NCBI GenBank assembly: GCA_029225485.1
Contig: JAQXWO010000241.1
Coordinates: forward strand, 1-38,412
Direction of reading: 5' to 3'
DNA: 38,412 bases
Source: Lachnospiraceae bacterium
Lineage (GTDB): Bacteria; Bacillota; Clostridia; Lachnospirales; Lachnospiraceae
Shown here in pieces: positions 1-38,412 of this stretch. A program made the translations under genes and the position numbers. The notes below the pieces were generated by a model. It was not told the origin of the DNA. It searched no databases and saw only the letters and a list, made by a program, of their open reading frames with translations. Numbering within the stretch: the first letter of the stretch is position 1; every line of letters starts with the position of its first letter.

Positions 1-809
1 GAGAAGGCATGCTGAAATCCAATCATCCCTATCTGGTGACGGCTTCCTACGGCATCATAGATTCGGTCAATGTCACCAAAGAATCCTTTGTGAACGCGGG
101 AGACCCGATGTTTGAGCGCAGGGACGCGGAGTATAATCAGACCTATCTGGATCTTCTGACAGACCGGGAAGAACTGGTGGAGGAGCTGCAGGATCTGAAG
201 GAATATAAGAAAAATCCTGTGGTAGTGTCGGACTATGACGGCTACATTGTTTCTCTTGATGTGCTGGAAGGAATGCCCTATGAGAAGGATCAGCAGTTCT
301 GCACGATCGCAGATGCAGGTACTCTGAATCTGAAGGTGGAGATCGATGAGCTGGATATTGACGGTGTGAAAGAAGGACAGAATGCTTCTGTGGTATTTGA
401 TGCCTTTGAGGATGAGACTTATGAAGGAACCGTGGAGAAAATCTCCGGTGTGGGAAATAACGCAGGCGGTGTGACTACCTACACGGTGACGATCGCCATG
501 GAAGGAAATACCCGTCTGAAAAATGCCATGAGTGCTACCGCGACCATTGAGCTTGAGAGTAAGGATAATGTGCTGCTGATTCCGGTGGATGCCATTGAGA
601 CGATCGGTGATGAAAAATATGTACAGGTCGTAAATGGAGAGGAAACGGTACAGACACCTGTCAGACTGGGGCTGGTCAATGACGAATATGCAGAAGTGAC
701 GGAAGGCCTGGCAAGCGGGGATCTGGTGGTCGTGACGACGAAAAGCAGTATGGATTTCTTTGGCACCATGATGGAACAGAGACAGAATATGATGGACAGT
801 ATGAAATAA
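1..809 (+). CDS. Membrane fusion (adaptor) protein of an ABC exporter, 5' truncated
   Basis: This is the C-terminal part of a HlyD/MacA-type adaptor that links a membrane ABC transporter to the cell exterior. The frame is open to the left edge; the ATG at 9 lies only 1 nt after a purine run and falls inside the lipoyl-like fold, so the true start lies upstream. Two half-motifs of the barrel-sandwich hybrid are visible (around SYGIIDSVNVTKESF and VVSDYDGYIVSLDVLEG), separated by a short helical stretch rich in E, D and L. A beta-barrel domain (LKVEIDELDIDGVKEGQNASV) and a membrane-proximal domain ending in a Met-rich tail follow. It lies 14 nt before the ATPase gene and so is the first visible member of a three-gene operon. 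The substrate cannot be read from sequence. Family assignment is firm; the missing N-terminus would hold the membrane anchor. Confidence 0.88.
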   Translation, partial: EGMLKSNHPYLVTASYGIIDSVNVTKESFVNAGDPMFERRDAEYNQTYLDLLTDREELVEELQDLKEYKKNPVVVSDYDGYIVSLDVLEGMPYEKDQQFCTIADAGTLNLKVEIDELDIDGVKEGQNASVVFDAFEDETYEGTVEKISGVGNNAGGVTTYTVTIAMEGNTRLKNAMSATATIELESKDNVLLIPVDAIETIGDEKYVQVVNGEETVQTPVRLGLVNDEYAEVTEGLASGDLVVVTTKSSMDFFGTMMEQRQNMMDSMK

Positions 810-823
810 CAGGAGACAGGACT

Positions 824-1519
824 ATGATCGAACTGGAAAATATTAAAAAGATTTACAGTCTCGGCGGCGAGGAAGTGCATGCGCTGGATGGCGTGTCTCT
901 GAATGTGATGGAACATGAATTTGTGGCCATCGTCGGTGCCTCCGGCAGCGGCAAATCGACGTTGATGAATATTATCGGTTGTCTCGATACGCCGGATGAG
1001 GGCAATTATTATATTGACGGTCAGGATGTGACGTCTTTGAGTGAGCGGGAGCTTGCGACCATGCGCAACCGGAAGATCGGTTTTATCTTCCAGCAGTTCA
1101 ATCTGCTGCCGAAGCTGACGGCCTATGAAAATGTGGAGCTTCCTCTGATCTATCAGGGACTCCCCGGGGCAGAGCGAAAAGAGCGGGTGGAGCTTGCGCT
1201 GGAGCGGGTAGGACTGTCCGGCAGAGTCCATCACCGGCCAAACCAGCTCTCTGGCGGTCAGCAGCAGAGAGTGGCTGTGGCCCGGGCCCTTGCCACTCAT
1301 CCTTCTCTGATCCTGGCGGATGAGCCCACCGGAAATCTGGATTCCAGATCCAGTCGGGACATTATGACACTAATCCATGAACTGCACGGGCAGGGAAATA
1401 CGATCATTCTGATCACTCATGATGACGGCATTGCCGCACAGGCAGAGCGTCAGGTGCGGATCATGGACGGTAAAATCGTATCCGACAGCAGAGAACTGAC
1501 AGGGAGGGGTGAAGCATGA
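824..1519 (+). CDS. ABC transporter ATP-binding protein, MacB/LolD type
   Basis: This 231-residue nucleotide-binding subunit powers the exporter formed with the adjacent adaptor and permease. All canonical motifs are present: Walker A GASGSGKST (residues 38-46), Q-loop near FQQFNLLP (89-96), signature LSGGQQQRVA (142-151), Walker B LILADEP (162-168) and the H-loop His199. The length and the family-typical EPTGNLDS after Walker B match the MacB/LolD/FtsE group. An AGGAGA ribosome binding site precedes the ATG. The stop overlaps the permease start (ATGA at 1516-1519), indicating translational coupling. In Firmicutes such three-gene sets often export peptides or drugs; the actual cargo is not known here. 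Confidence 0.95.
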   Translation: MIELENIKKIYSLGGEEVHALDGVSLNVMEHEFVAIVGASGSGKSTLMNIIGCLDTPDEGNYYIDGQDVTSLSERELATMRNRKIGFIFQQFNLLPKLTAYENVELPLIYQGLPGAERKERVELALERVGLSGRVHHRPNQLSGGQQQRVAVARALATHPSLILADEPTGNLDSRSSRDIMTLIHELHGQGNTIILITHDDGIAAQAERQVRIMDGKIVSDSRELTGRGEA

Positions 1520-2682
1520 AGCTGAAACAGTCGGTAAAAATGGCGGTATCTGCTGTCTTATCCAACAAGATGCGTTCCTTTCTGACCATGCTGGGGATCA
1601 TTATCGGTGTACTTTCTGTTACACTGCTGATCTCCATTGTGCAGGGAGGTACAGACAGCATCACAGATTCCATGGAGGGTCTGGGCGGAGACCAGATTAT
1701 CGTTGCCATCATGGACAGACATAAAAAGCTGACCTACAGTGAACTGAATGAACTGAAAGGAAAAGGCGGGATCGAAGATGTGTCCCCGTATCTGTCCGGA
1801 AATGTGGTAGCGAAGGCAGGAGGCAATTCGGATCAGGTGACGCTTTATGGTATTACGTCTTCTTATCAGGATGTGCAGGGACTGGATCTGGAGACAGGAC
1901 GGAATCTGACGGATCTGGATCTGGAGGAACGGCTCAATGTCTGCATTATGGGAGCCGGCACGGCGAGGGAACTGTACGGCACCACAAATGTTCTGGACAA
2001 CAGGGTGCGTATCGCCGGGCATGACTATCGGATCGTCGGTGTGCTGGAGGAGGAAGATGATGCGCTGATGGGGAACAAGAACAGCAGCGTTTATATCCCT
2101 CTGACGAATGCCCAGCGTATCCTGAAGCAGACGGCCATCACGGATTTTTATCTGTCTTCTGCGGATGAGACTTCGATTTCAGAGGCGCAGGATACGATCG
2201 ATGCGTATCTGCTGAAAAAGTTTGGCTCGGAGGACAGTTATACGATCATCAATATGTCCAATATCATGGAAATGATGAATACAGTCATGGATACCATTTC
2301 CATTATGCTGGGAGGCATCGCGGCGATCTCGCTGCTGGTGGGAGGCATCGGCATCATGAATATCATGCTGGTATCTGTCACCGAGAGAACGAAGGAGATC
2401 GGTATCCGAAAGGCCATCGGCGCCCAGAAAAGTGATATTACGATACAGTTTATGATAGAATCCGTGCTTATCTCCCTGATTGGCGGTATCATAGGGATGG
2501 TGATCAGCCAGATCGTGCTGTCTGTACTGAATGTAATCTTTACAGATTATCATTTTGCGATCTCTTTGCCGGTGGGAGTACTGGCGCTGGGATTTTCCAT
2601 CGGAGTCGGTCTGATTTTCGGCATTTATCCGGCGAACAAGGCAGCCAAACTGAAGCCGATCAATGCGCTGAGATTTGAGTAA
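1516..2682 (+). CDS. ABC transporter permease, MacB/FtsX family
   Basis: This 388-residue membrane subunit has the MacB layout. There is one N-terminal transmembrane helix (about residues 17-40, SFLTMLGIIIGVLSVTLLIS), then a large extracytoplasmic domain (about 45-255) that contacts the adaptor. Three C-terminal helices form the FtsX core (about 260-375). The coupling segment MLVSVTERTKEIGIRKAIGA, which is diagnostic of FtsX-type permeases, follows the second helix. The start codon overlaps the ATPase stop by 4 nt. No terminator is seen before the next gene, but a new promoter at 2706-2734 suggests the operon ends here. Function is mechanotransmission-type export rather than classical alternating access, as known for MacB; the substrate is unknown. 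Confidence 0.93.
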   Translation: MKLKQSVKMAVSAVLSNKMRSFLTMLGIIIGVLSVTLLISIVQGGTDSITDSMEGLGGDQIIVAIMDRHKKLTYSELNELKGKGGIEDVSPYLSGNVVAKAGGNSDQVTLYGITSSYQDVQGLDLETGRNLTDLDLEERLNVCIMGAGTARELYGTTNVLDNRVRIAGHDYRIVGVLEEEDDALMGNKNSSVYIPLTNAQRILKQTAITDFYLSSADETSISEAQDTIDAYLLKKFGSEDSYTIINMSNIMEMMNTVMDTISIMLGGIAAISLLVGGIGIMNIMLVSVTERTKEIGIRKAIGAQKSDITIQFMIESVLISLIGGIIGMVISQIVLSVLNVIFTDYHFAISLPVGVLALGFSIGVGLIFGIYPANKAAKLKPINALRFE

Positions 2683-2705
2683 GACGGAGAAATCGACCAT
2701 TGAGG

Positions 2706-2734
2706 TTGTGATGCCGGGGGATATCTGATATACT
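2706..2734 (+). promoter_or_regulatory. Promoter for the GH42 gene
   Basis: TTGTGA (2706-2711) and TATACT (2729-2734) are separated by 17 nt. A TG dinucleotide at 2726-2727, one base before the -10, makes it an extended -10 element. It lies in the 97-nt gap between the exporter and the beta-galactosidase gene, about 40 nt before its ribosome binding site. Confidence 0.55.
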
Positions 2735-2779
2735 GGAACGAAGAGAACAGTAACCAAAAATGTATTGGAGGATTACACT

Positions 2780-4816
2780 ATGTCAGAAGTTTTTCATAGT
2801 TTTGGGAAAATGCTGTACGGCGGGGATTACAATCCGGAGCAGTGGCTGGACCACCCGGAGATCCTAGAACAGGATATCGCACTGATGAAAGAGGCACATA
2901 TTAATGTGGTATCCCTGGGGATCTTTTCCTGGTCGGCTCTGGAGCCGGAGGAGGGAAGATATGATTTTTCCTGGATGGAAGAGCGGATCAACACGCTGTA
3001 TGAGAACGGGATCTCGGTATTCCTGGCGACCCCGTCCGGGAGCCGACCCAGATGGATGGCAGAGAAATATCCGGAAGTGCTCCGGGTGGATGCCAGGGGA
3101 CAGAGAGCACGCTACGGGGAGCGTCATAATCACTGTTATACCTCACCGGTCTATCGTCAGAAAGTACGGCAGATGAATATGGAGCTGGCGAAGCGTTTCG
3201 GCAGTCATCCGGGGGTCATTGCATGGCATATCTCCAACGAGTATGGAGGAGAATGTCACTGTCCCCTCTGTCAGGCAGAGTTTCGCAGCTGGCTGAAGAA
3301 GAAGTACGGTACGATCGAGAATCTCAACCGGAGCTGGTACACGGCTTTCTGGGGACATGCTTACCAGGATTTTGATCAGGTGGAAGGTCCGTCTCCTCTG
3401 GGGGACAGCTCTGTTCACGCACTGAATCTGGACTGGAAGCGGTTCGTGACAGACCGCACGGTGGATTTTATGAAGCATGAGATCCAGGCTTTGCGGGATG
3501 CAGGCTCGGACAAACCGGCGACGACCAACATGATGTATTATTATGACGGCCTGAATTATCACAAATTCGCGGATGCGGTGGATTTTGTTTCCTGGGATAA
3601 TTACCCGGTGTGGCATAAGGGACCGGAAACGGAGACTGCCATGGATACGGGGATGTATCATGATATCATGAGAAGCATTCAGAAGAAACCCTTCTATCTG
3701 ATGGAGTCCTGCCCGGCAGCTACCAACTGGCAGAGTGTCAGCAAAGTAAAGCGTCCGGGTCTGCTGGAAGCAGCTTCGCTGCAGGCTGTTGCTCATGGCT
3801 CGGACAGTGTTCAGTATTTTCAGATCCGCCAGAGCAGGGGCAGTTCGGAGAAGTTTCACGGCGCTGTGATCGATCACTATGGCGGAAATGACACCAGAGT
3901 GTTCGGGGAAGTCCGACAGACAGGAGCAGATCTGGAGAAGCTTCGGGACCTGGCAGGCAGCAGTGTCCGGGCTCAGGCAGCATTGATCTATGACTGGGAG
4001 AACCGTTGGGCGATGGAGGATGCGGCAGGTCCGAGAAATCAAAATCTGTTTTACAAAGAAACGGTGGAAAAGTCCTACTATGCTTTTCGAAAGGCCGGGC
4101 TGAATGTGGATGTGATCGATATGGAGCAGTCCCTGGAGGATTATCAGGTGCTGGCTGTGCCCATGGTCTATATGTTCCGGGTCGGATTTGAGGAAAAGCT
4201 GCGCAGCTTTGTGGAGCGGGGAGGCACCCTGTTTATGACTTACTGGAGCGGCATTGTGGATGATACGGATCTCTGTTTTCTGGGCGGTTCGCCCCACGGA
4301 CTTATGGATGTGCTTGGACTGAGACATGAGGAACTGGATGCCCTCTATGACGGTGAGACAAACCGCGCAGTACCTGTGGCCGACAATCCTCTTGGTCTTA
4401 CCCGCAGTTATTCCTGCGAGCATTTCTGTGATCTGGTGAAGGTGACGGATGCGAAGCCTCTGTTTGTTTACGGAGATGATTTTTATGCGGGGCAGCCGGC
4501 TCTGACCTGTCACTCCTGGGGAAGGGGACAGGCATATTATATCTGCGCGGATATGGAGCAGTCATTTTATGATGATGTGTATGGAAAAGTGCTGGAGCAG
4601 CAGAAGATCCGGCCCATACTGCCGGGTGTGAAGCTGCCGGAAGGCGTGGAAGTGACGAGCCGTGAGTCGGATACCACCGTTTATATTTTCCTTCAGAATT
4701 TCGGCAGAGAAGAAGTACAGCTGGAGCTGCCGGAGGAGCTGGAGCCGGTGCTCGGCGGGGACAAAAAAAGGCTGCCTTCTTTTGGAACACTGGTATTGGA
4801 AAGGAAAGTGAAGTAG
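2780..4816 (+). CDS. Beta-galactosidase, glycoside hydrolase family 42
   Basis: This 678-residue cytoplasmic enzyme (no signal peptide) hydrolyses terminal beta-D-galactosides, probably from galacto-oligosaccharides or arabinogalactan fragments. The GH42 hallmarks are GGDYNPEQW near the N-terminus, ISNEYGG carrying the acid/base Glu154, and YLMESCPAATNWQ carrying the nucleophile Glu309. The Cys-rich ECHCPLC segment just after Glu154, with a Cys near HNHCYT, matches the structural zinc site of many GH42 enzymes. The order is TIM barrel (about 1-385), trimerisation domain (about 390-600) and a small beta C-domain. The start was chosen at the ATG at 2780 because GGAGG sits 8 nt upstream; a longer reading from a TTG at 2765 would bury that site inside the gene. 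The HAD phosphatase gene follows after 1 nt, so the two are co-transcribed. Confidence 0.95.
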   Translation: MSEVFHSFGKMLYGGDYNPEQWLDHPEILEQDIALMKEAHINVVSLGIFSWSALEPEEGRYDFSWMEERINTLYENGISVFLATPSGSRPRWMAEKYPEVLRVDARGQRARYGERHNHCYTSPVYRQKVRQMNMELAKRFGSHPGVIAWHISNEYGGECHCPLCQAEFRSWLKKKYGTIENLNRSWYTAFWGHAYQDFDQVEGPSPLGDSSVHALNLDWKRFVTDRTVDFMKHEIQALRDAGSDKPATTNMMYYYDGLNYHKFADAVDFVSWDNYPVWHKGPETETAMDTGMYHDIMRSIQKKPFYLMESCPAATNWQSVSKVKRPGLLEAASLQAVAHGSDSVQYFQIRQSRGSSEKFHGAVIDHYGGNDTRVFGEVRQTGADLEKLRDLAGSSVRAQAALIYDWENRWAMEDAAGPRNQNLFYKETVEKSYYAFRKAGLNVDVIDMEQSLEDYQVLAVPMVYMFRVGFEEKLRSFVERGGTLFMTYWSGIVDDTDLCFLGGSPHGLMDVLGLRHEELDALYDGETNRAVPVADNPLGLTRSYSCEHFCDLVKVTDAKPLFVYGDDFYAGQPALTCHSWGRGQAYYICADMEQSFYDDVYGKVLEQQKIRPILPGVKLPEGVEVTSRESDTTVYIFLQNFGREEVQLELPEELEPVLGGDKKRLPSFGTLVLERKVK

Positions 4817-4817
4817 A

Positions 4818-5501
4818 ATGAATGCCTGGAAGAATGAGAGATATGTCCTCTGGGATCTGGACGGGACGCTGACAGAATCCGCCCCCGGAATTATTAATTC
4901 CGTGCTCTATGCACTGGAGAAAATGGGAATCTATGAAAAAGACAGGGCAAAGCTGGAGGCATTTGTGGGACCGCCGCTGCTGGAATCCTTTCAGCGTTTT
5001 TACGGCATGACACCGGAGGAAGCGAAGACCGGAATGGAATACTACCGGGAGTATTTTGTGGAAAAAGGAATGCTTGAAAATCAGGTGTATCCGGGGATTC
5101 CCGAGGTACTTGACCGGCTGAACCAGAGAGGATATCATCTGGCAGTGGCCACCTCCAAGCCGGAGATTTATTCCAGACGGATTCTGGATCACTTCGGGCT
5201 GACAGACCGGTTTGTGTATGTCGGCGGCAGCACTCTGGATGAAACACGCTGTGAAAAAGCAGATGTTATTACCTATGTGATGGAAACTCTTGGAATCAGC
5301 CCGAAAGAGCATCCGATCCTGATGGTGGGAGACCGTCTCCACGATGTGCAGGGAGCTGCGGTCAACCGGATCCCCTGCCTTGGGGTACTGTATGGCTACG
5401 GCAGCAGAGAAGAGCTGGAAACAGCCGGGGCAGTGGAGATCTGCGGGACTGTGGCAGAGCTGCCGGAGAAAGTGGAGCGGTGCTTTGAGGGATTGCGCTG
5501 A
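4818..5501 (+). CDS. HAD-family phosphatase, phosphoglycolate phosphatase-like
   Basis: This 227-residue haloacid-dehalogenase hydrolase of the Gph/PgmB-like subfamily has a C1 alpha-helical cap. Motif I is DLDGTLTES, with the nucleophile and acid aspartates two residues apart. Motif II is ATSKPE (Thr, then Lys nearby) and motif IV is MVGDRLHDVQGA (acidic GD...D pair binding magnesium). The cap region includes FVGPPLLESF, frequent in phosphoglycolate phosphatase-like proteins. It starts 1 nt after the beta-galactosidase stop and is followed by a strong terminator, so it ends a two-gene operon. Linkage to a galactosidase suggests a sugar-phosphate substrate or a housekeeping metabolite-repair role; the precise substrate cannot be determined. 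Confidence 0.9.
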   Translation: MNAWKNERYVLWDLDGTLTESAPGIINSVLYALEKMGIYEKDRAKLEAFVGPPLLESFQRFYGMTPEEAKTGMEYYREYFVEKGMLENQVYPGIPEVLDRLNQRGYHLAVATSKPEIYSRRILDHFGLTDRFVYVGGSTLDETRCEKADVITYVMETLGISPKEHPILMVGDRLHDVQGAAVNRIPCLGVLYGYGSREELETAGAVEICGTVAELPEKVERCFEGLR

Positions 5502-5537
5502 TGGATTTCCCGTATCTGTCTGAACCATATTTATTGT

Positions 5538-5580
5538 AAAAACCCCCCTTTGCCGAAGGTGTCGGCGAAGGGGGGTTTTC
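5538..5580. terminator. Bidirectional intrinsic terminator
   Basis: An 18-bp nearly perfect stem (AAAACCCCCCTTTGCCGA and its complement with one wobble) has a 5-nt loop. It is flanked by A-runs on the left and T-runs on the right, so it can work in both directions. It lies between the convergent HAD phosphatase and GH43 genes. Confidence 0.93.
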
Positions 5581-5595
5581 CTGTTTTATTTTAAT

Positions 5596-8232
5596 TTAAT
5601 CCAGAATGGTTCCGGTCTCGTACAGTGCTTTGACTTCGGAGGAAGTGAGGACGCCGCTGTAGACCATCACATCATCGAAAAGTGCATTCTGGCAGTCTTC
5701 ATCACCCCAGATATAGCCGCTTCCGACCATGACATCCTTCGCCTGGGAAATACCGGTCTTGTTTTTGCGGAAGCAGTCGGAAATATCCTTCTTCTCCTGG
5801 CCGGCCAGTTCCCCGTTCAGGTAAACTTTAATGCCCTGTGGGTCTACGGTATAAACGATATGCTGCCATACCTCACGCTCCCCGCTGGTGGTAAGGAGAG
5901 CCCCCTGCACGTCACTGTATGCATTGGCATTGATCCGGGCGATCAGGTTGGCACCGATTCTTGTCAGAGGATACTGGGCATCGGCGTCTGCCTCAAAGAG
6001 AGCGCTGTGCTCGAAGGTTTCCGCTCCGATGTTTGTCCACATGGCCACTGTATAGCCGGCGGGCTTGATATCAGCCAGGGTATCCTCCGGAAGCTTCAGA
6101 TAGTTGACACCCTTTGCTCCGGGTTCATTGGTGATCTGAAGTACATTGCCTCTTGTCTCGTCTGTGACGATGGAAGCAGTACCGGTCAGTACAGCCGCCT
6201 CGGTAAGGGAAGAACCGGAGATGGCAGGCACGGAGCCGTCCTCCTGAGTTTCAAAATCATAGCCGCATACGAGAGAGGCCTTTCCACGCACGGTTACCTT
6301 AAATGTCTGAGTCAGAGAAGTGTCGCCGCAGGTGATGGAGGCAGTCAGTTCTACACGCACATCTTCCTCCTGAGGAGTTACTTCACCGGTTTCACTGATG
6401 ACGGATGCGTCGGCGGTGCTCCATGTGACGTCTGCGCCCATAACATTGGCAGGAAGCTCCAGATTTTCCTTCGTTGCGGAAGGAATCGTCTGTTTCAGAG
6501 AAACGGAGGCCATGTCAGCGACCATCTCATCGTCATTCATATCGATCATGCTTCCCCAGATACAGGTATTGTCCGTTCCGATGGCAGAGAAGGTCATGAC
6601 AGGATCCGGATCGGAATTTTCCTTCAGCTGACGGAAGAAATATCCCTTGTATGTAATGTCATTTAAAACAAATGTGACGTAATCATAACCTTTGCCTGAG
6701 TCTGTCTTCTCCCAGGTACCGGCAGCAGCACCGGATACGGTACCGTCTTCGTTCAGGGTCAGCATTTTTGTTTCCAGCATTTCTCCGTTGGTGGAGGTAC
6801 CGTGATTGATAAATTCATAGGAACCTGTCACTTCGGACGCGTCATAATTGGAGGGCTGTTCTCCCCGGTATTCATAAACGGCGGTGACCGGCCAGAGATC
6901 CTCATTCATGAACTGCTGGTGTACACGCACTTCGTGGGCTTCCAGCTGAGGCTCGATATCAAAACGCTGATGATATACGAGATAATGAGAGCCGTCGTCA
7001 TCGATCAGAGCAGAATTATGTCCGGCTGCCCGCTTGCCGATCTGATCATAGAAAGAATAATTGCCGATCAGCTTGATGCCGTATTTGTCATTTCCTTCTG
7101 CGTTGTCTGCCGCGTTGCCTCCTGCCGCATCCAGGTAGGGACCGGTGGGATTTTCTGAGCGGAAGAGACGCATATTGTATCCGCCTTCTGCGGTCAGGCC
7201 GCCGTAGGTGACATAGAGATAATAGTAACCGGTCTCACTGTCATAACGGATGTAGGGAGCTTCTCCGGACTGGTGGCTGCCGCCGATCAGATGTACGCCG
7301 AAATACCGGTCTACATAATTGCCGGATACTTCATCCACAGAATCCACGCCGGGGTAGATCGCTTCTCCGGTAGCACGGTCGAGCTCCAGCAGGAACATAC
7401 CGCCGGACCAGGATCCGTAGGACATATACATGTTTTCACCGTCTGCGTCGAAGAAGATGTTGGGGTCGATCGCATTCGGAGCGTAGGTATGATCCCATCC
7501 GCCGTCGGAAGTAAACCATTTGTCGCTGACTTCATCGATTCCGCCGTTTGCAGAGCCTTTTTCCACCAGTTCCTTCAGATTCAGATAGTCATTGTCCCAT
7601 TTCGTATTGCGGGAGCTCTTTCCGTCTGGCTCTCCGTTTTCTGTAAATCCTGAGTAGACGATCGTATCCACAAATTCATAGGGACCTTCAAAGGTTTTGG
7701 AGACAAGGTAACTGATGCAGGAGCGTCTCCAGGTAGAGGAAGTACAGCAGTAGAGCATATAGGCCCCCGTACTTCCGTCCTCCCACTCATAATAGGGATT
7801 CCAGATGGCATCCGGAGCCCAGATGGCATAACCGCCTCCGGCACAGTCACCGTCATCGTAGCCGGCCCATTCAAAAGGCTTTGCCAGGTTTTCCTTCAGA
7901 TTTCCGTAAAAAGGTGTGCTGTCCACATTGCCGTAGTCTGTGTTGATCTGGTTCCACTGGATCAGGTCGGAAGAGCTGGCAGAGGCCGTGTGGGACCCCA
8001 GTACATAATAGGTTTCGTCGTCTGATTTTACGATAGACGGGTCATGCACGGTCACATGCTTCGGCTCGATGGCAGCAGGAGCTGCGTCCCTGGCGTCACC
8101 GGCAGAAGCCAGCTCAGCGGTCTCTGTTTCGACTGCAGTTTCCTCCGCCTGCGCAGTGGCCAGGAGACTGACAGACATGGCGGCAGCCAGAGCTCCTGCC
8201 ATGACAGTTTGAAACAATCGGTTTCTTTTCAT
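5596..8232 (-). CDS. Secreted GH43 arabinanase-like hydrolase with Ig-like and LamG-like domains
   Basis: This is an 878-residue extracellular enzyme. The N-terminus (MKRNRLFQTVMAGALAAA...AQAEE) is a typical signal peptide, with cleavage likely after AQA. The GH43 five-bladed propeller spans about residues 55-470 and shows the three acidic residues: Asp64 in VHDPSIV (base), Asp256 in AIDPNIF (pKa modulator) and Glu324 in SGEAPYI (acid). GHNSALIDDDG is also typical of endo-arabinanases. A linker domain and a bacterial Ig-like domain (about 590-660) follow, then a LamG/concanavalin-like domain (about 665-870) likely to bind glycan. There is no LPXTG anchor. No good Shine-Dalgarno precedes the ATG at 8232; it is preferred because it starts the signal peptide. 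An upstream TTG at 8292 would add 20 charged residues. Likely substrate is arabinan or another arabinose-containing polymer; exact specificity is uncertain. Confidence 0.9.
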   Translation of the reverse strand: MKRNRLFQTVMAGALAAAMSVSLLATAQAEETAVETETAELASAGDARDAAPAAIEPKHVTVHDPSIVKSDDETYYVLGSHTASASSSDLIQWNQINTDYGNVDSTPFYGNLKENLAKPFEWAGYDDGDCAGGGYAIWAPDAIWNPYYEWEDGSTGAYMLYCCTSSTWRRSCISYLVSKTFEGPYEFVDTIVYSGFTENGEPDGKSSRNTKWDNDYLNLKELVEKGSANGGIDEVSDKWFTSDGGWDHTYAPNAIDPNIFFDADGENMYMSYGSWSGGMFLLELDRATGEAIYPGVDSVDEVSGNYVDRYFGVHLIGGSHQSGEAPYIRYDSETGYYYLYVTYGGLTAEGGYNMRLFRSENPTGPYLDAAGGNAADNAEGNDKYGIKLIGNYSFYDQIGKRAAGHNSALIDDDGSHYLVYHQRFDIEPQLEAHEVRVHQQFMNEDLWPVTAVYEYRGEQPSNYDASEVTGSYEFINHGTSTNGEMLETKMLTLNEDGTVSGAAAGTWEKTDSGKGYDYVTFVLNDITYKGYFFRQLKENSDPDPVMTFSAIGTDNTCIWGSMIDMNDDEMVADMASVSLKQTIPSATKENLELPANVMGADVTWSTADASVISETGEVTPQEEDVRVELTASITCGDTSLTQTFKVTVRGKASLVCGYDFETQEDGSVPAISGSSLTEAAVLTGTASIVTDETRGNVLQITNEPGAKGVNYLKLPEDTLADIKPAGYTVAMWTNIGAETFEHSALFEADADAQYPLTRIGANLIARINANAYSDVQGALLTTSGEREVWQHIVYTVDPQGIKVYLNGELAGQEKKDISDCFRKNKTGISQAKDVMVGSGYIWGDEDCQNALFDDVMVYSGVLTSSEVKALYETGTILD

Positions 8233-8540
8233 AATATCGATACATGCACTTTTTTGCCGAAGGACCCTGTGGCATGCACTCCTTTCCCCCAATATTTTTC
8301 GACCCTTCAGGGCGGTTGATTGCTTTGCGTCCTGAAGGTCCGCGCAGTCCTTCTGACACCGCCGTATCCGGATACGCGGTACTGTTCCGGATGAGCTGCA
8401 TGGTACTGGTAATCTGCTCCTGTCATTTTACAGCTGCCATAGGGCAAATCGCCGGGAAAAAGAAAAATAAAACAGTCAGTATTGTGCAGATGTTTGCCGA
8501 CGGGGACAAATATTTTAGAAAAATCTAAATTAATATAGAT
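8233..8540 (-). promoter_or_regulatory. Long structured 5' leader of the GH43 gene
   Basis: With the promoter at 8547-8575 the GH43 mRNA would carry about 300 nt before its start codon. The leader holds a 14-nt perfect palindrome, CGTATCCGGATACG (8363-8376). It also holds an 8-bp stem CCTTCAGG/CCTGAAGG (8304-8311 with 8331-8338, 19-nt loop), a strong AAAGGAG at about 8280-8286 that does not serve the GH43 start, and two AGTGCATG repeats. No known riboswitch class was recognised. Confidence 0.45.
8523..8540. promoter_or_regulatory. Operator-like palindrome, candidate TetR site
   Basis: ATCTAAATTAATATAGAT is an 18-nt dyad with 16 of 18 positions symmetric, in the size range of TetR-family operators. 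On the minus strand it begins 7 nt after the GH43 -10 hexamer and so covers the predicted transcription start. The divergent TetR gene starts 127 nt away. A second dyad, TTTAGA-AAAA-TCTAAA (8514-8529), overlaps it. Repression of GH43 by the neighbouring TetR protein is an inference. Confidence 0.5.
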
Positions 8541-8546
8541 AAACAT

Positions 8547-8575
8547 ATTATATACGCAGCAGGAGTTTTTTTCAA
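8547..8575 (-). promoter_or_regulatory. Promoter for the GH43 gene
   Basis: On the minus strand TTGAAA (8575-8570) and TATAAT (8552-8547) are separated by 17 nt. The -10 is a perfect consensus. The predicted start lies in the palindrome at 8523-8540. Confidence 0.65.
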
Positions 8576-8597
8576 TAGAGAAATGAGAGTTATGCAG

Positions 8598-8626
8598 TTG
8601 TTTTTGTTCTTTTTGGATGTTATGAT
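8598..8626 (+). promoter_or_regulatory. Promoter for the tetR-like gene
   Basis: TTGTTT (8598-8603) and TATGAT (8621-8626) have a 17-nt spacer, 40 nt before the regulator's start codon. Confidence 0.55.
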
Positions 8627-8666
8627 ATGGAGAACAAATAATCTGAATATGATAAAGGAAATCGTT

Positions 8667-9266
8667 ATGAGCCGAAAAAATACAAGAAACACAAAGGGAA
8701 AGATCATTTCTGCCGCCTGGAAACTGTTTTATGACCAGGGGTATGATGAGACCACCATTGACGAGATCATTCTGGAATCCGGGACTTCCAAGGGATCTTT
8801 TTACCATTATTTTGAGGGGAAGGACGCTCTTCTGGGGACGCTGGCCTACCTTTTTGATGAGAAGTATGAGGAACTGGAGGGACAGCTGGAGGAGCAGGGA
8901 GACTGTATGGAACGTCTGCTGTTTCTGAATCAGGAGCTGTTTGGCATGATCGAGAACAGCATTTCTCTGGAACTTCTGGCCCGGCTGCTTTCCACACAGC
9001 TGGTGACAAGGGGAGAAAAGCACCTGCTGGACCGGAACCGTCTGTATTATCGGCTCCTGCGAAAAATTATTCTGGAAGGTCAGGAAAACGGGCAGCTACG
9101 CAGTGACCGGTCAGTCAATGAACTGGTGAAACTCTATGCGGTGGAGGAAAGAGCCCTCTTATATGACTGGTGTATCTGCAATGGTGAGTACTCTCTGAAA
9201 AGCTATGCGGCCAGTGTGATGCCTCTGTTTCTTGCGCAGTTTCGCAGCGGGACTGAGCAGGAGTGA
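8667..9266 (+). CDS. TetR-family transcriptional regulator
   Basis: This is a 199-residue one-component regulator. The N-terminal DNA-binding domain (about residues 8-58) contains the TetR signature: AAWKLFYDQGYDETTIDEI, then ESGTSKGSFYHYFEGKDAL. The rest is an all-helical ligand-binding and dimerisation domain without recognisable specificity. The ATG at 8667 is chosen because AAAGGA lies 8 nt upstream and the protein then begins MSRKNTRNTKG, a normal TetR basic arm; in-frame ATGs further upstream would add a hydrophobic stretch overlapping the promoter. The gene is divergent from the GH43 gene and is followed by its own terminator, so it probably regulates GH43 and itself. The inducer is unknown. 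Confidence 0.92.
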   Translation: MSRKNTRNTKGKIISAAWKLFYDQGYDETTIDEIILESGTSKGSFYHYFEGKDALLGTLAYLFDEKYEELEGQLEEQGDCMERLLFLNQELFGMIENSISLELLARLLSTQLVTRGEKHLLDRNRLYYRLLRKIILEGQENGQLRSDRSVNELVKLYAVEERALLYDWCICNGEYSLKSYAASVMPLFLAQFRSGTEQE

Positions 9267-9370
9267 TGACTGCAAAATGAGGAATTTACAGTATGATATT
9301 TTCCGGCAGGCTCAAAATATAAAAAGTTTAAAAGATAGAATAATAATAGTTCGAACTTTCGTACTGTCAT

Positions 9371-9412
9371 AAAATCCTGATATAATGAAGAAATATCGGG
9401 ATTTTATTTTTT
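9371..9412 (+). terminator. Intrinsic terminator after the tetR-like gene
   Basis: A 13-bp stem (AAAATCCTGATAT paired with ATATCGGGATTTT, one wobble) with a 9-nt loop is followed by a T-rich tail. The 104-nt stretch between the gene and this stem is AT-rich and contains a 10-nt palindrome AGTTCGAACT (9348-9357) of unknown role. Confidence 0.85.
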
Positions 9413-9446
9413 GAATTCTGTACTTTGGTCTATAATTCGTTCTGTG

Positions 9447-9475
9447 TTGCAGTCTATTTTGGGTTGTGATATACT
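9447..9475 (+). promoter_or_regulatory. Promoter for the putP-like gene
   Basis: TTGCAG (9447-9452) and TATACT (9470-9475) are separated by 17 nt, with TG at 9467-9468 just before the -10. Confidence 0.65.
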
Positions 9476-9540
9476 GTCGGCATTGTTCTGGTGCAGCAGC
9501 TCTGTTCCGGAAAAAACAGAAAGAGAAAGGGGAGTGCCCT

Positions 9541-11070
9541 ATGGTTATGGGAACTACAGCAGGACTTCTGGCAGTGATCGTGGTCTATCTGATCATGATG
9601 GTCGTCATTGGAGTCTATTATTCAAGGAAAAATGAAAATGTCGGTGATTTTTATCTGGGCGGAAGAAAGCTTGGACCGATCGTGACAGCTATGAGTGCGG
9701 AGGCATCCGACATGAGCAGCTGGCTTTTGATGGGGCTTCCGGGAGTGGCGTACCTCTCGGGATGTGCAGAGGCAGGATGGACCGCCATCGGTCTGGCGAT
9801 CGGTACCTATTTTAACTGGCTGATCGTTGCCCGGAGACTTCGCCGCTATACGGTCAAAGCCAACAATTCCATCACGCTTCCGGATTTTTTCTCCAACCGC
9901 TATCATGATAAAAGTCATGCGCTGATGGCGATCTCCGCATTGATCATTGTGATCTTTTTTGTACCTTACACCGCGTCCGGGTTTGCGGCCTGCGGAAAAT
10001 TGTTTTCCACGCTGTTTGGAGTGCCCTATCTCCCGGCGATGATCGTCAGTGCGGTAATTATTGTAGCCTATACTTCTCTGGGCGGCTATCTGGCTGCCAG
10101 TACCACAGACCTGATTCAGAGTATCGTCATGAGTCTGGCACTGGTGATCGTGGTGATCTTTGGCATCAAGACGGCGGGAGGACTGAACACGGTACTGGAG
10201 AATGCCAATGCGCTGGATGGATTTATGACGCTGTTTGCTTCCCGCAATCCTGCGGACGGGACATCTTCCCCCTACTCGGCGCTTTCCATCGTATCTACCC
10301 TGGCATGGGGACTTGGCTACTTTGGAATGCCCCATATCCTGCTTCGTTTTATGGGAATTGAAGATGAAAAGAAACTGAAGACCTCCAGAAGGATTGCAAC
10401 AGTGTGGGTGGTGATCTCCATGTTCGTGGCGATCTTCATCGGAATTATCGGATACAGTATTTCAAAGGCCGGAGCGATCGAAGTGCTGGAAGGCTCTTCT
10501 CAGGCGGAGACACTGATCATCAAGATCGCGATGCTGCTCAGTCAGCACGGAGTTCTGGCTGTGATCATGGCAGGACTGATACTGGCAGGTATCCTTGCCT
10601 GCACGATGTCCACCGCGGATTCTCAGCTTCTGGCGGCTTCCTCCAGTGTATCACACAATCTGCTCAGTGACTGCCTCGGCATCAAAATGTCTCAGAAAAC
10701 ATCCATGCTGATGGCGCGGCTTACCGTTCTGATCATTGCAGTCATCGCTGTGATCCTGGCCTGCAATCCCAACAGCTCCGTATTCCAGATCGTCTCCTTT
10801 GCGTGGGCAGGCTTTGGCGCAGCATTTGGACCGGTGGTACTGTTTTCTCTGTTCTGGAAGCGTTCCAACAGAAACGGTGCTCTGGCCGGCATGATCGTGG
10901 GCGGTGTGATGGTATTCGTCTGGAAGTTCCTGATCGCGCCGATGGGAGGCATCTGGAATATTTATGAGCTGCTTCCCGCATTTCTCTGTGCCTCTGCGGC
11001 TATCGTGGTGGTCAGCCTTCTGACCGCGCCGCCGTCAAAAGAGATCGTGGAGGAGTTTGAGAATATCTAG
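9541..11070 (+). CDS. putP: Sodium/proline symporter, SSS family (PutP-like)
   Basis: This 509-residue inner-membrane protein takes up proline, or a related amino acid, with sodium. About thirteen transmembrane segments can be traced. Family landmarks include DFYLGGRKLGP, the AEASDMSSWLLMGLPG segment that helps form the sodium and substrate sites, SLGGYLAAS(T)TDLIQ, and YFGMPHILLRFM with the following cytoplasmic loop. The length fits PutP (about 490-510). The ATG at 9541 is chosen because AAAGGGGAG lies about 7 nt upstream; an earlier in-frame ATG at 9466 overlaps the promoter and would add an unlikely 25-residue basic leader. It is a single-gene unit with its own promoter and a terminator shared with the convergent aminopeptidase. 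Proline is the best guess for substrate from family resemblance, not proven. Confidence 0.93.
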   Translation: MVMGTTAGLLAVIVVYLIMMVVIGVYYSRKNENVGDFYLGGRKLGPIVTAMSAEASDMSSWLLMGLPGVAYLSGCAEAGWTAIGLAIGTYFNWLIVARRLRRYTVKANNSITLPDFFSNRYHDKSHALMAISALIIVIFFVPYTASGFAACGKLFSTLFGVPYLPAMIVSAVIIVAYTSLGGYLAASTTDLIQSIVMSLALVIVVIFGIKTAGGLNTVLENANALDGFMTLFASRNPADGTSSPYSALSIVSTLAWGLGYFGMPHILLRFMGIEDEKKLKTSRRIATVWVVISMFVAIFIGIIGYSISKAGAIEVLEGSSQAETLIIKIAMLLSQHGVLAVIMAGLILAGILACTMSTADSQLLAASSSVSHNLLSDCLGIKMSQKTSMLMARLTVLIIAVIAVILACNPNSSVFQIVSFAWAGFGAAFGPVVLFSLFWKRSNRNGALAGMIVGGVMVFVWKFLIAPMGGIWNIYELLPAFLCASAAIVVVSLLTAPPSKEIVEEFENI

Positions 11071-11163
11071 AGGTATAAAATAACGATTCAGAGGAAACTG
11101 GCTGAATGTGCCGCATTTTGTTTGTGAGGCATATACGGATCATAAAACAGATCAGAAAAAATA

Positions 11164-11215
11164 AGCCCCCGGAAATCCAGTGGTGATATGCCATCATGGA
11201 TTTTCGGGGGTTTTG
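11164..11215. terminator. Bidirectional terminator between putP-like and M55 genes
   Basis: A 16-bp GC-rich stem (AGCCCCCGGAAATCCA with TGGATTTTCGGGGGTT, one wobble) has further pairing inside the loop, and A- and T-runs flank it. The two flanking genes converge here. Confidence 0.88.
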
Positions 11216-11295
11216 TTCTGTCAGTCTGTGACATTTTGATGAATGACACCTATACTTCCGGGTGTCAGTTTATGATGTCCTGAAAGAAAAATGAA

Positions 11296-12090
11296 TTACA
11301 GAATGAACATTCTGCAGGAAGCCACTTCTTTGACTGAATGTCCGGTGTACTCTACGGTGTATGGACCTGTCTGCTTCACGCCGGGGAAAAAGCTGGCCCG
11401 ATATGCTTTGGAATGCTCCTTGAAGCAGATCTCCATGGTCAGAGTCTCCGGCACATCCATGTGGCAGTTGGCTCTGTTCAGGACTCCCTCTTTTGCCTGC
11501 TCCCGAATCTGCCGGCAGGCTTCTTCCGGAGTGATGCTGATGGTAGCTCCGCCGATGCCGTCCTTGACAGCTACGGTACGGATCTGACTGTCATACTCGT
11601 GGGCGTGGTCACAGAGACCCTGGTCTCCGCTCAAAAATACGGCAGGTACTCCCAGCTCGGCAGCATACAGTGCGTGCATCAGAAATTCGCTGCAGATCTG
11701 CCCGTTAAACCGCACGTAATTATTTCCCAGATTCATGGTGTGGCTCAGGGGATTCCGGTTGAAACCGGCAGGACTGTGGTAGCCTACGAAAAGCAGGGCG
11801 TCAAAGGTCTCATCAAGGCCGCCCACCATAGAGGCAGGATCGCAGATCCAGTCCCGGATAAAACGGCACTCTTTTGGAAAACCTGTGATATCAATATTTC
11901 TTCCTGTGTCATGAGCATCTTTGATGTAGACTTCCGTAGCACCTGCATCGATGGCGCCGAGAGCGGCTGCCAGGGCCTCCTGCTTCATCTGTGCAGCGGC
12001 AGCACCGTGTTCGATATTGCCCAGATTGGTACATTCCCAGGAAGTAGTGCCTGTCACACCTTCCAGGTCAACGCTGATATAAACTTTCAT
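11296..12090 (-). CDS. M55-family D-aminopeptidase (DppA-like)
   Basis: This 264-residue zinc peptidase resembles Bacillus subtilis DppA, which removes N-terminal D-amino acids from peptides such as D-Ala-D-Ala products. The metal-ligand pattern of the family is visible: SVDLEG (Asp8 and Glu10), KDAHDTGRN with its His, the GYHSPAG His, and a Glu in CSEFLMHAL. The length matches the family. The ATG has an AAAGGAG site 8-9 nt upstream. There is no signal peptide, so it acts in the cytoplasm. It is a single gene divergent from the MATE/dipeptidase operon, with a separate promoter. The grouping with a C69 dipeptidase and a proline symporter suggests use of imported peptides or recycled cell-wall peptides. 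Confidence 0.92.
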   Translation of the reverse strand: MKVYISVDLEGVTGTTSWECTNLGNIEHGAAAAQMKQEALAAALGAIDAGATEVYIKDAHDTGRNIDITGFPKECRFIRDWICDPASMVGGLDETFDALLFVGYHSPAGFNRNPLSHTMNLGNNYVRFNGQICSEFLMHALYAAELGVPAVFLSGDQGLCDHAHEYDSQIRTVAVKDGIGGATISITPEEACRQIREQAKEGVLNRANCHMDVPETLTMEICFKEHSKAYRASFFPGVKQTGPYTVEYTGHSVKEVASCRMFIL

Positions 12091-12132
12091 GAGAAATTAC
12101 TCCTTTTCTTTTGGATCAGTGGGTTTTTAATG

Positions 12133-12161
12133 ATTGTAATACATTTATGGAAAAAGGACAA
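12133..12161 (-). promoter_or_regulatory. Promoter for the M55 gene
   Basis: On the minus strand TTGTCC (12161-12156) and TACAAT (12138-12133) have a 17-nt spacer, about 40 nt before the start codon. Confidence 0.6.
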
Positions 12162-12181
12162 GATTTTCATTCATATTTCTC

Positions 12182-12210
12182 GTGACAGATTCCGTGTATT
12201 CGTGTATCAT
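12182..12210 (+). promoter_or_regulatory. Promoter for the MATE/dipeptidase operon
   Basis: GTGACA (12182-12187) and TATCAT (12205-12210), each 5 of 6 to consensus, have a 17-nt spacer. The predicted transcript starts just ahead of the GTG start at 12247. Confidence 0.6.
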
Positions 12211-12246
12211 GATGAGAGAAAATGTTTTTCGAAAGTGGGGGTTATT

Positions 12247-13602
12247 GTGAAAGCACGTACACAGGCAGCGGCACAGATGACGGAGGGACCGATCTGGAAA
12301 AGGATTTTATTCTTTGCGCTTCCGCTGATGGTTGGAAATCTGTTTCAGCAGCTGTATAATACGGTGGACAGTATCGTAGTGGGAAACTTTGTGGGAAAAG
12401 AAGCCCTGGCTGCCGTGGGGACCGTAGATCCGGTGATCAATACGTTTATCGGATTTTTCCTGGGGATGTCTGCCGGAGCCGGTGTGGTCATTTCCCAGTA
12501 TTATGGGGCGAAGGATGACAAAAAGGTGAGCCGGGCGGTACATACGACGATCACCATGACATTGATTTTATGTGTGGCCTGTACGGCAGGATCTCTGCTT
12601 GCACTGCCCGCACTTCTGAAGCTGATCGGCACGCCGGCGGATGTCTATCCGGAATCCAGGGCGTATCTGACCATTTATTTTGCGGGAATGTCGGGGCTTC
12701 TGCTCTACAATATGGGATCCGGCATTCTGCGGGCGGCAGGTGATTCCAGACGGCCATTGTATTTTCTGATTTTTTCGACGCTGCTCAATATTGTATTTGA
12801 CCTGTTGTTTGTAGCCGGTCTTCGGATGGGGGTGGCAGGAGCGGCCTATGCGACGATCCTTGCACAGGGATTATCGGCGCTGCTGGTGCTTTACGTGCTG
12901 ACCAGGGAGACGGAGTCCTACCGGATCCGATGGCGTGAGCTGGCGATCGATCCTGCACTGCTGGGTCAGATCGTGAAAATCGGTCTTCCCAGTGCGCTTC
13001 AGATGATGATTACGTCCTTTTCCAATGTATTCGTCCAGTCCTATATCAATCATTTTGGCTCTTCGGTGATGGCCGGCTGGTCTTCCTACGGCAAGGTAGA
13101 TAAGATCTGTCTGCTTCCGATGCAGAGTATTGCTCTGTCGGTCACTACTTTCACCGGCCAGAATCTGGGAGCAGGCAAGGTGGGCCGCTGCAGAAAGGGT
13201 ACGAAGGTGGCAGTATCCATGAGTCTTGTGGTGGCAGTGGCTTTGATTATTCCGATCTGGATCTTTGCCACACCTCTGGTAGCATTGTTTAACCGGGATC
13301 CGGAAGTGCTGAAATACGGAACACTGATCATCCGTCTGATGATGCCGTTTTATGTATCTATTTGTTTTAATCAGGTGTATTCTTCCACCATGCAGGGTGC
13401 CGGGAATACAAAAGTGCCGGTCATTATTATGATGTGCAGCTTTATCCTGTTCAGACAGGTCTATCTGTTTATCGCATCCCGTGTATCGGATTCCTTTATC
13501 CCCATTGCCCTGGGATATCCGTTGGGATGGATCGTCTGCAGTATTTCACAGGTGCTTTATTACCGCACGGTGGATCTGGAGAAATACCGGCTGACAAAGT
13601 GA
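12247..13602 (+). CDS. MATE-family multidrug/metabolite efflux transporter
   Basis: This 451-residue membrane protein has twelve predicted helices in two MatE repeats. The first begins WKRILFFALPLMVGNLFQQLYNTVDSIVVGNFVG, a signature of Clostridia MATE exporters, and the second starts around LLGQIVKIGLPSALQ. It exchanges sodium or protons for organic cations or metabolites. The frame stays open far upstream across the antisense M55 gene, so the start was fixed by context. GTG at 12247 follows a GGGGG run and lies downstream of the promoter at 12182-12210; an ATG at 12277 is possible but has no ribosome binding site. The dipeptidase gene follows after 19 nt, so they form an operon. Substrate unknown; export of amino acids or peptides would fit the neighbours but is speculative. 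Confidence 0.9.
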   Translation: MKARTQAAAQMTEGPIWKRILFFALPLMVGNLFQQLYNTVDSIVVGNFVGKEALAAVGTVDPVINTFIGFFLGMSAGAGVVISQYYGAKDDKKVSRAVHTTITMTLILCVACTAGSLLALPALLKLIGTPADVYPESRAYLTIYFAGMSGLLLYNMGSGILRAAGDSRRPLYFLIFSTLLNIVFDLLFVAGLRMGVAGAAYATILAQGLSALLVLYVLTRETESYRIRWRELAIDPALLGQIVKIGLPSALQMMITSFSNVFVQSYINHFGSSVMAGWSSYGKVDKICLLPMQSIALSVTTFTGQNLGAGKVGRCRKGTKVAVSMSLVVAVALIIPIWIFATPLVALFNRDPEVLKYGTLIIRLMMPFYVSICFNQVYSSTMQGAGNTKVPVIIMMCSFILFRQVYLFIASRVSDSFIPIALGYPLGWIVCSISQVLYYRTVDLEKYRLTK

Positions 13603-13621
13603 AAGAGAGGAGATATTTGAT

Positions 13622-15106
13622 ATGCCATGTACGACATTGCTTGTCGGGAAAAAGGCAAGCTACGATGGTTCTACAATGATTGCAAGAAACGATGATTCTG
13701 GTTCGGGTAGATTTACGCCCAAGAAATTTGTGGTGGTGCATCCTGAAGAACAGCCCCGGATCTATAAATCGGTGATTTCCCATGTAGAGATCATGCTTCC
13801 GGAGGATCCCATGAGGTATACCGCCATGCCGAATGCAGTGGAGGGAGAGGGAATCTGGGCAGCCAGCGGTGTCAATGAAGCCCATGTTGCCATGACGGCT
13901 ACGGAGACGCTCACATCCAATCCCCGGGTGCTGGGAGCCGATCCGCTGCAGGTATATCAGCCGGCAGAGGATGGCAGAGAAGAGATTCCGGGAGGAATCG
14001 GGGAAGAGGATATTGTGTGCATTGTACTTCCCTACATACACAGTGCAAGAGAGGGCGTACAGAGACTTGGAAGCCTGCTGGAGCAGTATGGTACCTATGA
14101 GATGAACGGAATCGCCTTTCAGGATCAGGACGAGATCTGGTGGCTGGAGACCATCGGCGGACATCACTGGATCGCGAGACGGGTGCCGGATGAGGTGTAT
14201 GTGGTGATGCCGAATCAGCTGGGGCTGGATCAGTTTGATCTGGAAGATGCTCTTGGCAGTGAGAAAGAATATATGTGTTCTCCTGATATGCGGGAATTTA
14301 TTGAAGAGAATCATCTGGATCTCTCTCAGGACAGAAGACTCAATCCCAGAGATGCCTTTGGCAGCCATGATGACGCGGATCATGTGTACAACACACCCCG
14401 GGCCTGGTACATGCTGCGCTGCCTGAATCCGCACGCGGTTGACTGGGATGGCGGTGACCGGCGGTATTCTCCCGTTTCTGATGAGCTGCCCTGGTGTATG
14501 GTTCCCGAGAAAAAGGTGACAGTAGAAGATGTGAAATATGTCCTGTCTTCCCATTTTCAGGGTACGCCCTACGATCCCTACGGTGCCTATGGGGACAAAT
14601 CCAGGCAGGGTGCCTATCGCTCCATCGGCATCAATCGAAATGACTTCCTCTCTGTGATCCAGATGAGGCCGGATCAGAGTGAGGACTGCCGCACCATCGA
14701 ATGGGTGGCATACGCCTCCAATGCATTTAATGTGCTGGTGCCCTTCTATGCAGATGTGGAGACAACGCCGGAGTACTTCTCAAACACAACGGGAACCGTT
14801 TCCACGGACAATTTCTACTGGACCAGCCGTATGATCGCGGCCATGGCCGATGCTTCTTATAAAGGCTCTGTTTTCCATATTGAACGATATCAGGAGCGGG
14901 TGATGTCAAAAGGACATGAACTGATCCATCGATATGATGCGCTGCTTGCCCGGGAGACGGATCCGCAGAAGCGCATGGCTCTGAAAACAGAGGCAAATCA
15001 GGAGATCGCGAAGATGGTGAAAAAAGCATCTCTGGATACGCTGGACAAAGTGCTGTTTGAGCTGAGCAGCCAGATGAAAAATGCATATGCGAGATCGGAT
15101 GCGTGA
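13622..15106 (+). CDS. C69-family dipeptidase (PepD-like)
   Basis: This 494-residue Ntn-fold dipeptidase belongs to the family of Lactobacillus PepDA. The N-terminus MPCTTLLVG places the nucleophile Cys at residue 3, exposed after removal of the first two residues, and ASYDGSTMIARNDD is the family's second signature. Other typical blocks are GVNEAHVAMTATET and WWLETIGGHHW. No signal peptide is present, so it is cytoplasmic and would cleave dipeptides taken into the cell. A GAGAGGAG site lies about 9 nt before the ATG. It follows the MATE gene by 19 nt and is closed by a hairpin at 15132-15180. Function as a broad dipeptidase is well supported; the preferred dipeptide is not known. Confidence 0.93.
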   Translation: MPCTTLLVGKKASYDGSTMIARNDDSGSGRFTPKKFVVVHPEEQPRIYKSVISHVEIMLPEDPMRYTAMPNAVEGEGIWAASGVNEAHVAMTATETLTSNPRVLGADPLQVYQPAEDGREEIPGGIGEEDIVCIVLPYIHSAREGVQRLGSLLEQYGTYEMNGIAFQDQDEIWWLETIGGHHWIARRVPDEVYVVMPNQLGLDQFDLEDALGSEKEYMCSPDMREFIEENHLDLSQDRRLNPRDAFGSHDDADHVYNTPRAWYMLRCLNPHAVDWDGGDRRYSPVSDELPWCMVPEKKVTVEDVKYVLSSHFQGTPYDPYGAYGDKSRQGAYRSIGINRNDFLSVIQMRPDQSEDCRTIEWVAYASNAFNVLVPFYADVETTPEYFSNTTGTVSTDNFYWTSRMIAAMADASYKGSVFHIERYQERVMSKGHELIHRYDALLARETDPQKRMALKTEANQEIAKMVKKASLDTLDKVLFELSSQMKNAYARSDA

Positions 15107-15131
15107 ATATGAAGTATAAATACGATTGACT

Positions 15132-15180
15132 GTGCGGTGCTGTTTTTTTCAATGAAAGCAGCGCCGCCACTGTATTTTTG
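15132..15180 (+). terminator. Probable terminator after the dipeptidase gene
   Basis: A 9-bp stem GCGGTGCTG/CAGCGCCGC (one wobble) with a 16-nt loop is followed by TGTATTTTTG. The U-run after the stem is imperfect, so efficiency is uncertain. Confidence 0.6.
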
Positions 15181-15243
15181 TGAGAAAAGATGATATGATG
15201 ATTTATAGTAACGATTCAGTTATTGGAGACGTCATAGTCGATT

Positions 15244-16797
15244 ATGACAGTGGAAATGAAACCGGTCACTTTGTGGTCGGATACCGGACGGATGGAACCA
15301 GAGACTGGACAGAGATCAGATCATGAGTGGAAACTGCAGGAAAACACGGCGGCGGACATTGCCGAAAGGAGCAGTAAAACAGGAATGAGAAGAGCGGTAA
15401 GTATTTTATGGAAGATCATCAGACTTGTATTGATTTTGTTTCTGATTATCATTCTGTACAATGTGCTGGAGCCTTTGCTTACCAGGAATCCGGATCAGGA
15501 TCAGACTGTGATATTTTCCAGATCAGATTTTGAGGCGGGAGAAGCAGGAGATGAGAGGATTCGATGTATCGATGACAATGAGGAGGCGCTGCTGTGGCGC
15601 TTGAGGATGATCGGAAGTGCCAGAGAATCCATTGTGCTGGCCACCTTTGATCTCCGGCCGGATGAGAGCGGGATGGATGTCATGGCGGCACTGTTCCATG
15701 CGGCGGAGAAGGGAGTGAAGGTAAAACTGCTGGTGGACGGGATCTATGAGCTGCCGATCCTGCGTTTCAGCGATGAATTTCATGCGCTGGCCGCCCATGA
15801 GAATGTGGAGGCACGGATCTACAATCCGATTTCACCGGCAAGTCTGCTCCGGGTCAATTACCGCATGCACGATAAATATCTGATGATCGATGATGAAATG
15901 TATCTGCTGGGCGGACGGAATACGAATGACATTTTCCTGGGAGATTACCAGGAAGTGATCAATATCGACCGGGATATCCTGGTGGTTGGTCCGGAAAGAG
16001 AGAAGGGAAGCTCCTTTCAGGAGCTGGAAGCGTATTTTGCCCAGATCTGGGATGAGTCCTGCGTGAAAGAAGCAGGAGTCCTCACAGATCAGGAAAAGTA
16101 TGAAGCGCAAAAAGAGAGCTTCTGTGCCCGCTATGAGAAGCTGAAAGAAACATACGGGGATATGGAATCTTATGGACGATGGCAGCAGGAGACGGAACCG
16201 GCAGCGCATATCACGCTGATCTCCAACGGGACTCAGGCCGGAAAGAAAAGCGGAAAGATCCTGCAGACGATCCGTTCGATCACTGCAGATGCTCAGGATG
16301 TGACGATACAGACGCCTTATGCGATCTGTAATAAAACGTTGTATCAGACTCTGAAAGAAATATCGACACATGCCGATCTGAAGATCATCGTCAATGCGGT
16401 GGAAAAGGGGTCGAATCCCTGGGGCTGCACGGATTATCTGAACCACAGGCAGGATCTGCTGGATACAGGGGCTTCCATGTACGAGCTGATGAATGAGCAG
16501 GCCGTCCACACCAAGACGATCGTGGCAGATCAGAACCTGTCGATCACAGGCTCCTACAATCTGGATATGAGAAGTACGTATCTGGATACGGAACTGATGC
16601 TGGTGATCGACAGCGAGGAATTGAATGCCCATATCAGAACCATGAATAAAGAATATATGGCGAAGAGCAGAGAAGTGCTTCCGGATGGAACAGAGTCTGA
16701 GGGAGCATTGTATCAGAAAAAAGAAATCAGCGGTACAAAAGGTGTGATCTATCAGGTGCTGCGGGTGGTGATTCGGCCATTTCGGCATCTGTTATGA
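15244..16797 (+). CDS. Membrane-anchored phospholipase D-like protein (cardiolipin synthase-like)
   Basis: This 517-residue protein has one transmembrane helix (about residues 55-78, KIIRLVLILFLIIILYNVL) followed by two PLD domains. The first HKD motif is HDKYLMIDDEMYLLGGRN (His209). The second is HTKTIVADQNLSITGSYN (His422). Both are complete, so phosphatidyl-transfer or phosphodiesterase activity is likely; the general arrangement is that of cardiolipin synthases, although these normally have two N-terminal helices. The start is uncertain. The ATG at 15244 has only a distant GGAG, while an ATG at 15385 lies just before the helix and follows AAAGGAG by 13 nt; the shorter form would still hold both domains. 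It is 25 nt upstream of the GH78 gene with no terminator, so the two may be co-transcribed without obvious functional link. Confidence 0.85.
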   Translation: MTVEMKPVTLWSDTGRMEPETGQRSDHEWKLQENTAADIAERSSKTGMRRAVSILWKIIRLVLILFLIIILYNVLEPLLTRNPDQDQTVIFSRSDFEAGEAGDERIRCIDDNEEALLWRLRMIGSARESIVLATFDLRPDESGMDVMAALFHAAEKGVKVKLLVDGIYELPILRFSDEFHALAAHENVEARIYNPISPASLLRVNYRMHDKYLMIDDEMYLLGGRNTNDIFLGDYQEVINIDRDILVVGPEREKGSSFQELEAYFAQIWDESCVKEAGVLTDQEKYEAQKESFCARYEKLKETYGDMESYGRWQQETEPAAHITLISNGTQAGKKSGKILQTIRSITADAQDVTIQTPYAICNKTLYQTLKEISTHADLKIIVNAVEKGSNPWGCTDYLNHRQDLLDTGASMYELMNEQAVHTKTIVADQNLSITGSYNLDMRSTYLDTELMLVIDSEELNAHIRTMNKEYMAKSREVLPDGTESEGALYQKKEISGTKGVIYQVLRVVIRPFRHLL

Positions 16798-16822
16798 ATA
16801 CAATACAATGGGGGAAAAGAAT

Positions 16823-18979
16823 ATGAATTTACAGTCAAAGTGGATTACAGCTTCCGGGGATACAAAAGATGTGTGTCCTGTTTTTCGGAAAGTATGGAAC
16901 AGCAGCAAACCGGTGGTAAAAGCAGAGCTGTGTCTTACTGCTCTCGGTGTCTATGAGGCGAAGCTGAACGGAAAACGTGTCAGCAACTATGTCCTGGCCC
17001 CGGGATGGACGGCTTATGACAAGCGGCTGCAGTATCAGGTCTATGATATCACGGAGATGCTGCAGGAGGAAAATGAACTGAGAGTGACGGTGGGCCGGGG
17101 CTGGTTCAGTTCCCAGATGCCGGGATGGACGGTTTCGGAGGACCGGATCCGAAGAGCCGCAAGACCACGAGGGATCTGGGGCGGTATCCGTCTGTTCTTT
17201 GCGGATGGAGAGGAGCAGATTCTTCCGACGGATGACTCCTGGTCCTGGGATTACAGCGAAGTGCGGTTCAGTGAGATCTATGATGGTGAGACGGTGGATG
17301 CCCGCATCAGACCGGAGGACTGGAAAGCTGCAGAATTACTGGAATGGCCGCAGGAGATTCTGATTCCTCAGGAGGGAGAGGAGATCTGTGAGATGGAGCG
17401 GGTGTCTGTCAGACAGATCCTGCATACTCCGGCAGGAGAGACGGTGCTGGACTTTGGCCAGGAAGTGACCGGGTATGTGGAATTTACGGTGGATGCAAAG
17501 GCCGGAGACCGGGTCCGTATTCTTCATGGAGAAGTGCTGGATCAGAACGGCAATTTTTATAATGGAAATTACCGGAGCGCAAAGGCGGAGATCAATTATA
17601 CGTGTCGTGATGGCGTGCAGACGTATCATCCGTCTCTGACGTATTTCGGATTCCGTTATCTGAAAATTGAGGAGTTCCCGGGAGAGGTGAGACCGGAGCA
17701 GTTTTCTGCTGTCGTTGTTTATTCAAATATCCGCCGGACCGGTGGGCTGAAATGTTCTGATCCGATGGTGAATCAGCTGTTTTCCAATATTTTCTGGGGG
17801 CAGAAGGGAAATTTCCTGGATGTGCCTACAGACTGTCCTCAGAGGGATGAGCGTCTTGGATGGACCGGAGATGCCCAGGTATTTATAAAGACAGCGAGCT
17901 ACAATTATGATGTGGACAAATTTTTCCGGAAATGGCTGAAAGATATGGCGGCAGACCAGAGGGCAGACGGAGGGATCGGACAGGTGATTCCGGATTACCT
18001 GCCGGAAGGCGCTCCGAGTGCGGCCTGGGGAGATGCGGCAGTGATCTGTCCCTGGCAGATATATCTTACCTACGGGGATCGGGAAGTGCTGGAAGACCAG
18101 TTTGAATGCATGAAAAAGTGGGTGGATTATATTACGGATTCCACCAGAGATCCTTATTTGTGGACCGGAGGAGAGCATTTCGGAGACTGGCTGGGACTGG
18201 ATGCACCGTCCGGCAGCTACAAAGGATCCACCCGGGAGGATTTCATCGCAACGGTATTTTACGCCCATTCCGCAGAGCTTGTAGTGAAAGCTGCCAGGGT
18301 ACTGGGGAAGGATGCCGGGGAGTATGAAGCACTGTATGAGAACATTGTAAAAGCATTCCGGAAGGCATTTCCGGAATATCTGACCCAGACGGAGCATGTG
18401 CTGGCTGTACATTTCCATCTGGCAGAGGATCCGCAGAAAGCGGCCGATGCGCTTGCGGATATGATCGAGAAGGACGGGTGCCGGATCCGTACCGGATTTG
18501 TGGGCACGCCCTATATCCTCCATGTACTCAGCGAGTATGGACATAATGATCTGGCATACACACTGTTCCTCCGGAAGAAATATCCATCCTGGCTGTTTTC
18601 TGTGGAGCAGGGTGCCACTACTGTCTGGGAGCACTGGGACGGTATCATGGAAAACGGAGAATTCTGGAGTGAGGATATGAATTCTTTCAATCATTATGCT
18701 TACGGTTCCGTGGCGGACTGGGTCTATGAAAAGGCGGCAGGAATCTGCCTGCAGGAGGAGTATCCGGGATTTGAAAAGGTAGTGATCCGCCCGATGCCGG
18801 ATGAGAGACTGGAGTGGCTGGAGGCGTCCATCGATACAAGGAGCGGAAAGATTACTTCTAAATGGACCCATACACCGGAGGGACTTCGGTACGAGATCCG
18901 CACAGAAGTGCCGGCGGTGATAGAGATCGGCGGAAAACGGATAGAAGCAGCGCCTGGAGATTATACATTCTGGGGATAA
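16823..18979 (+). CDS. Alpha-L-rhamnosidase, glycoside hydrolase family 78
   Basis: This 718-residue cytoplasmic enzyme releases terminal L-rhamnose from pectin (rhamnogalacturonan) fragments or plant glycosides. Domain order is an N-terminal beta-sandwich (Bac_rhamnosid_N, about 25-170), a second beta domain (about 185-295), an (alpha/alpha)6 barrel (about 300-640) and a C-terminal beta-sandwich. The diagnostic block DVPTDCPQRDERLGWTGDAQ with the acidic pair Asp342-Glu343 includes the catalytic acid region. The start at 16823 is chosen because GGGGGAAAAG precedes it; an ATG at 16808 lacks a ribosome binding site. The gene ends 3 nt from the stop codon of the converging DUF1836 gene and no hairpin lies between them. 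Confidence 0.94.
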   Translation: MNLQSKWITASGDTKDVCPVFRKVWNSSKPVVKAELCLTALGVYEAKLNGKRVSNYVLAPGWTAYDKRLQYQVYDITEMLQEENELRVTVGRGWFSSQMPGWTVSEDRIRRAARPRGIWGGIRLFFADGEEQILPTDDSWSWDYSEVRFSEIYDGETVDARIRPEDWKAAELLEWPQEILIPQEGEEICEMERVSVRQILHTPAGETVLDFGQEVTGYVEFTVDAKAGDRVRILHGEVLDQNGNFYNGNYRSAKAEINYTCRDGVQTYHPSLTYFGFRYLKIEEFPGEVRPEQFSAVVVYSNIRRTGGLKCSDPMVNQLFSNIFWGQKGNFLDVPTDCPQRDERLGWTGDAQVFIKTASYNYDVDKFFRKWLKDMAADQRADGGIGQVIPDYLPEGAPSAAWGDAAVICPWQIYLTYGDREVLEDQFECMKKWVDYITDSTRDPYLWTGGEHFGDWLGLDAPSGSYKGSTREDFIATVFYAHSAELVVKAARVLGKDAGEYEALYENIVKAFRKAFPEYLTQTEHVLAVHFHLAEDPQKAADALADMIEKDGCRIRTGFVGTPYILHVLSEYGHNDLAYTLFLRKKYPSWLFSVEQGATTVWEHWDGIMENGEFWSEDMNSFNHYAYGSVADWVYEKAAGICLQEEYPGFEKVVIRPMPDERLEWLEASIDTRSGKITSKWTHTPEGLRYEIRTEVPAVIEIGGKRIEAAPGDYTFWG

Positions 18980-18982
18980 TCT

Positions 18983-19504
18983 CTATTTGCTCTTGGCATC
19001 ATGAAGATATGCCAGATATTTCTCGAGATAGATCTTGTGCACTGCGGTGATGATGGCATTGCGCAGGATCATCTTCTCGTCAGATTCTTCCGTCCCGATG
19101 GATTCGATGGAATCCTTCAGGCCAAACACAAAAAAGAGAATATTTTCAAATTCTGAACAGAAGTAATCATAGGCGATCTGGCTGGGATACGTGCTTTTCT
19201 GCAGTTCGATCAGAGTATGCAGGTCGTCTATAGATACCACGGATTTTATAATGGCAATAAAAAACAGATGAGAGATCTGCTCTTTGTTGTACTGTTTCTT
19301 TACAGGATTGGCGATTAGTTCTTTTTTGACATAATTACTGATCATGGAACTTGTGATGGCATGCTCCTGCAGGGGGGTGAGATATTCTGATATATATCTG
19401 GTGGTCTGCTCCAGGTAGAGTCCCACATCGGGAAGCTCCTGATATCTTGGCAGACGGAAATTCTGAATGGAGGCAGCGATGGCTGCCTTCTTTTTTTTGT
19501 CCAT
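18983..19504 (-). CDS. DUF1836-family putative regulator
   Basis: This 173-residue cytoplasmic protein has the DUF1836 pattern: an N-terminal FRLPRYQELPDVGLYLEQ segment, then ITSSMISNYVKKELI followed by KKQYNKEQISHLFFIAIIK, which resembles a MerR-like winged helix. The remainder is helical. DUF1836 proteins of Firmicutes are thought to bind DNA, but no target is established. The start has AAAGAG about 10 nt upstream and a promoter at 19537-19566. It diverges from the DegV gene across a 204-nt region that holds a perfect palindrome near the degV promoter, and converges almost end-to-end with the rhamnosidase gene. Confidence 0.85.
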   Translation of the reverse strand: MDKKKKAAIAASIQNFRLPRYQELPDVGLYLEQTTRYISEYLTPLQEHAITSSMISNYVKKELIANPVKKQYNKEQISHLFFIAIIKSVVSIDDLHTLIELQKSTYPSQIAYDYFCSEFENILFFVFGLKDSIESIGTEESDEKMILRNAIITAVHKIYLEKYLAYLHDAKSK

Positions 19505-19536
19505 AGGAATACACTCTTTTCTAAATGATGATTCCG

Positions 19537-19566
19537 ATTCTACATCAAAAACAGGGGTGACGTCAA
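19537..19566 (-). promoter_or_regulatory. Promoter for the DUF1836 gene
   Basis: On the minus strand TTGACG (19566-19561) and TAGAAT (19542-19537) are separated by 18 nt. Confidence 0.5.
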
Positions 19567-19619
19567 TGCACTATTCGCAGGATTCTGTCCAGACAGACAA
19601 CAGTTATTGATAACAATGC

Positions 19620-19658
19620 TTGACAATTGACCGATACTGTAGTAGCATACCCTATAAT
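19620..19658 (+). promoter_or_regulatory. Promoter region of the DegV gene
   Basis: Two arrangements are possible. TTGACA (19620-19625) pairs with TAGCAT (19643-19648) at 17 nt. Alternatively a perfect TATAAT (19653-19658) follows TTGACC (19627-19632) at a long 20-nt spacing. Either would start transcription just before or within the palindrome at 19661-19674. Confidence 0.55.
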
Positions 19659-19660
19659 AA

Positions 19661-19674
19661 GGTTTTTAAAAACC
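19661..19674. promoter_or_regulatory. Perfect palindrome at the degV start point, candidate operator
   Basis: GGTTTTTAAAAACC is a perfect 14-nt dyad located 2 nt downstream of the TATAAT hexamer, the position expected for a repressor site. The protein that would bind it is not known; the divergent DUF1836 protein is one candidate. Confidence 0.4.
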
Positions 19675-19708
19675 GATAAAATAGTTTTAGAAACGAAAGG
19701 ATAAGGAT

Positions 19709-20545
19709 ATGAAGTACAGAATAGTGTCTGATTCGACCTCGAATATTTTTCAGCTTTCAGATGTCAGTTATACCTGTGTTCCGCTGAAGATCATTACGGC
19801 GGAGAAGGAATATACAGATGCTCCGGAGCTGGATACGGATGGAATGATCGAGGATCTGAAGAATCTCCATGGGAAATCCGGGTCTTCCTGCCCCAATATG
19901 CATGAGTGGATGGAAGCATTTGGTGATGCGGAGCTGGTGTTTGCGGTGACGATCACCGGCGCCCTCTCCGGGAGCTATTCGGCTGCTGTACAGGCAGGGG
20001 AAGCATATATGGAGCAGCATGAGGGCGCCAGAGTGATGGTGCTCGATTCGAAGTCGGCAGGGCCGGAAATGCAGATGCTGGTGGAAAAACTGAGGGAGTG
20101 CGTGCTGGCAGAGATGACATTCGACCAGATCAGAGAGGTCATCTGTGAGTATCAGAAGCACACCCATCTGCTCTTTTCCCTGGAGTCCCTGACGAATCTG
20201 GCCAACAACGGCAGAGTCAATCCGGTAGTGGCGAAAGCGGCAGGATTCCTGGGGATCCGCCTGGTGGGCAGGGCTTCGGATGAGGGTACCCTGGAGCCGC
20301 TGCACAAGTGCAGGGGAGAAAAAAAGGCACTGGAGATGATACGCTCCGAGATGAGACAGAATGGTTTTCAGGGAGGAAAAGTTCGGATCGCCCATTGTCA
20401 GAACCCGTCTGCAGCAGCTGCTCTGGAGAAACTGATCCTGCAGGATTTCCCCTCCAGCCAGATCGAGATCCTTGCGTGTGCCGGACTGTGCAGCTATTAT
20501 GCAGAGAGAGGCGGGCTGCTGGTGGGGTATGAAGATCCTGCATGA
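19709..20545 (+). CDS. DegV-family fatty-acid-binding protein
   Basis: This 278-residue protein has the two-domain DegV fold, which binds a fatty acid. Bacterial FakB proteins of this family present fatty acids to the kinase FakA for phosphorylation and entry into phospholipids. Visible landmarks are IVSDSTSN near the N-terminus, the TITGALSGSYSAA block that binds the carboxylate, VLDSKSAGPEMQMLV, and the LESLTNLANNGRV block typical of FakB. An AAAGGATAAGG site precedes the ATG. The gene has its own promoter, and a new promoter follows for the esterase. No fakA-like gene is nearby, as is usual for these scattered binding proteins. Confidence 0.92.
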   Translation: MKYRIVSDSTSNIFQLSDVSYTCVPLKIITAEKEYTDAPELDTDGMIEDLKNLHGKSGSSCPNMHEWMEAFGDAELVFAVTITGALSGSYSAAVQAGEAYMEQHEGARVMVLDSKSAGPEMQMLVEKLRECVLAEMTFDQIREVICEYQKHTHLLFSLESLTNLANNGRVNPVVAKAAGFLGIRLVGRASDEGTLEPLHKCRGEKKALEMIRSEMRQNGFQGGKVRIAHCQNPSAAAALEKLILQDFPSSQIEILACAGLCSYYAERGGLLVGYEDPA

Positions 20546-20549
20546 ATAC

Positions 20550-20578
20550 TTGCAGCTGACAACATATGATACTATAAT
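20550..20578 (+). promoter_or_regulatory. Promoter for the esterase gene
   Basis: TTGCAG (20550-20555) and a perfect TATAAT (20573-20578) have a 17-nt spacer. The leader to the start codon is about 95 nt, with no structure recognised. Confidence 0.7.
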
Positions 20579-20679
20579 GAAGTTACTGATCAGAGTCAGA
20601 AGTCTGAGTCTGTGCGCGACAGTTTAGAATGGGCTACTGACCTGAGAATCATGGAAAAAAGAAAACAGAGAGGTATCAT

Positions 20680-21597
20680 ATGGATGGTATGAAAAGAATT
20701 GTTCCGGCGGATCCGTCTATCCTGCCGGGGATGAAAACAGTCATGGCAGATTACAGGGACCGGCACAAGGTACACTATGTCCCCAACGTGGAGTATGTGC
20801 GGCGGGGGGATCAGCCACTTCATCTGCAGCTTCTGATGCCCTGCGGGCTGATGCCGGGGGCAGATACGAAAAGGCGTTTTCCTTTGCTGATTTATGTGCA
20901 GGGATCCGCCTGGGGAGAACAGGATGTGTATGCGAATCTGCCTCAGCTCGGGAGACTTGCGCAGCAGGGATATGTAGTGGCCAGTGTGAAGCACAGATCG
21001 TCGGAGGAAGCGCCGTTTCCGGCATTTTTACAGGATGTAAAATCTGCGATCCGGTTCCTGAGGGCGAATGCGGACCGGTATCTGATCGATCCGGAAGAGG
21101 CCGCCGTCTGGGGAGATTCTTCCGGGGGACATACGGCACTGATGGTGGGCGTTACCGGAGATATGGAAGAATTTAAGACGGAGGATCATCACGATTGTTC
21201 CGATGCGGTCTGCGCGGTGGTGGACTTTTACGGACCTACGGACACATCGCAGATCAACAATGCCCCGCGGAATCCGGAATTTATGAAGCCGAGAGATGAC
21301 GCGCCGGAGAATATCCTGTTCCGCGGGCGTGTGGATCTTCATCCGGAGCTGGCCCAGCCGGGCAATCCCATTCAGTACGTATCAGAAGAAAAGGAGCTTC
21401 CGCCATTTCTGATCGTACACGGTGACTGCGACTCTGTGGTTCCCTTCAATCAGAGTGTGCTGATGGTTCAGAAACTGCAGCAGTGCGGGAAGATGGTGGA
21501 GTTTTATAAGGTATGCGGAGCAGAACACGGGACATGTATGTGGACAGATGAAGTACTGGAGATCGTGGACCGGTTTTTGAAGGCATATACAGGATGA
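20680..21597 (+). CDS. Alpha/beta hydrolase, carbohydrate-esterase-like
   Basis: This 305-residue cytoplasmic serine hydrolase is of the BD-FAE/acetyl-esterase-lipase type. The catalytic triad can be read: nucleophile Ser in GDSSGGH, Asp in VHGDCDSVVP and His in CGAEHGT. The oxyanion-hole region is YVQGSAW, a variant of the HGG motif seen in HSL-type esterases. Close relatives in gut Firmicutes remove acetyl or feruloyl groups from plant oligosaccharides, which would fit the glycosidases around it, but specificity is inferred only. GAGAGG lies 7 nt before the ATG. It is a single gene between its own promoter and a terminator at 21661-21712. Confidence 0.9.
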   Translation: MDGMKRIVPADPSILPGMKTVMADYRDRHKVHYVPNVEYVRRGDQPLHLQLLMPCGLMPGADTKRRFPLLIYVQGSAWGEQDVYANLPQLGRLAQQGYVVASVKHRSSEEAPFPAFLQDVKSAIRFLRANADRYLIDPEEAAVWGDSSGGHTALMVGVTGDMEEFKTEDHHDCSDAVCAVVDFYGPTDTSQINNAPRNPEFMKPRDDAPENILFRGRVDLHPELAQPGNPIQYVSEEKELPPFLIVHGDCDSVVPFNQSVLMVQKLQQCGKMVEFYKVCGAEHGTCMWTDEVLEIVDRFLKAYTG

Positions 21598-21660
21598 GCA
21601 GGTTTAAAGATCTGAGTTGACGTCAGGATTTGCGGTTATGAAGAAATCCGATTGATTCTC

Positions 21661-21712
21661 AAAAAGAAGGAGCCGGTAAGTTTCACAGGAGACTTAACGG
21701 CTTCTTTTTATA
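21661..21712 (+). terminator. Intrinsic terminator after the esterase gene
   Basis: The stem AAAAAGAAG..GCCGGTAAGT pairs with ACTTAACGGCTTCTTTTT, with a 2-nt bulge and one mismatch and a 10-nt loop, and runs into a T-rich tail. Confidence 0.82.
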
Positions 21713-21847
21713 TGTATACAGAGCAAGATGTTGATTGGCAATATTTTTGAGTGAAATGTATAAATAATTGATACCTGAAAGAAAAACGAGATAAAATAAC
21801 GAGAAAAGAAAATAATGAATAATCAAGACATACAAAGTGCACAAAGA

Positions 21848-21912
21848 TGCAACATTTTTCCATATAATTAGAACATTGCACCATTTCCCATGATTCCAAA
21901 TAAAATTATACT
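21848..21912 (+). promoter_or_regulatory. Control region of the alpha-galactosidase operon, candidate AraC sites
   Basis: A direct repeat is present: TGCAACATTTTTCCAT (21848-21863) and TGCACCATTTCCCAT (21877-21891), about 29 nt apart, near three helical turns. The downstream copy overlaps the expected -35 position of a TATACT -10 (21907-21912), whose own -35 is poor (TTTCCC). A weak -35 overlapped by an activator half-site is typical of AraC-activated promoters, and the operon encodes an AraC protein. The rest of the 360-nt gap (21713-21847) is AT-rich with no gene seen. Confidence 0.45.
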
Positions 21913-21960
21913 GACTTTGCAGTTATGTTTTAAATATGGATGATACAGGAGATTGCAGAT

Positions 21961-24177
21961 ATGATCAAATATCATGATTCAAAGAAAATATTTCATCTTT
22001 TTAACCGGGAAGTAAGCTATCTGATCCGTATTATGGAGAATGGACAGCTTGAGAATCTGTACTATGGAAAAGCCATCCATGACAGGGAGGATTTTTCCCA
22101 TTTCCACCAGGAGGAAATGCGTTCTCAGATGTCAGTATGTATCCCTGAACCGGGGATTCTGTCCATGCAATATACGAAACAGGAATATCCGGTGTACGGT
22201 ACAGGCGATTACCGCAGCCCGGCCCTTTCCGTGCGGCAGGAGAATGGAAGCAGCATTGTCAATTTTACATATGTTTCCCATGAGATCATGAAAGGAAAGA
22301 GGTCTCTTGCTCCCCTTCCGGCGGTATATACGGAGAATGAGGACGAGGCAGAGACACTGGAGATCCGGCTTCATGATGAGGTGATGGATACGGATCTGTT
22401 TCTTTCTTATACCATTTATGCGGAGTATCCTGTGATCGCGCGAAATACAAGAATCGTACATCACGGGACAGAGAAGATCACTCTGGAACGTGTGATGAGC
22501 GCCAGTGTGGAATTTTCCGATATGGATTTTGAAATGGTGCACCTCTCCGGGGCATGGTCCAGAGAGCGGTATGTGAAAAACAGGAAGCTTGAGATGGGAA
22601 TCCAGGCGGTACAGGGGCTGAACGGGACCTGCAGCGGAGCAGAGCACAACCCGTTTCTGGCGCTGAAGCGGCCGGATGCCACAGAATCTCAGGGTGAGGT
22701 CTATGGTTTCAGCCTGGTTTACAGCGGCAATTTCCTGGCGCAGACAGAGGTGTCCACCTTTGACATGACCAGGGTGATGCTGGGAATTCATCCGGAAGGC
22801 TTTTCCTGGACGCTGAATCAGGGAGAAGAGTTTCAGAGTCCTGAGGCTGTCCTTGTATACAGCAGAGATGGACTGACTGGAATGAGCCAGACCTATCACA
22901 GGCTGTACAGGACCAGACTGATGCGGGGTGTATGGAGAGACCGTCCCCGTCCTATTCTGCTGAACAACTGGGAAGCTACTTATTTTGATTTTAATGAGGA
23001 AAAAATTCTGAAAATTGCATCAAAAGCAAAGGAAGTAGGCGCAGAATTGTTTGTCCTGGATGACGGATGGTTCGGCGCGAGAAACGATGATTATCGTGGA
23101 CTGGGAGACTGGTACGTGAATCTGGATAAACTGCCGGACGGCATTTCCGGACTGTCGAAAAAAATTGAAGCTATGGGCTTGAAGTTCGGTCTGTGGGTGG
23201 AACTGGAGATGGTGAACAAGGACAGTGATCTCTACCGTGCTCATCCGGACTGGCTGATCGGTGCGCCCGGACGTTTCGAGAGTCATGCGAGACACCAGCA
23301 TGTGCTCGATTTCTCACGAAAAGAAGTGGTGGACTATATCTATGAAATGATTTCGAAGGTGATCGAGGGAGCGTCCATTTCCTATATCAAATGGGATATG
23401 AACCGTTATATGTCGGAGCCTTACAGCAGAGGAGCAGATGCCTCCTCCCAGGGAATGGTGATGCACAGATATATTCTGGGAGTTTATGATCTGTATACGA
23501 GGCTGACACAGCGTTTCCCGGAGATCCTGTTTGAATCCTGTGCCAGCGGCGGAGCCAGATTTGATCCGGCCATGCTGTATTTTGCGCCCCAGACCTGGAC
23601 CAGCGATGACACGGATGCCTCAGAGCGGCTGAAAATCCAATATGGTACTTCTTACGTCTATCCGCTCGTCAGCATGGGTTCCCATGTATCTGCAGTGCCG
23701 AATCACCAGCTCCATCGTGTGACGCCTCTTGCCACCAGAGCCAATGTGGCTTATTTTGGCACCTTTGGCTACGAGCTGGACCTGAATCTGCTGACTGTGG
23801 AAGAGATCGAACAGGTGAAACAGCAGATCGCGTTTATGAAAGAATACCGGGAACTGATTCAGATCGACGGTGATTTTTACCGCATCCTGAGCCCCTTTGA
23901 GGGAAATGAGACCGCATGGATCGTAGTTTCTCAGGACAAAAAACAGGCAGTGGCAGGATTTTATCAGAGACTGAATAAGGTGAATGGTTCCTGGCTGAAT
24001 CTGAAGCTGACAGGACTGGACAGCGAAGTGCTGTATGAAGTAGAATATGCTGATAAGAAGTATCAGGCTTACGGGGATGAACTGATGTATGCAGGAATAC
24101 CCTTTTCCAGGGAACTGCTGAATCAGATGGGAGGAGACTTCTCTTCTCTGATATTTGTTCTGAAAGCGGCAGCATGA
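21961..24177 (+). CDS. Alpha-galactosidase, glycoside hydrolase family 36
   Basis: This 738-residue cytoplasmic enzyme hydrolyses terminal alpha-1,6-galactose from raffinose, stachyose and melibiose. Layout: N-terminal beta-supersandwich (about 1-310), TIM barrel (about 320-640) and C-terminal beta-sandwich. Catalytic motifs are intact: YIKWDMNRYM holds the nucleophile Asp479 and WTSDDTDASERL holds the acid/base Asp549, in the same positions as in Geobacillus AgaA/AgaB. LLNNWEATYFDFNEEKI and LDDGWFGARNDD are further family blocks. The start at ATG 21961 is chosen because AGGAG lies 9 nt before it; an ATG at 21940 would place that site inside the gene. It is the first gene of the GH36-AraC-GH4 operon. 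Confidence 0.95.
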   Translation: MIKYHDSKKIFHLFNREVSYLIRIMENGQLENLYYGKAIHDREDFSHFHQEEMRSQMSVCIPEPGILSMQYTKQEYPVYGTGDYRSPALSVRQENGSSIVNFTYVSHEIMKGKRSLAPLPAVYTENEDEAETLEIRLHDEVMDTDLFLSYTIYAEYPVIARNTRIVHHGTEKITLERVMSASVEFSDMDFEMVHLSGAWSRERYVKNRKLEMGIQAVQGLNGTCSGAEHNPFLALKRPDATESQGEVYGFSLVYSGNFLAQTEVSTFDMTRVMLGIHPEGFSWTLNQGEEFQSPEAVLVYSRDGLTGMSQTYHRLYRTRLMRGVWRDRPRPILLNNWEATYFDFNEEKILKIASKAKEVGAELFVLDDGWFGARNDDYRGLGDWYVNLDKLPDGISGLSKKIEAMGLKFGLWVELEMVNKDSDLYRAHPDWLIGAPGRFESHARHQHVLDFSRKEVVDYIYEMISKVIEGASISYIKWDMNRYMSEPYSRGADASSQGMVMHRYILGVYDLYTRLTQRFPEILFESCASGGARFDPAMLYFAPQTWTSDDTDASERLKIQYGTSYVYPLVSMGSHVSAVPNHQLHRVTPLATRANVAYFGTFGYELDLNLLTVEEIEQVKQQIAFMKEYRELIQIDGDFYRILSPFEGNETAWIVVSQDKKQAVAGFYQRLNKVNGSWLNLKLTGLDSEVLYEVEYADKKYQAYGDELMYAGIPFSRELLNQMGGDFSSLIFVLKAAA

Positions 24178-24199
24178 TAAATGCAGGGAGAGGATGAAA

Positions 24200-25114
24200 A
24201 TGGCTCATACAGTGGGATATACAAGTTCCGAACGGTGCAGATGTCTGGAAAATCTGCAGAAGAATCCGCTGGATCTGTATCTGACATACTGCGGATGGGA
24301 GCACTGCAGTCCCCGCCACAGATATGGACCGAATAAGAGAGCTTATTTTCTGATCCATATCGTATGGCAGGGAAAGGGCAGTCTGGAAATTGACGGAAAA
24401 AAATACTGTCTTCAGGAAGGCGACGCTTTTTTCATTCCTCCCGGAGCGGAGGCCTGGTATGAGGCAGATGAGAAGGATCCCTGGTGGTATATGTGGTTTG
24501 CCTTCTCTGGTCTGATGGCAGGTGAGTGCGTGGATAGTGCAGGGTTTTCGCTGAAAAACCCGGTGCGCAGGATCGGATGCCTGAAGGAGCTCCGTACATG
24601 CATTGACCAGATACTGGATGCTCACGAACTGACTTTTTCGGATGAACTCAGGAGAAATGGTCTGCTGATGACGGCAATGTCTGCCCTGATCCGGGATTAT
24701 ACAGAGAATTCGGCGGCAGGAAGTATCGGGAAACTGCATTCAGATTCTGTATCAGTGTATGTGAAGCAGGCGATGGATTATATGCTCCGGCATTACAGTG
24801 AGCAGATCAAGATCAGTGAACTGGCAGATTTTATCGGTGTCAACCGAAGCTACCTTACCAGCAGTTTTACGAGGATCGTGGGAGTATCTCCCCAGGAATA
24901 TCTGGTAAAGCTGCGGATGGAGAAGGCAAAGACACTTCTGCAGAAAACGGATATGGCTGTGAACGCAGTGGCGAATGCGACAGGATATACGGATCAGCTG
25001 GCCTTTTCGAAAGCCTTCCGGCGATACAGCGGCATGAGCCCCCGGATGTACAAAGCAGAAAAAAACGAAGGGAACAGCAGCAAAAAAGAAAAAAATATGG
25101 ATTATGATTTATAA
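24200..25114 (+). CDS. AraC-family transcriptional regulator
   Basis: This 304-residue regulator has an N-terminal cupin sugar-binding domain (about 20-160, with IVWQGKGSLEIDGKKYCLQ and FFIPPGAEAWYEADE). Two C-terminal helix-turn-helix motifs (about 195-295) follow: KISELADFIGVNRSYLTSSF and MAVNAVANATGYTDQLAFSK, ending in the FRRYSGMSP block. GGGAGAGG ends 7 nt before the ATG at 24200; an ATG at 24194 is too close to that site. Placed between two alpha-galactosidase genes, it most likely activates the operon in response to melibiose or raffinose, as its relatives MsmR and RafR do. This is an inference from context. Confidence 0.94.
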   Translation: MAHTVGYTSSERCRCLENLQKNPLDLYLTYCGWEHCSPRHRYGPNKRAYFLIHIVWQGKGSLEIDGKKYCLQEGDAFFIPPGAEAWYEADEKDPWWYMWFAFSGLMAGECVDSAGFSLKNPVRRIGCLKELRTCIDQILDAHELTFSDELRRNGLLMTAMSALIRDYTENSAAGSIGKLHSDSVSVYVKQAMDYMLRHYSEQIKISELADFIGVNRSYLTSSFTRIVGVSPQEYLVKLRMEKAKTLLQKTDMAVNAVANATGYTDQLAFSKAFRRYSGMSPRMYKAEKNEGNSSKKEKNMDYDL

Positions 25115-25140
25115 AACCTTGACGAAGGAGGAGAAGTACC

Positions 25141-26466
25141 ATGGTTAAGATTACATTTATGGGTGCGGGAAGTACAGTGTTTGCCAGAAATGTGCTGGGT
25201 GACTGCATGTGCACCCCGTCCCTGCGGGAAAGCGAGATCGCGCTGTACGACATTGATGCCGGACGTCTGGAGGATTCCCGGATCATTCTGGAAGCCATCA
25301 ACCGCAACGTCAATGAGGGCCGGGCTGTGATCCGGACCTATCTGGGTGCAGAGAACCGGAAAGAGGCGCTGCGGGATGCGGATTTTGTGGTGAACGCGAT
25401 TCAGGTGGGAGGATATGATCCCTGCACGATCACAGATTTTGAGATTCCGAAGAAATATGGACTGAAGCAGACGATTGCGGACACACTGGGAATCGGAGGC
25501 ATCATGCGTGCGCTGCGGACGATCCCTGTACTGGAGGAGTTTGCCCGGGATATGGAGGAGGTTTGCCCCAACACGCTGTTCCTGAATTACTCCAATCCGA
25601 TGGCCATGCTGACCGGGTATATGCAGAGATTCACAAAGATCCGGACAGTGGGCCTGTGCCACAGTGTGCAGGTATGCTCGGAGGGACTTCTGAAAGGACT
25701 TGGCATGGAAGACCGCCTGGAGGGCAGACAGGAGCTGATCGCAGGAATCAATCATATGGGATGGCTGCTGGAGCTTCGGGATAAGGACGGAAACGACCTG
25801 TATCCGGAAATTTACAGACGAGTGGAGGAGAAGACTCTTTCCGGAGAAAAGCATACGGATATGGTGAGATATGAATATATCCGTCATCTTGGTTATTACT
25901 GTACCGAGTCCAGTGAACACAATGCAGAGTACAATCCCTGGTTCATCAAATCAAAGTATCCGGAGATGATCGAGGAATTCAACATCCCGCTGGATGAGTA
26001 TCCGAGACGCTGCATCAAACAGATCGAGGGATGGAATCAGGAGCGTGAGGATATCCTGAAGGATGGAAAGATCACCCATGAACGAAGCCGGGAATATGCG
26101 TCCTATATCATGGAGGCAGTGGTGACAGATACCCCCTACAAGATCGGCGGCAATGTGCTGAATAACGGATACATTGAGAACCTTCCGGCAGACGCCTGTG
26201 TAGAAGTTCCCTGCTATATCGACGGTACGGGAGTACATCCGGTGAAGGTCGGCAAGCTTCCCACACAGCTGGCGGCGCTGAATTCCACCAACATCGGCCC
26301 GCAGCTCATGACCATTGAGGCCGCAGTGACGAGAGACCGGAAAAAGATCTATCAGGCAGCCATGCTGGATCCACATACAGCGGCAGAGCTGAATATCAGG
26401 GATATCATTTCCATGTGCGATGAGCTGATCGAGGCCCATGGGGATTATATGAAAGAATATAAATAG
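25141..26466 (+). CDS. NAD- and metal-dependent glycosidase, family 4 (MelA-like alpha-galactosidase)
   Basis: This 441-residue enzyme uses NAD+ and a divalent metal (usually Mn2+) with an oxidation-elimination mechanism. The N-terminal Rossmann motif is FMGAGSTVF (about residues 7-15). The metal ligands are visible as Cys173-His174 in GLCHSVQ and His205 in INHMGW. The NAFNY-like block (VVNAIQVGGYD) and ADTLGIGGIMRAL match the MelA (alpha-galactosidase) branch rather than the 6-phospho branch. The ribosome binding site GGAGGAG is strong. It follows araC by 26 nt. Together with GH36 it gives the cell two chemically different alpha-galactosidases in one operon; possibly one prefers melibiose and the other larger oligosaccharides. 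Substrate is inferred. Confidence 0.92.
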   Translation: MVKITFMGAGSTVFARNVLGDCMCTPSLRESEIALYDIDAGRLEDSRIILEAINRNVNEGRAVIRTYLGAENRKEALRDADFVVNAIQVGGYDPCTITDFEIPKKYGLKQTIADTLGIGGIMRALRTIPVLEEFARDMEEVCPNTLFLNYSNPMAMLTGYMQRFTKIRTVGLCHSVQVCSEGLLKGLGMEDRLEGRQELIAGINHMGWLLELRDKDGNDLYPEIYRRVEEKTLSGEKHTDMVRYEYIRHLGYYCTESSEHNAEYNPWFIKSKYPEMIEEFNIPLDEYPRRCIKQIEGWNQEREDILKDGKITHERSREYASYIMEAVVTDTPYKIGGNVLNNGYIENLPADACVEVPCYIDGTGVHPVKVGKLPTQLAALNSTNIGPQLMTIEAAVTRDRKKIYQAAMLDPHTAAELNIRDIISMCDELIEAHGDYMKEYK

Positions 26467-26484
26467 TATAACTGTTCGTGCGAC

Positions 26485-26642
26485 GCTGTCTGTCTCAGGC
26501 ATATCCATGCGTGCTGCCTCCGTCCCGGACAGCCATGAAATTTGTCTGTCTGTGCAGGACATAAATGTCCTTTTCAGTCAGACAAATACCATAGCTGTTC
26601 GTTCCGAGGTCAGACGCATTGGATATGCCTGAGGCAGACAGC
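26485..26642. repeat. 158-nt imperfect fold-back (inverted repeat) element
   Basis: The outer arms GCTGTCTGTCTCAGGCATATCC (26485-26506) and its near-complement (26621-26642) pair over 22 bp with one G-T wobble. The next segment pairs through ATGCGT/ACGCAT. Inner arms 26530-26548 and 26579-26597 match at 16 of 19 positions. The tip is GGACAT-AA-ATGTCC (26557-26570). The whole is one long hairpin, non-coding, in the gap between the GH4 and GH8 genes. It resembles a miniature inverted-repeat or structured-RNA element, but the family was not recognised. Confidence 0.75.
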
Positions 26643-26721
26643 TGTTTTTCAAATGGCCGTGAATAGCAGCGTTGGATATGCCTGAGGAAGAAAGCCATAT
26701 TTTAAATGGGTGAGAACAGTA
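26616..26721. repeat. Two tandem copies of a 53-bp unit
   Basis: Units 26616-26668 and 26669-26721 align without gaps at 41 of 53 positions, with the core TTGGATATGCCTGAGG identical in both. The first copy supplies the right arm of the fold-back at 26485-26642, so a duplication of that arm created an extra, unpaired copy. The 53-bp period is not a multiple of three and neither strand looks coding. Right of the repeat a weak hairpin with a T-run (about 26739-26770) might terminate the GH4 operon. Confidence 0.75.
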
Positions 26722-26780
26722 ATATGAAAGGTTATTGTGCGGCTGGGAAAAATCCTTGCTGCCTTTTTTAATTGTCCCGG

Positions 26781-26809
26781 TTGACGCTGTACAGGAATCA
26801 GGATAAACT
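26781..26809 (+). promoter_or_regulatory. Promoter for the GH8 gene
   Basis: TTGACG (26781-26786) and TAAACT (26804-26809) have a 17-nt spacer. The leader to the start codon is about 105 nt. Confidence 0.55.
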
Positions 26810-26921
26810 GTTTCTGGAATTATTTTTTATTTATTGATAAGGTCAGAATTATCTGTTGTGCAATTCACAGAAAAGTGAGCACGCGCTGCGGCGTATGATG
26901 ATACAGAAAACGGAGGGAAAG

Positions 26922-28091
26922 ATGAGAGCATTTTACACTGGTGAATACCGCAATGTGTTTGCGGAGATCGGTAAAAGTCCGGAGGAGATCCGGAAGAAGA
27001 TTGAGGAAACGGTACATACATTTTTTTATGGCAGTGAAGAAGAACGGATCTACCATGAAGTGGGCGACGATATGGGATATCTGGAGGATACGGGAAATCA
27101 TGATGCCAGGACGGAGGGCATGTCCTATGGCATGATGATGTGTGTGCAGCTGGATATGAAGCAGGAGTTTGACCGGATCTGGAAATGGACAAAGACGTAT
27201 ATGTGGATGGAGGACGGGGAAAATGAAGGATATTTTGCCTGGTCCTGCCAGACCAATGGAGAAAAGAATGCCTATGGACCGGCGCCGGACGGTGAGGAAT
27301 ACTTCGCCATGGCATTATTTTTTGCGTCTCACAGATGGGGAGACGGTGAGGGGATCTTCCATTATTCCCGGGAGGCCAGAAATATCCTGAGAGCCTGCCT
27401 TCACAAAGGGGAAAATGGAAGACCGGGTCATCCCATGTGGAACAGGGAGAATAAACAGATCCTGTTTGTGCCGGGAAGTCCGTTTACGGATCCGTCTTAT
27501 CATCTGCCTCATTATTATGAGCTTTTCGCCCTGTGGGCCGATGAGGAAGACCGAGAGTTCTGGAAGCAGGCGGCGGATGCCAGCAGAGCGTATCTGGTAA
27601 AGGCATGCCACCCGGTCACCGGTATGAATCCGGAATACGGCAATTTTGATGGTACGCCCATGGATCAGATCATGCCCTGGGGAGAACAGCATCATCAGTT
27701 TTACAGCGATGCCTACCGGACAGCGGCAAATATCGGATTGGATTATGAATGGTTTGGAGAAGACGCGGGTCAGTGCAGAACTCCGCTGCATCTGATGCGT
27801 TTCCTTGGCACCGATCTGGAGGCGGCCCGCTGTGTGTTTGAAGTAGACGGAACTCCGGTGGAGAAGAATGTACTTCATCCACTGGGGCTGCTTGCAACGA
27901 CGGCACAGGGAACGCTGACCGTAGCTCAGGACGACCGATCAGACCCGGAAAGTGACTGGAGTATGGCGGCCCGCTGGGTGGAATGGTTCTGGAATCAGCC
28001 TCTGCGAAAAGGCGGCAGAAGGTATTATGATAACTGCCTTTATTTATTTGCACTGCTGGCTTTGAGCGGCAATTACAGAATCTGGAAGTAG
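26922..28091 (+). CDS. GH8 reducing-end xylose-releasing exo-oligoxylanase
   Basis: This 389-residue cytoplasmic enzyme closely resembles Bacillus halodurans Rex (BH2105), a protein of about 388 residues that trims xylose from the reducing end of xylo-oligosaccharides. The (alpha/alpha)6 barrel motif ARTEGMSYGMMM carries the probable acid Glu65, and FYSDAYRTAANIG carries the probable base Asp263. The blocks YFAWSCQTNG and SPFTDPSYHLPHYYELFA are also typical. The start was placed at 26922 because CGGAGGGAAAG immediately precedes it and the protein then begins at the usual point for Rex; upstream in-frame ATGs lack ribosome binding sites. No beta-xylosidase or xylan transporter is nearby. Confidence 0.92.
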   Translation: MRAFYTGEYRNVFAEIGKSPEEIRKKIEETVHTFFYGSEEERIYHEVGDDMGYLEDTGNHDARTEGMSYGMMMCVQLDMKQEFDRIWKWTKTYMWMEDGENEGYFAWSCQTNGEKNAYGPAPDGEEYFAMALFFASHRWGDGEGIFHYSREARNILRACLHKGENGRPGHPMWNRENKQILFVPGSPFTDPSYHLPHYYELFALWADEEDREFWKQAADASRAYLVKACHPVTGMNPEYGNFDGTPMDQIMPWGEQHHQFYSDAYRTAANIGLDYEWFGEDAGQCRTPLHLMRFLGTDLEAARCVFEVDGTPVEKNVLHPLGLLATTAQGTLTVAQDDRSDPESDWSMAARWVEWFWNQPLRKGGRRYYDNCLYLFALLALSGNYRIWK

Positions 28092-28175
28092 AGGAGAGGT
28101 AGGAACTGGACTGCAGTTCGGCCACTGCCAGAAATGAAACAGGTCGGGATCTGTCAGAAAGGGAGGAAAATACAT

Positions 28176-28835
28176 ATGGCACAGACAAATTATGAGCAGA
28201 CAAGGGATAAAGCCCAGCTTCTGTTCCTTCAGCACGATCAGTCCGGGATGATCGAAAAGTTTCATCTGAAGCATGATGAACAGTATCTCTATATCAATTT
28301 TGTGGGAAGGGAGTATCGGATCGACCGCAGTACGGGAAAGATCGAGTGGTCGGAAGACGGGTACAGCCATGCAGTTCAGGGAAATTTTGATGAGACCCTT
28401 TCTATCTTTGATCTGTTGTGCTGTTCCAAAGAGGGATGCCATCTGTCGGACAGATTTTCCAGGATCAACAATCTGAAAGGAACCGTTTACTCTTCCGGGC
28501 TGGGGAATGATATTTTTCAGTCTTCTGTGAAATACTTTGAGGAAGATGTGGATAATTTTGCCCGGGCATGTGAACAACTTGGCGGAATCAGGGAGAAGGT
28601 GGGAGATATTTCGTATCGCATTCCGGTCTATGATTTTCTGCCGGTGATTCTGCAGCTCTGGATCGGAGATGAGGAATTCCCCTCCAGCATGCAGATCCTG
28701 TGGGATGAGAATGTGATGGACTATATGCATTATGAGACGACCTATTACTGCGTATCGCAGCTTTTGAGCAGGCTGAGGGAGCTGATGGCCTCCACACCGG
28801 AGGAAAAAGAAAACATTCGGAAGACAGGCAGATAA
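28176..28835 (+). CDS. DUF3786-family protein
   Basis: This 219-residue soluble protein carries the DUF3786 pattern. The central part has a conserved GLGNDIFQ segment and the C-terminal part reads YDFLPVILQLWIGDEEFPSS, ILWDENVMDYMHYETT, which is typical. The domain is common in anaerobes, sometimes beside corrinoid or iron-sulfur proteins, but its function is unknown. No cysteine cluster suggesting a bound Fe-S centre is present here (only scattered cysteines, including CC). AGGGAGG lies 8 nt before the ATG at 28176; an ATG at 28134 is less likely. It follows the GH8 gene by 84 nt without a clear promoter and ends at a bidirectional terminator. Confidence 0.8.
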   Translation: MAQTNYEQTRDKAQLLFLQHDQSGMIEKFHLKHDEQYLYINFVGREYRIDRSTGKIEWSEDGYSHAVQGNFDETLSIFDLLCCSKEGCHLSDRFSRINNLKGTVYSSGLGNDIFQSSVKYFEEDVDNFARACEQLGGIREKVGDISYRIPVYDFLPVILQLWIGDEEFPSSMQILWDENVMDYMHYETTYYCVSQLLSRLRELMASTPEEKENIRKTGR

Positions 28836-28890
28836 GAAAGGAATGCAGCAGGACATATCCTGCAAAGTCTGAAAAAGGCGGGATAAAAAA

Positions 28891-28938
28891 GCCGAAGTGA
28901 AAGACACCGGAAAGGTGCTTCGCTTCGGCCTGTTTTTT
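28891..28938. terminator. Terminator between DUF3786 and PurF-like genes
   Basis: GCCGAAG (28891-28897) pairs with CTTCGGC (28923-28929), with an inner CACC/GGTG stem. A TGTTTTTT tail lies on the right and an A-run on the left, so it can serve both converging genes. The T-run overlaps the last codons of the PurF-like gene. Confidence 0.82.
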
Positions 28939-30340
28939 ATTCTTTTCCGTTCCAGCAGTACGTGCAGAGCTTGCAGGGGGAAATGCCGATGGACTGGATC
29001 ATATCATCCAGTCTGTGATAGCGCAGTGTGGTGAAATTCAGTTCCCTGCGGATCTCTTCCACCATCTCCTGATAATTCCGGCTGTCAGGATCTGCGTAAT
29101 CTGCCAGCATTTCATCTGCATGTTCTCCTTCCCGCTTCAGGATCACGCGGCGGGCGATCAGATCAAGATCAGAAGAAGAGCGGGAGAAGTTCAGGTATTT
29201 ACATCCGAACATGATCGGCGGGCAGGCCGGGCGGATGTGAACCTCTTTTGCGCCGCTGTGATACAGGAATTCGGTGGTCTCCCGAAGCTGTGTACCGCGG
29301 ACGATGGAATCGTCGATCAGCAGCAGTGTCTTCCCTTTGATCAGTTTGTGGACCGGGATCAGCTTCATGCGGGCAATCAGATTTCTCTGTGCCTGATTGG
29401 TTGGCATGAAGGAGCGGGGCCAGGTCGGTGTATACTTAATGAAAGGACGGGTAAAGGGAATCCCGGATTCATTGGAATAACCGATGGCGTGGGCAATACC
29501 GGAATCCGGCACACCGGCAACACTGTCGGCCTGTACATTATCTCTCTTGGCCAACAGACGTCCGCATTCGTACCGCATGTCTTCTACGTTGACACCCTCA
29601 TAGCAGGCAGTGGGATATCCATAATAAACCCAGAGGAAAGAGCAGATCTTCATTTCCTGACCAGGCGCTTTCATGGTCTCGACTCCTTCCGGAGTCATGA
29701 ATACGATCTCTCCCGGGCCCAGTTCTTTATAATCCTCGTATCCAAGATTGAGGTAGGAAAAACTTTCGAAAGCAGCACAGAAAGCACCCTCCTTGTGACC
29801 GATGATTATCGGGGTGCGTCCCAGACGGTCACGGGAAGCATAAATACCTTCCGGTGTCAGAATCAGTACAGTAAGGGAACCGATGACCTTTTCCTGAAGC
29901 CAGGTCAGACCTTCTACGATTGTGGATTTCTGGTTGATCAGTGCAGCAGCAATCTCAGTCGGATTGATGGTGCCGCCGCTCATTTCCAGAAAATGAGTGT
30001 GTCCGTTTTTAAAGCATTCCTCCACCAGCTGGTCTGCATTATTGATCTTGCCTACCGTAGTAATGGCAAAGCTTCCCAGATGTGAGTTGACCAGAAGCGG
30101 CTGCGGCTCAAAGTCGGAAATACATCCGATTCCGAGATTCCCCTCCAGTTCATTTACATCGCGGTCAAACTTCGTACGGAATGGAGAATTCTGTATGTTG
30201 TGTATGGCGCGGTCAAAGCCTTTTTCACCATATACGACCATGCCGGCACGCCTGGTACCGAGATGGGAATGGTAGTCTGTTCCGAAAAACAGATCAAGAA
30301 CACAGGATTCTTTTGAAGCTACTGCGAAAAATCCACCCAT
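28937..30340 (-). CDS. PurF-like amidophosphoribosyltransferase paralogue lacking the glutaminase cysteine
   Basis: This 467-residue protein has the two-domain PurF layout: an N-terminal Ntn glutaminase fold (about 1-230) and a phosphoribosyltransferase domain (about 250-450) with the intact PRPP loop LLLIDDSIVRGTQL (about 339-352) and VPDSGIAHAIGYS. Active PurF begins its mature chain with CGVFG or a similar sequence; here the protein begins MGGFFAVAS, so the nucleophilic Cys is Gly. The oxyanion HNG motif is also replaced (TTVGKINN). The start is certain: AAGGAGG lies 9-10 nt before the ATG, so no upstream Cys is missed. C-terminal cysteines (CKLCTYC) and an internal Cys-rich block could bind a metal or Fe-S cluster, as in class II PurF. 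It is monocistronic and not near other purine genes. It may use free ammonia, act in another reaction, or regulate; this is not settled. Confidence 0.88.
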   Translation of the reverse strand: MGGFFAVASKESCVLDLFFGTDYHSHLGTRRAGMVVYGEKGFDRAIHNIQNSPFRTKFDRDVNELEGNLGIGCISDFEPQPLLVNSHLGSFAITTVGKINNADQLVEECFKNGHTHFLEMSGGTINPTEIAAALINQKSTIVEGLTWLQEKVIGSLTVLILTPEGIYASRDRLGRTPIIIGHKEGAFCAAFESFSYLNLGYEDYKELGPGEIVFMTPEGVETMKAPGQEMKICSFLWVYYGYPTACYEGVNVEDMRYECGRLLAKRDNVQADSVAGVPDSGIAHAIGYSNESGIPFTRPFIKYTPTWPRSFMPTNQAQRNLIARMKLIPVHKLIKGKTLLLIDDSIVRGTQLRETTEFLYHSGAKEVHIRPACPPIMFGCKYLNFSRSSSDLDLIARRVILKREGEHADEMLADYADPDSRNYQEMVEEIRRELNFTTLRYHRLDDMIQSIGISPCKLCTYCWNGKE

Positions 30341-30421
30341 GAAATAAAGCCTCCTTCACAAATATATATTTACTTTTCACTTTAGTGACGCCATCTGCTG
30401 CAGCACACGCGGATGTACAGC

Positions 30422-30465
30422 GGCGGATGACTGTTCTTCAAAGGCAGTACCAAGAATATACCGCC
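30422..30465 (-). promoter_or_regulatory. Hairpin in the leader of the PurF-like gene
   Basis: On the minus strand GGCGG pairs with CCGCC and, inside, TATTCTT pairs with AAGAACA (one wobble), giving a 44-nt hairpin in the ~140-nt 5' leader. It is followed by no T-run, so it is not a simple terminator. No known purine, guanine or PRPP riboswitch consensus was recognised. Confidence 0.45.
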
Positions 30466-30480
30466 AAATGTCCACTATAA

Positions 30481-30509
30481 TATATAATATATCCGGGAAA
30501 ATTCGTCAA
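30481..30509 (-). promoter_or_regulatory. Promoter for the PurF-like gene
   Basis: On the minus strand TTGACG (30509-30504) and TATATA (30486-30481) have a 17-nt spacer; the AT-rich run that follows offers other -10 registers. Confidence 0.6.
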
Positions 30510-30606
30510 GTCTTGGGCTGTAATGATTCAGGTAAAGATATGGAAGGTGAAGTAGTATGCCATTGATAGATGCCTTTAAGGCATGAAACAGGATACAACA
30601 TAAGCA

Positions 30607-30635
30607 TTGGACATAATAGAATTCTGGGTTATAAA
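30607..30635 (+). promoter_or_regulatory. Promoter for the second MATE gene
   Basis: TTGGAC (30607-30612) and TATAAA (30630-30635) have a 17-nt spacer, about 40 nt before the start codon. Confidence 0.6.
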
Positions 30636-30676
30636 ATAGATGTGGATGAAAACAATGCAAGAAAATGAGGAACGAC

Positions 30677-32020
30677 ATGGAACAGCAAAAAGTTATGTTT
30701 TCAAATAAAGACCTGGGGGCAATGATTATTCCCCTGTTTTTAGAGCAGCTGCTGGTGATGCTTGTGGGATTGGCAGATACGCTTATTATAAGTTATGCAG
30801 GAGAAGCGGCAGTGTCAGGGGTATCCCTGGTGAATCAGTTTAATACCATTTTTATTTATCTGTTTACGGCTCTGGCTTCAGGAGGGGCAGTTGTCATCAG
30901 CCAGTATATAGGCAAACATGCAATGGAGGACGCGGGGGAATCAGCCAGCCAGCTTTTATTTTTTTCTTCCATATGTTCCGTACTCGCAGCAGGTTTCGTG
31001 CTGGCCGGCAACAGGGCGATACTTCGTTTGATGTTTGGAAAAGTGGAAGACGATGTCATGCAGGCCTGTATTACTTATTTGAGAATATCTGCGTATTCTT
31101 ACCCGGCACTGGCAATTTATAATTCCGGTACGGCATTGTTCCGAAGTCTTGGAAAGACCAGTGTCACGATGTATTTGTCGATAGCATCCAATATCATCAA
31201 TCTGATTGGAAATGTGGTTGGCGTGTTCGTTCTGAAGGCGGGGGTGGCCGGTGTTGCATATCCCTCACTGATAGCAAGAGCTTTTTCAGCAGTTGTGATC
31301 ACATATCTCTGCTTCGGAAAGAAACATAAAGCAGTTTACCGATGCCGGTGGATTTTCGGGTGGAATAAGAGCCTGATGAAGCAGATCATAAATATTGCGG
31401 TTCCCAATGGACTGGAAAATGGTATTTTCCAGTTGGTAAAGGTGGCGTTAAGCAGCATCGTGGCACTTTTTGGAACTTATCAGATCGCAGCAAACGGCGT
31501 TGCACAGAGTATCTGGTCTGTGGCGGCACTGGCCGGTGTTTCCATGGGGCCTGTATTTATCACAGTCATTGGACAATGCATGGGAAGCCGCGATACAGAG
31601 GCGGCAGATGACTATTTTAAGAAGCTGACACGGATCACACTTTTACTCTCATCTGTATGGAATCTGCTGATTCTTCTTCTGACCCCTGCTTTTCTGAAAT
31701 TTTATGCATTGGAACCGGAGACAAAGCAGCTCGTGATATGGCTGGTGCTGATCCACAATGTGTTTAACTCCATTGCCTTTCCTTTTTCCGGGGCGCTTAG
31801 TAATGGACTGCGTGCGGCAGGAGATGTGAAATTCACCATGTATGTATCTGTCATATCTACAGTTGCAGTGCGGCTGTTTTTATCTTATCTTCTGGGACTT
31901 CAGCTGCAGATGGGTGTTATTGGGATCGCAGCCGCAATGGTCTGTGACTGGATGGTACGCGGTGTGATTTTCTTCCGGAGACAGAAGTCCGGAAAATGGA
32001 AATACTTTCAGGTGATCTGA
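30677..32020 (+). CDS. MATE-family efflux transporter (second copy)
   Basis: This 447-residue membrane protein has twelve predicted helices. It begins FSNKDLGAMIIPLFLEQLLVMLVGLADT, a typical NorM/DinF-like N-terminus, and its second repeat starts near LMKQIINIAVPNGLENG. It is clearly different in sequence from the MATE protein at 12247-13602, so the two are not a recent duplication. GAGGA lies 6-7 nt before the ATG at 30677; an ATG at 30665 is less well placed. The gene is divergent from the PurF-like gene and single. Its base composition looks slightly more AT-rich than its neighbours (more AAA, ATT and TTT codons). Substrate unknown. Confidence 0.92.
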   Translation: MEQQKVMFSNKDLGAMIIPLFLEQLLVMLVGLADTLIISYAGEAAVSGVSLVNQFNTIFIYLFTALASGGAVVISQYIGKHAMEDAGESASQLLFFSSICSVLAAGFVLAGNRAILRLMFGKVEDDVMQACITYLRISAYSYPALAIYNSGTALFRSLGKTSVTMYLSIASNIINLIGNVVGVFVLKAGVAGVAYPSLIARAFSAVVITYLCFGKKHKAVYRCRWIFGWNKSLMKQIINIAVPNGLENGIFQLVKVALSSIVALFGTYQIAANGVAQSIWSVAALAGVSMGPVFITVIGQCMGSRDTEAADDYFKKLTRITLLLSSVWNLLILLLTPAFLKFYALEPETKQLVIWLVLIHNVFNSIAFPFSGALSNGLRAAGDVKFTMYVSVISTVAVRLFLSYLLGLQLQMGVIGIAAAMVCDWMVRGVIFFRRQKSGKWKYFQVI

Positions 32021-32056
32021 GAAATATATTTTTACAGATTCCATGTCTGCCGCTTC

Positions 32057-32085
32057 TTGTACTTCTGCAAAATATATTGTAAAAT
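32057..32085 (+). promoter_or_regulatory. Promoter for the LRR-VWA operon
   Basis: TTGTAC (32057-32062) and TAAAAT (32080-32085) have a 17-nt spacer. The predicted start near 32092 lies after the ATG at 32088 and so supports the later start codon at 32124. Confidence 0.55.
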
Positions 32086-32123
32086 AGATGGCAGTTGAAG
32101 TTATCTTGAAAGAAGTGAGACAA

Positions 32124-33137
32124 ATGCGTGGTGACAGATCGTGGGAGGATATCCCGGATCAGGTATTGATATATGAAAAAAAGGAAGACAGCGCAGTGAT
32201 CTGGCGCTGTTTTTCACGTGAAGACCAGGCCGTCATTCCGGCCCGGGTGGAGGGGCTGACAGTGACGGAACTGGCGCCCTACTGCTTTTCTGCTTATATG
32301 GATCTCATGCAGCTGGAGCGGGGATTGAACAACGGGACACTGCATGCCACGGGAGAGGAAAAGCTTCCGGCTCTCTGCGGAGATGCACTGCACGGTCTGG
32401 TACTCCCGCCTACGGTGCGCCGGGCTGGAAGATATTGCTTCTATAATTGTGAGCAGCTGCAGTACCTGGAGTTTTTCAGCGGTTTGACGGACTGGGGGAG
32501 CGGAGTGTTTACAGGATGCCATCAGATGCGTGAAATCCGGATTCATCTGGATCAGACGGAGCGCTCCATGCTGAAGGAGGTACTGGATGAGGTGCCCGAG
32601 GCTCTGAAGGTAGAGTATCTGGTTGAGGGAGAGAAGACAGAAAAAGCGGTACTGGTTTTCCCGGAATTTTATGAGGAAGGTGTGGAAAATACGCCGGCCA
32701 GGATCCTGGAGACCCATGTACATGGCAGCGGGATCCTTTACCGGAACTGTTTCCGCAGCAGAGTGTTTGATTTTTCCCAGTATGACCGGCTCTTTCCCTA
32801 CGCAAAGGCCCGGGAAGACTTTGAGGTGACGGCGGAACTGGTGACAGGAAGGCTCTGGCATCCCTGCCATCTTACTCCGGAGGCCCGCAGGCAGTATGAG
32901 GAGTATGTGGAAGAGGAGAGGGAATCATTTGCAGTTTTGTTTTCTGAGAGAAAGGACATGCAGGGGATCCGCTGGCTGACCGGTCTACTGGGAGAGAAGC
33001 ATCCGGAGATCTATGACCGTCTGATGGAGCTGGCGGGCCGGAAGCAGTTTGTGGAGGCGGTCAGCTATCTGATGGAACAGAAGCATCGGCAGGAAACACC
33101 TCAGACGGGCAGGAAACGCAGGAGGATGGAGCTGTGA
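32124..33137 (+). CDS. Cytoplasmic BspA-like leucine-rich-repeat protein
   Basis: This 337-residue protein has LRR_5/BspA-type repeats in its first half: blocks such as LTVTELAPYCFSAYMDLMQL, LPPTVRRAGRYCFYNCEQL and GSGVFTGCHQMREIRI. It has no signal peptide or anchor, whereas most BspA-like proteins are surface-exposed. The second half (about 175-337) is mixed alpha/beta with a charged helical C-terminus (RRQYEEYVEEERESF... RKRRRMEL) and was not recognised. The ATG at 32124 is preferred because the promoter's start point excludes the ATG at 32088; its ribosome binding site is weak (GAAGTGAG). Its stop overlaps the GTG start of the VWA gene by 4 nt, so the two are translationally coupled and probably act together. 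A protein-interaction role is inferred. Confidence 0.75.
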   Translation: MRGDRSWEDIPDQVLIYEKKEDSAVIWRCFSREDQAVIPARVEGLTVTELAPYCFSAYMDLMQLERGLNNGTLHATGEEKLPALCGDALHGLVLPPTVRRAGRYCFYNCEQLQYLEFFSGLTDWGSGVFTGCHQMREIRIHLDQTERSMLKEVLDEVPEALKVEYLVEGEKTEKAVLVFPEFYEEGVENTPARILETHVHGSGILYRNCFRSRVFDFSQYDRLFPYAKAREDFEVTAELVTGRLWHPCHLTPEARRQYEEYVEEERESFAVLFSERKDMQGIRWLTGLLGEKHPEIYDRLMELAGRKQFVEAVSYLMEQKHRQETPQTGRKRRRMEL

Positions 33138-34498
33138 CAGAAAAATCAAATCCGATCTATGAACAGCGGGAGCGGGGGATCGCCTTTATGGAGATTGGTA
33201 TGGATATCCTCCGCAATGCGAGAAATGAGCTGTATCTGGCCATGCGTTTCCTGGATGTTTCCCTGTCTTCGCTTGCTTTTGTGCCGGAGCAGCAGATCAG
33301 TCTCATGGGTACAGACGGGGCTGCTCTTTATTTCCAGCCGGAGGCTCTGGCATCTCTGTTCCGGAAGGGCCGTGTACTGGTGAACCGTGCCTATCTGCAC
33401 AGTATTCTGCACTGTCTCTTCGGTCATCTGTGGCATCAGAAGGAACGGGATGCCGAATACTGGAATCTGGCCTGCGACATCGCGGCAGAATGGGTGCTGG
33501 ACGGACTTCAGGTGCGTGCTGTCCATGTGCCCGGATCCATGTTCCGGCGCAGCGTGTACCGGAAGCTGGCATCCTGGGACAGGGATCCGGACGGACAACA
33601 GGAGGAATATGCGGCAGTGTATTCTTTTACCGCGACGGCGGAGCGTATTTATCGTATTCTCTGCCAGATGCATCTGCCGCAGCCGAGAATGGATGAGCTG
33701 GTGCGGGAATTTACCGTGGATGATCACAGGATGTGGCGGCAGGAGGATTCGCAGAATCAGCCGGATCCAATGCGCCAGCGGTGGGATGATATCCGGGACA
33801 GGATGCAGACAGAGATGGAGACCTTTTCCAAAGAGGCTTCCGACGATGTGCGCAGCCTGACCGATCAGGTGGAAATCGAGAACCGGGAGCGGTATGATTA
33901 CCGGGAATTTCTGAAGAAATTTTCCGTGCTCAAGGAAGAAATGCAGGTGGACATGGATTCTTTTGATTATATTTTTTATAATTACGGGATGAGCCTGTAT
34001 GGAAACATGCCGCTGATCGAGCCTCTGGAGACGAAGGAGGTCCGGCGGGTGGAGGATTTTGTGATCGTGATCGATACCTCCATGTCCTGCCAGGGCGATC
34101 TTGTCCGCCGGTTTCTGGAAGAGACCTGCAATATTCTGCAGGAGTCGGAGAGCTTTTTCCGCAGGATCAATATACGGATCCTGCAGTGCGATGACAGGAT
34201 ACAGGAAGATGTGAAGATCACCAGCCATGAGGAACTGGCTGCGTACATGAAGCATTTTACGGTGAAAGGTCTGGGAGGTACAGACTTTCGGCCGGCTTTT
34301 GTCTATGTGGAGGAACTTCTGCGCAGAAGAGAATTTACGAAGCTGCGGGGACTGATCTATTTTACAGACGGTTACGGCACATTTCCTGTGCGCAAACCGG
34401 ATTATGAGACAGCCTTTGTATTCTTAAAAGAGGATTACCGGGACGTGGACGTTCCGCCCTGGGCCATCAGACTGATACTGGCGCCGGAGGATCTGTAA
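33134..34498 (+). CDS. VWA-like protein with degenerate DUF2201 metallopeptidase domain
   Basis: This 454-residue cytoplasmic protein has an N-terminal DUF2201_N-like domain (about 1-250) and a C-terminal von Willebrand A domain (about 305-450). The VWA metal site is intact: VIVIDTSMSC gives DxSxS, GGTDFRP gives the Thr, and YFTDGYGTFP the second Asp. The metallopeptidase motif that reads HExxH in this family is HSILHCLFGH (residues 89-98) here, so the catalytic Glu is Ser and activity is doubtful. A charged helical stretch (about 215-290) links the domains. The GTG start at 33134 follows AGGAGG by 8 nt and overlaps the LRR stop. Proteins of this kind pair with MoxR-type ATPases, and one is encoded downstream at 35252, beyond thyX. 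Confidence 0.87.
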   Translation: MTEKSNPIYEQRERGIAFMEIGMDILRNARNELYLAMRFLDVSLSSLAFVPEQQISLMGTDGAALYFQPEALASLFRKGRVLVNRAYLHSILHCLFGHLWHQKERDAEYWNLACDIAAEWVLDGLQVRAVHVPGSMFRRSVYRKLASWDRDPDGQQEEYAAVYSFTATAERIYRILCQMHLPQPRMDELVREFTVDDHRMWRQEDSQNQPDPMRQRWDDIRDRMQTEMETFSKEASDDVRSLTDQVEIENRERYDYREFLKKFSVLKEEMQVDMDSFDYIFYNYGMSLYGNMPLIEPLETKEVRRVEDFVIVIDTSMSCQGDLVRRFLEETCNILQESESFFRRINIRILQCDDRIQEDVKITSHEELAAYMKHFTVKGLGGTDFRPAFVYVEELLRRREFTKLRGLIYFTDGYGTFPVRKPDYETAFVFLKEDYRDVDVPPWAIRLILAPEDL

Positions 34499-34529
34499 AA
34501 TTCTTCTGGAAAACCGGACGATATTCGGT

Positions 34530-34535
34530 TATAAT
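34530..34535 (+). promoter_or_regulatory. Possible thyX promoter (-10 only)
   Basis: A perfect TATAAT lies in the 118-nt gap between the VWA and thyX genes. The sequence 17 nt upstream (TGGAAA) is a poor -35. It may allow thyX to be expressed independently of the upstream pair. Confidence 0.4.
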
Positions 34536-34616
34536 TTTGCGGGTCTGTGAGAGCGCAGAGCGCAAAACAGGCCGTCGGATATCTTCAGACATCTTAATTT
34601 TAGAAAGGACAGAAAA

Positions 34617-35246
34617 ATGAGAATTGTTGAACCAAAAGTAGAGATTATCACACCGATCCACGGTCAGGAGATCCTGCATCACATCGAACAGGTGGGCAGA
34701 GTCTGCTATAAATCAGAAAATAATATAACAGAGGGATCTGCGGAAAAATTTGTGGGTGGAATCATTAAGCGTGGACATGAAGCGGTGATCGAGCATTACA
34801 ATATTACGGTCAAATTTACGACAGACCGGGGGATCACTCATGAGATCGTGCGTCACCGGATCGCCAGCTATGCCCAGGAGAGTACCAGATACTGCAACTA
34901 TTCCAAGGATAAATTCAGCAATGAGATTGCAGTGATCCGGCCGGTGGACATCAAAGAAGGAACGAAAGAATATCAGGACTGGAAGGAAGCCATGGAAAGC
35001 GCAGAAAAATTCTATTTTGCGCTGCTTGCCGACGGCTGCAAGGCACAGACGGCCCGTTCCGTGCTTCCTACCTGTACCAAGACAGAAATCATGGTTACCA
35101 TGAACCTGCGGGAGTGGAGACATTTTATCAGGCTGCGAGCAGCTTCGGCAGCACATCCGGATATCCGGATTCTGGCAGTGGATCTTTGGAAGCAGTTTAA
35201 GGAGCAGATTCCGGTGATTTTTGACGACATAGAGATAGAAGAGTGA
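34617..35246 (+). CDS. thyX: Flavin-dependent thymidylate synthase
   Basis: This 209-residue enzyme converts dUMP to dTMP using FAD, NADPH and methylenetetrahydrofolate, the alternative to ThyA. The ThyX signature is present as RHRIASYAQESTRY (from Arg79), and a second conserved block is NLREWRHFIRLRAASAAHPDIR. GHEAVIEHYNITVKF precedes the signature, as in other ThyX proteins. The common NE in the signature is AQ here, a substitution seen in several Clostridia. AGAAAGGA lies 8 nt before the ATG. The stop overlaps a possible GTG start of the ATPase gene by 4 nt, and the more likely ATG is 6 nt on, so the two are tightly linked. There is no obvious biochemical connection between dTMP synthesis and the surrounding ATPase/VWA genes. 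Confidence 0.96.
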   Translation: MRIVEPKVEIITPIHGQEILHHIEQVGRVCYKSENNITEGSAEKFVGGIIKRGHEAVIEHYNITVKFTTDRGITHEIVRHRIASYAQESTRYCNYSKDKFSNEIAVIRPVDIKEGTKEYQDWKEAMESAEKFYFALLADGCKAQTARSVLPTCTKTEIMVTMNLREWRHFIRLRAASAAHPDIRILAVDLWKQFKEQIPVIFDDIEIEE

Positions 35247-35251
35247 CTGAT

Positions 35252-36760
35252 ATGAATATCAAACGTGCAAAACAGGAAATTAAGGATACGATCGAATCCT
35301 ATCTTCTGAAGGACGAGGACGGGGAATATGTGATTCCTCAGGTGCGTCAGCGGCCGGTGCTGCTGCTGGGAGCTCCCGGTATTGGAAAAACACAGATCAT
35401 GGAGCAAATCGCCCGGGAGTGCGGGATCGGTCTGGTGGCTTACACCATCACCCATCACACGCGTCAGAGCGCCATAGGCCTGCCGTTTATTTCTCAGAAA
35501 CAATTCGGAGGAAAAGAGTACGCAGTTACAGAATATACCATGAGTGAGATCGTCACCTCTGTCTATGAAAAGATGGAGCAGACGGGATTGTCAGAGGGGA
35601 TTCTGTTTCTGGATGAGATCAACTGTGTGTCGGAGACACTGGCGCCTGCCATGCTGCAGTTTCTGCAGTGTAAGACTTTCGGTACCCATGCGATTCCACA
35701 GGGATGGATCATCGTGGCTGCAGGAAATCCTCCGGAATACAACAAATCTGTCCGGGAATTTGATGTAGTGACCATGGATCGTGTGAAAAAAATCGAGGTG
35801 GAGCCGGATTTTGGAGTCTGGAGAGAGTATGCCGGCCAGGCCCATATACATCCTGCCATTATTTCTTATCTGACGGCCCGCACCGGTTATTTTTACAAGA
35901 TGGAAACAACGGTGGACGGAAGAAGGTTCGCCACGCCCCGTGGATGGGAGGATCTGTCCAGGATTCTGGAGGTCTATGAAAAACTCGGGAAAAAAGTGGA
36001 CCGTGAGGTGGCGGTACAGTATATTCAGCACGAAAAGATAGCCAAAGATTTTGCCAATTATCTGGAACTGTTTGAAAAGTATCAGATGGATTATCAGCTG
36101 GATGCCGTGCTGGCGGGGCATATCGATGATATTCTGATCAAAAAAGCATCTCACGCATCTTTTGACGAGCGTCTCAGCGTTGTCAGCCTTCTGCTGTCCC
36201 GGTGCAGCAGGGCCTTTGCAGAGGTGGAAACAAAGGAACAGGAACTGGAGCAGATCTTCGGACAGCTGAAATCCCTGAAAGAAGGTATGCTTGGTACGTA
36301 CAGCAGCAGTCCCCAGGAGCTGATGGAAGAGACCGCAGAGCAGTTCGAAAGGGAATATGAGCAGAAAAAGAAGGCAGAGCTTCTGTCCCGGGAAGACGCA
36401 AAGATCTGCCGCAGTGTCATGAGAAAACTGGAAGAACTGGTGCAGCAGCTGAAAAAGAATGGAATTACTGACGGACAGGCTGCATTCGAGTGGATCAGGC
36501 AGTGGTTTGATCGGCAGCAGGATGTACAGGAAGAAGAAAGAGACCGGGCTGGAGCCATGCTGGAGCACGCTTTTGATTTTATGGAGGCTGCCTTCGGACC
36601 GGGGCAGGAACTGGTGATATTTATTTCGGAGATGAATGCTGACTATTACTGTGTGCGCTTCCTGCAGGATTATGAGTGTGAACGGTATTATTACTATAAT
36701 AAAAGCCTGCTGGTGGAAGATAACAGCAGAGCAATTGAAGCGAGGCTGAGAGAGCTGTAG
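35252..36760 (+). CDS. MoxR-like AAA+ ATPase
   Basis: This 502-residue ATPase has a single N-terminal AAA+ module (about 1-235) with Walker A GAPGIGKT (residues 40-47) and Walker B ILFLDEIN (Asp121-Glu122). The blocks THHTRQSAIGLPFI and VAAGNPPEYNKSVREFD, and the arginine-rich RRFATPRGWEDL, are typical of MoxR-family proteins that act on a VWA partner. The second half (about 250-502) is helical and highly charged with coiled-coil character (around EQFEREYEQKKKAELLSREDA) and was not recognised. The start at ATG 35252 is preferred (GAG 8 nt upstream) over a GTG at 35243 that overlaps the thyX stop. Its natural partner in this window is the VWA/DUF2201 protein at 33134. The MBL-fold gene follows 50 nt on. 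Confidence 0.9.
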   Translation: MNIKRAKQEIKDTIESYLLKDEDGEYVIPQVRQRPVLLLGAPGIGKTQIMEQIARECGIGLVAYTITHHTRQSAIGLPFISQKQFGGKEYAVTEYTMSEIVTSVYEKMEQTGLSEGILFLDEINCVSETLAPAMLQFLQCKTFGTHAIPQGWIIVAAGNPPEYNKSVREFDVVTMDRVKKIEVEPDFGVWREYAGQAHIHPAIISYLTARTGYFYKMETTVDGRRFATPRGWEDLSRILEVYEKLGKKVDREVAVQYIQHEKIAKDFANYLELFEKYQMDYQLDAVLAGHIDDILIKKASHASFDERLSVVSLLLSRCSRAFAEVETKEQELEQIFGQLKSLKEGMLGTYSSSPQELMEETAEQFEREYEQKKKAELLSREDAKICRSVMRKLEELVQQLKKNGITDGQAAFEWIRQWFDRQQDVQEEERDRAGAMLEHAFDFMEAAFGPGQELVIFISEMNADYYCVRFLQDYECERYYYYNKSLLVEDNSRAIEARLREL

Positions 36761-36810
36761 AAACAAAGCATTTTTATGGCTGTATCTGCAACCTGGAAAG
36801 AGGACATCGG

Positions 36811-38022
36811 ATGAAGAAGATAAGAATGTACAATGTGGGATTTGGGGATTGTTTCTGTCTCAGAGAAAGAAAAAGCAGCCTTCTGGTTGATTTTGGTACA
36901 AGCAATAAAAAAATAGGAAATAAACTGCGCGATGAAGTCTTTGACCGGGTGATCTCAGACTTGTCGACCATGCCACGGAAGAATCTTCTTCTTTCCCATT
37001 TTCATCCAGATCATCTGTCCGGCCTGCTTTATATGATGAAAAAGAAGGATCAGGCAGGGGAGTTCCATACGATATATCTGCCGGATGTGTTTTCGCAGCC
37101 GCAGATGACCAGGATCCTTACCATTCAGATCATGGCTGACCTGATGAACGGCTCCTATCTTCCGGGGCGGCAGGTGAGCCTGGCGGCGCTTCTTGAGACA
37201 CTTTGTTCCAGTCCCTGCCATATCTGTCTATTGAAACGGGGAGATATCTTTGAAGAAAAATATCAGACATTGTGGCCGGATACGGACTGGATCCTCCGGG
37301 AAGTAGATGATCTGATCCGGGGGATTCCGGAAGCAGTTCTGGTAGGGTGGAATGCCCTGTATGAACTTGCCGAACAGATGCGTGCCGTGATCTGCTCCAT
37401 GACCATGGATGAAGAGGTACTCTGGAAGGAAGGGCTGAAAGCATCCGGAGTACTGCAGGAAGGGGAAAACGAGGACAGGGAGACTGTCTGTCGGAGAGCA
37501 GGGGAAAGTCTGCTCAAAAGATTTGCCCAGGTGCGTAAGTCACAGGAAGTGTCACAGCTTCTTCATTATTTTGAGAGAAGACAGATGGAGCTGCGTCGGT
37601 TTAAACACAAGATCAGCATCGTATTTCAGAACAGGACAGACGGAGAACTGAATGTGCTGTTCACAGGAGATATTCCGTCCTCTTATCTGCAGGCTGTTGC
37701 AGATAATTACGACGGAAGCTGTCCCCTTCATGAGCATTACTGGTGCATCAAGGTTCCGCACCACGGCACTGGTTCCCATTTTTTTGATTTTGGCAGATAC
37801 ACTCCGGACAATATGCTGATCTCCAATGGCATCTACTATGCCAACAGTCGGAAACAGGAGAGGGAGAGCCGCATCTGCGGACTGTATGCCGGTCTGTTCT
37901 ATATAGAAGATACCACGATGTACTGTGCCAGCAGCGAAAACTGCGAAGGATACCGAAGCGGCTGCGGATGCACCTGCCGGGAGCATGAGATTATAGACCC
38001 GGGATATTATAAAGATATTTAA
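36811..38022 (+). CDS. Metallo-beta-lactamase-fold hydrolase with insertion and Cys-rich tail
   Basis: This 403-residue protein has an MBL fold of the ComEC/Rec2-like branch. The metal motif is SHFHPDHLSG (His63, His65, Asp67, His68), followed by FTGD (Asp287) and PHHGTG (His317-His318). About 200 residues separate the first and second metal motifs, much longer than in single-domain MBL proteins; this insertion is helical and charged. The C-terminus is Cys-rich (CASSENCEGY, CGCTC) and could bind zinc. No transmembrane segment is present. GAGG lies 8-10 nt before the ATG. It follows the ATPase gene by 50 nt and probably ends that operon. Many MBL proteins of this branch act on nucleic acids or phosphodiesters, but the substrate here is unknown. 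No terminator separates it from the rRNA promoters. Confidence 0.85.
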   Translation: MKKIRMYNVGFGDCFCLRERKSSLLVDFGTSNKKIGNKLRDEVFDRVISDLSTMPRKNLLLSHFHPDHLSGLLYMMKKKDQAGEFHTIYLPDVFSQPQMTRILTIQIMADLMNGSYLPGRQVSLAALLETLCSSPCHICLLKRGDIFEEKYQTLWPDTDWILREVDDLIRGIPEAVLVGWNALYELAEQMRAVICSMTMDEEVLWKEGLKASGVLQEGENEDRETVCRRAGESLLKRFAQVRKSQEVSQLLHYFERRQMELRRFKHKISIVFQNRTDGELNVLFTGDIPSSYLQAVADNYDGSCPLHEHYWCIKVPHHGTGSHFFDFGRYTPDNMLISNGIYYANSRKQERESRICGLYAGLFYIEDTTMYCASSENCEGYRSGCGCTCREHEIIDPGYYKDI

Positions 38023-38040
38023 AAAAGTTGAAAAAAGTTG

Positions 38041-38069
38041 TTGACAAGAGTGAAATGACGTGGTAACAT
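38041..38069 (+). promoter_or_regulatory. rRNA promoter P1
   Basis: TTGACA (38041-38046) and TAACAT (38064-38069) have a 17-nt spacer, preceded by A-tracts that could act as an UP element. The block AAAAAAGTTGTTGACAA (38031-38047) recurs exactly at P2. Confidence 0.8.
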
Positions 38070-38078
38070 AGCAAATGT

Positions 38079-38115
38079 CGCCGCGAGAGAGCGGCGCGGA
38101 ACTTCAAAAAGTTCC
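38079..38115 (+). other. Two adjacent hairpins between the rRNA promoters
   Basis: CGCCGC-gagaga-GCGGCG (38079-38096) is followed by GGAACTT-caaa-AAGTTCC (38098-38115). Both are perfect stems, separated by 1 nt, and would form only in transcripts from P1. No U-run follows. Confidence 0.6.
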
Positions 38116-38135
38116 GAAAGAAAATAAAAAAGTTG

Positions 38136-38164
38136 TTGACAAACGCAAACAACTGTGATAAGAT
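38136..38164 (+). promoter_or_regulatory. rRNA promoter P2
   Basis: TTGACA (38136-38141) and TAAGAT (38159-38164) have a 17-nt spacer and a TG before the -10. The block AAAAAAGTTGTTGACAA (38126-38142) is identical to that at P1. A 7-bp stem GTTGCTG/CAGCAAC (38171-38194) lies just after the start. Confidence 0.85.
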
Positions 38165-38263
38165 ATCAAAGTTGCTGCGGAACGGAACAGCAACGAAGAA
38201 CCTTGATAACTGAACAGTGAAACAACCTTGAAAAATTCTTAAAAGTTTTATTTTTTAAGGAAC

Positions 38264-38276
38264 TGACCTTTAAAAC
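38264..38276 (+). promoter_or_regulatory. boxA-like antitermination element in the rRNA leader
   Basis: TGACCTTTAAAAC resembles the boxA sequence bound by NusB/NusE in rRNA leaders and lies about 50 nt before the 16S gene. The match is imperfect and was judged by eye. Confidence 0.35.
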
Positions 38277-38326
38277 AGTAAAGGAAAGATAGCCAAGACG
38301 TTATCTGACCGAGAATCAAACACATT

Positions 38327-38412
<86 letters not shown>

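Follow-up and report, generated by a model that had tools for sequence, protein, structure and literature searches.

A conserved LRR–VWA/DUF2201–AAA+ gene module in Lachnospiraceae, with thyX and an MBL-fold gene as local neighbours

Five closely spaced genes on one strand

The window (the whole 38,412-nt stretch of contig JAQXWO010000241.1 that was analysed) contains five open reading frames between 32088 and 38022, all on the plus strand (Table 1). Pfam matches above cut-off were obtained for all five products and agree with the identities given in a preliminary description of this DNA: an LRR protein, a VWA/DUF2201 protein, ThyX, an AAA+ ATPase and an MBL-fold protein. ThyX also matches TIGR02170 with 138.6 bits (cut-off 87.9).

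Table 1. Features of the five-gene cluster and their positions in the window
Feature	Coordinates	Strand	Details
LRR protein	32088-33137	+	349 aa; LRR_5 E 1.4e-7 (Pfam)
Coding part, C-terminal helical domain of the LRR protein	32643-33134	+	residues about 186-349
VWA/DUF2201	33134-34498	+	454 aa, GTG start; DUF2201 E 1.1e-11, DUF2201_N E 7.4e-10 (Pfam)
Promoter-like match, VWA-thyX gap	34507-34535	+	TGGAAA-17-TATAAT, 10/12; weak, consensus scan only
thyX (FAD-dependent thymidylate synthase)	34617-35246	+	209 aa; Thy1 above cut-off (Pfam)
MoxR-like AAA+ ATPase	35243-36760	+	505 aa from GTG; AAA_5 E 1.7e-7, AAA above cut-off (Pfam)
MBL-fold hydrolase	36811-38022	+	403 aa; Lactamase_B E 1.3e-5 (Pfam)

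The close packing reported in the preliminary description is evident from the short gaps and overlaps. Its overlapping stops and starts are real at the LRR–VWA junction (4 nt, with AGGAGG upstream); at the ThyX–AAA junction a 4-nt overlap exists only if AAA translation begins at the GTG. Starts were assigned mechanically, and the alternative ATG at 35252, which is the start given earlier, lies 5 nt beyond the ThyX stop and fits the N-terminus seen in relatives (MNIKRA). The other junctions are gapped, by 118 nt between the VWA gene and thyX and by 50 nt between the AAA and MBL genes. The longer gap holds the promoter-like match; consensus matches of this kind numbered 14 in the scanned region, compared to a shuffle mean of 6.6. 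The cluster start of 32057 given earlier is 31 nt before the LRR ATG.

Recurrence of the LRR, VWA and AAA genes

Within the genus the three genes are nearly universal: the AAA gene is present in 46 of 47 genomes and the VWA gene in 45, and 44 genomes encode the specific LRR protein at E<=1e-20. By comparison, thyX lies beside the AAA gene in 7/47 genomes and the MBL gene belongs to the cluster in 3/47. Across the family, sampled as one genome per genus with that of the window included, the AAA protein (E<=1e-30) was found in 63 of 120 genomes. Among the 39 loci from other genera, 34 have at least 3.5 kb of upstream sequence; the VWA gene is 5' of the AAA gene on the same strand in all 34, and in 31 the LRR gene lies there too, giving the order LRR–VWA–AAA along one strand. 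Neither thyX nor the MBL gene occurs in any of the 39.

A wider, partly redundant set of 118 family loci gave the same picture, with a VWA gene near the AAA gene in 113 and an LRR gene in 101. No fourth constant gene was found in this set, where the commonest other neighbour family reaches 13 loci. Named genomes yielded 593 matching stretches; 72 of the best 80 loci extend 3.5 kb or more upstream of the AAA gene, and a same-strand upstream LRR gene is present in 60 and a VWA gene in 62 of these. The arrangement is looser inside the genus itself. There, 33 loci extend 3.5 kb or more upstream of the AAA gene, with the VWA gene upstream in 22 and the LRR gene in 18, and one large branch has the module genes dispersed. 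At some loci no LRR third part is seen (L276, L177 and L176, in genomes G100, G193 and G170); at L176 a 1110-aa protein without match to the module profiles is encoded 5' of VWA.

Together, the LRR, VWA/DUF2201 and AAA genes form a conserved module, and the five genes are not one system. The earlier suggestion that VWA and AAA act as a pair to which the LRR protein belongs is upheld by these counts, and the expectation that the four non-thyX genes travel together is correct for three of them; it fails for MBL outside three genomes. Among the papers listed by a literature search, none deals by title or abstract with the LRR–VWA–AAA combination, which does not prove it unpublished; MoxR and leucine-rich repeat both occur in PMC11090510.

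The three parts of the module

The LRR protein is of the BspA type, is probably cytosolic and ends in a helical domain. A rough hydrophobicity measure finds a signal-peptide-like stretch in one of 64 relatives and none in the window protein. Its AlphaFold model (pLDDT 92.5) retrieved LRR proteins with Foldseek, TpLRR (6mlx) first. Pfam recognised LRR_5 in 63 of 64 third-component sequences, LRR_8 in eight and nothing else, and no Pfam model covers the helical domain. It is this domain that is the constant third part of the module: it is present in 51 of 63 AAA-positive and in 2 of 57 AAA-negative genomes (a Fisher test on these counts ignores shared ancestry), and 53 of its 60 genome-wide matches lie within 5 kb of an AAA gene. 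Elsewhere the domain also stands alone, is fused to VWA, or is carried by LRR proteins encoded 3' of AAA. Twelve AAA-positive genomes gave no domain match; in ten of them the gene directly 3' of the AAA gene encodes a weakly matching LRR protein, and the tails of nine of these proteins align with the domain (hhalign probability 95.7).

Fusions of the domain to VWA were absent from a first set of loci; whole-genome searches later gave three clear cases at the VWA N-terminus, in three genera (E 2.6e-15, 1.0e-12 and 9.6e-10). One of the three, that of G150, looks like a deletion remnant. Among solved structures the best match to the domain, to ankyrin 1n11 (E 0.0048), is a hint only. Of the three proteins the LRR protein varies most, with a mean identity to the window protein of 35% compared to 47-63% for VWA regions. 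Full-length forms measure 258-458 aa, longer forms aside, and a long third component reaches 1177 aa.

The VWA protein scores 45.4 bits against DUF2201 (cut-off 26.4) and 39.3 bits against DUF2201_N (cut-off 23.2; Pfam PF09967 with PF13203). DUF2201 was recognised in all 68 VWA sequences and DUF2201_N in 61, and no further Pfam domain common to the 68, which were chosen to be shorter than 520 aa, was found. The MIDAS residues D314, S316, S318, T383 and D412 are invariant in all 68 rows. The same is true of H89, H93, H98, E119 and D123 in the DUF2201_N part, whose pattern may mark a metal site. HExxH is the motif of active metallopeptidases; the window protein does not have it, since position 90 is S, and the glutamate appears there in one of 68 rows. 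DUF2201_N is not known as a domain of NorD. The AlphaFold model (pLDDT 85.3) retrieved VWA domains with Foldseek, and also a TROVE domain that superposes poorly; a profile search of solved structures gave no match.

In the AAA protein the Walker A/B residues G43, G46, G48, K49, T50, D124 and E125 are invariant in 25 sequences, that of the window included. AAA_5 and AAA exceed their Pfam cut-offs, and AAA_3 and bpMoxR remain below theirs. A profile search of the PDB gave short P-loop matches, mostly to p97/Cdc48.

The VWA protein matches phage family phrog_1314 (E 7.3e-38) and the AAA protein phrog_1297 (E 6.6e-44); both therefore have distant relatives in phages. Twelve phage records match VWA, nine of them short faecal 'Bacteriophage sp.' contigs, and 604 match AAA, all below 60% identity. 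Among the best 25 of the 604, seven short unannotated faecal contigs of the same kind (4-15 kb) show 44-59% identity and the other 18 show 24-28%. Such contigs may be bacterial DNA. A phage origin of the module was rejected, given that every AAA match falls below 60% identity and the closer ones among the best 25 are these contigs.

Proposed mode of action and alternatives

Beside the observed composition, gene orders, domain fusions and conserved residues of the module, we set a proposal towards which we lean: that it is an AAA+ remodelling machine of the MoxR–VWA kind, made of three parts and working in the cytosol. The helical domain would dock on VWA and the LRR array would choose the client. 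The AAA protein would probably form an ATP-driven ring, which VWA/DUF2201 would couple to the client through its metal-dependent MIDAS site; a conserved VWA segment (about residues 255-300) is perhaps threaded into the ring, by analogy with the NorD finger in NorQ. The LRR protein would be the adaptor, its helical domain docking on the N-terminal part of VWA and its repeats binding a particular client; ThyX and MBL would be passengers in the lineage of the window. The role that we infer is housekeeping, not conflict. If the proposal is correct, then gut Lachnospiraceae share a widely conserved, undescribed AAA+ system with the minimal set LRR, VWA and AAA, there is a new domain to name, and the MoxR–VWA principle extends to adaptor-based client choice outside the bacteria of the described ternary systems.

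Known systems resemble the module in part. NorQ/NorD, a MoxR AAA+ and VWA pair that inserts iron into nitric oxide reductase, likewise joins an ATPase to a partner with an N-terminal part and a C-terminal MIDAS VWA domain; however, the available portions of PMC13036017 and PMC9976466 name no third protein of LRR or helical type. Escherichia coli has adjoining MoxR AAA+ and VWA genes for RavA/ViaA and, within the one cluster yehI-yehQ, a MoxR-like gene for YehL and a VWA gene for YehP. AAA profile similarity is moderate for RavA (probability 92, 123 columns) and weak for YehL (probability 11), whereas VWA similarity is insignificant for both ViaA (2.5) and YehP (0.9), and no LRR protein is annotated beside RavA/ViaA. 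The MoxR-vWA ternary conflict systems resemble the module in that a third component constantly accompanies their MoxR-like ATPase and vWA protein. In the excerpts available these components are VMAP, iSTAND, FtsH and beta-propeller (PMC7159879) or iSTAND2 and TERNS3 (PMC8195603), and most of the reported systems come from multicellular bacteria in other phyla. Here the third component is a helical domain, usually with a BspA-type LRR, and its Pfam matches are to LRR_5 and LRR_8 only. Pfam finds no effector domain on the window-type VWA protein (the 68 rows noted above), although an effector without annotation may be present.

The near-core conservation within the genus, the invariant MIDAS and the possible metal site in DUF2201_N would also suit a maturation factor for one enzyme, inserting a metal or cofactor as NorQD does; the LRR protein would then be a fixed subunit and would not select clients. 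We regard this as unlikely: the 118 loci show no recurrent enzyme gene next to the module, and the supposedly fixed subunit varies more than the other two.

A conflict system, in which the LRR protein senses an invader or stress protein, VWA–AAA sets a threshold and the response comes from an effector, here MBL, seems to us similarly doubtful. The available part of PMC7159879 places MoxR-vWA pairs at the centre of predicted conflict systems, and both the phage families matched by VWA and AAA and the range of LRR protein lengths are consistent with such a role. The MBL protein weakly resembles the defence proteins LmuA (E 6.7e-9, 33.3 bits; no cut-off listed) and RTasMBL (E 2.1e-7) in padloc, but the defence MBL models Avs1a (23.3 bits, cut-off 420) and 6A-MBL (21 bits, cut-off 220) were not reached, and plasmids gave no match. 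Padloc holds no strong match for the module proteins either (LRR, best E 0.033; AAA, best E 2.5e-4; VWA, none), no effector gene recurs in the 118 loci, the 68 VWA proteins share no further Pfam domain, and the AAA gene is close to universal in the genus. Among 295 genomes of the order three MBL relatives were found, none beside VWA or AAA. With the distribution given above, this led us to reject the effector role that the preliminary description had offered for the MBL protein, which is a local neighbour outside the conserved module.

That all five genes work together, thyX or MBL being a genuine partner of the others, is highly improbable: the common strand, the short gaps and a five-gene order kept in three genomes (G000, G027 and G029, the AAA protein of G029 being only 63% identical to that of the window) speak for it, but both genes are absent from every other-genus locus, ThyX is encoded elsewhere in 24 of 47 genus genomes (in one by a weak match only), and the AAA tree points the other way. 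The genes dapA-dapB-lysC, found 5' of LRR at six of the genus loci, were likewise rejected as a functional link, as they are no recurrent feature of the family loci. In the AAA tree, which carries a long-branch warning for G029, all but one of the seven loci with thyX fall into a single clade, and the remaining one has a long branch and clusters with three thyX-less loci; one insertion of thyX followed by loss is therefore likely but not proven. On distribution and tree we reject thyX as a functional part of the module: it is a lineage-specific insertion, a passenger between VWA and AAA.

The gene cluster and its distribution

The five ORFs encode the LRR, VWA/DUF2201, ThyX, MoxR-like AAA and MBL proteins that the preliminary description had assigned, and all five family assignments stand.

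Coordinates of the features discussed (L-numbers are fetched loci, each with its own numbering)
Feature	Location	Strand	Remarks
LRR gene	window 32088-33137	+	4-nt overlap with VWA gene
VWA/DUF2201 gene	window 33134-34498	+	118-nt gap to thyX
thyX	window 34617-35246	+	4-nt overlap or 5-nt gap to AAA gene, by choice of AAA start (GTG 35243 or ATG 35252)
AAA gene	window 35243-36760	+	50-nt gap to MBL gene
MBL gene	window 36811-38022	+	
Leader 3' of MBL gene, with apparent 16S rRNA gene start	window 38041-38412		two TTGACA promoter-like boxes
PurF-like protein	window 28937-30340	-	183 bits against purF cut-off of 350
MBL relative, L171	9151-10491		cysteine-rich C-terminal tail
MBL relative, L172	9102-10388		cysteine-rich C-terminal tail
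MBL relative, L173	9664-10848		cysteine-rich C-terminal tail
Single ORF, L282 (genome G150)	6932-8497		C-terminal domain, VWA profile 13-328, AAA profile 407-494
1110-aa protein, L176 (genome G170)	10700-14032		5' of VWA-AAA
VWA-AAA pair, L052 (G000:C236)	7625-10850		window's genome, other contig

The apparent start of a 16S rRNA gene, recognised by eye, follows the leader, and the cluster looks to abut an rRNA operon. The product of the PurF-like gene is, judged from its sequence, a divergent amidophosphoribosyltransferase relative.

Among 47 genomes of the window organism's genus, matches at E<=0.001 were found to AAA in 46, VWA in 45, ThyX in 31 and MBL in three; LRR matches occur in 46, many of them generic LRR repeats, and the specific LRR protein is present in 44 at E<=1e-20. 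ThyX adjoins AAA in just seven (G000, the window's own, G027, G029, G031, G033, G036 and G043), while MBL lies 3' of AAA in all three genomes that have it (G000, G027 and G029). In one large branch of the genus VWA lies 3-4 kb 3' of AAA, or on a separate contig. Judged from the translations, the genes 5' of LRR in six genus loci with LRR-VWA-AAA order look like dapA, dapB and lysC, and genes of similar size precede several detached LRR genes; on the basis of gene size only, this suggests dapA-dapB-lysC followed by LRR-VWA-AAA as the ancestral order in the genus.

At E<=1e-30, AAA occurs in 63 of 120 Lachnospiraceae genomes (one per genus, the window's own counted) and in five of 299 across the phylum, three of them from Lachnospiraceae (again counting the window's) and two from other families. 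Loci were obtained from 39 of the 62 AAA-bearing genomes of other genera. The linkage that the preliminary description expected around the ATPase held in these for VWA (upstream on the same strand in all 34 loci with at least 3.5 kb upstream) and for LRR (likewise in 31 of the 34); it failed for MBL, which, like thyX, was found in none of the 39. A scan of named genomes gave at least 593 stretches encoding a relative (one gene may match both patterns). The best 80 include [Clostridium] symbiosum, Coprococcus comes, Blautia, Hungatella, Anaerostipes and Lacrimispora, as well as Oscillibacter, Dysosmobacter and Caproiciproducens, which lie outside Lachnospiraceae. Among the 72 of these with at least 3.5 kb upstream, LRR is upstream on the same strand in 60 and VWA in 62, counts in which an overlap limit missed at least two loci (L214 and L252); at L238 and L251 LRR-VWA is divergent from AAA. 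Within the best 80, thyX occurs twice, both times in the window's genus, and MBL not at all.

As a neighbor control, blastp clustering was applied to every gene from the seventh on the 5' side of AAA to the fifth on its 3' side, at 118 loci from partly shared genomes. AAA was present at 118, VWA at 113 and LRR at 101; the next commonest family, by eye an ABC-transporter-like ATPase, reached only 13, and accordingly there is no fourth constant gene.

Neither VWA nor AAA lies beside the three MBL relatives within the stretches read. Close to the MBL relative of L172 lies a gene for an LRR protein whose N-terminus is hydrophobic.

The helical C-terminal domain

In an alignment of 64 LRR proteins, residues 186-305 show, of the regions compared, the highest mean identity to the window's protein (41%, against 29-35% before residue 186 and 29% for 306-349). 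The AlphaFold model (mean pLDDT 92.5) has strands to about residue 212 and then helices to 336. A 33-row profile of this C-terminal region, searched in apparently the same 120 family genomes, gave 60 matches from 53 genomes. A match is present in 51 of 63 AAA-positive genomes versus two of 57 AAA-negative (Fisher p 1.2e-19, relatedness ignored). Of the 60 matches, 53 are no more than 5 kb from AAA, and 48 of those 53 precede it on the same strand.

One of the two AAA-negative genomes, G150, has a VWA protein and an AAA remnant; its single ORF at L282 resembles what a deletion within the module would leave. In the other, G127, the match is weak and runs across a stop. Ten of the 12 AAA-positive genomes lacking a match have an LRR protein (22-45 bits against the profiles) directly 3' of AAA; one such locus, L274, has no recognised VWA. 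In nine of these ten LRR proteins the tails align with the domain (hhalign probability 95.7). Of the remaining two genomes, one has its AAA on a 3.6-kb contig and the other, G100, shows no LRR third part at the AAA locus.

In paralogous VWA-AAA loci the domain also stands alone, as a 122-142 aa protein 5' of VWA (L054, L058, L059, L060 and L289), or forms the N-terminus of VWA proteins in genomes G147, G150 and G093 (whole-genome E of 2.6e-15, 1.0e-12 and 9.6e-10), with weak matches of this kind at L061 and L062; an earlier search of a smaller locus set found it fused to no VWA protein at the threshold used. Fusion and constant adjacency are the usual comparative evidence of physical association, short of proof. 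The 1110-aa protein of L176 matches none of the module's profiles and is possibly a different third component.

The VWA-AAA pair and the role of the module

Across 68 VWA proteins, the expected MIDAS residues (D314, S316, S318, T383 and D412) are invariant, as are H89, H93, H98, E119 and D123. Peptidase activity is unlikely, because the glutamate at the HExxH position is present in only one of the 68. Pfam recognised DUF2201 in all 68, DUF2201_N in 61 and, these and VWA models aside, no other shared domain.

In NorQD, according to PMC13036017 and PMC9976466, the VWA domain has a finger that the ring grips and a MIDAS site that is required for the client. Model confidence is low over residues 261-300 of the VWA protein (block means 51-66), yet twelve residues of 259-299 are invariant; by analogy with the NorD finger we propose that this segment may meet the ATPase. 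On the same analogy the LRR protein would bring a client to VWA-AAA, and we likewise infer AAA ring formation, docking and client choice.

Third components of MoxR-vWA systems named in the parts of PMC7159879 and PMC8195603 consulted are VMAP, iSTAND, FtsH-type, beta-propeller, iSTAND2 and TERNS3; an LRR protein is absent from those named. We count the module as a further variant of the MoxR-VWA ternary systems, not a separate class.

MoxR-vWA pairs are commonly interpreted as conflict systems (PMC7159879), and VWA and AAA match two phage protein families; both points speak against a housekeeping remodelling role. We nevertheless prefer that role, since no effector gene recurs near the module and the module is near-universal in the genus.

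The window's genome carries a second VWA-AAA pair (L052), whose AAA is 47% identical to the window's; only about 150 nt of that contig precede the VWA gene, which leaves the third part out of view. VWA and AAA relatives also occur on seven short contigs of human faecal origin that are labelled 'Bacteriophage sp.' and carry no annotation (including MT837836.1, MT837937.1 and MT839739.1), perhaps bacterial DNA in virus preparations, with AAA proteins 44-59% identical to the window's.
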